From positions 62,001 to 126,000 of the forward strand of contig CACVBU010000973.1 in the NCBI GenBank assembly GCA_902728285.1: 64,000 bases of DNA, written 5' to 3'. The notes under the pieces were generated by a model that saw nothing but the letters and a program-made list of their open reading frames with translations, was not told the origin of the DNA and ran no database searches. This document shows positions 1 through 64,000 of this stretch, in pieces; the first letter of the stretch is position 1, and every line of letters starts with the position of its first letter. A program made the position numbers and the translations under genes. Source of the DNA: Clytia hemisphaerica. Taxonomy: Eukaryota; Cnidaria; Hydrozoa; Leptothecata; Clytiidae.

Positions 1-845
1 TCGTCGACAGGTGGAAATATTCGCAGGCGCATTAAAACCAATAGAAACTCTTGTTCCAGTGACAGTTTACGCGGTGGTCTTCCCCTTAAGATATGAATGC
101 TTTCAGACTCGAAGAGGTCTATGTATTCAAAGTTTAAACCGGCTGTTATTTCTGCTGCTGATGGGCGCTTCCGTTTTCTATTCGTGAACTTTTCTCCCTT
201 CCAGTATGTCATGGCAGAGGCTTTCAGTTTCACGAAATCAAAAACTAATTTGAACATTTTCGCACTTTTAAAACTTGTTTGTATGTTCACTTCATAGTCA
301 CGTGTGATATAATCAAACTGCATCGGGGAAAAAGGTGGTACAGTGCTACCGATGGTTCTTCTCTGCTTTGATTCTTGAGTTTTGGAAATCTTTTTCTTAG
401 TGCCCTGCCCAGCGGATTCAGTCAAGTTAGCAGTTGCAGATATGTCTTGTTTGGTGTGTGACATTACCATTGGTGCAACTGCAAAAGGATTTTGAATTGT
501 CAGCTTACTGAAAGTTGCCTGTATTGCTGATGTGGTCGCGGTATTTAGTTTTGTTGACCGTATTCCCGATGTCACATTGTTTGGTAGTTGTTCTGTTGTC
601 TTGTGTACTGCTGAAGTCGCGGGCGTTGATTGTGTGTGTTGTTGATGTGCCTCTCGATTTTCTGCGGATGAGACAATGTCGGCACGGGAAAGGCTTTCGC
701 TGTTCTCCCTTCTTTGAAAAGGTTTGAGCAAACCTGATGCCAATTTTTGTGTTGGTATGGTGTCTCTCTTGAAAGTGCATTCATCCACAATTTTACATTG
801 TCTATGAGACGTTGATCCCTTTCATTCTCAGCAAGTTTTGGTACC
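1..845 (-). pseudogene. THAP / helix-turn-helix DDE transposase, 5' part, frameshifted
   Basis: Reading the minus strand from a plausible 3' splice site (exon starts at 845, after CTTTCAG), the first frame gives the C-terminal half of a THAP DNA-binding domain (VPKLAENERD..., VCSNLF, PVPTL). The canonical CxxH zinc ligand pair reads C-S-N-L, so the histidine is lost. Within about 620-700 the coherent frame changes; the new frame then stays open to the window edge. It contains a basic region (NRKRKRPSAAE) and RGRPPRKLSLEQEFLLVLMR, the start of the helix-turn-helix that precedes DDE_Tnp_4 domains in HARBI/IS5-like transposases. The catalytic DDE domain would lie outside the window. Known families with this order are THAP-carrying DNA transposases that bind their own ends. 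The lost ligand and frame change mark a dead copy. The first THAP cysteines were not found upstream. Confidence 0.66.
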
Positions 846-2748
846 CTGAAAGCAAAAATAGGTTGTTTATCCCACTTTATCCGATGGAACGAAGCTATCC
901 CATGCTACGCGTCCAGGTAAAACAATAGTAAAAATAACACTTCTTTTTTCAATACCCCCACATTCTTGGAAGTTAAAACATTCACCTAGTTGACTTAAAC
1001 TTAGATCGGGCATTTTCCTCAACGTAAAGTTATTTTCAGTTAATATTTTGTTTGACAGTAGTCCCAGAATTTTTTTTGTGTCGTTAGCACCCTTTAAAGC
1101 AGAACATGAGAAATTTTCAATACAGTATCGAAAAAAATCGATCCAATTTTACACCGTAAAACAAAGTGCTTGCCTTCCATAGGTTAGATCCAACCTAAAC
1201 TATCATCACCAGGAAAAAGCGACAATTTAAAAATCACTAGCGAAAATGGAAAAGCTGTAGGAAAAGGCCTCAGCCTTTGTATGTATTTGGTTTAGATGCC
1301 TCCCAGACTTTCAGAATTGATTCTATGAACAAATCTGAACGTACCTGTACATAGAAACTCTCTCTGTTTGGACGTGTGGGTGAACATTTTGTATTACAGG
1401 GTATCTGGAATTGTTATTACAACAAGGGACGATACAAGCACTCATGCTTTTTAATACTACTTTAAGTCTACTCTGTGATTCGATAACTTATAAGTTTTCA
1501 AATTCATTTTTTCAATCATTCAGAGTTACCCTCCTGTTATGCGTATGGGGCTTTATGTCGAGCGGGAATTGGACAAAAGAACCCTGTCACATTTATTCTT
1601 TTTCGTCCAAGACCGAAAGACAAGTCTGTGTGAGAAAGGTGGGAGTGTATACAAAATGGAGACTGTTATTTAATGTAGGAAGTTTTCCTCACAGAGACTC
1701 GCCGCTATCACGGCCTGGTGTTGGTAGACAATAGCTTCCCATGGCCGAAAATGTCTGTAGCCTGGCACGCAGGGTGGTCGGACTGTCCGTGACACGGAAA
1801 TACGTGCATCGTTACAAAAAAATTAATACACTTTAGCAGATGTAACAATGATAAAAGTCACGATTCCCGACCAGAACTGCGAAAGAAAGAAGCAAAAATA
1901 CCTTTAAGGAAACTAATTTTCGCGAGAAATTATTTTCGCTGTTTTGGCGGTTTCTCGGCAAATCTACAAAAATTAGAACCTGTGAAATACAAATCCTCAA
2001 AAATCCCTAGGTAAATGAAAGAAGTTTGTCCAAAACAGGGCAAAACCGTGACAATTAGTTTCAAACCTAGACATGATATTATTCATTTGAAATTTTATTT
2101 CTCTTTTTTTGATGAAAAACCCAAAAGCAATAGTTAAAGCAGAAGTTAAAACTACCTGTTTACAATGAGAACATTAAAATAGAAATTGGCATGTTTGCAA
2201 CGAGTGTAAAGACCACTCCAGATTTAACTCAACGCTAGTGGCAGAAAGTTCAGGTGGGAACAAAAGCCGGGATAGTAGAGGGTAAGGAAATGTGCCACCC
2301 GTAGAGGTGCCTTTTAGTAAGATTTGTAGAAATCAGAAAATCAGAACCCAGTCCCACTAAGTTGGAAAAATGGGATAATTTTAATCTTTTGATCCTTGAA
2401 AATCAATACCAAATTAGTCTCAATACGGGGCGTTAAATTTACAACAGCTTCCAATAATTTTTCTTTAATATTTTCTTCCTTTTTCACTTTACCAAAGATC
2501 CGTGGCACATGCCCGTCAACATACAAACCCTAGCGCCCCTTCAGATTAGAAAATTAAAAAGCTTCGGCGTGACTTGAATTTGTTAGATTCGATTTTTGTT
2601 AAACACGACTGTCTCAATTGGCGAAACCCCCTGCCTGCCAAATGTTCTGCCCTTTAAGAGGTGAAAAATTCAACTAAAAGACGTACAAAAATAAACACAA
2701 GCAGCTATATGATATGCCCAATGTCAAATTACAATGAAAAAACCCTGA
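846..2748. other. No recognisable gene
   Basis: A+T-rich sequence with only short open frames in both directions. The longest minus-strand frame (2341-2526, about 60 codons) has no recognised motif. No RNA gene or repeat was identified, apart from possible 5' exon material for the THAP transposase on the minus strand, which could not be delimited. Confidence 0.5.
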
Positions 2749-2976
2749 TTATGAAGGTTCCATAACAACCAAGCAAGCTGTACAGATCCAGTCCACCTCT
2801 GCGGCTGCGGGAATATCATTCGGTTTTATATTCTGGCACTTATAGTGCAACCATGTGCCACACAAATCACAAGAGATACTGTTCAGACCAAATTGCTCTT
2901 TTGTATCTATCTCCCTTGCCTCCAACAACACCTTACCACATTTACCACAATACGTAAGGGGGTTAACCATAAGCAA
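2749..2976 (-). CDS. PHD-finger protein fragment (last exon)
   Basis: The minus-strand frame encodes a complete PHD-type zinc finger: CGKCGK, a spacer, then CDLCGTWLHYKC, then WICTAC, giving the Cys4-His-Cys3 order with a tryptophan two residues before the final Cys pair. It ends eight residues later (CLVVMEPS, stop). The frame continues upstream without ATG to about 3008, so this is probably the last exon; possible acceptors end in CACAG or AAAAG near 3015-3025. PHD fingers usually read histone H3 tails, and they also occur in LINE and DNA-transposon proteins, so a host chromatin role cannot be assumed. It lies head-to-head with the RecQ-like gene, about 280 bp from its ATG. No other domain is visible. 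Confidence 0.68.
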   Translation of the reverse strand: MLMVNPLTYCGKCGKVLLEAREIDTKEQFGLNSISCDLCGTWLHYKCQNIKPNDIPAAAEVDWICTACLVVMEPS

Positions 2977-3257
2977 TGTAGGCTGCTCGTATCCACTAAC
3001 GAATCTGTGCTTCTTTTAGAGGATGCTTGATAGAGGGTAAATCCTCTTTCCACAGAAATGCCGCTCTTAGTCGTATGTCGACTAAGGAGTATTTTAGTTG
3101 GCGAGAGTGGACTTTGGACCTTGCGAAACGCTTTCTAAAGGGAAATCTATCCGATGTGATTTAGAAATCAAAATAGATTTTCCAAAGGAATCAAAATTGT
3201 AGCGAGGAAGTGATTGTGTAGATTTTCAAAGAGTCCACACTTGACACTGGCTTTGTA

Positions 3258-6200
3258 ATGATGGATGAACTGGATGAAGAAACAACACTACAAAATTTGG
3301 CTTTCCAGTTTGGTATCCAATTTTTTCGAGAGCCCCAAATCAATGTACTGAGAGCTTTTGCAAATGGAAAGCACGCATATTTCAGTGCTCCAACAGGTTT
3401 GATATTATTTTGTTTTGCATTATTTCATCAAATCCATGTCAATGTTTCTTAGGTTAGCATAGCTTAATAATATGAGGGCATTTCCATTACCTCAAAATCA
3501 ATGAACTTGCTCGTTATCAATTTACAATTGATGCATCCCTCTTGATTGTTTGTTTTTGTTTTTGACCAGAAATTATGGACTGTAATTTATTTGGAGATTT
3601 CAAAAGTTTATACCCTCAGCCTCACACCTGGTACGTGCAATGGGCTGTTTCCAGTTATAGTCTATTCAAACAGCGATTCCCCCTCACATGTTTTTCTGTT
3701 TTTCACCAGAATGGGTGACAACATTAAATTAAGGATGACCGAAAAAACTTTTGCAATCTTCATTCAAAGTTTCTGGCAAGCCCCCGTCAGCCAAAAAAAG
3801 GAAAAAAAAGCCCTAGATCAACGGACGCCTCTCGATTTAAAGGCGCCCTTCGATCAGGCAATTGTCCTAAACTGGTGATGAAAAATCCTTAAATATTTAT
3901 ATATTATATGCGTGCAATGTTGAGAAAAATAAACCTCAAAGTGTAGATCTAAGTTTTAGTGACTGAACATTATTTAGATTAAATCTGATTTGTATCCAGA
4001 ATTTATTATTTGTTATTATGTTAATCAAAAGATGTTTTGAGAAGTTTCTACTGTAGGAATAAACCTATGACATAAAGCATGTAGAGGGGGAGAAATTTGA
4101 CTTGAAACGTGTTAGCTTGTTTATGTTTATTGAGTAATTTTCTTATTTCATGATGTTTTGTTTGTTAGGTTATGGAAAGTCTGTTGTTTTTCAAGCTGCT
4201 CCAAGGTACATAGAAGATATGAGTAAGAATGTTAGCTATCCATTATTGATAGTTTTTTCCCCATTGGTAGCCTTGATGAAAGATCAAATCAAGATCGCAG
4301 GAGAAAGTTCCATCATTGTTCCATTTGTTTAGATAAAGATGTTTTTGATGAAAGCTACGAGGGTATGTATTTATTAGTTAGATTATTTTTAAGCCAAAAG
4401 TTTTATTATGTTTGCTTAAAGGTAAGTTTCAGATTCAAAACAGAATCACATTTACATTTTCTATAATAGAATACTAAGTCATTAGAAATATTTGATAGAA
4501 ACAATTGAATGAACAGCCTTGATGTAAAATGGAATTCAAGTTTTGTTGAATTATAATTCTTTTAAAGATATTAAAGCTGGAACATATTCTTTGGTATATG
4601 CCTATCCTGAAGTACTTCAGACAAAACGTTGGAGGAAGTTGTTCTCTTCGTCAGATTTTGTTGAGAGATGCCTTGGGGTTGTTGTGGATGAAGCTCATGT
4701 AATGGTTGAATGGTTTGTAGATCCTATTTAAATCGCAGACGCCAAATCTTTTAGCTTGCAAGTGGTTTCGGTGTCCAATACAGGATAGAAGAAATTGAAA
4801 GTGAAAGTGTATCCCGATCGGGTCATAGTGCCTTATTGTTCCTAGTCCCTCTGAATTTTTCTTCCCATTTTTAAAAACCATGAGATTTAAGTTTGATTAC
4901 TAAACAAACTCTACTAGATCATTACCAAGTATGCGTATGATACATTTTCATGTTACTGAACAATAATATCTCACATAATAAATAAAGTTGGCAAATTTAC
5001 CCAATGAAAAATTATGATTATCCTAGGGGTCAGTCATCAAATGAGGAGACCAAAGCTTCCAGAGGAAGCTATTCAAAAATTGTTGAGTTGCGGACTCTGT
5101 TGTCATCAAAGTATCAAATGCACGGTTTATGTTATTTACCGCAACAGCAACAGCAATGACCCAAAATACCATCTTTTCAATGCTTGGTATCCAGTCAAGT
5201 GATATTTATTGTGAAATACATCACCCAAACAAAAACAACATTAGGTATTAATATAAGTTAGCACTATTGTATTCTAACCTGATGATATTCTGTCAGACAG
5301 ATTTTCCTCGTTTGACTATATTTACCTTTGCTCAAAATTTATGCACCTTCTTTCTAAAAGTTTTGGAATTTCATCCTACCTAATGATATTTAGTCTAATC
5401 AGGTCTAATCATGTCAATATTAACTTGCTTTGTTAAAAGTGGTATTGTGTATAAAATAACAATACTTTTTTTTCCAATAGATTTACAGTTGAGCATATAA
5501 CAATGGGAAAGGATGATCACAAATATATTGTCAACTTTTTCAACTCGATAAAGCATGAAATTATTTCCAAAAAAGAGCATACAACAAAAACCATAATATA
5601 TGTAAATACAAAAAAGGAGGTAAACTTATCGAACAATGGGCTTGTTTCAAGACTTGGTTCTGCTCTGTTTCTTAGTGGTAAAGAAGGCAATCCACGATAT
5701 CGTCTTGTGGAAGAGTTTCATGCTGACAGCCCTAGATCAATCAAACAACATGTCCTGGAACAAGCTTCCATTCGAGAAAGTCATCTACGCGTTGTGATAT
5801 GCACGTCAGCTTTTGGAATGGGAGTCAATATCAAAGGCTTCAATCGTTGCATTCACTATGAACCGCCCTCTACAGTTGAGACCTTTGTGCAGGAGGTTGG
5901 AAGAGTAGGAAGAGACGGGTCTCAAAGTGAAAGTATTCTCATCTTCCATAAGAGTTTAGCAAGCCATGCTTCATCAGAAATGGTTGAGTATTCTGAAAGT
6001 ACCATCCATTGTAGACGCCAGTTTCTGATGGCCAAATTTCCAGGAAACTATTCATCTTTGTCTAGTTGTTTGTGTTGTGACTGTTGTGCCAAGAACTGTA
6101 AATGTGGTAAACTTGATTGTTTCAAAAAGTAAGTAGCCCCTTCCAGACGATCCAGCTGTTGTTCAAAGAAGAAATGTTTTAGGAGCTGACAGGGTTAAAT

Positions 6201-6402
6201 TGAGGGGGCTTTTAAATGATTTTAGAATTGACCTTTTTAACAAGAAAAATGGCTGTGAAGCAGGTTTCGCTTCCAAACCTGTTCCATGAATTTACTGAAC
6301 ACCATATTAAACAAATAATGGCCAACATAACCACAATTTTTGACCGCAAAGATCTAAAGCTCTATGTTGAAAACACATTTTTTAAATGTGTTTATAAAAT
6401 AG
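3258..6402 (+). pseudogene. RecQ-like DNA helicase, five exons, several frameshifts
   Basis: Superfamily-2 helicase of RecQ type (3'-5' ATP-dependent DNA unwinding). Exons: 3258-3396, 4169-4362, 4541-4712, 5027-5244, 5481-6132, all GT-AG with matching phases. Motifs in order: Walker A APTGYGKSVVFQ (split across exons 1/2), Ia FSPLVALMKDQ, II VVVDEAH followed by W, III LFTATATAMT, V ICTSAFGMGVNI, VI FVQEVGRVGRDG, then a cysteine cluster (CLCCDCCAKNCKC) that may bind zinc. Exon 2 carries about 8 extra bases near 4308-4324 (TTCCAT occurs twice) and exon 4 lacks one base before motif III; correcting both makes the summed length divisible by three (455 residues). After the stop at 6130-6132, helicase-tail-like sequence continues in two other frames to a donor at 6402. 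It is therefore probably dead. It is tail-to-tail with the DUF6589-like gene, 98 bp away. Confidence 0.86.
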
Positions 6403-6499
6403 GTAATAAATATAATAAAAAACACTGTAAAACATCTTAAAAACCACTTCAAAAAGAGTACGATAAAAATATAAAAATTCACCTCGCAGTTTTGAGAGT

Positions 6500-8030
6500 T
6501 CAAGATTTGATCCTTGTGCCTTTGAAGCCATTTTGGATGGTTGTCATGCTAAAATTGACGAGCTCGCTTTCCTTTTGGTTCGGGAAATATTTGTACTCCC
6601 TTCCAGGTGACAATTGTAATTCCTTTTCAGTGATGATCTGCTTGATAAGCTTTTTGAGATCTTCATCATCCCTCTTCTTAGCATGCTTTCCCGACCTCTT
6701 CGTCAAACTTATCCAGAAGCTCTTTGTTGAAGTTGAGTGCTTTTGCATACCTTGAAAGACATGTGAAAAGTTATGTATATAGATTTGAAAATATCCTTGA
6801 AGTTAATGTTAAATTGTTTAGGTTATAAATAAACTTTTTTTGGATAAAAACCCTGTAAGTTTTAGAAAAATTACTCTCAATGCGTTTTCTCTCAACCTCC
6901 ATAGTCTTTTTGTGGTGAACCATAGCTCCAGCCCCTTACCCTTAGGGGGGGGATGCACTTAAATTTTTCTTTCAAATAGCTGGGTTTTCTGAAATTTCAG
7001 GGGGTACCTTCCACTTCAGGGGAAGGGGCAAAATATTCATGATATAATCCAGGGGGGGCTAGGAAAATCATCAGCAAATTACACCAAGAATTGAAATATT
7101 TTCGTTTGTGGCACCATTCAATAAACCTTTTTATACAAGGCTCATTGGAAATCTTTAGTCTCAGTTCCACTTTTGTCTGGGATAATTTTCAAAACAAATT
7201 TTGCGCCAACCATGTACTCCGAAAACAAAAATCTGGACAGGTAGGGGTACTCTAGGGGTACTTACCAATCTTCGATTTTTAGGGAGTACAGTTGGATTTC
7301 AGAAGGACCTTATTTCTTAAGGGGGCCTAAATCTTGATGCCGGTGCTATTTGAACTTTATTCAATAATATTTATTATCTTTCAGGTCAACATAGATTTGT
7401 TACAGACATTTACCTTGTCATCACTTTCTCGTCCATGGCATTAGGACCTAACTTCCTCTTGATTGTTTTCACCAATCGAATAAAGTGCTCACACTCCAAA
7501 TCCAAAGGTATGTTGTACCCTTTTTATAAAAGAAAAAAATTAACTTTCATTATAACATGATGGTTTGTATTACATTCTAATTTTGTTCAGAAGATTAGAA
7601 AAGTAATTCCAATGGCCTAAAAGAGATTAATCCTCGTTCAATGTTCCTTTTTTCCAGGCCATCATTCTGAGGTCATTTGAATATTTCATGTAGAATGGAA
7701 AATATTTGGCTACTCTGTTTGCAATGAGAAGAAGACAAAATATCATGTTTGGCACCAACAAGGTAGGTGAAAAGAAAATATCTTTCCCATTTTTGCTCCT
7801 ACAAGTCATGGATTTATGAGACAAGACTTACATTTTCAACTTTATGCTCTGTTTGCAAACGCGTTCGAAGAGATTTGCCGATGAACTCAAATTGTTTGTC
7901 GCAGAGATTGCATCTGAATTTTCCATCCACACTAATGAATTCAGCCTGCTTTTTGGTGAGGTAGTTCTCGGCGGAAGAAGATCGAAGGATTTAATTATCC
8001 ACTACTTCAGCACAAATGCTCTCCAATTTT
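6500..8030 (-). pseudogene. DUF6589-like protein, damaged
   Basis: Minus-strand gene. Exon 8030-7832 encodes a C2H2-like finger (FRCNLCDKQFEFIGKSLRTR, then LQTEH) in which the usual first histidine is arginine; an in-frame stop lies upstream in the same exon (EVVDN, stop). Exon 7519-7414 encodes GGYNIPLDLECEHF and KRKLGPNAMDEKV. It joins in phase to exon 6750-6500 (YAKALNFNKELLDKFDEEVG), which shifts frame after GKAC and ends ...KGTRIKS. The NIPLDL..EH signature is what I recognise as the DUF6589 hallmark of large uncharacterised animal and fungal families; function is unknown to me. An open region at 7762-7633 may hold another exon, but I found no clean acceptor. The stop, frameshift and missing finger ligand indicate a pseudogene. 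Confidence 0.6.
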
Positions 8031-8073
8031 CTGTAAAAATGATAAAGATTCCTTAAGCGACAAAAGAATTTAA

Positions 8074-8917
8074 CCCTACTTGGACCGGGCTTTTTTGGAT
8101 TTTGACAGGACCGGGGGCAAAAGTTGCCCCCTCCCCTTAAATATTTCCAGATTGGCTACCTTTTTGAATGGAATTTTGCACAAAGATACTTTGTTATGTA
8201 AGGAAAAAAAATCACATGAAAATTTTTTCAAAATAGGTGTTATCTTTAAATTGTGATAAAATCATACTTGAAAAGCAGTCTTTAGTTCTGGTTTTTGATT
8301 CTATCAAGAAAAAGATAAAAAAAACAAGTCCAATTTTTTGAAATTTTGATTTTTTCAAGATGGTAGCACCACTGTGACTCAGTTTGTGCTTTTTGTCAAT
8401 TTTTCGGTACATTTTCTTCTCTTACTCCTAGTAGAATTTAGCTAGAAAGCTGAAATTTTGTATAGAGATACATATTATCATATAAAATGAGAAAAATAAA
8501 AAAAATAGTTCATTACAAACAATTTTCTACCTAAAATTGATTGATTTTGGCCAAAACAGTCAAAACAGCTTATCGGCCCCACCTGTTCAGATGCCATCTT
8601 GAAATAGCCCCATTATGGTATAAACAATTATGCCATCCTAATCTACATCTGAAAGTTAGTCACTGTGCAAAATTTCGGCTCATAACTCCCAGCAGTTCAG
8701 TTTTTATGGTCATTTGTATTTTTAAGAATTTTGCTGTTTTCCGGTTACCGCTGAGACCGCAGCCACTGTGGCTGCTAGGCAATGCATTTGAGGCTGATTT
8801 TGTCGGGTTTTTTCCCTAATATAATTTTAGGAAAAGTCGAAAAAAAGTTTAAGTACAGTCAATAGTTTTTGAGCACAGGAGAAAAAATATGTAGGGGGGG
8901 GGGCAGTCCAGGTAGGG
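8074..8917. mobile_element. Non-autonomous TTAA-flanked transposon (piggyBac/Kolobok-like MITE)
   Basis: The left end reads CCCTACTTGGAC and the right end GTCCAGGTAGGG, an imperfect inverted repeat. Both ends are bordered by TTAA (8070-8073 and 8918-8921), the target duplication of piggyBac and Kolobok elements. CCCTA-type termini favour piggyBac. The interior (about 0.84 kb) has runs of G or C just inside the ends and no long open frame, so it would depend on a transposase elsewhere. Confidence 0.66.
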
Positions 8918-8921
8918 TTAA

Positions 8922-10245
8922 GTAATTGTAGTACCTTTATATTCAAGAAATTTATTTATATTACAATTAGTCCAAAAAAACGGATTTGTGTCTTTTTGAG
9001 GAGGACAAGAGTAACCTTCATTTACGTTTCCTTTCTAAAGAAGTTAAGTTTACCTTCTTTTTGCCGTTGTTAAAGCCTTCGTTTTGAAATAATTCACATT
9101 GAAAGTTTTTGTTTCCTCGCCAACGTCATTAATCTTAAGGATTTCTAGTGCAGCAGCAATGACTCTCAGGGGCGTATGTAGGATTTTTAGGATACCCTGC
9201 AAAAAAGATTCAGCTATATATAGTGTCTAAGGAGGGCCCACCAGATGGGCCCGACGGGCCAGAAAATTTTTGAATTTCGACCCTCTAGATTGGCTAAAAC
9301 AGCCACCTTTTTATGCCCAATGTACCATGAACCAGAGATAAAGAATTAAAATTCATTTCATTTAAACACAAAATGAACCTGGTAAAACTAAGATAGTTTT
9401 TTGGGTTAAAGAGTTTTAAAAACCAAAAAAGAGTGGCCTCTAAAACATGGAAAAAATGAAGGAAAGAGAAAGGAGGTGTAAAACATTGGCAATTCATTAT
9501 ATCAATGACAAAAATCATAACTGTCATGAATTTTTTTAAGAACTTTTTGAACTTTACACAAAAAAATGACTAAAATTTTTTTAATATAACTTTGATTCTT
9601 ATTATGTCAAATTTATTTATCTTATTGCTGCCAAAAGGTGACTTAATAATTTCAAGCAGATTAATAATAATAGCCTTTTGCCATTTCAAATGAAAATTTA
9701 GAGAAAAAGAGCAAAACTATTTTATTCAGACTGCTCAAGAAAAGAGTATTTCATTAGAAAATTGATTAATGTGATGAAATGCATTAAAGTATCCAAAACT
9801 AGAATTTGTACTGAAGCTGAAATCTCTATAGCTGGTTCATCTTGAAATTGTAGTCTAGCCCCATTCTGGTGTCTCGTTTGGAACTGTTTGCCAAATCAAG
9901 CAGGGAATCCTGTACCAGGGGTAAAAAGCCCCCAATCCGAATTGAAAACAAACCATATGTCATCAGAAACTCATTTATCCGTTCGGTAGAGATGACTCAC
10001 GGAAGGTTTGACCGGCTAAAAACGACGTACAGTCCGGCAATCGTCCTTTCGGGATCGTGACATACGTCTTAGATTTTTGGCAAGCTTGTTCTCCGGTTGG
10101 TAAGGATTGACCATGCCAAATTTGACCGGCTGAAAACGCTGTACGGCCCGGCAATCGTCATTACGGGAAGGTCTTGCACTCCAAAAATCTTCTAAGTCAA
10201 GACCAACTTAAGTCAAAATCTAATCGGGCGCTGTGTCTTCAATTT
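8922..10245. other. No gene; short diverged direct repeat
   Basis: No coding sequence recognised. Around 9985-10065 and 10095-10170 lie two diverged copies of a roughly 75-bp unit sharing TTTGACCGGCT, AAAACG and CCGGCAATCGTC. The rest is A+T-rich and featureless to my reading. Confidence 0.45.
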
Positions 10246-11565
10246 TGGTAACATAGTTACAAGGTTACAAGGTTACACAGTTACACAGTTACAGGGTTAC
10301 ACAGTAACAGGGTTACACAGTTACAGGGTTACACAGTTACAGGGTTACACAGTTACAGGGCTACACAGTTACTGGGTTACACAGTTACAGGGTTACATGG
10401 TTACAGGGTTACACAGTTACAGGGTTACACAGTTACAGGGTTACATGGTTACACAGTTACAGGGTTACACAGTTACAGGGTTACATGGTTACAGGGTTAC
10501 ACAGTTACAGGGTTACACAGTTACATGGTTACACAGTTACAGGGTTACATGGTTACACAGTTACAGGGTTACAGGGTTACACAGTTACAGGGTTACAGGG
10601 TTACACAGTTACAGGGTTGCACAGTTACAGGGTTACACAGTTACTGGGTTACACAGTTACAGGGTTACAGGGTTGCACAGTTACAGGATTACAGGATTAC
10701 ACAGTTACAGGGTTACACAGTTACATGGTTACACAGTTACAGGGTTACATGGTTACATGGTTACACAGTTACAGGGTTACATGGTTACAGGGTTACACAG
10801 TTACAAGGTTACAGGGTTACAGGATTACAGGGTTACATGGTTACAGGGTTACACAGTTACAGGGTTACACAGTTACTGGGTTACACAGTTACAGGGTTAC
10901 AGGGTTACACAGTTACAGGATTACAGGGTTACACAGTTACAGGATCACAGGGTTACAAAGTTACAGGGTTACATGGTTACAGAGTTACAGAGTTACAGGG
11001 TTACACAGTTACAGGATTACAGGGTTACAAAGTTACAGGGTTACATGGTTACAGAGTTACAGGGTTACATGGTTACACAGTTACAGAGTTACAGGGTTAC
11101 AGAGTTACAGGCTTACACAGTTACAGGGTTACAGGGTTACATGGTTACAGGGTTACACAGTTACAGGGTTACACAGTTACTGGGTTACATAGTTACAGGG
11201 TTACACAGTTACAGGGTTACAGGGTTACAGGGTTACAAGGTTACAGGGTTGCACAGTAACTGGGTTACACAGTTACACAGTTACTGGGTTACATAGTTAC
11301 AGGGTTACACAGTTACAGGGTTACAGGGTTACAGGGTTACAAGGTTACAGGGTTACACAGTTACTGGGTTACACAGTTACAGGGTTACAGGGTTACACAG
11401 TTACAGGGTTACATGGTTACACAGTTACAGGGTTACACAGTTACAGGGTTACACAGTTACAGGGTTACACAGTTACAGGGTTACACAGTTACAGGGTTAC
11501 ACAGTTACAGGGTTACACAGTTACAGGGTTACAGGGTTAAATGGTTACATGGTTATAGGGATATA
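10246..11565 (+). repeat. GGTTACA/CAGTTACA minisatellite, about 1.3 kb
   Basis: An array of 8-base words, mainly GGGTTACA and CAGTTACA with TGGTTACA, CTGGTTACA-like and AGAGTTACA variants, mixed into 16-24 base higher-order patterns. It decays at the right edge (TTAAATGG, then GTTATAGGG). No forward frame contains stops for long stretches (up to about 300 codons reading VTQLQGY-type repeats in all three frames), which follows from the lack of stop trinucleotides in the 8-mers. I read it as a minisatellite, not a protein gene: no start context, splice signal or codon bias is visible. Confidence 0.92.
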
Positions 11566-11629
11566 AGGTTATTAACTATTTAATTATTATCTCCTTAATA
11601 ATATACTGCTCATACGTGATAAAGAACCC

Positions 11630-11690
11630 TATAGTTTGATGAAAATTTTAGAAACCTTAATATGTTACAGGGCTAGCGTTACAGAAATTA
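11630..11690 (+). repeat. 60-bp dispersed repeat, copy 1
   Basis: The block TAGTTTGATGAAAATTTTAG ... GGGCTAGCGTTACAGAAATT is repeated nearly unchanged at 34655-34705 and 36258-36322, always in the same orientation. The core has GTTAC on both sides of the CTAGC. Its identity is unknown; it could be the end of a transposon or a small conserved RNA. It lies 65 bp after the GGTTACA minisatellite, with which it shares the words GTTACAGGG and GTTACTGGG. Confidence 0.75.
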
Positions 11691-11703
11691 ATTAATTAAT
11701 TAA

Positions 11704-12130
11704 ATCAATATAAAAGGGGTTGCGCGCGTTTCAGAACTCTTTCGTCCCTCCACTCTGTTTGCATAGCAAAGACATGCGAGAGGCAGGAGTGACAAAAACA
11801 AGCTGTAAATGTCATGTTTATAAGTTGGGAAGCGATCCAGAGCCTCCTCGATTATTACAAGTTGCAAACAAAAAATTTAATGACAAACTAACGCCGTATA
11901 TCAAAGTAAGACAGCGTAAGATGAAAACCCTAAACACTCTCGGGGGATCTTGAATTTAAAAAGAGTTACAGTCACAATCAATATAAAAGGGGTTGCGCGC
12001 GTTTCAGAACTCTTCCGTCCCTCCACTCTGTTTGCACAGCAAAGACATGCGAGAGGCGAGAGTGACAAAAACAAGCCGTAAATGTCATGTTTATAAGTTG
12101 CGAAGCGATCCAGAGCCTCCTCGATTATAA
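11704..12130 (+). repeat. Pair of 155-bp direct repeats with TATA-like box
   Basis: Positions 11704-11858 and 11976-12130 are about 93% identical by eye. Each begins ATCAATATAAAAGGGGTTGC, continues through GCGCGCGTTTCAGAACTCTT and ends GATCCAGAGCCTCCTCGATT. The TATAAAAGG followed by a GC-rich stretch looks like a core promoter, so these could be duplicated promoters or solo termini of an element. The 117 bp between them include AAGTAAGACAGCG, a donor-like sequence. No downstream gene was identified. Confidence 0.7.
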
Positions 12131-15060
12131 ACATACTGTACCCTTATAATCATAAAGGTTGGTGAGTCCAGTCAAAACACAGATTTGATCTGCAGCGTCA
12201 TGCTTCACCTTACACCTTCACTTTACAAAATGGAGAAAGTTTTACAATTAACCAAGAAAAATGTCAAAATTTCTGAGAGATGGATTTTTGCATACTATCA
12301 TGTGTAAAAATCCTGAAAAAAGGAAGAAAAGTTTAGTACAGACCTTTTGCTATTCGCAATGTCATGTCTGAATGAATAAAAAACTCAAGCAGACTTATGA
12401 TAATATCTAAAATCCACTTTAACTAATTATACATTAGTGAGTTAATAATGTTTTAATGTTAGAGTTTTTAATTAATTATTTAATATGAAATCGTAAATAG
12501 CAAAAGGTCTATTTCCAAAATATAATTTTTTTTTAAATAAGGCTCAACAAATACAGGAAGGCCTTCTGAAGAATATTGGTCATTCCTGGTCAGCAAGTCA
12601 GTAACAGTATATAATAAAATTAAATCTCTAAAAATCTAGGATCAGAAGGTCAAGATCTAAAAAATTTGTAACATTTTAAAGCACCAGACTTTTTCCTTTT
12701 TATTGATGAATGATATTTGTGCCATTTCCATTGTGATATTTTGAATTAATTTAAGTTTTGGGATGAATTTACAAATACATTAATTTTCAACTTGTTCAGA
12801 CTTGTTCTATTTTGAAAAAAAGAGGGTAGGTCGGGCCTGTAGAACAATTAATTTGGTCTCAATGCCAAAAAGAAAAAAACTTTCAAACCAGGGAAACAAT
12901 TTCATTTTTCCAAAAGAATCCAAAAAAGGAAAATTCATGACAAAAGTATTACAGTAAACCACATTTTAAGCGCATGCAAAGGAAAGGTCATTATTCACGT
13001 CAAAAGTCTTCCAAGTTTTAAACGCACGTTGAAAGAAATCTCCAAATTTATGACCAAAGTTTTCCCCATTTTAAACGTATGTGAAGGAAAAGTTCATAGT
13101 TCACGACAAAAGTTTTCCCCATTTTAAATGCATGCGAAGGAAAAGTTCATGGTTCACGTCAAAAGTATTCCCCATTTTAAACGCATACCAAGGAAAATTT
13201 CATAGTTCACAACAAAAGTTTTCCCCATTTTAAACGCATGCGAAGGTAAAGTTAATAGTTCACGACAAAAGTTTTCCCCATTTTAAACACATGCGAAGGA
13301 ACAGTTCATAGTTCACGACAAAAGTTTTCCCCATTTTAATCGAATGCAAAAAGTTATTAGTTTACAACAAAAGTTTTCCCCATTTTAAACGCATGCAAAA
13401 AGTTAATAGTTCACGACAAAAGTTTTCCCCATTTTAAACGCATGTAAAGGAAAAGTTAATAGTTCACGACAAAAGTTTTCCACGTTTTAATAGCACGTTG
13501 AAGAAAATCTCCAAATTCATGGCAAAAGTATTCCACATTTGGAACGCATGCAAAGGAAAGTCCATAATTCACGACAAAAGTTTTCCACATTTCAATCGCA
13601 AGCGGAAGATAATTTCAAAGTTTGCGATAAAAGTGTTTGTGTATATGTGTGTGAGGTGATTTTCAATTGTCTACATCCATATTCAATGGAATTAGCTAAC
13701 TTTTTCAGAAGTTAACGTTCCCAGCGTTGTGTACGTAGCGTTGTGTACGTTCGGGTTGTCAGCTCTTTAAAATTTGTAAATTGGCCGCTATAGAATTTCC
13801 CTCACAAAGAGGTTTCACTTACCAGATGACTGGATGAGTGTCATTATTGTTGTAGAAGAAGCACCAAGTAAAATTCAATCATCAATAATCAGTCAATTTC
13901 ACTCCCAGGTTCAAATTTTTATACTTACTTACTTGGATAACTTGGAACAAAGGACCATAAAAGATTCTTCTTTGATGCTGACAGTCAGTGTTTTCTTTTT
14001 CAGATTTATCCACAAATATTCAGGCATATTATTCAGCCACTTGCCTTGTCACCACAATTTATGTAAATATACAGGCAAAAGTGCAGTTAGTTTCTTCTGA
14101 AAGTTGACAATCCCATCCTGCTGTTTTTTTCAACAGGAAGGTATAATAAGAAAACTTCATCATCATTAACCATTTCTTGTGTTGTGACAATCACACAAAA
14201 ATCATGATCCAATTCAACTCTTTATAAAGCACAAAAACCAAAGAAAAATTGTGAAGGAGCAACAGTTGTTGTACGAAGGTGGTACTTCCCTAGTTTGGCA
14301 ACAGCCTGACAGCAGTTTAATCATCATGTAGAAGGTGTATAAAACTCTCTTTGTTCTTGAACCAGCAGAAGAAGGACTATGCTGGCTATGCTGGCAAGAA
14401 GAGAAAGTTTTTTGTAGGTAGGCAATAGCAACCGGTTCAAATGAATAAACGCGCGGGAAAACGGAGAAAACAAGCCAATCATAGGAGTTCTTTTGCTGCA
14501 ATATGAGGATTTAGTGCGAAAACGGAGCGATCTGAGGAAACACGAGAGTCATGTAGCAATGCACGAAACAAAAAAGTTTAGCCATATAGGGAAATTTAGT
14601 ATATCGCGCGCACGTTTTACCAAACGAGATACGCGCTGCGCGCGCAATAAACAGACTGTACCTTTATAATCATAAAGGTTGGTGAGTCCAGTCAAAACAC
14701 AGATTTGATCTGTAGTGTCATGCTTCACCTTACACCTTTACTTTACAAAATGGAAAATTTTTTACAATAAACCAAGGAAAAAGTCAAAATTTCTGAGATG
14801 AATTTTTTTTGCAAACTATCATGTGTAAAAATACTTAAAAAAGGAAGTGAGTTACTGCTTTAATGTTAGAGTTTTTAATTATTCAAGATGAAACGTAAAT
14901 AGCAAAAGGTCTATTTTCAAAATATCATTTTTTTTTAAATAAGGCACAGCAAATTTTACTTATTGTTCTACAGGAAGGCCTTCTGAAGAATATGGGTCAC
15001 TCCTGGTCAGCAAGTCAGCATATAATAAAATCAAATCTCTGAAAATTTAGGGCTCGACGG
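12131..15060 (+). repeat. Direct repeats (0.45 kb) flanking a satellite-bearing block
   Basis: About 12138-12639 and 14657-15060 are diverged direct repeats. Shared landmarks in order are TAATCATAAAGGTTGGTGAG, CATGCTTCACCTTACACCTT, ATCATGTGTAAAAAT, GGAAGGCCTTCTGAAGAATA and TGGTCAGCAAGTCAG. They bracket the block at 12640-14650. I considered long terminal repeats, but the ends do not show TG...CA and no retroviral-type coding lies between, so insertion into a duplicated region is equally possible. Confidence 0.7.
12640..14650 (+). repeat. Composite dispersed repeat, copy A, with 53-bp satellite
   Basis: This copy matches 31247-33761 from TCAGAAGGTCAAGAT at the left to GAGATACGCGCTGCG at the right. 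Inside, about 12955-13630 is a tandem array of a roughly 53-bp unit (landmarks TTCACGACAAAAGTTTTCC and TTTTAAACGCATGC), about 12-13 units. To its right is a unique stretch with CCGCTATAGAATTTCCCTCA and a GC-rich end (CGCGCGGGAAAACGG). No long coding frame. It behaves as a mobile or segmentally copied unit; class unknown. Confidence 0.78.
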
Positions 15061-16690
15061 GTTGAAGGTGATGGTCATTAAAATAGGGCTTTTTAGCGAT
15101 CCTTTGCAAGAAGCCATGCAAATCTCTTAAATTGCAACGTTACAGTATTTTCCTTTTGAACTTCAGTTATAATCTGAAACTCAGATACCATCTGAGGCTA
15201 TTTCAATTTCTCTTAAACCAGAGAATAATCCTCGCAGCCCTAAAAACCGCATAGGAGGTGTTACCGGATTAAATCAAAGTTTTTGAGATTGCTAGTTAAG
15301 GCAGCGAAAAAGATTGTTTTTTATTGTTTTACCAAAGAGGTATATCGATTAGACATCAGAATCACCCCCGTTACGGTTATCTATCTCATTTTATTTTTGA
15401 TTTAAAATAAGATTTTAATTGTTTTTACCCCCGTCTCCTAGCTATTTCCGACTTTTTAAACAGTTTCCGCTTATTTCCGCATACTATCACGGGGGTCATT
15501 CCGGTCAGGAATTTATCCCTTTTTCAGAAGAAAAGGAAAAAAAAATTCTAGGTAACTGCCTTCATTAGCAATCAGCTTTATAAGATAGGCCACCCATTCA
15601 TTCAAAGAAATTCGTCGTTTTCGTTAATTTTACAGACCGTTAATTCCAGCCGAATAAGAACGAAACCGCGCAATCTGATTGGCTGAAATCTGAAATTCTA
15701 TTTTTCGCGCCGTCGCTATATGCAAAATTTTTCATTTTACTTTTTGGAGGCGGCAGAAAGAAGCAACAAGAACTGCAAGAAGTTAGTATTTTCCTATCTT
15801 TTCTTGTAGTTGCTTTGCCAATCAGCTGACTGATCAGTGTTTGATTTTTAATGGAAATGTTAAGATAAGTTGATTGATAGTATGAATGGCTCCTATTTTG
15901 GAAACAAAAGTACTTTAATTGTGGATAAAAGGGGTAAAATTTTTAACTTTTTTGGTTGTTCTAATCTAGCTAAACAAATTATATTTTCATCAGCTCTTAT
16001 CTGACTAAGTCATTAGAGAAGACTCTAAGATATTGTATATAGTTTTAACAAGCCTAGACTTTTTGATAAAATATACCAAAGTTAGTCTTCAAACAAAATG
16101 AAAGTAGACATACAGGCACAACAAGTGCCTATATATTTATTTAGAGTATTTTTGTAGTGGGAAATTTTGAGACAAATTTTTGTATATTTTTGCTTCTTTT
16201 TCAAGTATAGTAGTGATATGATATTCGTACTACAACTCTGTCTAGACATCTGTACTTGACACTCTTGTGCTGTTGTGCCAAAGGAGGCAGGCCAGGTATC
16301 CCCAAAATGCACTGGATACAACATACAGAGTGCGTGTAAAAATGGTACGTCACGGTAAAATATTAGTCTTAACACTGGACAAAGGGGCCATCCATTTAGT
16401 ACTACATACTGAGGGGTAGAGGGGGGTTAAGCAAAAGTACATTCATTTGTTTAAATGACAACATTTCTATTGTTTCTTGCGTTCAACAAAAGGGGGATAT
16501 CTATTTATGATAATATCATGGCAAAAAACTTTTATTGTGAATGCTATATGGATGACGTCAAAATCTGAAAGTGTATAATTTAGTTTTGCACGTGACTTTT
16601 TCTGTTTCCAATCCAGTGCACATCTGATAGGGTTGTTTTTTTTTGTCATTATATTGATGTTGAAGTTAGTGGCTGGAGTGTTTCATTATT
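15061..16690. other. No recognisable gene; possible promoter-like patch
   Basis: A+T-rich with no coding frame I can support. Around 15670-15730 the sequence ATTGGCTGAAATC (CCAAT-box-like) and a GC-rich stretch (TTTTCGCGCCGTCGC) resemble an upstream promoter region, but no gene follows on either strand. Confidence 0.35.
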
Positions 16691-16732
16691 CAATGATATG
16701 ATAATATTGGTTACAGTTGGCTAGAAAAGGTA

Positions 16733-16950
16733 CCGTGAAAAAGGGTAACTTGCATCAGTGGAGGCTAACATGCTTAGCCCTCAAATGAATGACCTGGCTG
16801 ATCATTAAAATACAACTACGCAGCTCCGCTCGCAGCTCTACTCTTCCATTTTTGTTTTGATTTATTTTTGTATTTTAATGACCAGCTGGGTCTTTCATTT
16901 GAGGGCTATGCATGTTAGCCTCCAATGATGCAAGTTACCCTTTTTCACGG
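16733..16950. mobile_element. Fold-back MITE inserted in a satellite unit
   Basis: A nearly perfect inverted repeat with arms of about 85 bp: left CCGTGAAAAAGGGTAACTTG, right CAAGTTACCCTTTTTCACGG, around a loop of about 50 bp. TA flanks both ends (16731-16732, 16951-16952), as for Tc1/mariner-type insertions. The flanking sequences GGCTAGAAAAGG and TGGTCATATCGATGGCTAGC join into one diverged unit of the 139-bp repeat found at 17160-17935. No coding capacity. Confidence 0.85.
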
Positions 16951-17159
16951 TATGGTCATATCGATGGCTAGCTTACTCTCTCGTGTACTACCAAATTGCT
17001 GGGGGTTGGAATAAGTGGGAATTCCTAAATGTAAAATTTGTAAAAAGAAGGCTTATACAGCAGAATTAGGGCAAAAGAGGGAACTTTCAAAAACATTTTT
17101 CCAAAAATTAATGAGCGGAGGGGTTGAAATAAGAATGTCCTGGGTGAAAAAATTAATTA

Positions 17160-17935
17160 GCTGGGGCGCTTATTAGGTATCAGAGAGTACGTAATTTCAC
17201 TTTTTTTTCAGATTTTTGTTACAATTTTTCACAGAGAATAGATTTGCTCAAATGTTTTTTTTTTTCAAATAACGTAGTGCTTCATGGTCACTAAGGTGGC
17301 TAGAATAGACATGGTCATTTCGACGGCTAACTTTACGTAATTTCAATTTTTTTGGAGAATTTTGTTACAATTTTTCATAGAGTTTTGCTCAAATGTTTTT
17401 TTTTCAAATAACGTAGTGGTTCATGGTCACTAAGGTGGCTAGAATAGGCATGGTCATTTCGATGGCTAGCTTTACGTAATTTCAAATTTTTTGGAGAATT
17501 TTGTTACAATTTTTCATAGTTTTGCTCAATTTTTTTTTTCAAATAACGTAGTGGTTCATGGTCACTAAGGTGGCTAGAATAGGCATGGTCATTTCGATGG
17601 CTAGCTTTACGTAATTTCAATTTTTTTGGAGAATTTTGTTACAATTTTTCATAGAGTTTTGCTCAAATGTTTTTTTTTTCAAATAACGTAGTGGTTCATG
17701 GTCACTAAGGTGGCTAGAATAGGCATGGTCATTTCGATGGCTAGCTTTACGTAATTTCAATTTTTTTGGAGAATTTTGTTACAATTTTTCATAGAGTTTT
17801 GCTCAAATGTTTTTTTTCTTCAAATAACGTAGTGGTTCATGGTCACTAAGGTGGCTAGAATAGGCATGGTCATTTCGATGGCTAGCTTTACGTAATTTCA
17901 AATTTTTTGGAGAATTTTGTTCAAATAACATGGTG
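17160..17935 (+). repeat. 139-bp tandem repeat, about 5.5 copies
   Basis: The word ACGTAGTG recurs at 17272, 17411, 17546, 17686 and 17826 (spacings 139, 135, 140, 140). Each unit contains TTCATGGTCACTAAGGTGGC, ATGGTCATTTCGATGGCTAG and a poly-T tract of variable length. More diverged half-units continue to about 18200, and one lies to the left, split by the MITE at 16733-16950. Confidence 0.92.
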
Positions 17936-18289
17936 GTTCTTGTTCACACAGGTTACTAGGATCGTCCTTTAAGTGATGGCACTACCAATTTTGTTTGATG
18001 TCTATTTTAGCTTTTTTTTGAAGATTTTGCAAAATAATTACTTTCTAATGGCTGGTCTTCCATAATTTTAAATTTTTTTGATACATTCATTACAATTTGT
18101 CAAAAGATTTGATCAAATTAATTAATATTCTAATGGTTCTTGGTCACAGAAAAGAAAAGCAATGGTCTTCAATGGCTAGCTTTACCTAATTTAGAGATTT
18201 TGACAAAAAATTATTTGGTAGTAGCCATCTATTATCTTTTACACAATCAAGAAACCTTGCAAAATTAATTTTGGGCTGTTTCAGGCTGT

Positions 18290-21200
18290 TCAGGCTAGAA
18301 TTTCCTCTTTTTAGGCAATTTTAAAATTTGAGACTTTACTTGCCGGTGTTTTCAAATAATGATTTCCTTCAATGTTTTTTGTTTTAAAATTAAATTAGAT
18401 AAAAAAGCAGTATGATGATTCAGTTCCCAATGCTATCAATAATGGTAGGACTAGTACTAGTAGTAGTCATGTAGAGTAAGAATACATAATACAGTAAGGG
18501 AAAGTATAAATTTTTACCTTTTTTTAATGTGTCTAAAACTGATAGAAATTAGGGATGTTATAGCTAGTTTTATGCAAAATTGACATGAAAAGCAAAGTTA
18601 ATTTTCTTTAGTGTAACCTCCAAAAGCAAAGGTAATTTTCTTATATAGTGTAACTTCCAGTGGGATTTCATTCATATCTTCAGCACAGAAAGTTATTTAC
18701 TGTTAGTTGACTCTTTCTTATTGAAGGCTGCTACATCTTTTCTTGGGATTTCGAAATTGCTCTAATATACCTTTCATTCCGGAAAGTGAAATTTTTACCT
18801 CTTTGGAAAGAAAAATTGAGTGGACAATTTTAAAGCTTTGTTAAGCGAAGATTAGCAAAGTTTTTCTTCTTTTTGTCCAGTGAAAATTGTCCTTATTTTT
18901 CAGCGTCCTTTTTTCCCTGGGTTGGTATTTTTATCCTATTAATATCGTGTTATAATGTAATTTATTCTATATTTTCTAGTATCGTAAAACGAATGATGGA
19001 ATCCGACAAAGAAGAATTCACATCGCAGTCGTGGGGTGTATAATGAATTTTTTTCTCAAGAACAATTCGAATACGGATAAATGGTACGTGGTCGAAAACT
19101 GTAGTGGAAAATATTTTCGCATCGTTGTTCCCTCTGAGACCTGGATATCACCATTTTAGACATTTGCTACGAAATTTTGAATTGCATCGGAATTGTATGG
19201 TCTACCTTCTGTTAAATAGGGTTTAATTTTATCGGACAAATCAGAGAATATTTTTGTTTTAAAGTATTTTATTCGTCAAACCTGTCACAAGTGGTTCTTA
19301 TGCTTTTAAAAATGTTTAACGAAATCTTGACTAGCACATCGGACATCTTTTATATGCTGATAAGGCGAAAAAGAAAAAATGTAGTGTTCCCGGAATGCGG
19401 GTGAAGTAAAAAAGCTCCCATGCGGCCGGCCGGAAATTTTTTTTTTGCGATTTCTGATAACTTTATATAGATTATTGAAATAGAACTTTAAAGGATAACT
19501 TTTATGTACAAGCAGTATGAAGTAAGCCCTGAATACTAATGTATCAACTACTAACGAAAGTCTGGTTTTTACCCGGCCTGTTTCCGGAAACACTACATTT
19601 TTGCCTAATATAGTTTTTTTTTCGCATAGATTATCGTGAGTTAAATCGTTAACCAAGTAAAGTTTATTTTCAGGCTCGTAAAATTTAATCCCGTAAAAAT
19701 TAGCTAAATGTTGAAGAATTTTATACTCTTGCAATAAAAATCTTGTTGTTAGGCCTCACTATCCGTACTAGTAATTTTTTATAACATTTATAGACCACTA
19801 TAGCGTAATTTATAGCTCTAGTATTTATTAAAAATGTATTAAAAAATGGATCAAAATGAAATGTATTCAATTTGTTTTGAAAGTTATCCCGCTAATTTCA
19901 AAAATTTTTAAAAGTTTTTACTTTTACATGTTACTGCATGTTACACAAGTGTTCCCGTTTCATATCGGACACATGTTCTATACCAGGACAATGTCTGCTT
20001 ATTGTTGTATTGTGCTAAATAAGCAAAAAATGTTTTCCTTTTATTCTTTCTGACCTGTCTTGCTTCTCATCCGTGTCAATTCATTATCAAAAAGCTTGTA
20101 AATTAAAATCGATGAATTAGTCATTCTTATTAAAAAAATCTTTTTTCAGCCGCCTTATACCGTACTTACCTATAACACTAACTAAGAAATTCAGATAGTT
20201 TTGCGTACAGCCACTTTTAAAAAAAGGCAAAACCATGCTGGCGCTTTATCCGAGAAAGAATTCGTGTGGCTCTCGTCTTTTTTAGCTGGTTAGCTCGGTT
20301 CATGTCTCGAGTTATTGGGAAATTTTGACTCTTGACGGAAATGTATTCAGATGAACTTTTGGATTGTTATATGCAAGTACGGTAATTTTCAAAAATTAAT
20401 ACAAAGGTCTAAATCTGAAGATCAATTTGCTTTTAGACAAACTCCCGCTTTATTATTTTTAAATGAAATTGTTCTGGCTAAGCGAGTCATTTTCTGAAAA
20501 TCCCAAACAACTTCAAAGATAATCTTAGAACTTTTTCTTTCCATTATAAATAAAAGATAATTGTGGTTGTGTTTCAACTCGATACTTCTTTCAACTTCAC
20601 ACTTTGACTGTCACTCCTATATATCTGGCTAATGGATGAAATTTTGCACTTTTTGTTCTTATTGGGCGTAGAAATTAGCTTTTACATTTAAGCTTTCCTT
20701 TACGCCCAAAGATTTTCATTTCAGACGCTGAATTCTTTAAGACTAGAGGCGGCATTTGTATCACCGTTTTAAATTTCTTACATTATCTAATTAGCCTGAG
20801 TCTGATTCAAGTATGAAACAAACCGCAGTTACGGTCAACTATAAAAAGTTCACTCAAGTATCAAATCGACCCGATTAGTTAAATCTCAAAACTATGCAGT
20901 GCTCGTAAAAGTGATTTGATATTGCTGAGCGGACTTTTTAATGGTTTAACATACTGTAGCTAACGGTACGTTGGTCATTTCCACAGATTATATAAATTAA
21001 GAGTGGATGAAATTATAAACCGAGGTTTTCTTTAACGCGATAAATTAGCAATTGAGTCTCTGAAAGGGTCCCAAAATTATTAAATAGAGAATAGTCTCTC
21101 AAAGGATCGATTTTCAAACTTCGACTCCGACATACCTGCGTCACCTTGCAGCCCTCCCCCGGGGGCCAGTAATCAAGGTAGGATAAATAATATACGTGAA

Positions 21201-21480
21201 CATCTAATTCGACGCGATTTTTGTTGTAACCGATACACTTATCTGATATTCCGATGGCAGATTGGCGGCCGCCCACGCTAAAGCTCTAAAGAAACGGGCC
21301 ATTGTAACTGCTGGGTTACCAGACCTCCCGCTGCAAAATTCTTGACGCGGTCTCGCTAAAATACGTAAATAGTAAACTTTCCAAATGTTGAAAATTTTCC
21401 CGACTTTCAGAGCTATAGCGTGTTGGATGAAAATTTCACCATCTTGGGTGCCAAATAACCGATACACCTCTTCGACCGTA
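18290..21480. other. No recognisable gene; one imperfect inverted repeat
   Basis: A minus-strand frame of 142 codons (19306-19734) lacks any motif I know and crosses an imperfect inverted repeat (19372-19402 against 19580-19607, both containing ATGTAGTGTT or its complement), so I do not call it a gene. A smaller stem (TTGGGCGTA/TACGCCCAA) lies near 20668-20710. The remainder is featureless. Confidence 0.4.
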
Positions 21481-21492
21481 GTTCGTGCGGGT

Positions 21493-21612
21493 ATTTTTTG
21501 TCCGCTTTATCCCACTTAAAACCGTCCCAATCCTTTTTGACGCATTTTTCTATTAATGCGAAAAAAGGAATGGGACAGTTTTAGTGCGGGATGAGCGAGG
21601 CGGACAAAAAAT
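21493..21612. repeat. 120-bp long hairpin (fold-back)
   Basis: Left arm ATTTTTTGTCCGCTTTATCC, right-arm end GGATGAGCGAGGCGGAC and AAAAAAT; arms of about 50 nt pair with a few mismatches and G-U-compatible positions around a loop of about 15 nt containing TATTAATGCG. It ends about 175 bp before the first ATG of the 21788-28053 gene. It could be a tiny fold-back transposon or a transcribed hairpin; the sequence cannot decide. Confidence 0.75.
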
Positions 21613-21787
21613 GCCAGTGCAGCAATTGGTGGGCTACGGTCAAAAAGGTGTATTGACTATTGGCGTTAACTGACTTAGTAGTTGTCTGACTGTAATAAGG
21701 TAGGTCGAAAAAGAAAGGGCTTTATGAATGGGCGTATGAACTCTGCTTAGTTGTGTAATACATTGTTTTTATATTTTTTAGAAAAAA

Positions 21788-24700
21788 ATGTCAGTAAATC
21801 ACCCACTTTGCTGTGGATTCATAAAATGTATGGTATATGAGCAGCTGACAGGTTCGGAAACTCTCTCTGCACAATACAAGCAGTTGAAGAGGGTATTCCC
21901 TCATTTGACAATCAGTGAATCTAGCTATAAAAATCGGGCTGGTAAAGTGAGAGAAAATATTTCAAAACTAAATAAGGCTGATTGTGCCAAAAAGTCGCTA
22001 TTCATAGAAACCTTTTGCCAAGAAAAATGGGCTTCATTGTTAGAGGGTGCAAAGAAAAAGCACGGAAATTTGAGTCTTTGTAAAGGGTGTTTAAACAATG
22101 ACAAATACCGGTTACCCTTATCGTATGTTCCAATCAATTCGGCAGAATGGCACAAAATAGCAACAGAGAATGGACTGTTTCGACCAGCAAGGCATAACAT
22201 CATTGACGAGACAAAGCGTGATATCAATGTATTGAACGGTAAATACAAAGAACAGTTTTCAGTAACTTTTGAAAATGCTTTGAAGATGGCGGACAAATCC
22301 ACTGTGCAGAAAAGATGGTCAACAGTTGCTCAAGAGGTCAAAGAGAACATTCAGGAACAGTGGAAAGAAACCGCTGTTGTCAGGTATTAAAATCCTTAAG
22401 AAGAACGGTTAGATTATTATTAGGTTATTATTAAGTTAGATTTCTATCAGGTTTTCAGTAAAAAACTAAAACTAAAGAGTCCAAAGACTAAGAGAGTCGC
22501 CTCTGTTTCGTAGGGCTGATCTACCACAACAGAAGACTTGAAAAATGAATTTGCTTTAGTTAGAAATTGAAATTTAATACAATTTTTTCTAAAGGGCCTA
22601 TGGAACAATGGAGTCGACAACATCAAGAAATCGGAAGAGAAAAGTACAAGCACTTGAGCCTTTTAAGGTAACCATGCAATTTTCAGCACAAAAAGCGGTG
22701 GCTAGAATTATAAAAATAATTTATATATTAAAATTAAATTTAACATTTCATAGGAAGCAAAATTGCGAACAATACAGAGGAAAGAAAAAGAAGCACAGGG
22801 CTTAGCGAAGCCATCAAATCATGTTGGTAATTTGGACAACTACGTATTCGATAGAGACGGCGTTATAAAGTTCGTAGAAAGCCTTCCCAATGACAAGCCA
22901 CCAATAATGAGGCAGATCGCAATTAATTTCAAAATAAAACACAAAAACGGCAATGTTCCCGAAAACGGGGGACAAATCATTTCCAATTTCCTTCAAGTTT
23001 CCAAAGTTGATCTTGATCGGTTCGGTGGCCAAACTGAACGGAAAAGATTGCGGATTCGGAAGAAAAAAAGAAGGTGCGTATTTTTGGCCTTTTTTAAATC
23101 AATATCATTCTCGAGTTTCAACTGAGAAACCTTAAACTAAGGTAACTATGGAATCTAAATATTTTTAAAGTTGGTGGAGAAAACTTGTTCTATTTTTTTC
23201 AGGATTCTCAAAACAAACATATCTGTGCCGATGGAAATATCAACGTTTGAATTAAAAAAGCAGTTAGCAGAAGAAGTCAAAGAAGTATTTCAAAGTTTTG
23301 TTTAGGCCTCCGATTAAAGTCGTTATATATTTTTTTAGAACAATTCAGAGAAAGTAACCACAAGCTTTAATCTTAATTGTTTAGCAAAAATTGTTTATTG
23401 ACAATTAGAGAGTTATTAAGTTTCACGAGAGATTGAATTTCGTGATTAAGCAAGTGCAAAATCAATTATATCCACGCAACGGATTGATCCACGAAACTTA
23501 TTGATTAAAAACATCTTTAAACAAAAATACTTAATTTACGAATTCTATTTTTTTTATCAGGGAAAGTATTCATTGGGAAAGCCTATTGTTCCACAGACTT
23601 ATGAAAAACTGGTAATGGATGACAAAGGAGAACCAACGATCACACAGTATACCACTGAGGGTAAAACCTAATCTAAACTCTCAGTATGAGAATGGACTCT
23701 TCCAGAAAAGGTCCGCACATGGGGGGATGGAGTATATAGTGTCCGGGCGGGTAGTGAAAAACCTACAAAATTTGCCTTGTCAGGGGTATATTCATGCTGA
23801 CCTATAAAAGCCAAATATTAGTCGAATATGTAAGGTTAGGTAAAATTGATTAACTGAATTGTTCCCGCTTCTAGTTCTAATGGAATTGTCTTATAGTTAT
23901 ATTTATATAATAAAGGTTAATTAAAAAAAAACACAAATTTTACAGGAAGAATGTTTACACTACAAGAAGTCCGCCAGACAATGTTCAATAAACAGGAAGA
24001 TTTCCTCAGGATTAAATCCGATGAATATTACGAAACGATTGGCGAGCAGGAGTTAAGTGATGAATTTGATCGGCTCCTCGAAAATTACGACCCAAAATCA
24101 CCGAACGAGGCAGTGCGTTTAAAGAAGTACCAGAGGGTCAGAACACTTGTATGTTGGCACGACTCGTCATCCGTCTCGAGCGCGTCTCACTTCCTCGTAA
24201 CATTCAACACGCTGTACGACCCAGCCATTTTCTTGACGGATGAGGAATATTTCAAAGGACAGGTAATAACATGTGATACTAGACTTTTTGTGGATGCAAT
24301 CAAACAAACAAAACATTAACACTGTACGATAAACATGCGTTATAAAATTGTCGTAAGGTCTCGTTTGTGAAATTATTATTTCATAATCATAGGATTAAAG
24401 GTAGATGTCCAAGAAACAGTGGAGCGACCAGAGACGTACATGTTGGCGCGATGCACGGCAGATAAGAACCAATTACTGTACAGCGAGATTCGATTGGATG
24501 ACATTAAAAAATGTGAGGCATCCCCAATCCAGATAAACAAAGTTCCAATACATGACCAAGTGCGATTTTTCAAAGGTAAACGACAATTTCATCCTAAAAA
24601 AGAAATAAAAAAATTATAGAAAGCTGTTTTTATGATAATACAAGTTACAGCAAACAGAAAGGCTCTCAAGATTTAAATTAATTATTATCTTATAGGAGAC

Positions 24701-27700
24701 GGCCCTGCTTGTCAGCTTGAGTCCGGACACCAGAAAGGAGGAAGGTATTTTTGTTGGGCGTGCGAAGTGGATGGGGAAAGAACATACGACCTTGCACATT
24801 CACTCAATACAAAACATGTCTCTCTCAATTCGAGAATCACTGATATGTTACAAACAACAGCAGGTCGAATAGGTGCTGAGAATGGCAGAACAAACTTTTA
24901 CGCTGATCTTGATAGAGAAGGCATGATTTCAGAGCTCCATCAAAGAAAGGTAGGTCAAAAGCTAGAGGGAATGATACATTTGGAGCAGAAAAATACGATA
25001 AGGCCATTCCTAGAAGAGTCCTCGGAAATTTAAGACCCTTGTAAATTTGGAAAGTTACTAAGACCAATAAGAAAATACTTTTAAATAGCATAGAAAGTAT
25101 TATTTGAATTGTTCCTAAAAAGAAAAAGATGTGTGGAAAATACAAACCATTCTAATATTTCAGAACAAAGACCAACTCACGAACAAAACCAAAAAACAAA
25201 TTGACAAGATTTTCGCCGAAACGGTCAAAGGCAAACAATGTTTCCCAGCTTTGGTTCACGGAAATCTTAAAGAATGTAAAACTGCTGTTCCAAGATATGA
25301 AGTGCTACCTCTTGAAGGTCTGCATACGATGGCTGGCCATATTAAAAACATTTATAATGAAATACAATACCACCTTAAGGATGAGGCAAAACTTAGGTTT
25401 CAACGGGTAATGAAAGCTACATTCTCTTCAAAAGAGGCAAAAAGAGGCTGTGATTACAGATTATCACTTTTAGAGATGACAATCTTCATGCTGACAAAAA
25501 ACTTTCTACCCAGTTATCATCTTCTTTTCACAACTCTGGTTGAGATACAAGGTATTGTCTACTCAAATGAAGAACACCGTACATCAAAAGCAATATTAAG
25601 GTTGCACCTCCTCACGTTTGTCCATGCATTGGAGTTTAAACGTCTGTTCCTGAAAACGAAGAAATTAACAGTAAGGAAGATGTTTGGCCAATATCATCAT
25701 GCTCTAATCATACATGCACCGCAGCAACTAAGGATTGTGTCTCTCTCGTCAACAAATGTTGAAAATGAAGAGCGACAATTCAATTTCATGAAAACTGCAA
25801 GTTCCCTAACATCGAACCACCATCCTGAGAATGTTCTTGTCAACTGTATAATCCGATTACAAGTAAGGGAAGTTTCTGATATTTAAGCTTTATGCGTCTC
25901 TATTAAAGATATAAACGACCATGGGGATACCCTGAAATAATATGAAAGTACTTTATGTTAAATAAAACGAAAGATGACAGATTGAACCTATTTTCTCTTT
26001 AGGCAACAACAGAATTCAGATCAGAGTTTCAAGAATTGATGACGGTTCCACAAGTAGAATCAAAGATCTCAAAGTTGGCAAGCTATTTTGAAAGTGAGGA
26101 TACCATTATTCCTTACCAAACGATCAAAAATTATCCACGAGAGTACCAAGCTTGCCTGGAAAGAATTGGAGACTACCTATTGGAGTCAAAAGTGTGGAAG
26201 GAGGTGGAAACTGGTGTCAAGTTTTATGATGTTTCTGGAGACTGGATGAAGCAGAGACATCATTTTCGAAACTTCACGCTTGAAGAAGAACTGGCATACG
26301 TTTCCAAATGCTGGACCAAGTGCCTAACCAGTCCGAAGTTGATACCAGCCAATACTATCATTGATAGTGAGGGGAAACGAACAACCATTGGCACGCTTCA
26401 GAAGTTTTCCACAAATAACAATCGCCCTATTCCTTTAATCCAGAAAGTCAAGTAAGGGCGAATTGTTTCCTAGCTCTAAGTCAGGCAATATTGGATGTTA
26501 CTGATTGAAGTATTTTTTTAATAAGTCAATCTATTACTGCGAGAAATCATACTGTCAGAATGGATATATCACAATAATTATTTCTAGTTGACAGATTTTA
26601 CACAGCTCAACTATTTGAATTTAAAGACATTGTGGTATAATTGATTTATTCTACTGTAATTATTTTAGCTCAATTCAAGATGTCACACCAATAAATCTCA
26701 CAGTGGAAGACCAAAACGAATCAATTGATGCTTTGGAATTGAGGTATAATATTTCTTATATGTTGTTTTCAGAAGCCATCTTTATCGCTTCGTAGTACAC
26801 TCTGTTAACATTGTCTGTTTTATAGAAATCTCAGTCTGATTTAAATCATGAATAAGGTAACAATAACAATAAAAAAACAAAATAATTTTAGCCTGAATGA
26901 CACACCAAAGGCAGACAGTCAAAATGAATCATTCCTGAATTTGGCATCCAGGTAATAATTCTTTAAAATACTTTTTTCCTTTCCCAACAAACTTTTCGAA
27001 ATGTTTTTTATATAACGTATTGAAACTTTTTTCAAACACCAGCAAGTCAAACAGGATAAAAAATTTTTTTAAACAAAATCTATTTAGCTCAACACAAGAG
27101 GATATCTATATGGATGACAAATTGAATGGACAGCAAGACAATCAGAATGAATCAATAATTGCTTTAGAATCAAGGTAACTTTTCTCATCCCTTATGAATC
27201 TGAAAAGACCATTTTGGTAATACCAACGTTTTCTTTTAAAATAATCTTGCACCTTGCATTGCATTTGCATTTTTTATGATTAGCAACATATTTTGTTTTA
27301 AACATTTAAATATGTTTAGCTCAACAGAGAAAGTGAACTACTTTCAACCCCTGTACAAAAGTAAGACTTGATATGTATATATTCATAGCTTCAAAAAATA
27401 CTACTTGATTTCTTAGGGATCAACTTTAACAGCTAAAATTGTAAAAAGCAATTATTTGAGTAATGAAATCTTTTTATTTTAGCACTAAGGATTCAACATC
27501 AACAACACCTTTTTTACAAAAATTATCAATCACTTCACCTGTCCCTACATCTCCATTTCTACAATCAACCCCAGCAACATCAAAGCATGACACAAGTCAA
27601 CCAAAAACACCACTCCAAAGGAGAAAGAAACAAGTTGCTCCAATCGATTTTCAGTGGGTAGGAGACAAAAAGCAGAGTAGAAGATCTTCAGAGTCCGCCC

Positions 27701-28053
27701 AACTTCAAGTTGCAAAAAGCAACACAGCTGTTGTTTTGAAATCACTATTACCTGATTCAAATTTTGACATTGAATATCAAAATATGAAAGCTAAATTTCA
27801 ATTGAACGAGTCTTTCTACTCAAAGGAAATGAAACTGTTGGTAGCAAAAATTGGTGTGCCACTTCAAGTGAAATTTGACGAGTCGTGGAAAATGCTAAAT
27901 GAGCTTGAAAAAAAAGCTTTGGCAAGTTCAGAGATTGTAAATGTTGTGAATGAAGATTCCATGTCTTTATACACAAAAGCTAAGAGAGAACTTGCTCTTT
28001 GCAAAAAACTTCAAAAAACCTTTTGTCTTGAAGACCCAAGCAAGGGGTATTAA
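21788..28053 (+). CDS. Large 14-exon protein, candidate RAG1/Transib-topology DDE transposase-like gene
   Basis: Coding exons: 21788-22383, 22595-22667, 22754-23073, 23203-23284, 23561-23660, 23946-24262, 24401-24575, 24696-24949, 25164-25862, 26003-26451, 26669-26743, 26892-26951, 27088-27174, 27483-28053. All are GT-AG and phase-matched; they sum to 3858 nt, one open frame of 1285 residues. Start is the ATG after TTTTTTAGAAAAAA. Landmarks: basic region about 204-215; LVCWHDSS (D463); GDGPACQLESG (D556); FCWAC (C574, C577); EVLPLEGLH (E690xxH693); HHALIIHAP (H818-x4-H823); NVENEE (E839-E842). This order, with Cys pair about 18 residues after the second Asp and the His pair about 19 before the last Glu, parallels RAG1 (D600, D708, C727/C730, H937/H942, E962). 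I recall uncharacterised anthozoan proteins like it. No frameshift or stop is seen. Function is inferred only. Confidence 0.85.
26669..27174 (+). repeat. Three tandem phase-2 cassette exons in the same gene
   Basis: Exons 26669-26743, 26892-26951 and 27088-27174 each start after TTTTAG or ATTTAG with one base completing a Ser (or Asn) codon and each end ...AG|GT, so all are phase 2 to phase 2. Their products share a core: DQNESIDALE, SQNESFLNLA, NQNESIIALE. They look like duplications of one exon; any can be skipped or repeated without breaking the frame. The last exon (27483) starts in the same phase with STKDSTST, similar to the cassette starts SIQD, STQED and SLND. Confidence 0.8.
27320..27360 (+). 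other. Possible fourth cassette exon, out of phase
   Basis: After TATGTTTAG the sequence encodes STEKVNYFQPLYK and meets AAAA|GTAAGACTTG, a good donor. Its start resembles the other cassettes (CTCAACA...), but its length (41 nt) shifts phase, so inclusion puts the last exon in another frame that ends at a stop within about 60 codons. It could be a decayed copy or a regulated alternative exon. Confidence 0.5.
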
Positions 28054-29100
28054 AATTACTATATTTTTCTAAATTTCAATTTCAATGACATGATGAATGG
28101 CTAAAAAATCTTTATTGGGATTTCTTTTAAGTGGTTCATCATGATACTTTCTGAGCATTTTAGGAAAGGGAAAATTTATATCAAGTTTTAAAAAGGGGTT
28201 ACGTTTGCATCTAATCCATAGCCAAGCAGCGGTGTCTAAATGTTTGAAAAATAACTCAGCGTTTTTGCCCAAAAAACAAAATTATAACAGTAACAATAAT
28301 AATTCATAATATATATTTTCTAGTATTTCTATTTATTCCAAATTTAGTTTCTTTATGAAATAGACATTTCAGTATCTTCAGACAAAGACTTCATATAGCA
28401 ATGGCCCACAAGGGTCAAGGACTCTTTTTTTACAAAGAATTTTGGTTTTTACAAAGAATCTTGGTTTTTGTTATGCTAAGAATCTTTAACTTTAGTTTTT
28501 ACTAAGAATCTTTGATATTAGATTTGGTTGACGATTAAACTGTTTTGAAAAATTAAGATTCTTCGTAAAAAAACAAATTGAGTTATAGTGAAAAAAAAGG
28601 AGTTTCAGTAAATATATAAAAATCAGGGAATGTCATTTATTCAATTATTTCGTAAGATTTTAATTAATTGTTATGCTGAAATATTTCCTTTTTTCGTACA
28701 TTAACGAGTTATAATCAAATAGAAATAATATTTGTATTTGTAATATTTTTGTCCAAATTTTAAGATATATATACCTTCCTAGCACTTTTTGAATTGTATT
28801 GTATATCAATATTTTACCTATGCAATTTCTTCTATTTATTAAAATATGATAAACTACGTATTTTGTTTATTAATATCATATTGTTTCAATAATCAATTGA
28901 ACAAGATAATTTATCCTGTTTGTACTGGCAATTTCTGTACACAGCTGCAATAAAAAAATAACAGCACTCATGAAAAATTATGTTTGTATCTTTTTTTAAA
29001 TGTTTTTTTTTGGTTAGACCATAATAGCAAAACAAGACTACCGAAACTTGATCTAATGTCGACATCCCTCATCTAAATCCGACACCCTTTTTATCAGCTG
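28054..29100. other. No recognisable gene
   Basis: 3' flank of the large gene. It is very A+T-rich; 28410-28530 contains several diverged copies of a short motif (ACAAAGAATCTTGG-like), and AATAAA-type words occur (for example near 28950). Nothing else is supported. Confidence 0.45.
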
Positions 29101-29102
29101 AA

Positions 29103-30832
29103 ATTGGTAGTTGAAAGGTCGATATTTTTCTTTGCTTATTGATCATATAGCAAGACATAGTAAGTATAAGCAGACTGTGCCTTTAATAGTGGTTTGGGAG
29201 AATGTAATAGTCTTTTGAATAACTAATTACTCCACAGCAGTTAGTTACCTAGAGACAAGAAAATTTATCACGCTTTTACTGGCAGAGGAAAAGTAATGTG
29301 GAGTAATTTGTTATTCAATAGATCGTTGTGTTCTCGTAAACAACTGTTAAACTTTAAAAAATTTCTGCGACAGTAGAAAGAACTTTCAATGAAGCACCCA
29401 AAGTCTACTGAATGAAGTTAAGTATATACATAGGATATTCTTATAACTGATATCAATGAACACATGTTTTGTTTTGCACTGGAGTTGGGTTAATGACGTA
29501 ACTGGCATGGCAACTAACTCGCCTACTGTTCCTACTGCTACTGCCGTTGGATGATTGTTTCACACGCTTTGGCACTACCACCCTCAAGACCATCGGGTTA
29601 TGCCAAACAACTTTATGCTAAGATGAATTAACTCGAATAAGAGAAAAAGCAATTTCAATTTGAAATGAGATAAGAAAAAATAAAACTGAAAATGAAGTTG
29701 ACAGGAACTAATGATAGCAGGACAAAAGTTTTTAAAAGTGACAGGACTATTTTTTAAGCTAGCTAAACCTTTTGAAAAAGTGGGTTCATAGACTCTCAAA
29801 GGAGTATTTACACTTTTGGGGGAGGCCAATGATGTTTATTCATGTTTTAACAAGATTTCTTCCTCAAACAGGACAGGACATACACTTAAATAGTGACAGT
29901 GAAGCTCCATCCAGTCCTTGCTTTTTTACAAAATATCAATCCCATTAATTTCCCCAGGGATAAATTTCTAGTATGGTAGTTGAAAGGTCGATATTTTCTT
30001 TGCTTATTGATCATATAGCAAGACATAGTAAGTATAAGCAGACTAGTGGTTTGGGAGAATGTAATAGTCTTTTGAATAACTAATTACTCCACAGCAGTTA
30101 GTTACCTAGAGACAAGAAAATTTATCACGCTTTTACTGGCAGAGGAAAAGTAATGTGGAGTAATTTGTTATTCAATAGATCGTTGTGTTCTCGTAAACAA
30201 CTGTTAAACTTTAAAAAATTTCTGCGACAGTAGAAAGAACTTTCAATGAAGCACCCAAAGTCTACTGAATGAAGTTAAGTATATACATAGGATATTCTTA
30301 TAACTGATATTCAATGAAACAATGTTTGTTTTGCACTGGAGTTGGGTGAATGACGTAACTGGCATGGCAACTAACTCGCCTACTGTTCCTACTGCTACTG
30401 CCTGTTGGATGATTGTTTTCACCGCTTTGGCACTACCACCCTCAAGACCATCGGGTTATGCCAAACAACTTTATGCTAAGATGAATTACTCGAATAAGAG
30501 AAAAAGCAATTTCAATTTGAAATGAGATAAGAAAAAATAAAACTGAAAATGAAAGTTGACAGGCAACTGATGATAGCAGGACAAAAGTTTTTAAAAGTGA
30601 CAGGACTATTTTTTAAGCTAGCTAAACCTTTTGAAAAATTGGGTTCATAGACTCTCAAAGTATTGACACTTTTGGGGGATTAGCAATGATGTTTTATTCA
30701 TGTTTTAACAAGATTTCTTCCTCAAACAGGACAGGACATACACTTAAATAGTGACAGTGAAGCTCCATCCAGTCCTTGCTTTTTTACAAAATATCAATCC
30801 CATTAAATTTCCCCAGGGATAAATTTCTAGTT
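29103..30832 (+). repeat. Tandem duplication of a 0.87-kb unit
   Basis: About 29103-29973 and 29974-30832 are the same sequence, highly similar by eye and differing by small indels. Shared landmarks: TGGTAGTTGAAAGGTCGATA, TTATTGATCATATAGCAAGA, CTACCACCCTCAAGACCATC and CCCAGGGATAAATTTCTAGT. Each copy contains CACAGCAGTTAGTTACC and GGAAAAGTAATGTGGAGT. The short frames are not conserved between the copies, so coding is unlikely. High identity implies a recent duplication or gene conversion. Confidence 0.88.
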
Positions 30833-31246
30833 AGAATACACAAGCAAGAATGCAATTTTTCTCAAAGAAATAAATAGGGGGTAGAATAGAAATACTTACG
30901 ATTCCAGATCTCTTGGGAGCTTGGGAGCAAAACCAAAGAAACATTTTCTGGTTCCTTCCTTGGACTTTCTCCATCAATTCCAGAACCAATGTGATTTTCG
31001 TTCAAAAAGTGGCTTGTAATTCATGGTACTTTACATATTACGGCTATAGCCATGAAAATAAAAATTGCTGACCCGCTTACTTACCCACACGCACTAAGAA
31101 AAATATTACTGGCGAAAGTCGAACTTTTTAGACGGAAACTTTAGTAAGACTGACCAAGAACCGGGAAACTCTCCATCGTACGGCTTCTACTGTAATTTTT
31201 TGAAACACACTCCCCCGTAGCCAAAAATCTTTACCTTCAACACGTC
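30833..31246. other. No recognisable gene
   Basis: Spacer between the 0.87-kb duplication and composite repeat copy B; no motif recognised. Confidence 0.4.
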
Positions 31247-33761
31247 GAGGGTCAGAAGGTCAAGATTGACATTTTGAAGCACCTGACTTTTTCCTCTTTA
31301 TTGATGAATGATATTTGTGTCATTTCCATTGTGATATTTTGAATTGATCTAAGTTTGGGATGAATTTACAAATACATTAATTTTCAACTTGTTCAGTGGC
31401 AAATCCAATATTATTATTTTTTCTATTTTGAAAAATTAGGGTCGGTCAGGCCTGTAGAACAACAAATTAATTTGATTGGTCTTACTTAATGCCAAAAAGA
31501 AAAAAACTTTCGAGTCAGAGAAATAATTTCATTTTTCCAAAAGAATGCAAAAAAGGAATATTCATGACAAAAGTATCAAACCACATTTTAAACGCATACA
31601 AAGGAAAGTAATTAATTCACGACAAAAGTTTTCCAAGTCTTAAACGCACGCTGAAAGAAATCTTTAAGTTCATAACAAAAGTATTCCACATTTTAAACGC
31701 ATGTGAAAGAAAAGTTAATAGTTCACAACAAAAGTTTTCCCCATTTAAAACGCATGCGAAGGAGAAGTTCATAGTTCACAACAAAAGTTTTCCACATTTT
31801 AAACGCATCTGAAGGAAAAGTTAATAGTTCACGGTAAAAGTTTTCCCCGGATTTTAAACGCATGCGAACGAAAAGTTAATAGTTCACGACAAAATTTTTC
31901 CCCATTTTAAACGCATGCAAAGAAAAATTAATAGTTCACGACAAAAGTTTTCCCCGTTTTAAACGCATTTAAAGGAAAATTTCATAGTTCACAGTAAAAG
32001 TTTTCTCAACTTTAAATGCATACAAAGGAAAAGTTGATAGTTCACGGCCAAAGTGACCCCATATTAAACGCATGCAAAGAAAAAGTTAATAGTTCACGAC
32101 TAAAGTTTTTCCCATTTAAAACGCATGCAAACGAAAATTTCATAGTTCATGACAAAAGTTAATCCCTGTTTTAAAAGCTTGCAAAGGAAAATTTCATAGT
32201 TCACGACAAAAGTTTTTCCCATTTTAAACGCATACAAAGGAAAATTTCATAGTTCACGGTAAAAGTTTTCCCAATTTTAAATGCATACAAAGGAAAAGTT
32301 GATAGTTCACGATCAAAGTGACCCAATTTTAAACGCATGCAAAGAAAAAGTTACTAGTTCACGACCAAAGTTTTCTCCATTTTAACGCATGCAAATAAAA
32401 AGTTAATAGTTCACGATTAAAGTTTTTCCCATTTAAAACGCATGCAAACGAAAATTTCATATTCACAGCAAAAGTTACAGTAATCCCCGTTTAAAAAGCA
32501 TGCAAAGGAAAATTTCATAGTTCACGACAAAAGTTTTTCCAATTTTAAACGCATACAAAGGAAAAGTTCATAGTTCACGAAAAAAGTTTTCCCCATTTTA
32601 AATGCATGCAAAGTAAAAAAGTTAATAATTCACGACAAAAGTTTTCCACGTTTTAATTGCACGTTGAAGAAAATCTCTAAATTCATGGCAAAAGTATTCC
32701 ACATTTAGAACGCATACAAAGGAAAGTCCATAATTCAACATGAACATATAATTCACGACAAAAATATCCCACATTTTTCAATAGGATTAGCTAACTTTTT
32801 CAGAAGTTAACGTTCTTTGTTGGTCATGTCCCTTGAGTGTGATGTACGTTCGGGTTGTCGGCGCTTCAAAATTTGGAAATTGGCCGCTATAGAATTTCCC
32901 TCACAAAGAGGTTTCACTTCCCAGATGAGTGCCATTATTGTTGTAAGAAGATGCACCAAGAAAAATTCAATCATCAATCACTCAATTTTGCTTCAGGTTC
33001 AAATTGTTTACAATTAATTACTTACTTGGATAACTTGGAAACAAACCACCAAAACGATTCTTCTTTGATGCTGACATTCAGTGCTTCTTTTTCAGGTTTA
33101 ATCCACAAATATTCAGTCACTTGCCTTGTCACCACAATTTAAGTATAATATACAGGCAAATTGCAGTTAGTTTGTTCTGAAAGTTGACAAATATTGTGTC
33201 CATCCTGCTGTTTTTTTCAACCAACCAACAGGGAAACAAAACAGACCTCATAATTCTGTAATTAACCATTCCATTTCTTGTCAAAAACCAAAGAAAAATT
33301 GAGAAGGCGAGCAACAGTTGTTGTACGAAGGTAGGCTATAGTTTGGCAACAACAGCAGTTTAATCATCATGTAGAAGGTGTAGATAACTCTCTTTGTTGT
33401 TGAACCAGCAGAAGAAAATTGAGGATCCAAATCAATGTCATTCCAATCCAATCCACAGCAAGCGGATGTGCTGGCAAGGCAAGACGCAAGAAGAGAAGGT
33501 TTTTTGTTGGTAGGCAATAGCAACCGGTCCAAATAAATAAACGCGCGGGAAGACGGGGAAAACAGACCAATCATAGGAGTTCTTTTGCTGCGACATGAGG
33601 ATTTAGTTTCGAAAGCGATGCGATCTGAGGAAACACGAGAATTTGGTGTCATGTAGTCATACACGAACACTGAATTTTCAAAAAAGTTTAGCCATATAGG
33701 GCAATTTAGTATATATCGCGCGCACATTTTACCAAACGAGATACGCGCTGCGGGCGCAATT
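31247..33761 (+). repeat. Composite dispersed repeat, copy B, with longer satellite
   Basis: Second copy of the 12640-14650 block. The left unique part (TCAGAAGGTCAAGATTGAC..., GATGAATGATATTTGTG) is followed by about 22 units of the 53-bp satellite (31560-32790), then CGGCCGCTATAGAATTT-type unique sequence and the same GC-rich right end (GAGATACGCGCTGCG). It lacks the 0.45-kb direct repeats seen around copy A and abuts ATTATTCGAATTTAATTAGC, the left edge of the next segmental duplication. Confidence 0.82.
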
Positions 33762-33762
33762 A

Positions 33763-34650
33763 TTCGAATTTAATTAGCGGGGGGGGGTCTTAATAGGAGC
33801 GGGGGGATGGATTTTTTTCTCTTAACAATTAGCGGGGGGACGTCTATTCGGGGGACAAGAGTATTACAATATCAATGAATAAATTGCATACAGCATGAAT
33901 GCGTTAACTTTGGGTCCGCTGGAGGTGCTCGTAAAATTAATGATCCTCCATTTCGGAAATTCTTTTTTTTTGTTTCAGGCTCTGTAATTGGTTCTCATTT
34001 TCATCGTCAGGCGCTCGCTGCGTTAAATTATATTACCGATACCGTAGCTTTGATAAGTGGTTTTGCAATCGTCAGACCGCTTGATAGTGAGGTTGTTAGT
34101 ACAGCTGTCGGGATTATTATTGGGGGATTTCTTTTTTACTCTCTAATCACGTGGATTGGTGGACGAATGCTAGATACGATCGTGGAAGGACAAGAGAGAA
34201 ATGAAGTTAATCAAAATGAAAAAGAAGAACTGAAAAATGTGTCAATCATGTGACTCGAATCCATACTATATTGAAGTGCTATCTAAGAGAACTTGAACTC
34301 AAATTTCAAGTTTGTATAGTGCGCTTTTATGAATGTTTAGAAACATGTAAGAAACATTTAAGGCTGAAAATACCGATTTCTTAATAAACATTGAGGCTGC
34401 TTGGTAAAACTAGTTTCTCAGATAAAGATTTTGAACTCTGCCGAATTTTTTTCCGGCGGAACCGGGCTCTTTGAAAAAGTGAGAAATTTGTTCGTATTGA
34501 AATTTCAGATAGTCTAGTAGTAATCGATAAGCTAAGTCAAACAGTTGATATTGATTAGCCTCGAGATAAGTACACATTGTACTACTTTACATCAACTTTA
34601 AAGAAAAGAAACATAAAAATTATTTTTTCTTTATAATCTGTTATTTTAAA
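33763..34650 (+). repeat. Segmental duplication, copy 1
   Basis: Matches 36375-37385 from ATTATTCGAATTTAATTAGC through a G-rich tract (AGCGGGGGG), the membrane-protein exon and TTTTTTCCGGCGGAACCGGG to ATAATCTGTTATTTTAAAGG. Copy 2 has two short insertions (about 35 bp and about 85 bp) in the 3' part that copy 1 lacks. Confidence 0.88.
33979..34253 (+). CDS. Terminal exon of unknown single-pass membrane protein, copy 1
   Basis: After TTTGTTTCAG an open frame of 90 codons runs to TGA. It reads SVIGSHFHRQALAALNYITD, then RPLDSEVVSTA, a hydrophobic helix (VGIIIGGFLFYSLITWIGG), and a charged tail rich in Glu, Lys and Asn ending NVSIM. The second copy (36584-36858) keeps the whole frame with only three or four amino-acid changes (V/I, Y/F, G/R), suggesting constraint or recent duplication. 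The exon enters in phase 1, but no matching upstream exon was found; an ATG frame just upstream (MNALTLGPLEVLVK) runs into the acceptor in another frame. I do not recognise the family. Confidence 0.5.
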
Positions 34651-34654
34651 GGTG

Positions 34655-34705
34655 TTCAAATTTTAGAAACCTTAATATGTTACTGGGCTAGCGTTACAGA
34701 AATTT
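34655..34705 (+). repeat. 60-bp dispersed repeat, copy 2 (partial)
   Basis: TTTTAGAAACCTTAATATGT, then TACTGGGCTAGCGTTACAG, same orientation as the copies at 11630 and 36258; the left third is missing. Confidence 0.75.
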
Positions 34706-36257
34706 TTCATAAACTCATTTAGTATAGTAAGATATCTATAAAGGAAGGTCTGTGATTAAAACTAGGTTAAAAGTAATCCATGGCAAACAGATTTTGGATG
34801 ACAGCAAAACCAAAAAACAAACAAACTCAAACTCAAACTCAATAATAAAGCTTAAAACCTCCTCACAGATAGAATTTCAAAAGATGGTAGAAGTCTCTAC
34901 AATAAAAGTCATAATATTTGAGAAAAAATTCCTACGAAATCTTATATATTAACCACAAAAAATTAGGTTGGAAGGGTAGACTTTTAACGGTATACTTAAG
35001 TTTGGAACCTTAGGATCTGAGGATCCAAAGGTCCAAGAATTGTACAATAGGGCTCAGACTATAACCTGGAAGTCTATAAACCCCTCCCGAATTGAAATAC
35101 TTATCAGATAGCCCAAAATCAACTTTCTCACCCAAATTTTAAAATGCTAACAACGAGAAATTAACCAAAATTTTCTTTATAATTTGACCAATATAAGGCT
35201 TTTTCTTTCCTATAAGCAACCCTCTCACCACCTCAGACACCTTTGGGCGTCTGCAACGACGGGTACCCTCGATAATTTTGACAGGGTCACTATGGCATTT
35301 CATTGAACACAAACTTCCGTTATCTTAAAAAGACATATTATCGAGGCTTACAGACACAAAATTTTGAATAATGTAGAAAGTTTAGAAGTATAAATTTTAT
35401 TATTGTATTCTGCATTTTAAGCCAAAACGATCTCAGGAATTAACCCACATTATAGTATTTTAAAGGCTTTTGATGTGCAAGCAAAACCGTTAACCGGTGT
35501 TTGCGACGACGGGAACCGTCTATTTAGACTATTTTGAATTTTTGTTGTTTATGTAAACCTTAGATAGACAGAAACAGACAGAAAGACTGGCCCGTAAAAA
35601 GTCCGCACGTTGCCAGCATATATATTTGTCCATATGCCAATCCTGGGCATAAACCATTGAAGCTAGATACTCCCAGCCAGCACACAACATTGTTTCAACG
35701 TTTATCTAACGTTCACAACGTCCAAATAACGTTAGATTAACGTTTAAAAAACGTTATTATGTGTCAGTATCACAGTCAGAATACTACCCTGTGATGACAG
35801 ACTGATACACGTTTTTATATATCTGAAAAAACTAATTAAAATTCTGAAACAACACGTGCTAAGCTAAAAGTCAAAAACGTTCGAACCAAAAAAGAAATCA
35901 TATCACCAACTCAAAACACAGCAGACCGAAAACAGGACAGCAATAAAACAAACTCAACAAAAATAAAAAAAGCTTTTAAAAAACCAAAAATACCGAACCG
36001 ACAAATAGACAATTGACAACCGACAAAAATACAAATTACACGCTTTTTTTATAAGAATAGTGTAAATCCATTTCATCATGGATATTCTTAACTTTTTTGG
36101 GAAAATCATCCTAGAATATTTTTACGGCATTCTTAGTTTAAGATCCTAATTCAGACTAGATTTAAAATTTAGTATAGTATATATATCCAAAATTGGGATG
36201 TTTTTAACTTTTTGGGTTTCAAGCCTAAAATGTTCTTAATATTTTGGCCATCAAACA
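34706..36257. other. No gene; AACGTT-rich patch
   Basis: No coding frame recognised. At about 35695-35760 the word AACGT(T) recurs seven times at irregular spacing (CAACGTTTATCTAACGTTC..., TTAACGTTTAAAAAACG), a simple degenerate repeat. Two related short patches (GCAACGACGGGTACC near 35255, GCGACGACGGGAACC near 35500) match TTGCGACGACGGATAC near 61520. Confidence 0.45.
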
Positions 36258-36322
36258 AAGCCTTATAGTTTGATGAAAATTTTAGAAACCTTAATATGTT
36301 ACTGGGCTAGCGTTACAGAAAT
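36258..36322 (+). repeat. 60-bp dispersed repeat, copy 3
   Basis: Nearly identical to 11630-11690 over its full length (TATAGTTTGATGAAAATTTT ... CTAGCGTTACAGAAATTAA). Confidence 0.8.
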
Positions 36323-36374
36323 TAAGTAAGTGGATTTACACCAGTTTAAGGTCTATCTACACTGTAATTAAATA

Positions 36375-37385
36375 TTGAATTATTCGAATTTAATTAGCGG
36401 GGGGGTCTTAATAGGAGCGGGGGGGATGAATTTTTTTTCTCATAACAATTAGCGGGGGGACAAGAGTATTACAATATCAATGAATATATTGCATACAGCA
36501 TGAGTGCGTTAACTTTGGGTCCGCTGGAGGTGCTTGTAAAATTAATGATTCTCCATTTCGGAAATTCTTTTTTCTTGTTTCAGGCTCTGTAATTGGTTCT
36601 CATTTTCATCGTCAGGCGCTCGCTGCGTTAAATTATATTACCGATACCGTAGCTTTGATAAGTGGTTTTGCAATCATCAGACCGCTTGATAGTGAGGTTG
36701 TTAGTACAGCTGTCGGGATTATTATTGGGGGATTTCTTTTTTTCTCTCTAATCACGTGGATTGGTGGACGAATGCTAGATACGATCGTGGAAAGACAAGA
36801 GAGAAATGAAGTTAATCAAAATGAAAAAGAAGAACTGAAAAATGTGTCAATCATGTGACTCGAATCCATACTATATTGAAGTGCTATCTAAGAGAACTTG
36901 AACTCAAATTTCAAGCTTGTATAGTGCGCTTTTATGAATGTTTAGAAACATGTAAGAAACATTTAAGGCTGAAAATACCGATTTCTTAATAAACATTGAG
37001 GCTGCTTGGTAAAACTAGTTTCTAAAAAAAAACTTGTAGTGCTGGTGAACATGCATACCAGATAAAGATTTTGAGCTCTGCCGAATTTTTTTCCGGCGGA
37101 ACCGGGCTCTTTGAAAAAGTGAGAAAAAATGATTAAGTCCAGCATTTTAAATAATGAATGAAATTTTTTATTTGTCAATAATTAGGAAATTTTTTCAACA
37201 TTTTTTATAGAAAATTTGTTCGTATTGAAATTTCAGATAATCTAGTAGTAATCGATAAGCTAAGTCAAACAGTTGATATTGATTAGCCTCGAGATAAGTA
37301 CACATTGTACTACTTTACATCAACTTTAAAGAAAAGAAACATAAAAATTATTTTTTCTTTATAATCTGTTATTTTAAAGGGTTGA
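36375..37385 (+). repeat. Segmental duplication, copy 2
   Basis: Direct copy of 33763-34650 about 2.6 kb downstream; see that entry. It carries extra sequence TTGTAGTGCTGGTGAACATG near 37030 and an A+T-rich insertion near 37130-37210. Confidence 0.88.
36584..36858 (+). CDS. Terminal exon of unknown single-pass membrane protein, copy 2
   Basis: Same 90-codon frame as 33979-34253, after CTTGTTTCAG, with the hydrophobic helix VGIIIGGFLFFSLITWIGG and the same tail NVSIM. All differences are substitutions, none of them stops or indels. Product unknown. The pair could be alternative last exons, or two young copies of an element gene. Confidence 0.5.
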
Positions 37386-37559
37386 GTGCTGTTCAAAGTT
37401 AATTCTTGACTGTGCTATAGTATTCGAATATTGAGCTATACTTTAAAAACTTGTTTTATGGTGGGTTGTTGAGAGGTGATTTCTTATTTTGATTTCTTAT
37501 TACGAGAATACGACAAACATTTTGCCAAAGTGGAGGAAATGCGTCAGTCAAGCATAAAT

Positions 37560-37700
37560 GGTTGAGCGTCATGCGGCTAAACATAATTCAAAAGTTTATT
37601 CGGTAGGCGATGAAGTCCTTGTTAAAACCCAAAGATAGAATCACGTTGTGGGAAACTTCCTTTAACCGAACCTAAGGCATTAAAAGGGAGGATTACCATT
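37560..37700 (+). pseudogene. Relic of a retroelement integrase C-terminal region
   Basis: The frame ERHAAKHNSKVYSVGDEVLV, followed by a stop after KTQR, resembles the 'K..YxVGDxVLV' tail of Ty3/Gypsy-like integrases. In-frame stops on both sides show it is dead. It precedes an OTU-like relic, an order I recall from cnidarian Gypsy-like polyproteins, but this was not checked. Confidence 0.4.
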
Positions 37701-37856
37701 GCCAACATCACCAGCATAACACGAGATGAGCATAAGCAAAGGTTGCGCAGTAATCCTCTTTCTTCAGAAAGTGTATTAACTCGAAATACACGCCCCTCTC
37801 GTAATGCTCGTCACCGTAAGAGCCAATGATGAGAACAAGGAAGATGCAGAGGAAGT

Positions 37857-38141
37857 ATGCTAACAGGAAGCTATGGAAACGCTGGAGAGATCTCTGGAAA
37901 TGGAAATTGTCTCTTCTGGGTAGTGTCAAAAATTATGTATGCAGATGAAGAGCAGCATTTATTACAGGCTATAGAAAGGATGAGTGTCTTTCCACAGAAC
38001 TATGTTGCATTCATTGAAAATAACGAGTCATTTAATCGTTACATAAACAAAATGGAAAAGAATGGAGCATTGGTAGATATGACAATCATCCGGGCAACTG
38101 CCGAAGTAATGAGGATGCAAATTCATGGGGTTCAGCAATGA
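37857..38141 (+). pseudogene. OTU-type cysteine protease relic
   Basis: The frame includes SGNGNCLFWVVSKIMYADEE, then FPQNYVAFI, FNRYINKMEKNG and IIRATAEVMRMQIH, matching the order of an OTU deubiquitinase core (usual DGNCLFR active-site box with catalytic Cys, a downstream aromatic helix, and an I..AA.....I strand). The Asp of the box is Asn here, and the C-terminal His region is lost: the frame stops at 38141 and similar sequence (THIATFTPDDCTELF) follows in another frame. Probably part of the same dead retroelement as the integrase relic. Confidence 0.55.
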
Positions 38142-38199
38142 CCCATATTGCAACATTCACGCCCGATGACTGTACTGAACTATTTTCCTTGGACAGGTT

Positions 38200-38930
38200 A
38201 TGAATGTGCATTACGTTGCCACAACAAATATCAGACAACTCTAAATTATATCTTATGGCGGAATAACACGTGATGGGATTGGCCTGTAGAACACGTCAGC
38301 TGTAGTTAGCCTTACATGGATATTTAACTTCTTAAAAAAATTCCGATTTTCTTGAAAGGTAAACAAAAGCTTTAATCAATTTCGTGCAGGAAAATCTGCT
38401 GATGCATAAAGGACATGGATAGAACTCTTAAGAGGTAAAAAATACCCCTTGACAACATCAATCATTAACACGCAACAAAATGAACAATAATGATTAATAA
38501 GTGAAAAAAAACTTCATCTGAGCATGTTGTATTGTTGGGTCCATTTGTTGGCATTGTTTTGTTTCTTTTTGTGTATAACATATCTTTTGAATAGTTAAAG
38601 GTTCAATACTTATTTGACTATATGTGGTGAAGATCAGAGATCAGCAAGTGTTGAAAATACTAAATAAAATAAAGATGAAAGATAAAAGGGACTATTATTT
38701 TTATAACTATATGTTTTTTTCTATTTTTTTGAATTTTTCTAAATATATAAATCAAACCAATCAATCAAACATTTTGTCAGGAAATGAGAATTTTATGCGA
38801 AAAAGAACCAACAGACAAAAAGTTAAAAAAAAGTCAAGCAAAAACACAAACACAGCAATCACATAAACAAAAACACCAAAAACCCAACAAATATGTAATG
38901 CAATCTGGAGTACCTGACTTGCGACAGGCG
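38200..38930. other. No recognisable gene
   Basis: A+T-rich spacer between the OTU relic and the Ngaro-like element; contains A-rich stretches and no supported coding frame. Confidence 0.45.
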
Positions 38931-38942
38931 CAGTGGCTTTAA

Positions 38943-39114
38943 GTGTCTGATATATGTTTTTGTATATCAGGGTTTAGATGCAATTGGTTTGTTTTGGTCC
39001 TAATCCGGACTCTTGATTTAGCCTCACTTTCATGCCCCTTTATAAGGCCACAGATTTTCCACATGGGCCTTTTTCAGTTTTTCAGTTCTTCAGTGCAGAC
39101 TGCTGTTTTTTGCT
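38943..39114 (+). repeat. Ngaro split repeat A1
   Basis: Starts GTGTCTGATATATGTTTTTG and ends CAGTGCAGACTGCTG plus T-rich GCT; matches A2 with four small differences. Confidence 0.9.
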
Positions 39115-39153
39115 GTTTTCATATTTATCTCCTGTTACTGTTTATCTGTCAAA

Positions 39154-40497
39154 ATGCTTGCTGAAAGACTATTCTTTTCAATACTTATGTTCCTGACTAC
39201 TCCACCTGGTACTCCAACCAGTGAGGATACTGGTACCAGAAAGAAAAAATGCCCTGGATGCCAAAGAAGTCATGACAAAAACTGCCAAGGTCCACCTCCA
39301 CCGCCGTCTCCGTCTTCTTCTCCATCTACACGAAATCGTCGCTCATCTGCTGAAAACACAAGGAAAAGCCCCGATTCTCGTCCCTTTTCAACAGAGCAGA
39401 TGGATCATTACCGCCAACATCTTCGAGATCTTAAAAATCAAGAAACTGAGCTCCTGGAATCGATCAGACGTGACAAAGAGAACCAACTTCGTGAAGAAGA
39501 AAACGTTTTGATTGAGGAAATTAAACGACAGACAGAGAAACTCCAACGTTTAAAAGACTCTAGAAGTCAACAACATTCGTCTCGCTCCGCCCCTCCGCCC
39601 GAAACACGCAACAGTTCCTCAGGGGAAAACCTTACAGCTCAATCCGCCATTTTAAATAATTTTCCTGCCGATTCCATGTCTACTTTGCTTCACCGCCCGC
39701 TTCTTTCTTCTCAACAACAACAATAACAAACTTTGAATCCTGGCTCTTCGTTGGTAATGTTCTTCCCTTTTTGAATTCTGGCTCGACCGCTGAACCTTCT
39801 TCTACTCGTCAGTTTACACAGAACGAACTTTTTCTTCGCCCAACACGCACCAACGACGTTACCAGAGGTAAAGCTTTACGTATAGTGGACTTTGTTTCTC
39901 GTATTCGACCTGCTGAGGATGAAAAAGTTTTGTCTTATGACAACAATTGTAAACTTGCCTTGATTTTACAGGACTCTAAACCCAAACTTTCTAGTGTTAC
40001 AGTTGAACAATTTAATATTGCTAATTTGAGAATTTTTTACGAGTTACTTTTTTCCGGGAAGCTTTCCACCCTTTTCCATGTACAGGAGTACCTTTCTTAT
40101 GCGATCCGTGTTGCAATATGACGATGAATTTCGGATTTTGCAACATACTTATGGGTTCTCGTGGAGTACTGACCATAGCCATCTACACGAGGTTGTTCTT
40201 ATACCTCGCTGGGCTGCAAAGCTACCTCGTGGGCTTGGGCATGGCACTGATACTTCCTCACCCAAGATTGATTTTCTCTCCTCAGGTCTTGCGGGTAACA
40301 GTAAGGTTTCTGGTCCTCCCACAATGACACATCTCTCGTCCGGCTCTGAGATTTGTCGGATGTTTAATTCAAGAAAAGGTTGTCAGAAGTCACCCTGCAG
40401 GTTCACTCATGCCTGTAACCGCAAGGTTGGCTCTCAGGCTTGTGGAAAATCGCATCAGGGTTTTCTGCATCCTGTGAATGAGGGTGGCTCTCAATGA
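39154..40497 (+). pseudogene. Ngaro-like ORF1 (gag-like), frameshifted
   Basis: First part 39154-39726: a CPGCQRSHDKNC knuckle, a Pro/Ser stretch, and a long charged coiled-coil-like segment (about residues 85-145) ending in polyglutamine and a stop. The frame resumes after 39771 (RIVDFVSRIRPAEDEKVLSY), shifts near 40100 from SYAIRV to SVLQYDDEFRILQH, and ends at 40497 after a CCCH-type zinc finger (CRMFNSRKGCQKSPCRFTHA). This matches ORF1 products of DIRS-group elements, which bind their RNA. At least one stop and one frameshift are present. Confidence 0.65.
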
Positions 40498-40502
40498 CTC
40501 TT

Positions 40503-41835
40503 TTCTTCAGAACCTGGTCCTTCTCCGCTTGATTCTGCACTTTGGGACAAAGAACTCCAAAATGATCCGTACCGTCAATTTTTGTTTGATGGTGTGGTCA
40601 ATGGATTTCAATTGCTCCCAGCAGATGCTTCAATCAGCCCTGCGGAGATGGATAACTATAATTCTGCTATTGGCCAGGGTTCTAAAGGGAAAGTTGAAGC
40701 CACTATCCTTGAAGAACTCGCGGCCGGAAATTACATTATTGCTACTGAAAAGCCTGTGATAGTCAGCGCACTTGGAGCAGTTCCAAAGCCTGATTCTGAG
40801 GATCTCCGTTTGATCCATGACTGTTCGATGCCCCACGGTATGGGCGTTAATTCTTACATCGATATTGAGAAGCAATCTTTCCAGACCCTAGATGATGCCT
40901 GCAGGTTGATAGGGAAGGATTTCTTCATCGCTAAGATAGATTTGAGACATGCGTATCGATCTGTCCCAGTCCATCCTTCTAACCGAGATGCTCTCGGTTT
41001 GAAGTGGAAATTTAGTGGGGATAACCATTACACGTATCTAAAAGACACACGTCTCCCTTTTGGTGCACGCAGTGCCCCTGGTATTTTTCATCGTTTAACT
41101 CAGAGCGTCAGACGTATGATGCAGAGAAGAGGCTACCCTTTGATCATAGTATATCTTGACGATTTCTTGGTCATTGGTAGGACTCAGCATGAATGTCAAG
41201 CTGCCTTTGATACTCTTTCCTCTCTTCTGGTTTCCCTAGGTTTTACCATCAGCCCCTCTAAGCTTGTCCCACCATGCACAAGACTGGTATTTCTTGGAGT
41301 TGAGATTGACACCACCTCTTTGACTCTCTCTCTCCCAGTCAAGAAGCTAGGTGATCTGAAAGATGCACTACTGTCTTTTCAGTCCCGAGCTAGTGCATCA
41401 AAGAGGCAGCTACAACAGCTTGCTGGCCGTCTTAACTGGGCTTGCAAGGTTATTTATGGAGGAAGAACTTTTTTGCGTCGTATTCTTGACCTTATGGGCT
41501 CCTTACGGAAACAGTCATCCAAGTGTCTGTTGAGTGAGGAGTTTTTTAAGGACATTTCTTGGTGGTTGGATTTTCTTGAGATTTTTAATGGTCAGTGTTC
41601 CTTTCATGACACTAGACCTGTTACTAACATCCACACGGATGCCTGTACAACAGGCATCGGAGCAGTTTTTGACAATGACTGGTTCTATTCTAATTTGTTG
41701 GTTGATGCTCCTGCCCTTGCAGGCTTGCACATCAACTACAAGGAAGCGCTTTGCATTGTTTTTGCCTTAGAACGCTGGGCACCTTACTTGTGTAATAAGG
41801 TTGTCCATATTACACGGCTGCAGTTGGGATGTTGA
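40503..41835 (+). CDS. Reverse transcriptase with RNase H start
   Basis: The open frame begins just after the ORF1 stop (SSEPGPSPLDSALWDKELQN) and carries the reverse-transcriptase blocks KIDLRHAYRSVPVHP, RLPFGARSAPGIFHRL and the catalytic box IIVYLDDFLVIG, then the thumb (KLVPPCTRLVFLGVEID) and RNase H motifs HTDACTTGIGAVF (first Asp) and YKEALCIVFALERW (Glu). It copies element RNA into DNA. After VHIT the frame leaves the family pattern: an apparent microdeletion removes the segment that normally holds the next RNase H aspartate, and the tail continues in another frame at 41829. Confidence 0.88.
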
Positions 41836-42134
41836 ATAAAGGATCATCTCGCAACCCGCTCATGATGACTTACCTCAGACGTCTGTTCTGGTGTTCTGCC
41901 ACCTATAACTTTCGCCTAAAAGTTTTTCATGTGCCGGGAGTCCAAAATGTTGTTGCTGATCATGTATCTCGTTTGCATGAGCACTCACATCTTGCAGCCT
42001 TTCTCCAGTATCTTTGTGACTGTTTTGGCCAATCTGCTTCCACTGATAATGTTGTCTGGCACATGTCTGTGAACTGTTTCTGTTTTCTTCTTGGCTTGCA
42101 TGGCTCAGGCTCACAACTTCACTCTGCTTTTTAG
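41829..42134 (+). pseudogene. RNase H C-terminal segment, displaced frame
   Basis: Reads AAVGMLNKGSSRNPL, then YNFRLKVFHVPGVQNVVADH and VSRL, the usual end of DIRS-group RNase H (the VADxLSR-type aspartate is present). It overlaps the preceding frame by a few bases, consistent with a short deletion at about 41810-41820. Confidence 0.75.
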
Positions 42135-43126
42135 AGTTTGCGTCTTCGCTGCTGGCGGATGTGCAGTTCTATCGTGAAGCCACCTATGCTACCCATACCC
42201 GCAAGGCCTACCGTACTCACCGCAAGGTTTATCTTCAGTTTTGCAATATGCTTGATTTACCGCCAGCTCCTGCTAAGTGTGTGCACCTCTGCATGTATGC
42301 TGCGTATCTAGCCCGTTTCCTGTTACCTCAGTCTGTTTGTATATATTTGAACATTGTTGGCCTCTTGCATCGTGAGATGGGGTTCCCCAACCCTCTTCTT
42401 GATAATTTTTTCCTGTCCTCTGTGTTGAAGGGTATCAAGCGCTCCAAGGGTGTCCCTCCCGTCCCCAAGCTTCCCATCACGGTTGAGATTCTTTCATTCA
42501 TTCACTCCCAGCTCAACCTGCGGGATAGTAAGCAAGCTTCTTTTTGGGCTCTATGTTTGGTTTCCTTTTTTGGGCTTTTTCGGAAGAGTCACCTTTTACC
42601 CGTTTCCCAGAAGGGTTTTTCCCCAGACACTTTTCTCACCCGGGATGATTTTACTTTTTTGGGTTCTGAGATCCACATCAGGGTGAGATGGAGCAAGACT
42701 ATCCAGTTTGGTCAACGCACTGTTACTATACCACTGGTGGCAATGCCTTCGTCTCACCTCTGTCCTGTTTCCGCAGTTTCACGTGCCTTCTCCCTTACCC
42801 CTGGGGCCCTCCCATGTGATCAAGCTTTTTGTTGGAGGGATTCCTACCTTGGGGCTAACCGTGTTTTTGTTTACCGGGATTTCATGCACATTCTTCAAGC
42901 GCACCTCTCACGTTCTGGGCTCTCACACCGTCAATATGGGTCACACTCATTCAGACGTGGTGGGGCTACCTTTGCTTTGGAGGCTGGTGTGCCTCTTGAC
43001 TCCATTGCAGTTATGAGTGACTGGAAGTCTGATGCAATGTATCTTTATCTACATATGCCCTTGTCGCAGCGTTTGCATGCCCAGCATTCTATTTCTTCAT
43101 ATATTTCTTCTTTACCTAACAACTAA
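42130..43126 (+). CDS. Tyrosine recombinase of the Ngaro-like element
   Basis: The frame opens near LEFASSLLADVQFYREATYA. It has an N-terminal core-binding region (THTRKAYRTHRKVYLQFC) and a catalytic domain with FFGLFRKSHLLPV (first Arg), RVRWSKTIQF (basic beta-hairpin), GSHSFRRGGATFALEAG (His-x-x-Arg) and MSDWKSDAMYLYL (nucleophilic Tyr). It would integrate the circular cDNA at the TTTAA-type core. The frame is intact for about 320 residues and stops 20 bp before repeat B1. It replaces the DDE integrase of LTR elements. Confidence 0.9.
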
Positions 43127-43145
43127 TACACTCATTGGATTTGGA

Positions 43146-43293
43146 CATTTGTTTTATTTTCCTAGTTTATATTCCTGTACATATTTTGTCTGTGCCGTTT
43201 TCACAGTGTTTATTCCGTCAAGAACTGAAAATACCATGTAGACATATCTGTGTGCTTTCTGCCTATCCTTGCCTAGTAGCCTTTTGTGTTTAA
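43146..43293 (+). repeat. Ngaro split repeat B1
   Basis: Begins CATTTGTTTTATTTTCCTAG and ends TAGCCTTTTGTGTTTAA, directly joined to A2; appears identical to B2. Confidence 0.92.
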
Positions 43294-43462
43294 GTGTCTG
43301 ATATATGTTTTTGTATATCAGGGTTTAGATGCAATTGTTTGTTTTGGTCCTAATCCGGACTCTTGATTTAGCCTCACTTTCATGCCCCTTATAAGGCCAC
43401 AGATTTCCACATGGGCCTTTTTCAGTTCTTCAGTTCTTCAGTGCAGACTGCTGTTTTTTGCT
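43294..43462 (+). repeat. Ngaro split repeat A2
   Basis: Copy of A1 joined to the end of B1; three single-base deletions and one substitution relative to A1. Confidence 0.92.
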
Positions 43463-43681
43463 CCGCCTCCCTCCCCAGCATCTTGGTGGAAGCTTTCCTA
43501 GGTTCAATTTTATTTAATGCTTAGGTCACCGAATATTTGATATTTTTCTTAGATTTTCTTTATGTGAACCGTTTCCTTTACGGTCTATACTATGTATTTG
43601 CCATTTGCTGGCCCATTGATTTTATATATATACCTATATGTTTGTATTGTGTCATTATTTACTATACTGTGCTCCTGTAAT

Positions 43682-43829
43682 CATTTGTTTTATTTTCCTA
43701 GTTTATATTCCTGTACATATTTTGTCTGTGCCGTTTTCACAGTGTTTATTCCGTCAAGAACTGAAAATACCATGTAGACATATCTGTGTGCTTTCTGCCT
43801 ATCCTTGCCTAGTAGCCTTTTGTGTTTAA
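43682..43829 (+). repeat. Ngaro split repeat B2 (3' end)
   Basis: Second copy of B1; ends GTGTTTAA followed by host sequence ACATGTTTTAAGG. Confidence 0.92.
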
Positions 43830-44287
43830 ACATGTTTTAAGGACGTCCAACACTCAGCCTCCCCCACTTTCCATAACCCTGAACCGATTCGCAGTCCAAA
43901 CAAACTAACAAACATAGAAAAATATACAAAAGAAAAAAAAAAGGGGTTAAACAACAGACAAAACAAACAAGTTCAAAGAGACAAGAACAAGACAAACGAA
44001 AAAAGACAAGTATCAAAAAACACAAATTTTCAAAAAGTAGGCCCAGAACCCGGTTCGATACCTAAAGTCCGAAATGCCGTGCAGCCGTCCACACGGGAAT
44101 GAACGAAAAAGAAAATGACTGAGAAAACAAATCATAAAATACATAATATAAAAAAGGTTTCAATTTTTAAAAAATGAAGTTGCGCTAAATCAACATAAAA
44201 GGGCTTGCGGAACGAGCGTTCTTTTTTTGCAAAGCGAAGAAATCTCGAAATGTACAAAAAAAAAAGAAAAACTAATAGGACCTTACA
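43830..44287. other. No recognisable gene
   Basis: A-rich spacer. A GGTTCGATACC word near 44053 is not part of a tRNA fold. ATAAAAGGGCTTGCGGAACG near 44200 weakly resembles the TATA-like repeat at 11704. Confidence 0.4.
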
Positions 44288-46454
44288 GTGAGGGTTGGTG
44301 TAATTTAAGATGCACGATCTAACGATTTACGATGCACGATTCGCGATCCGTGCATAAAGTACGGCTAGTTCGAAACACGGGTCACGGGTCACGGGTTACG
44401 GGTTACGGGGTACAGGCACGGGGCATACAATTTACAGACCGGAAAAACTATAACGATATCATGACGTATAATTCATAACACGTGTACTACATAACACATA
44501 TAATAGTACTAATACTACTAGTATAGTATGTCTGAAACAATTATATACGAATAGTATTATCATGAAAATTTATAAATAATATGTCACCCACAAATTTTGA
44601 CAAAATTATATTGAATGACAAAAATATTGTCAAAATCATGAAATATAAGGCCTCTGAACCAATTTACAGCAAAATGTTTTTCATACTCAATTAGCCTGGA
44701 TATCCAGGCTGTAAATTATTTCACAGTCTAGTTTTAGATATTTTATGTTCTGATTTACAGCCTGGTCTCCCTAGAGCGATTTGCATTCTCATATGAGAAT
44801 GCAGTCCGCTTGCTTGCGCTCACTTCGCTAAAACCGTAAGGGCCAATCTACACGGTGTTGAGCAATTCTAAAGCAAAAATAGGATAGTCCTCCAGCTGCT
44901 AGTGAAGATAGGGCTTTCTGTTACACGAAAACATGAAAAAGAAGAAAACAGAGGCAAGTTCATTTTCCAAGAAAACATGGTTGGTCATGATAATGCATGC
45001 AAACTTTTTTATGGACTTTGGTGTAATCTTTGGATGTTTTTAATAGTTTTAGATCTTGTAAGACTGCTTTTTATTAATTTCTGTTTTGCTGCCCTGGGTT
45101 GGCTAGGAAACATGGGTTTTCACTTTCATTCTCTAGGGAGACCAAGCTCTATAATTTAAGAACTTTGTATGTTGAGGTAAATTTTGTTTTTTCTTAAATT
45201 TTGAGCTTGGATATCCAGGCTAATACTCAATAGGATGCTAATCATGTGACTGGATATAGATTGACATGTTTTAAAACGATTAAATGCTGCAAGATAGTGG
45301 TTTTAGAGATATGAGTATAATTACGTCATTTTTATTAAAAATTCATAATGGTAGGTGGAAAATATTGACACATTTATAAAATACCATCATTTCTACGTTA
45401 TTATCCATTAAAATTATATTCATACTCAATGTGATGGAGGGGATATAATGAGATATGATTTAACAATAGCCGTACTATCATTTTCTTGAGAAAGCTCGCT
45501 TTTCAGGCGATGGGAATTGTAATATGTATATTACTTACGTATAACATATAGCATGCATATAACACTAAAAGTGTATTATTGATAATATAAGCTTATTATA
45601 TGTATGTAATATGTTGCGGTGTTTTCTGGTCTGCATTATACACGATGAAAACTTCGAAAGCACGTGGAAAGCACGTGGTTAGGTTTTAGCCTTTTAAATA
45701 GTCATACGTGGATAAAATACCTCAAAATTGATTTTTTCGATAATTTTTAGTGTTTTAAAAACATTTTCTGTTTGAATTAGTTTGATCTGAGCTGCCCCGT
45801 CACCCCGTGACCCGTGCCCCGTGACCCGTGTTTCGCACTAGCCGCATAGAGTATGCTGATTATTCCTAATAATTATCATAAAACTCAAATTATATAACAT
45901 AATTCTAAAACAATGGCATAATCTTTTCTCGCTTTTGTTTACCACTGTAAATTTATGCAACAAAAAAGAAATAAGCAATGGAACTACGAATAATTACGAC
46001 CGTGAAATTATGAAAAAAACTAACTTAAATAATGTTGACAATCATAATCGAATATAGGAATTTCTTTCTTAAAGCAAATTAAAAGATTATATTGGCGAAC
46101 AATATGTTTTGCGCACTGTATGTACGGAGCAAAAAACAGGTGCTCTATTATGAGAAAAAATTTTCTTTCGGTAAACAACTCCCCTATAATGATTCAAGTT
46201 ATGAAAAACAATGAAAGAGTACAGAAGGTGAACAGGAACACACGTGAAAGCTTCTTTAAATATAATTTGTATAATCTTACATAAATGATATTTTTAAAAA
46301 TAGTTGAGTTTCAGCGAATGAAAGTTTGTAAATTGCCTAAATATTTTATCATGATTAGCATAATTATGCATGAATTAACATATTTTATCCACGGATCGCG
46401 AATCGTGAATCGTAAATCGTTAGATCGTGCATCTTAAATTACACCAACCCTCAC
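44288..46454. mobile_element. Non-autonomous element with nested inverted repeats
   Basis: The left terminus GTGAGGGTTGGTGTAATTTA continues as an inverted repeat of about 65 bp matching the right terminus (46390-46454, ...TAAATTACACCAACCCTCAC). A second inverted repeat (ACGGCTAGTTCGAAACACGG at 44363, CCGTGTTTCGCACTAGCCGC at 45826) directly follows the left terminus but lies about 530 bp inside the right one. No target duplication was recognised and there is no transposase frame. The interior hosts another insertion at 44692-45222. Confidence 0.78.
44692..45222. mobile_element. Nested MITE with 9-bp target duplication
   Basis: Ends TAGCCTGGATATCCAGGCT (left) and GGATATCCAGGCTA (right) are inverted; further in, CTGGTCTCCCTAGAG pairs with CTCTAGGGAGACCAAG. 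Both sides are flanked by ATACTCAAT (44683-44691 and 45223-45231). A 9-bp duplication suggests a Mutator-like element (8 bp, hAT, if the boundary is shifted by one). No coding capacity. Confidence 0.85.
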
Positions 46455-48515
46455 AGTGAGAATGTTTGAAAAATTAGAAATGTATGAAGACAGAGGTGTT
46501 CCAAAAGCACCTGGTCTGGGGGTATTTGAAAAGTCATTTGAACTTTTGTGATACTTTTATAACAGCTTTAAAAAATCTTCCTGATCAAAATTACAAAAAA
46601 TATCTACTCAATACAACTTTCCACAGGGTAAGTTACCCCTTTCTTGTGTTGCATAAATACGTACACTATTGTATATCGAAATTGTATATATTGGATGGGA
46701 ATCATGTAATGTTTGCTTGATCTCAACCCACAACAAAGTCCTTCTAATTTCATGTAGAATGATTAAAAACTCCTGAAAATATTGTGTCTGTTCTTCACAT
46801 CGTACCTCCTCGCCTCAACGAAAATACTACTGACCACAACAATCACCCAATATTCGATGTTATTTGTAAAACGGTACTCAAATTGTTAAACAACGACAAC
46901 GTGACAACAAAATCATTGTTTGGCAACAATGCCCGCTGAATGTAAAATTTAACGATGACATTTCCAATAAAATTATAAAGTCTAAACGTTAAAATATTTT
47001 GAAATCCAAATGTTGTTTTAAATCTGACTTGACTGCTGTTTACGTTGGTTTGATCAGGCCATAAGAATAGTTTTCGTTGAAATCAATTGATGTAATAGGA
47101 ACGGTTACTCCAATCAAATTATCACAAGAATGTACCATGAAGTTTGAATAAGATAAGATAAGATAAGATATTTTCTTTTTTCTCAAGAATCTAAAATGTA
47201 CAATCCTAGTTTAAACGCCAAGGTGTAAGTAATAACATTTTAAACAATATCTATAACAATCGCTCGTTCCGCAAATATATTATATAGTGGGGGGCGAACG
47301 ATCTGGCGGTACTCGGGATAAGGCCTAATTTAAGGCCGGGAAGCCATAAAAACGATAAAAAGTGTTCGGGAAACGGTATTTTGCAAGAGCCACGGTGACG
47401 GTAAAAGACCTGATTTTCCGTCCGGGATGAGGTAATTCTTATAAAAAACAACGTTATTTTGGTAAAAGCCATACGTATACGGTACATAAAATTTTCGGAC
47501 TATACAAAAAGCTTATAAAGGAGTCAGCAACAAGGTAAAAACACGCAAAAACCTCCCAAAAAAATAAGGATCTTACTCCAATTTATAAAAAAAACTTATT
47601 TGAAACGTTAATGCGAATGTACACGGGGCTTTAAATTTATAAAGCCTGGTTTCTTTGAAAAAGGGAAACTCTTTGTTTTGTTTATTCAATTTATCAAGGG
47701 GCGTGTAGAAACCAGACAAAGATTCGAATTTCGAATGTTTTTTTTTTCGAGTTGGATCAGCTCGCCTTATGTTGTGTGGTTGTTGTGTTGCGCTTTATTA
47801 GTATGATGGTGTGCGAAAACGTAGAAAAAAATGTCTGTGTCCTCTGTTATTAATTGCAGAGCTATTTTCTATACTTTCGGAAACTCTGGAAGAAATTTCA
47901 AGGAAAATTTTGTATTCCGTGTAGACGTTTCAGATGATATACAAAAAGATGTGAAGAAGTTTAAAAGTTTCATCAGGTTGGTACTTTCTCTTGAATTTGG
48001 TAAATTCTTAATTTTTGTACTTTTTGGCTTTTGTTATGTTATGCAAAGTTATTTGCACATTTAAAAGTACTTAGATTGTTATGAATTTTTTCCTCCCCTG
48101 GCAACCTGACAGGAATGGGTTTTTTCAGGCTTTTTACAAACACCAAACAGAGAGAAGGAGAACTTTGGCTTCGTAAAGTTGAGCTAGAATGTATGTCTGT
48201 GTGTGTATCTGTCTGTCTGTCTGTCACCTCGAAACTTTGGGGCAGGCTGGAATCTTCAAAAATGGTCGAATTTTCGGCTGAAATTTCAGCTTGTTTTCCC
48301 ACTTGGGCTAGATTTTCAGATTCAACCTTTCTGCAGCAAAAAAAAGTGAAGCACGATTTTGTGACTTTCTGAATTTCGAGGTGATAGGTAGGCGGATAGG
48401 ATATAGCATTTTCATTGTTCTCGGAGTGCGAGATCAAGAAAAGTACATAGGCGGCAAACGATATTTCACATCTCTCAAACCAGTGAACTTGCATGGTTTA
48501 GTTACGTGACTTTGG
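46455..48515. other. Mostly non-coding; scattered exon-like pieces
   Basis: Around 46560-46630 a short frame (TALKNLPDQNYKKYLLNTTF) ends at CCACAG|GGTAAG and could be an orphan exon, but it has no recognised family. A microsatellite (AAGAT repeats) lies at 47152-47172. TGTCTGTCTGTCTGTC occurs near 48210. Confidence 0.4.
47831..47976 (+). CDS. Possible first exon of an unknown gene
   Basis: ATG TCT GTG TCC... opens 48 codons (MSVSSVINCRAIFYTFGNSG, then FKENFVFRVDVSDDIQKDVK) and meets ATCAG|GTTGGT, a reasonable donor. Composition looks protein-like, with alternating beta-type residues. No downstream exon was found before the transposons at 48.5 and 49.2 kb, so if real the gene is interrupted or truncated. 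Confidence 0.3.
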
Positions 48516-48523
48516 TAGGAAAT

Positions 48524-48778
48524 CCCGGGGTAGGTACTAGGCAAAAATGGGTGCTTGGTATGTGCGGACGATAAGGGTCGGCTTTTTTACCTTCATAAGT
48601 CTCTCTAAGGGTGGGAAAATTCACGCTCTTTAGGAAATTTTTTGAAAATCGAAGACAACTTTTTCGAAAAAGTCTCTTTAAGGGTCATATTTTCACTAAA
48701 ATTTGGTCTCTCTAAGGGTTGGTTTTCGGAGGTCCCGTCCGCACATATCCGTCATCCAGCAACCCTAGTACCCCCGGG
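48524..48778. mobile_element. 255-bp MITE with 8-bp target duplication
   Basis: Left end CCCGGGGTAGGTACTAGG, right end CCTAGTACCCCCGGG (inverted, 2-bp indel), with further internal pairing TGTGCGGAC/GTCCGCACA. Flanked by TAGGAAAT at 48516-48523 and 48779-48786. An 8-bp duplication fits hAT or P-type elements. The interior has three TCTCT(C/T)TAAGGGT repeats. Confidence 0.85.
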
Positions 48779-49163
48779 TAGGAAATCCTACAAAGCCCCA
48801 CAGAGTACCACCAAGGATAAGCTTCACTTTTTGATCAAGACCGCAGCGGATCTAACCTTTCGTACTTTACAGATATCTGTACATATCTGTGTTTTTTTTT
48901 CATGGGGCGTGGTCACGAGTTTTAGCCTCAAAACGAGGCTTAAAACTTTGGGGCAAGCTGGAGACTTTTAAAATTGTCTGGTTAGGCTGAAATTTTGCAC
49001 AATTGTTCCTTGGCTTAGGTGATTATTTGGAGGCGTTTTTTTCTTTTTTTCAACATTCTGATTTTTCGGAGCGTGGTCACAAGTTTTAGCCTCAAAACGT
49101 CCGAACGTTTGATTATATGATTATACGCTATTGATTATACACTTTTTTCTGGGACAACCAGTA

Positions 49164-52100
49164 CAGCACCTGACCCCGAGAATGTAGTAAACCCCGAGAA
49201 TGTAGGTTTCTCATTTTTTAGCATTGTAGCCCCAACGATAGTTCAACTTCATAAAAAGTTGTTTCAGAGCAAACTGTTACATATTACTCATTATTTCTAG
49301 ACATTAAGTTTCACCTTAAAGTAATTTTTTTTAACGAAAATCTGAATCGCAGTTGATTGGATACTACCCGAATTCAGGCATTTTTTAAATAAATCCTCTA
49401 TAAATCGAAATCTATTGGAATTAATTTATGATGATAGGGTATTTTCTTACTCCTAATGAACTAATGAAATGGGAAAAATAGTCCATTTTTATAACTTAAT
49501 TGTCCTGAGTTTGATATTTTTACGAAAAGGTTTGACCTACATTTTTGGGGTTCTCACAACCCGACATAAAAAAGTCTGTCGAATTATGTCACTTGTTTGT
49601 TTTACTTTCATAACATGGAAGCGGGCATGGAAGTACTACCTGAGATGGTTTATGCTGGCTTTTACGACGGAAAGAACTAACAAAAGACCAATCTTACATT
49701 ATTTACATATTTCAACACAAAGTCCCAACCAAAGAATATAGAAACAACTTCATTCATAAAATTCATAAAATAAAATAATATCATAATCTTCCTCAAATTA
49801 ACACAAAAAGTTTTAATCATTCAGCTGCATTTTTCAATTCAACATTCATGAGTTTTGATATTTCTTTTCCTCCTGTTCAATAACTTATGCTGCCTTGCCG
49901 CGACATGCAACATTACAGGCATCAAGCCGTTCACTTTGCAACCTTTTTTGTTGCAAGCTGATTTTTGAACGTTTCCACAGGTGCTGCATTGTTTTAGATC
50001 GACAGCTTGGCAGGCAGCACTTTCACACTTGCAAGCTTCTTTACATTTGATAAACATCTCTTTCAATTCTTCTTTCTTTGACCTCCTCTCTTCTTTAAGT
50101 TCCTTCTTTTCCTTTTCCTCTCACTCTTTGTTCCACAAGGGCTCTTACTTGTGTCGCCTTTAGTGAGCCGTGGACATCAGTGATTTTACGTTTCACTGAT
50201 TCTTTGGGTTTGATCTTCTCATAAGGCATAAGGCCAGGTACTTGCTCTAGTTTGTATTCGTTCTCTGTTTTTTCGGCTACTTGTTCAGTTCTTTGTAGAT
50301 TCAAGGACTTCCAATAAGCAGCGCTATTTCCGGTAAATTTTGAGTTTATTTTGGTGTAGAAGGAGAAAGAATTGCTGCCGCCTGCTCAAATTTATCATGA
50401 TCCATCCATTTCACACTCAACCCGTCTTTCGAAATCTCAACACGTTTACCGGCATTTAAAATTCTTTCTGGAGTGGCCCACTTGTTCCAAAATTTTCATA
50501 AATCCTTCTCTATTTATTTCTGCATACTCAGAAAACATTTCTGACTTTGCTTCTTCGTATTTGAATGGAGCTTTTGGTTGAGCTGATTGTGCATTTGGGT
50601 TAGTCCGGAACTATCTGGAGGAAGTATAAATTGGTCTAAGTTGTTTTCCTCACAATTTGACATAACATGGCTTTTGAATCGTGACTTATGACCATCAGCT
50701 ATTACGACATCAACTTCTGCTTTAGCACTGGGACTTTTTCTTTGAGAGATTATCTTACTCAGCTCTTCGTATGCATCAAGAAGTGTTTCCCCCGTTGTGC
50801 ATCCACTTTCATTGACACTGATTAAGAGATTTTCTATTTTATCCGCTGCTTCAGGTGGACACATTTGACTCGTCAGTCCTGAACCCGAAAAGATGACTGT
50901 ATCACCATTGAAATTGGAAAACGGTTGAATAGTTACACTCTCACGGTTCTCTTTTGACACCTTATTACAGTCATGTGAGCTACCAGCATAAACAAGTTTT
51001 GTCGACTGTCCACTAGAACCAAAATTTATGAATTGTGGTGTCTCATCATGAACCCATATTCTTGACAAGTCCACATCTCCATTCCAAATCCCAGGTTCCA
51101 CCTTGACTAAATTAGGCGCAATACCAGTTTTGATAAGAACACTTGCATCAATGTATTCAATTGCCGTCTCTAAAGTACAACGAAGACCACGCTTTACTGA
51201 AACCTTTCTTTGTTTTTCACGCTTCAACTCAGGATACCTAGAGTTAAACCTGCGAAAAACGACAATCCAATTGGTTTAGTTTTTAGAGCCCGCAGAGCAT
51301 TTTGTGATAACTTGTGATGTTTTTGACCTCCTTTTTTATTCTACTTTTTTCCAACTCTAAGAATGTTAAGTATAACTCCTTCCACTTGTTTGTCTGTTAG
51401 TCCCTGACAAGCTCGATTACGATTAACGAGGTATTTCACCAATGAGCTTTCTTCTTGGGTTGTTAAAATCATTTGAGATTGCTTTTCTTCTCCTGTAGTG
51501 ACATTTCCATCTAGGTGTTGATTTATTGTCCTTGGATCTTTCACAAACTTCAAGTTTAACGTGGAGATAGCTTTATATCCCCTACAGTTATTTTTCCTAC
51601 AAAATTCCACAGCCTCGTTTAGCTCATCTTTCTTGGCTCGAATTATTTTCGCGTCTTTCTTCTCGTGGTGCAAGGACATATGTCTGGCCTTCTTCTTAGA
51701 TTCCATCGTTCCTAAACTGGGTTCTGGCGAGGATGCCGATGTCGCTGTAGAGGAACCTGATCCGCTGATTCGGAGATGCCACTTAGGTTTCATTTTTAGC
51801 GACTTTTTGTTCACTTTAGGTTATATATTTAAAAACAGTGCTCTAAAGAAAAATTTACTGAAATTTAAAACGAGCGAACTACTAAAGAAATATTAAATGA
51901 ACACGTTGCCTGCAAAAGAAAGGAAGCTCCAAAAAACCAAATCTAAACTGAAAACATCTCTCTTTACATTTCACACATCCACACACAAACATACTGTAAA
52001 CTGTTAGCAAAGAAAAGTTTTTTGTGGTAAATTTTCAGAGCAATAAAATACTCCTAAGGGAATTAACGAAGATTGAAAAATTACAAAACAATAAAACCAA

Positions 52101-52715
52101 TAAATACAATAAATGCAAACAATGTAACATTAACAAGCAGTACACATGATGTGCTGATGCTTCCACCACATTCGATTTTTCATGATACCTTATAATCAAA
52201 TGCGATTGTAGCACGATAGAATTAATATCATGGTTAAATCTTTGTCAGAATACATTTCTAAAGCATAAATTTCACTTAGAGAACAATAATTTCCGATGAA
52301 TACTGAAATTTCGCTCTCAACAACCGAACCTTTTCACCTACATTTTGGGGGTTAAAAAGCGAAAAAATCTAATTTTTAGAAAGACAAAATGATTTTTAGA
52401 ATATTGCTTTGCCACAAAATATTTCTAAAATTTACGGTTATAGTTAATCCAAATGAAAAAAATATCAACATTTTACTATTACTAAATTTAAAGCCATAAA
52501 ATCAAACCTACATTCTGGGGGTTATAACAAAAAAGGAAGTGAATTTCAAGGACCAAAAAAATTAGCCTATCTATCAAAAGTAATGAAACTAACCCCTGGG
52601 AAAGGATTTTGGGAGTTCAAAATTTCGTTGAAAACATTCAAAATCTTTTACAATGCAAATCTACATCTTTCAGGTATGATTCAAATTTCACCTACATTCT
52701 CGGGGTCAGGTGCTG
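49164..52715 (-). mobile_element. pogo-like (Tc1/mariner) DNA transposon, 3.55 kb
   Basis: Terminal inverted repeats of 24 bp begin CAGCACCTGACCCCGAGAAT at the left and end ATTCTCGGGGTCAGGTGCTG at the right; both are flanked by TA (49162-49163, 52716-52717). CAG termini and TA target sites are the pogo signature. A 16-bp subterminal motif (CCCCGAGAATGTAG or complement) recurs at 49174, 49191, 49536, 52337, 52507 and 52691. The coding strand is minus (transposase at 49839-51814). The termini look intact although the transposase is dead. Confidence 0.92.
49839..51814 (-). pseudogene. pogo-like transposase, multiple frameshifts
   Basis: N-terminal part (51814-51341): basic stretch and CENP-B/pogo-type helix-turn-helix (CRGYKAISTLNLKF, then LTTQEESSLVKYLVNRNRAC), ending in a stop at RVGKK. 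The reading moves frame near 51275 (WIVVFRRFNSRYPELK), then a long frame (51227-50514) carries DDE landmarks IWVHDETPQFINFG (first Asp) and DVVIADGHKSRF (second Asp) with LPPDSSGLTQMHNQL after it. Further shifts follow (EEAKSEMFSEYAEINREGF; WATPERILNAGKRVEIS; FTGNSAAYWKSLNLQ), and the end is a cysteine-rich cluster (CKEACKCESAACQ, CSTCGNVQKSAC). At least five frameshifts and a stop mean it cannot be made intact. Cleaves and joins DNA at TA in active relatives. Confidence 0.85.
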
Positions 52716-52717
52716 TA

Positions 52718-55180
52718 GATTTTTTTAGAAAAGTAGTTTACTAGTACTAGTTTATCTTTGTAAATTTTCGCAATCGAAGCAAAGTACGAAAATAGTGATC
52801 CATCTCATACACGTCCCATTCCATTTTGCCGAATTTTGGCTTCTAGTCCTTAGAATTTTATGGGAAAAACAGCGGGACCGGTATTTTCGATTCGTTTGAA
52901 AAATGGCCGGGATGGCGGTAATTCAAAACCTCGTACGCCCCCCCCCTATATAATATTGTCTGGAATCTTTAAAGTAAAGCCTAAAATCTATATCTATATA
53001 AATAGCTTCAGTCTTCGACCTAAACGATTTAACTTATCTGAAAGAATTGAGAAGGGAGCAGCCATAAAGATAGCTATACTGCTAGAAGACTTATGGAGAC
53101 CTAGGTAGAGAGAATGAATGTTAATGATAAGAGGAAGAGTGAAGAAAGACAGGGCAGAGGAAAAGGAGAAGATAGTGGAAATGGAGACTAAATCTCTAAG
53201 TAAACTAAGAACTTGGATAATATGGTATATCAATTGAGGGGGGGGACTATAGAGGTTACAAAAGATGTTAGCATGTGGTGTAGGAGTGATGGTGGGGTCA
53301 GTGACATAAGAGCAAGACCTGAAACAAAAGAGAGGAATGACATTTTATGCAAGTGAGTCTAGGAGGTAGCCGTTAAGGTGTTTTTTATATGTAGATTTAG
53401 TTAGATTTAGAGGATCTACTGTGAGTTCGTTGACAGTATCATTCCAATTTCTAGTGATGGTATTTCTTAAATTGTTAGAACCATATGTTATAATTCCCAA
53501 CATTTTTATGCAATCTATAATGTAAAATACAAGCTTACCTACTAGCCGTAAGTGCAGCGTCTCAAAACGCTGCGAGGCCCAAAACAGTGAATCACTTTAC
53601 ATTTAGAATATTCAAACGAAACGAAAGTAGCTGCCAAAGGATTATACTATCTTCATTTTATGAAAGAATGCCTCAAATAAATTGTATTTCCTTCTACAAA
53701 ACGCCTTTGCACTTGATTCAAATCAAGGAACCAAAAATTGCCTTGCATTACATTTTTGAACTATAATAGGCATAATGGCTAGCCATTGTTGCTGGACATT
53801 TGAAAAAAACTTTGGATAACTTTGAAAAGTTTTGCAAGAAGATTGATTTGAGCACGTCCAGTTTCCAATCGTTGGTTTTAAACATCTTCAATTAGTCTAG
53901 TTGTTGAAAATCTGGTGAAGGTGTACAAAAAGAGCTAATCATACCCCTGTCACAGTGTCACAGCCCCGGTGGAGCTTCTCCCACTGTGGGGATGAAAGTT
54001 TATACATGGCAGTTTCTAAGCGGAGACAAAATTTTGTGGTGGGTCCCACAAGGTCTGTGATACCGGCAGTACCGTGATGGTTTAATCAATTATGGGACAA
54101 ACTAAGGAGACAATTCTTGAAGTTTGGATCTTTCCAAGTAAAAAATGTAGGATATTTCTTATCGTTTCGACTGAAAACTGTTAATTCTATGGTGCGAAAA
54201 AGCAAAGCGGCACCTAATTATGGTCAACAGAGGATGGCTCTTCTTTTTCCTGTCATTACTCTAACAGACACAGGGGTGTTTTGTTGGACACTAAAAATGA
54301 TTTTGTCACTCCCTAAAGAAAACATTCTCATAATGCTCTCATAAAATTGAAAATATACTACTTTTGCCAAATCAGCTGCAAGAAAAGCTGCTCCTTACTT
54401 TTATCCCGACGTAGAGATTGTAATGTTTTTTAAATTCGAAATTATTACGTTTTCTTTTTTGATGATTGTATTTTCGATAAATTCGGCATGAAAATTTGAT
54501 ATTTTTATGAAAAAAGCTTTCCGTTTGAATTTCAAGAGGAACACTTAATATTTTCTTAAAGTACAAACGAAGAAAAGACAGTCAATCTAGAAACATCATA
54601 TTCTTACATTTTAATGAAAAACGACAAAAGGAATTATCCACCTTTTCGGAGCCTTAGTTAAGAAGAATGAACGGGTGTCACAGGCCCAGTGAGAGTCCCC
54701 TACTGTGACCAATTTGGCTCCCATCCGCTGGTCACCCCAGTGGAATAATAATTGCCAAAAAAGGCTTTAAATCAGTCCCACTAGAAAAAAATAATAACCT
54801 CTGAGCTTGCCACGCTTGTACTTCTAAAAAAATTCACTTTTGCTAAAACTCTAGCTCCTATTCAATGCCCTTTTGAATGAACATATTTTAACTTGCTCGC
54901 AATTTGTGATTTCATGGTAAATTTTAGGACAACAAATTAGAGCAGAGATTGATTTTAGAGAAACCTGAAAGCATTAATTAAAACTTTATTAGAAACATTG
55001 TTTACGGAATATTACAGCTTGCACAGTCAGATCCCCTTTATAGAAAACCCCAAAAATATATTTTTAACGTTTGACAATAAAAGTATGTTTCGGTGTTGCT
55101 TCACCGGCTGTTTATGTATTGGATGTATACTGCTCTGGTCGGGCATTTATTTATTAGAAAATTTCATCATTTCCACATCC
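52718..55180. other. No recognisable gene; GTCACAG motif pair
   Basis: Short G-runs (53235-53245) and two similar GC-rich patches, GTCACAGCCCCGGTGGAG near 53950 and GTCACAGGCCCAGTGAGAG near 54678, about 730 bp apart in the same orientation. No coding sequence recognised. Confidence 0.4.
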
Positions 55181-55189
55181 CCACCTTCA

Positions 55190-55470
55190 GAAAAGTGGCT
55201 CTTTTTGGAAATCCAAAGCTGTCAAAAATAGACTCTTTACGAATCAACCAGACATAAAACCTTTCCATTTTTCTTTTTCAGAATAGTGGCTCTTTTCGAA
55301 AGCCAAAAGCTTTCTAAATTGATTCTTTACGATTTATCAGGATAGAGAACCTTTCCATTTTCCTAATATTAGAAAAATGGCTCTTTTCGGAAATCCAAAA
55401 GTGGCGAAAATGACTTCTTTTCCAATTAACAGGATATAACACCTTTCCACTTTTTTTGTAGAAAAAATAT
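55190..55470 (+). repeat. About 91-bp degenerate tandem repeat, three copies
   Basis: AGTGGCTCTTTTTGGAAATCC, AGTGGCTCTTTTCGAAAGCC and ATGGCTCTTTTCGGAAATCC recur at about 91-bp spacing, each followed by a GA(C/T)TCTTTACGA or equivalent and ACCTTTCCATTTT. A fourth, poorer unit may follow. Confidence 0.7.
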
Positions 55471-55479
55471 ATCCTTTCA

Positions 55480-56263
55480 ATTATAATAATTGTCCGAAAA
55501 TAATTACTTTTCCATCGAATCGAAAAACAAACACTTCTCAATTTTTGATATCACGAAAACTAATTCTTTTTTGTTTCGAAATTTGGAAAGGATAATTTTT
55601 TGGAAAAAGGATTTGGAAATGTATAATTTTTTTATTTGATGTCCGAAAAACTTTATTTTTCGGGCTTCCAAAAAATGGAAAGAAGATGGTTTTATGCAGT
55701 GATAATTATTATGCCTACTGGAACCGTTGAAATACTTTATTGGGGTAAATTTTTCGCAGGGATTAAAATTTGCAGTTTTCAATAAACATACCATTTTTCA
55801 ATACAGTGACTTTCATCAATAAAAACATCTGCAATCCTTCGACTGAACGATTTCTTTTTGAGGAAGTTTCTACCAACATCAGATAAGATAGTTTCTAGGG
55901 ACAAACAATACATCAATACCATTCAAGTCATCCAGTTTCTATAAAGAAAGCATATAATTATAGAGATGAATCAATAGATTTAACCTGACAAGAAAATGTA
56001 AATATTATGTTACAAACCAACTCATATTTAAAGTTGAAAAGGGGAATGTCACCAGTATTTTTGAAATGAAATAAAATTGAATAATGATTGAAAAATGACT
56101 CATCTGTAAAAAAATGACTCGTCTGTAACATTAGATGCAGCATTCATTCCATACTTGAGATGAAACCAAAACATGTGAAGTGTTGTGTATTAGTGAGTGT
56201 TATGTGTTATTGTGTGGTTTTAATGTAAAAGAATAATGTCAAAAAGTGGATGATGATGCCTGC
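55480..56263. other. No recognisable gene
   Basis: A+T-rich; decayed 91-bp-unit words (CCGAAAA, TTTTCC) continue for about 200 bp, after which nothing is recognised. Confidence 0.4.
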
Positions 56264-56273
56264 TTTCTATTTA

Positions 56274-57142
56274 CGGCAGGTACAAAATGCATAAAACATA
56301 ATGCATATTGCATAATGCATAATAGTATTGTGTAATTTACAGAACGATTTTATATTCTCTGAAACTCTCCTTTGCAGAGGCTAAAACCGCGAAAACCTCT
56401 TTAGAAGAGTTCCTTGTAAACATTCCAATCAAAGGGATTTCCCCAGACATAATATTTACTTTTCGAATCCGAACAGATCCGAACGAAAGAGAAAATATTC
56501 GAATCATAACAACAAAGGGTTTTCTGTCAGCATAAATAATAAGAAGATGCAACAGATCAGATAAAAAACAACAAAAAGATTCGAAGTCTATTTTCTTTGA
56601 TCTAGCTTCCGGATGAAGCTCTTTAATTTATGTATATTGGCTGGATATTGGCTTATCTAACAAAAAAGCATTCACATGGTTAATGCTTTGTAAGAGAGAA
56701 AACCCGTTGAAATTTATTAGCAATTGTTCGAAAAGATCTCTGAGAAAACCCATGGAATTGTTCAATTTTATTTATTTCTTTTTTCTTGAATGGCAGAAAG
56801 ATCTTGCTATAAAATTTTACGTTTTCGAGTTATAAAAGTAACATACGGAGGAGATATTTTCGTGTTTTTTCTACATTATACTACGTTCTGTAAAATACAA
56901 CTATGAAAATCAAAATGGCGACAAGCATTTTCAGTGGATCATGGCATGGATTTTCTTCATCATTCAAAATTCAAATTTACAGCTTTCTACCCTTTATTTT
57001 CTGGTAGAAATTGGTATATTTGTTTTGTTGAAAGTATCTTTAAAATTCTCCTTATTATAGGCTCTAAAATTGACATTTTTCAAATATTATGCATTATGCA
57101 TTATGCAATATGCATTATGTTTTATGCATTTTGGACCTGCCG
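56274..57142. mobile_element. 869-bp transposon with 10-bp target duplication
   Basis: Termini CGGCAGGTACAAAATGCATA and TATGCATTTTGGACCTGCCG are inverted, and pairing continues through ATGCATATTGCATAATGC for about 50 bp. Flanks are TTTCTATTTA on both sides (56264-56273, 57143-57152). The interior has no long frame. Ten-base duplications are unusual; Mutator-like elements (9-10 bp) are the nearest known class. Confidence 0.88.
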
Positions 57143-57152
57143 TTTCTATTTA

Positions 57153-57972
57153 TTCATTTATTTATTTTATCTATATTCTTTAGTTTTTTGTGCACAATCT
57201 AAAAATATAAATTTGATCGATACCTAGTTCATTAAATAGCAAAAGATTGGACAGTTAATGGAGCTCATTTCTCGACAAAAATAACATTCATAAATCTGAT
57301 TGGTTCCTCAAGTAGACAAATAGTCAAGGACAAAAAAAATACTTTGATATTACAAAATAAACGATAAACAAACATAAAATAAAAGAGAAATCAAAGTTAA
57401 AAAATCTTCAAAACTAACTTCTGGTTTAGTCGCAAATTTCAAATTTTTTGAAAAAAGAATTTGCCATAATACTTCAAGGAATGATTATTTTGTCACGGTT
57501 ACAGACTGAAGTAATTCAAGAGAAGTTTTTAAAAGTATAAACTAAAAAATCCCTATGAAAATGAGTCATATATACTTTACCATTTTTCCGTTGCAGCAAA
57601 CATAAAAAATGGGCAAAAAAAATTAACTTGAGGTATACCATAGGATCATTGTATAAAATTTGAGGTCAATCTAGTAGTACTGGTTAGGACTATATAAGTA
57701 TTGATTTCATTTAAAGGATTCATAATATCTAGAGGATAATCAATTGCAAGTTCAGTCGATCAATTAAATAAATCAAACAATGATCCATTGATACTCAAGA
57801 TCTTGGAATAGGCTTGATTATACCTATAGATTATATCAGAACCAATCGATATCCAATCCATCGATATTGATTTGTAAAAGTTATTGATTGTATCAAGTGA
57901 AGTGGGAAAGTGAGTCTGGGTTATAAAAATAAATCTGATTAAATTGAACCTGAACATGGCTGTTGTACCTAC
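57153..57972. other. No recognisable exon
   Basis: Lies downstream (minus strand) of the second RecQ-like exon. I looked for helicase motifs II-VI here and found none; A+T-rich sequence. Confidence 0.45.
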
Positions 57973-58281
57973 CAGTTCTTGATCAATGCGTTTTGCCACC
58001 ACTTCTTTCTTGGCAAGAAGCAAGATTTGGTCTTCAATTAAGGCAGTCAATGGTGCAATGACCATGGCAATGCAGCACTTCCTTGATTGCAATAATTCTG
58101 ACTTGAAGCAGGAGAGGCCTTGAAAAAGGAGGCTCTTTCCATTTCCAGTGGGCTGGCCAATGAAAAAGTCTTTGCTTCCTTTTGCAAACTTAAAAAAGAA
58201 AGCCTCTTGATAGTCCCTCAAGCTTGAAAGTTTGAATTTCTTCTTGATGGCATCCAAAGCAAAACTCACATCATCAGCCAT
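57973..58281 (-). CDS. RecQ-like helicase, first exon only
   Basis: Starts MADDVSFALDAIKKKF, with the Q-motif-like RDYQEAFFFKF, Walker A IGQPTGNGKSLLFQ and motif Ia VIAPLTALIEDQI, ending IDQEL|GTAGGT at a good donor (103 codons, phase 0). It belongs to the same broad family as 3258-6402 but the sequence is clearly different and the exon layout differs (no intron inside Walker A). No following exon was found in the 0.8 kb down to the transposon ending at 57142; the rest may lie beyond a long intron interrupted by insertions, or the gene may be truncated. No lesion within the exon. Confidence 0.8.
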
Positions 58282-58593
58282 TTTATTTTTTGAAATCTAC
58301 GTTTGGGAGATAGTTGTTTTGATGTGTGTTAAGCTCCGATTTTGAACCGATTCAACAGTTCAACTGAAAATCAAACCTCCGGGTATTTCAAAAATCTATT
58401 GTTTTTTTCCGCAAAAGACTAACCAGTCTCACTGGTTAGTCCAAGCAAAACCGCAAAATCTTTTTTATGCCAAAGCGTTATCGTCCGTTTCTTCGAAACT
58501 CTACCGCCGATTTTTTTTTCCGTATACCGCCATAACGCCATCATACCGCCATATTTTCCCGCCTTTACTATCATTGTAACAGACGATAACATC

Positions 58594-59235
58594 ATGGAGG
58601 TATAAAGAAACAGGGGAAGTATGCTATGGTAACCAAGCTCGCCCTACGATTAAAAAAATTACGAGGTATGCATGCTCATAATCTCATATATCAAGCATTT
58701 TTAATGAGCTCTTTTGTTGATAGGTGAAATCTTATTGGCTAACTTAAATGTTGGAAATAAGATGAGACGAGATTCATTGTTTTTGACATCGGTGTAAGAA
58801 AATATTTGGACTAAAAAAGGGCCTGTAAACTTTGCAATCATTCATCAAATGACAAGATTTTTCGATCAACATTTTCTTCAAGGTGAACCCTATTGCTTAA
58901 TACTTTCCTCCAAAATTCTCCAGCGACTTTTATTCTACAAATTGGGTCTGAAATTGTGTGTGCTTATAAAGAACTTTTTATTTTCTGGCTAGATAAAATA
59001 TCTTTTCAAAACAAAATTTAATGGATGCCAAAATTATTTTATTCTCGTATATTAGAAGGCTAGAAATCTTGATGCTGATAGTAAGAATGTTCAGAACAGA
59101 CTTGAGTTCTACTAAAAAGTCGTATTTCGTCGGGCAAGCATAGAATTTCTTTTGATTTATTACATAAAAGAATTCAAAAGACTTTAACGACCAATTACCG
59201 ACAAATTCATCTCCTGTCTTTCTTTATACCTCTAT
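58594..59235. mobile_element. 642-bp transposon with 9-bp target duplication
   Basis: Inverted ends ATGGAGGTATAAAGAAACAG (left) and TGTCTTTCTTTATACCTCTAT (right). Flanked by GATAACATC at 58585-58593 and 59236-59244. No coding capacity. The 9-bp duplication suggests a Mutator-like element. It sits about 310 bp upstream of the second RecQ-like ATG. Confidence 0.8.
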
Positions 59236-59274
59236 GATAACATCGTCTACGAAATCTCATGTCTCCTCAGATCA

Positions 59275-59900
59275 ATCCGTTTTCGCACTAAATCCTCATA
59301 TGGCAGCAAAAGAACTCCTATGATTGGTTTGTTTCCCCGTTTTCCCGCGCGTTCATTTATTTGAACCAGTTGCTATTGCCTACCTACAAAAAACTTTCTC
59401 TTCTTGCCAGCACATCGGATTGCTGTGGATTGGATTGGAATGACATTGATTTGAATCATCTGGCCAGATGATTTGGTTATTTAATACTGTTGGTCTTCAT
59501 CATTAATTTACTTTTGCTGGTTCCTCGGGTAACTTAATGCATGTCCCAAAATTGCATTAAATGTTCGCCCTCAACTCCAGGCCTTAAATCATAACAAATT
59601 ATACATTTTTGGAAGCGTATTTGGATATAGAATGTTGGATTTGGTGTTACTTAATATTTTTCACAGCATAATTAGAGTTTTTTTAAGAAAACCTAATTAT
59701 GACCTCGTGTACACCAAAACCTTTATTGCAAACTTTAAAATTATCTTCCGCTATGCGATTAAAATGTGGGAAACTTTTGTCGTGAACTATGAACTTTTCC
59801 TTTGCATGCGTTTAAAATGTGGAATACTTTTGTCGTGAATTATTGACTTTCCTTTGCATGCGTTTAAAATGTGGAATACTTTTGTCATGAGTGAAGCTTC
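59275..59900 (-). repeat. Composite dispersed repeat, copy C (rearranged fragment)
   Basis: Reverse-orientation match to 12640-14650 and 31247-33761: CACTAAATCCTCATATGGCA, CCCGCGCGTTCATTTATTTG and TGTGGATTGGATTGGAATG, then unrelated sequence (59460-59730), then about 2.5 reverse-oriented units of the 53-bp satellite (TTGCATGCGTTTAAAATGTG) to about 59895. Confidence 0.8.
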
Positions 59901-60014
59901 CGTTGCAAATGTGTCGCGAGTATTTGCAATGCCCTGCGGGTCAACGTTTATGTCAGAAAAAGAACTTAGTGCGAATTATTTCACAAAATGCCCATTGACT
60001 AAAATCGGATGAAC

Positions 60015-60560
60015 GTATTAAAGAGATAACAAAAGCTTTGAAGGATAGAGACATTTTTCGCCACTTGTTTGCAAGAAACGTGGAGAGTCGGAGAAGAAGT
60101 GTTCGATGTTAACAACTTTAAATTTATACTGTATGGTTTGAACCAACCTGATCAATCTCGTAGAGGATCTCAAGGTGTTGGCTTTATACTGAATCAAAAA
60201 GCTATAGAAGCATTGAAAGACGGTGACTGTGAACTCTACAAAATCAGTGCCCGTATAATTGCTTTGAGACTGTTGCTCGAGGACCATCGCAAGAAAAGCG
60301 TTGGCCCTTTCCTCATTTTGGCATATGCACCCATTGGAGTAGCCGATGAGGCTCAATGGAGCACGTTTTTTAACGATCTTGAACACTGTGTATCAAAGAA
60401 ACACCCAAATGATTTGCTTTTAATCGGCTCAGACACCAATTCGAGTATGGGCAGTGTTACCAGAGCTGATGACACCGGAAGTCCCTAATTAGGACATTTC
60501 GGCATACCATACGTCAATGACTCTGGCCGTAGATTTTCATTGTATCTTCACTGAAAGTTT
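60015..60560 (+). pseudogene. LINE endonuclease (EEP) fragment
   Basis: Frames around 60015-60490 give SDERIKEITKALKDRDIF, then (after a one-base shift) LQETWRVGEEVF, RRGSQGVGFILN, ILAYAPIGVADEAQWSTFF and NDLLLIGSDTNSSMG. This matches the apurinic-like endonuclease of non-LTR retrotransposons (QET catalytic box, GVGF, AYAP, DxN). A stop interrupts at SP before LGHFGIPYVNDSGRRF. No reverse transcriptase follows, so it is an isolated 5' fragment of a LINE, unlike the usual 5'-truncated copies. Confidence 0.78.
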
Positions 60561-60937
60561 TCGCGGTTCATTTTAGTACCTTTAAAGGTTTATTTTAGCG
60601 ATACCGCAAAACGACCCTTTAAAGGGTACAAATTTAAAAAAAAACCTGACTATTTACTATTCAGTAAGATTATTCAATCTAAAAGCAGATTTTTTCTGTA
60701 TAAAACTATTTCATAGGGCAATTAAATGCAACAAATTACAAAAATTACAACTAGGAGCATTTAAACAAAAACCTCAAGGAGTGCAGTTTTAGCGTTTCTA
60801 ATTTTCATTTGGCACAAAAACATTGACAAGAAAATATAGTGCTTTCAATATTCAAAAATGTCTGCTCAAAAATGTCTGCGCGGACAAAACTGATCACTGC
60901 TAATGTCACAAAGATAAAAAGATACATTGGTTGAACT
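60561..60937. other. 3' flank, no gene
   Basis: A+T-rich sequence between the LINE fragment and the stop codon of the next minus-strand gene; nothing recognised. Confidence 0.45.
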
Positions 60938-63817
60938 TTAACCAGCATATTTTTTTATTTTTGTGATTGCTGTAATTAGTTTGCCTGATGGCTTGCTACC
61001 ATCTCCGATTTTTACCAAGAAACGCTGGATAAATTCCAAGAAACTTTGCAACTCCTTTGGGTATACTAAGTTGAACACGTAGTAGCAACTGTACATTAAT
61101 GTCAGTGCCGTCAAAGGATCTCTCGACTTTCCAATAGTGATGCCATCGAGGTGGATGAAAAATTCTTGTTCGTCGAAAATGTCAGGGTTAGCATGACTGA
61201 TTCGAGGAGTTAGGGTGTTATCAATTCCGTAGTAGTGTTTTGGATCTTCTCGAAACAATGCCGGTAAGGTCATTACTTCAACAACAGCATATCGATCTGT
61301 TGAAAAACAAAGTTATATTTTTTAAGCTTTTGTTCATATTAATTATATTCTTACTTTCAATTATGTTCCAAGGATCCTGTACGCCCCCCTCCGGATATTA
61401 ACTTTTCGATTTTCTGCCAACTGCCGGATTGTAGGCAGTCCCCCCTGTTTCTTAATACAAATGTCTAAATTTGATTGACCATTCTTAAACCCTACTATAC
61501 TATCCAAAGGGCGTTTGATGTTTGCGACGACGGATACTGTCAAGTGAAATGTCTTAACCTTAAATGACAAGAACTGGTGTGCAACTTACAGTCTTTTTCT
61601 TTTTTTGTTGAAGCATTGCTGATTGCCACCGCCATGTCAGATTTTGAGAAGTGGACGATTGCACATGCGTAATCGTAAATCTGAAATGAAAATAAGTAAA
61701 CGCATTAGTAAAATGTGTACCCAACCTAATACTTCAGCACGATTTCGCAGACAATGGAATTTAACTGTTATTCACTAAGTTTGAGTGGACCCTGTCAAAT
61801 TTTCCCATTTTCACCGAAGTGGCAAAAATGACTAAAAGTAGACAAAAATTGAATAATTTTCTGATTTCAACCCTTAAAAATGTCCAAAATTAGCTAAATG
61901 CAACCCTCTCAGATACACATCTTGAAAGTTAGTTAATTTGGGACCCTGTCAGATATTTTCAGAGCCTAAACAAAGGACCCTGACCAGTGGCACGTCCCCG
62001 TACCCAATTTTGCCTAGTTGCCCCCCCCCTTCGATTCAACAATTAGCCGAATTATGCTTACCTGTTCACCATTCGCAAGGATTGGGTAAATGTCGATCAG
62101 ATTTTTTACAGTTATATCATTCTTGATAAGTTTCGCACGTCGATCGTGTAATGTTAGATCTAAACGAGTCTCAATTAGTTCTGCGTTTCTTTTTGCTTGC
62201 GGCAGTAAACTTTGCGATTTCAACGATTCGATGTGTTTTTGAAGCGAATGCTGATCTTCTCCAGCAGGGATGTTGGGAAGATAATTAATCAATCCCCAAA
62301 GAATTTCTTTAGCATTTCAACTGACTGGTCTTCGCTTGCTTTTCGTTTGCCAAATTTTTGGCGCTTTTCGATGACTTCCGGATTATCATCCATTCTGCTT
62401 CGCTTGCGCTTGACGTAAGCTTTCAATCGATTTGTCCAAAATTTCGTGGCATGATCCCGCTCCCCAACAACCAACTTCGGCCAGCGAATAAATACAGCTT
62501 TGATCATGTCTGAATACTTTTCGTGATCTGGATACCTAAAAATAGCAACATATACGCATAAAAAATATTGTTACTATCAACCCTACGGGGCCTAAGGCGT
62601 CCACTATGCACCCGACACAGAGACAAGCCGTTACTAGCAACCCTGACCTAAGCAATTCCAAACAACAAAGATGAGATACTCCCAACCGTCGATGATACTC
62701 TCGTCCATGTACGGAAAAAACATTTGCCATGCCGAGCAGTATAGTTATATTTTAGTGGTTAATTCTTAAGAAAATAAAACATTCAAAAATTCAGCTTGCT
62801 TAGCACGTGCTTAAATTTTCTGCAAGTTTCTGCGTGAGTCGATTTTCTGTCAGGAGATTTTTTTATAATATAAGCAAGTCATTCAATGTTTTTCAAAAGA
62901 TAGAAAATGGTTTCTGTTCACTCTATTCTTAAAATTTATGTAAAGTCACATCTGATATTTGATACATTCGTCCCATAGGCCGGCAAACAAACTGGTTCTT
63001 TGTCCAACCGTAATGTCTTTGCTTGCGTTGAGTTTTTTGATTACTCCGGAGCGAAACATTTGATCAGTCACAATGAATGGGTGGGGCCATGATTTCCTAG
63101 AGAGAAACGATATAGGATTAGAAGATCAAACAAAATGATTTGTTTGGATAGGTATCAATAAGTTTTGAGAAAGTTTTCTTCATTAAGTTTTCTATTTTTA
63201 GAAAAAAAGATTTCTTTCTGTACATGCGAATATAAACGATATACGTTTTTAAGAAGTGTTTTAAAAATTGCGAAAATTGAGGTTAAAATAGTCTTCAAAT
63301 ACTTTTTCTTACTTTTCCAGAAAAAATTTATCTAACCTATGTTGCGTGTAGTATGAAAATTTTGGGAAGTAGAATACCATTTTTAAAACAACTGTTAAAG
63401 AGATACTAACTTTTTTGGTTTTGTGATAGTATCAACAACTAATGCATTTTCATCCTGTATTGTCTTCTCAAGATCTTCTTCTTCTTCCTCTTCCTCTTCC
63501 TCTTCACTTTCTTCTTCTTCGTTACTTTCTTTTTGTTCTGTACCATTCGGGTAGTTATCAAGTAAATTACCACACACGATATAGATATAATCATCAATTC
63601 TGTCATAAAGCATCTCAACATCATCTAAATCGACGAAATCATGCTTTAGGTCTTTAATTTGGAGTTGGGCGGTTGCTGGTTGGAATAATGGAGCACGAAT
63701 AAACTTTTGAATAATCTTTGCACGTAGCGCATGAAATATATCACTATCTTCCCAATAGACACATTTTGTCATTTTTTCTTTATAAATACAGTATAATTTA
63801 GTGCGATTCGAAGCCAT
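60938..63817 (-). CDS. SAMD3-like uncharacterised protein, five exons, one missing base
   Basis: Minus-strand exons 63817-63411, 63096-62950, 62535-62062, 61680-61590, 61296-60938, all GT-AG and phase-compatible; they sum to 1478 nt, one short of 493 codons. The missing base is most simply in the A-run near 62310, between SEDQSVE and KEILWGLINYL. Product about 492 residues: N-terminal ubiquitin/PB1-like region (MASNRTKLYCIYKEKMTKC), an acidic Glu-rich stretch (about 95-120), WPHPFIVTDQMFRSGVIKKL and GQRTSLFAGLWDECIKYQ, a basic segment (KAYVKRKRSRM), IPAGEDQHSLQKHIESL, then a C-terminal domain with LPALFREDPKHYYGID, FIHLDGITIGKS and VYPKELQSFLEFIQRF. The order resembles fish SAMD3-like proteins of unknown role. 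The lesion could be a sequencing error. The gene looks conserved otherwise. Confidence 0.75.
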
Positions 63818-64000
63818 CTAAAAGTTTTGAACGATAATACAATTAAATTTGAGAGATAATTCCACTGGTAGCCAACTTAAAACCCAGACAAAAGATCAAT
63901 TATTGAGTAAAGACTTAGTATTTTGATTGCCTTATAAAAGGACACCTAATAACTATTTGTATTCGCTAGTTATTGAAAATGTAAGTGAAAATCCTCGAAC
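63818..64000. promoter_or_regulatory. Upstream region of the SAMD3-like gene
   Basis: 183 bp 5' of the ATG on the minus strand. No TATA box in good position and no CpG-rich stretch; no specific site is supported. Confidence 0.2.

Follow-up and report, generated by a model that had tools for sequence, protein, structure and literature searches.

A probable RAG1/Transib-like DDE transposase gene in a 16-kb transposon of Clytia hemisphaerica

Structure of the gene

The window analysed here is a stretch of 64,000 nucleotides from Clytia hemisphaerica (assembly GCA_902728285.1, contig CACVBU010000973.1, positions 62,001 to 126,000 of the forward strand), and its contig is called C674 where contigs are compared. 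A gene lies on its plus strand at 21788..28053. Fourteen exons were joined through GT..AG introns into 1285 codons with a single terminal stop (Table 1). A candidate extra 41-bp exon (27320-27360) breaks the frame and was excluded. The gene model is backed nearly end to end, since the related protein P0064 of Hydractinia aligns with residues 1-877 of the predicted protein and another relative, P0035, with residues 338-1276. A Clytia hemisphaerica protein in the NCBI database (P0016) is identical to the end of exon 9 and aligns with window residues 812-1049 at 99%. It is the model of a second copy of the gene, on contig C133, and covers 238 of the 1285 residues.

The initial annotation described the joined exons as being without lesion. 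The exons, the codon count and the GT..AG introns hold, but the absence of a lesion is doubtful, as comparison of the two copies showed exon 6 of the window to be 1 nt shorter near its 3′ end than that of C133. At the exon 6/7 junction the window frame survives only with the acceptor at 24401, while the length of the C133 copy suits the acceptor at 24393, eight bases earlier. Because of this single nucleotide, the C133 copy shows many stops when read with the window's own junctions. Among the 61 relatives matched by both readings, 54 scored higher with the C133 reading, and alignments without a gap were obtained for 52 with the C133 reading versus five with the window reading. Since the relatives prefer the C133 reading, the missing nucleotide of the window copy probably reflects a frameshift or a fault in the assembly; true splicing at 24401 appears less likely.

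Table 1. Positions of the transposon, its ends and the exons of its gene in the window.
Feature	Position	Strand	Remarks
Whole DNA transposon, 16,197 bp, one recognised gene	15053..31249	+	Near-identical unit on C133 in other flanks; right end on C871
Left terminal inverted repeat CTCGACGGGTTGAAGGT	15053..15069	+	Begins exactly where copy-to-copy homology begins
Right terminal inverted repeat, CTCGACGTGTTGAAGGT on the minus strand	31233..31249	-	Junction comparison
Target site duplication GG, left	15051..15052	.	Diverged empty copy near 12640 has GA there
Target site duplication GG, right	31250..31251	.	Junction comparison
Flanking repeat copy, outside the element; left edge is the empty site	12635..14648	+	About 74-81% identity to 31245-33760
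Exon 1	21788..22383	+	Start codon; relative P0064 aligned from residue 1
Exon 2	22595..22667	+	Exon joining
Exon 3	22754..23073	+	Probable helix-turn-helix DNA-binding region, judged by eye; P0058 and P0064 have a similar stretch
Exon 4	23203..23284	+	Exon joining
Exon 5	23561..23660	+	Exon joining
Exon 6	23946..24262	+	Predicted first catalytic Asp, D463; 1 nt shorter than C133 near 3′ end
Exon 7	24393..24575	+	Acceptor 24393 fits the C133 reading; frame of the initial annotation requires 24401
Exon 8	24696..24949	+	Predicted second catalytic Asp, D556; putative zinc pair C574/C577
Exon 9	25164..25862	+	E690-x-L-H693; H818-x4-H823; probable third catalytic residue, E839
Exon 10	26003..26451	+	C-terminal domain, conserved
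Exons 11-13	26669..27174	+	Mutually related (tandem exon duplication), low complexity
Exon 14	27483..28053	+	Stop codon; P0035, P0036 and P0047 aligned here

Boundaries and copies of the element

The gene lies within a unit that is present again on C133 in reverse orientation. In the 30 kb of C133 compared, homology corresponds to window positions 15053 to 31249, and no homologous piece over 300 bp was found beyond these limits. Identity between the two copies is 98.7% in 14,752 aligned columns, and gaps take up 2,097 columns. On C871 lies a third copy, whose right end falls at the identical base, in other flanks; this insertion is known from its right end only.

Comparison of the copies at their junctions revealed inverted ends at the unit's limits. 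The 17-bp ends CTCGACGGGTTGAAGGT and CTCGACGTGTTGAAGGT are alike at 16 of 17 positions with a longest exact run of nine bases, and none of 200,000 random pairs of 17-mers from the window equalled that likeness. It is limited to the outermost 17 bases: when the ends were aligned locally over 200 bp, 80 of 300 shuffles reached the score. The termini read 5′-CTCGAC..GTCGAG-3′.

The window and C133 units each sit inside a repeat, of different kinds, and in both cases self-comparison revealed a second copy of the repeat that represents the site without the unit. The window flanks are ..TTAGGG and GGTCAGAAGG.., and the neighbouring repeat copy, about 80% identical, reads ..CTAGGATCAGAAGG.. Thus GG was doubled at the insertion, with one difference (GA) allowed. 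The C133 flanks are ..TTTGTCTA and TAGTAGAAAG.. and its neighbouring repeat copy reads ..TTTGTCTAGTAGAAAG.., so that TA was doubled there.

High identity between copies, and the further near-identical stretches in the Clytia assembly, might also be produced if the 16-kb unit had been spread by segmental duplication, or if one allele had been split over two contigs. However, the exact base of the right end is shared by all three contexts and that of the left end by two of them, the unit is bounded by inverted repeats, and two of the places show a 2-bp duplication and an empty site. The junctions contradict the view that C674 and C133 are two alleles of one locus, and duplication of this kind is hardly tenable. 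Other Clytia copy groups (C857/C57, C374/C792 and C628/C802/C694/C303/C39) showed no ends; they break off in coding sequence or beside satellites.

The coding sequences of C674 and C133 differ by 19 silent and five replacement changes (813 silent and 3042 replacement sites; dS 0.0234, dN 0.0016, ratio about 0.07). This excess of silent changes indicates that the transposase was under strong constraint while the copies diverged. Together with the differing insertion sites, it is as expected from recent transposition by a working transposase.

The initial annotation left a choice between an uncatalogued transposase and a domesticated one. With its inverted ends and target duplications, and with insertions at three places of which two show both ends, the locus is a transposon copy, and of these options the transposase is the one that fits it. 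A RAG1-like transposase that had been domesticated as a host gene and fixed in its location might indeed have a low dN/dS and 14 exons. But the unit lies in different flanks at three places and has terminal repeats, with target duplications at the two places where both ends are seen; an active transposon would likewise keep its transposase constrained from copy to copy, and the abstract of PMC4158355 describes CACTA transposases, too, with differing exon numbers. We therefore regard domestication as very improbable.

Outside the gene, the element has no open frame longer than 149 residues. Most of the frames of at least 60 residues are gapped between the copies, and the ungapped ones show no silent excess. 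Ten of the element's other open frames were compared with Pfam, which yielded neither a kelch nor a PHD domain and nothing convincing (best E 0.017). By these signs the element looks like a carrier of one gene, and a gene of many short exons elsewhere in it is possible.

Conserved residues

All residues named by the initial annotation (D463, D556, C574/C577, E690/H693, H818/H823 and E839-E842) were present at these positions of the translation. The RAG1 residues set beside them (D600, D708, C727, C730, H795, H937, H942 and E962 of mouse RAG1) were confirmed on PDB chains. The spacings of the window protein and RAG1 were likewise borne out: 18 versus 19 residues for D to C, 5 versus 5 for H to H, about 19 versus 20 for H to E, 93 versus 108 for D to D and 283-286 versus 254 for D to E. 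From D556 to H693 there are 137 residues, and from the second Asp to the H of the LH motif in RAG1 there are 87.

Conservation was then counted in an alignment of the window protein with 68 relatives, most of them among the longer of the 108. All rows spanning a column were counted, gaps included. The two aspartates and the glutamate were kept in nearly all relatives. D463 was found in 41 of 43 rows, and D556 in 50 of 51 (P0080 has H). The putative zinc ligands were C574 in 51 of 54 rows (R in P0021), C577 in 52 of 54, H818 in 55 of 59, and H823 in 54 of 59, the exceptions including P0002 with N. E690 was invariant (65/65), and H693 was present in 64 of 65 rows (R in P0064). Outside this alignment, P0008 has Y in place of H693. 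Both cysteines are lost in the Clytia copy group of C628, C802 and C694. Since relatives at about 28-69% identity over the aligned part retain the catalytic and zinc residues, the pattern goes beyond chance.

The initial annotation offered E839-E842 as a range for the catalytic glutamate. E839 was found in 54 of 58 rows, the remaining four being gaps; E841 was found in 48 of 58, with Q in five, and E842 in 52 of 58, with G in one row and K in another. The catalytic residue is probably E839 and not E842, because E839 matches RAG1 E962 by eye and, unlike E841 and E842, shows no substitution in any row. D482, a candidate for the first catalytic Asp, is nearly as conserved (41/45 rows), but it was rejected because it is located after strand 2 in the predicted model of a relative.

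Predicted fold and comparison with RAG1

Structure prediction was made for a Hydra relative that is 36% identical to the window protein. Its model shows an RNase-H core that bears a helical insertion; the best fold matches were RAG1 and HzTransib, the match covering RAG1 residues about 487-1006. The earlier proposal of an RNase-H-fold DDE transposase core with a helical insertion is thus supported by the relative's predicted fold and by family conservation, and a zinc bridge within it is plausible. The fold matches listed included no CACTA, Mirage or Chapaev transposase; therefore RAG1 may just be the nearest solved fold. An AlphaFold prediction of exon 9 alone, without relatives, was uninformative (pLDDT 38).

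At the sequence level, Smith-Waterman and global alignments of the window protein with mouse RAG1 scored no better than shuffles. An HMM of the RAG1/Transib C-terminal region, built from four sequences, hit the correct place at E 0.065 with one sequence searched, and some of 5,000 shuffles outscored it. hhalign gave no significant match between the family profile and one RAG1 sequence, and the HzTransib chains were matched by neither the window protein nor the family profile at E up to 10. In a PDB search the window protein had one chance-level match (E 0.57) and the family profile none. Against Pfam at E up to 10, the sole match of the window protein was GeBP-like_C at 0.33, with none to the KDZ and hAT models. 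For the 69 rows of the family, the best Pfam matches were MRNIP (two rows, 0.00028), UPF0697 (one row, 0.00049) and Endonuc-dimeris, the T4 endonuclease VII dimerisation domain, which matched weakly in eight rows (best E 0.0007); no transposase model was in the best 25 of 56 matched families. SAP was matched in two of the 69 rows (best E 0.12), and the relative's model suggests that perhaps a SAP-like helix-loop-helix lies between the CxxC and LH motifs.

A C-terminal block can be aligned by eye, with HKTLAH, HKLLIH and HALIIH in mouse RAG1, HzTransib and the window protein, followed by E-x5-F and then by EDVL, EDIL and ENVL, respectively. This supports E839 as the third acid, and it is not statistical evidence. 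What supports the RAG1-like reading is conservation within the family together with the predicted fold; similarity to RAG1 in sequence does not contribute.

Relatives in cnidarians

Three protein searches (16, 17 and 82 matches) yielded 108 distinct proteins, P0001-P0108; the family has at least this many members, as the last search scored the 7,992 candidates with most words in common. Nine of the 108 were named: P0016 and P0046 from Clytia, P0018 and P0064 from Hydractinia, P0048, P0050, P0052 and P0105 from Hydra vulgaris, and P0058 from the sea anemone Actinostola. Many relatives are 800-980 residues long. The 417-Mb Clytia assembly contains at least 108 matching stretches, several per copy, which is a lower bound from 99 of 373 candidates scored. 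Several of these stretches contain stop codons. Scans of viral contigs and of genome contigs found no relatives, and a viral structure library gave no match at E up to 0.001.

Among the literature matches listed, no description of this cnidarian family was evident from titles and abstract openings. Passages of PMC12220107 report CMC-EnSpm, CMC-Transib and CMC-Chapaev-3 from Hydra genomes, and passages of PMC7642931 count 42 RAG1-domain genes in Hydra viridissima, 13 in H. vulgaris and one in Clytia; part of the family may therefore already be catalogued.

Comparison with known transposon groups

The gene is, in our view, the DDE transposase of a 16.2-kb cut-and-paste transposon, one of many in a RAG1/Transib-like cnidarian family (probability about 0.92). 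The core with an insertion predicted for the Hydra relative is also found in P element transposase and other RNase-H transposases.

Transib elements duplicate 5 bp of the target, against 2 bp here. True membership of Transib or of the RAG-like (RAG1L/RAG2L) transposons would agree with the best folds of the relative and with the common order D, D, CxxC, H, H-x4-H, E, as well as with the C-terminal pattern seen by eye. However, the ends are not CA..TG, the HzTransib chain has 497 residues versus 1285 in the window protein, and, as noted above, there is no sequence match to HzTransib or RAG1. The window protein also has long extra N- and C-terminal parts relative to RAG1. RAG-like transposons, including the pairs reported from the cnidarians Porites, Orbicella and Aurelia, are described in passages of PMC7204232 with a RAG2-like partner gene in convergent orientation and, among invertebrates, a C-terminal tail with the motif Cx2Cx3GHx4C. 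No RAG2-like gene was seen among the open frames of the element, and the tail motif is absent from the 1285 residues. Such membership is improbable.

According to passages of PMC12730594, the wider CMCT group, for which we considered CACTA/EnSpm, Mirage, Chapaev, Transib, RAG1, Plavaka, ESTA and Lanisha, carries C(2)C and H(3-4)H motifs in the interval from the second D to the E and has a total of three H; its target duplications measure 2 to 5 bp and its ends are mostly CA..TG. The window protein has the D, D, E triad and, conserved, both motifs in that interval and one additional H; the element's 2-bp duplications at two sites are inside the range of the group. Its termini differ from the CA..TG of most members.

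It is quite possible, if somewhat doubtful on balance, that the element belongs to a divergent Chapaev, Mirage or CACTA (CMC) lineage and perhaps stands in Repbase under such a name. The C(2)C, LH, H(3-4)H signature is common to these groups (passages of PMC12730594 and PMC4079192), the Chapaev form C(2)C, LH, H(4)H is present in full in the window protein, and CMC elements are reported from Hydra, as cited above. But Chapaev, as described in PMC4079192, has 5′-CAC..GTG-3′ ends and generally 3- to 4-bp duplications, which sets our element apart, and the window protein had no Pfam match to CMC transposases at E up to 10.

The element thus resembles RAG1/Transib in its predicted working and adjoins the CMCT group. 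We assign it to no named superfamily, because despite the CMCT signature it has neither CA..TG nor Chapaev ends, nor the RAG1L tail. We give close to an even chance that the family is an undescribed superfamily of its own, made up of RAG1-type DNA transposons that occur in cnidarians alone. Its marks would be ends that read CTCGACG.., 2-bp duplications not tied to TA, one large gene of many exons, an additional module within the RAG1-type insertion that is perhaps SAP-like, and recent movement in Clytia.

Proposed mechanism

In the mechanism that we propose, two transposase molecules would bind the 17-bp ends as a dimer. D463, D556 and E839, set in the RNase-H fold, would coordinate two metal ions and cleave the DNA in the manner of RAG1, possibly with hairpin formation during cutting. 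A zinc bridge of C574/C577 and H818/H823 may fix the helical insertion in place above the active site. After excision, the unit would be joined to its target with a 2-bp stagger, giving the 2-bp target duplications.

Significance

RAG1, the vertebrate enzyme that cuts and rejoins antibody genes, was derived from a transposon. Solved relatives are few (RAG1, BbRAGL and HzTransib among the matches listed), and the family offers a new outgroup for the evolution of RAG1; if it is a separate superfamily, it would be a sister lineage for tracing RAG1 origin. The family is multi-copy in hydrozoans and its fold is confidently predicted to be RAG1-type, with no transposase model matched among the matches listed. 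For annotators, this means that a set of genes named 'uncharacterized protein LOC...' in Hydra, Hydractinia and Clytia looks like transposases. Clytia is a laboratory animal in which a RAG1-type element moved recently, and the defined ends of this element provide a substrate on which cutting and joining can be tested.

Transposase gene

Analysis of the 3′ part of the transposase gene revealed that exons 11, 12, and 13 are mutually related and share a common phase, with the score of each pair being reached by none of 500 shuffles. By eye, a fourth relative, which breaks the frame, was seen at 27320–27360. The sequences indicate that this region (26669–27360 of the window) arose by tandem exon duplication within a low-complexity tail. 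About 100 bp 5′ of the start codon, a palindromic, MITE-like foldback was noted by eye at 21420–21680, and it is partly present in the inverted-repeat list.

Copies of the element and of the transposase family

Within the element, the region between 29105 and 30831 is a tandem duplication of about 858 bp, and it is largely a gap in the copy on Clytia contig C133. Another copy of the element is interrupted by about 2.6 kb of inserted sequence where window 26549–26560 would lie (C871, L036, 1892–4466; C427, L034, from 5097), and 12 bases are repeated at the edges of the insert. The C427 copy also lacks the equivalent of window 23461–24575.

In three Clytia family copies, L020, L026, and L027 (contigs C628, C802, and C694), other residues stand in place of the two putative zinc-pair cysteines (C574/C577). 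On contig C374 (L042, 1590–2297), there is an insert of about 707 bp that is missing in the C792 copy. Its inverted ends read GGCTCTGACCATAGT, TTTAAG is repeated at its edge, and it might be a non-autonomous TTAA-type element.

Surroundings of the element

Repeated units flank the element, and the first of the two copies is the source of the empty site. A small open frame within the nearby duplication is retained in both copies. Both helicase pieces are external to the element. The retroelement is DIRS-like, and the DDE_1 match may perhaps represent a pogo-like transposase fragment.

Features identified in the window around the element
Feature	Position	Strand	Remarks
RecQ-type helicase piece	5455–6129	+	Helicase_C; RecQ zinc-binding just under Pfam cut-off
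Repeated units	12635–14648 and 31245–33760		53-bp minisatellite; both sides of element
Duplication	33758–34652 and 36378–37380		91–99% identity
Retroelement	40498–43123		Reverse transcriptase domain; tyrosine recombinase-like (Phage_integrase) domain below Pfam cut-off
DDE_1 match	50517–51275	−	Weak, E 0.0016, below Pfam cut-off
DEAD-box helicase piece	57763–58296	−	Match below Pfam cut-off
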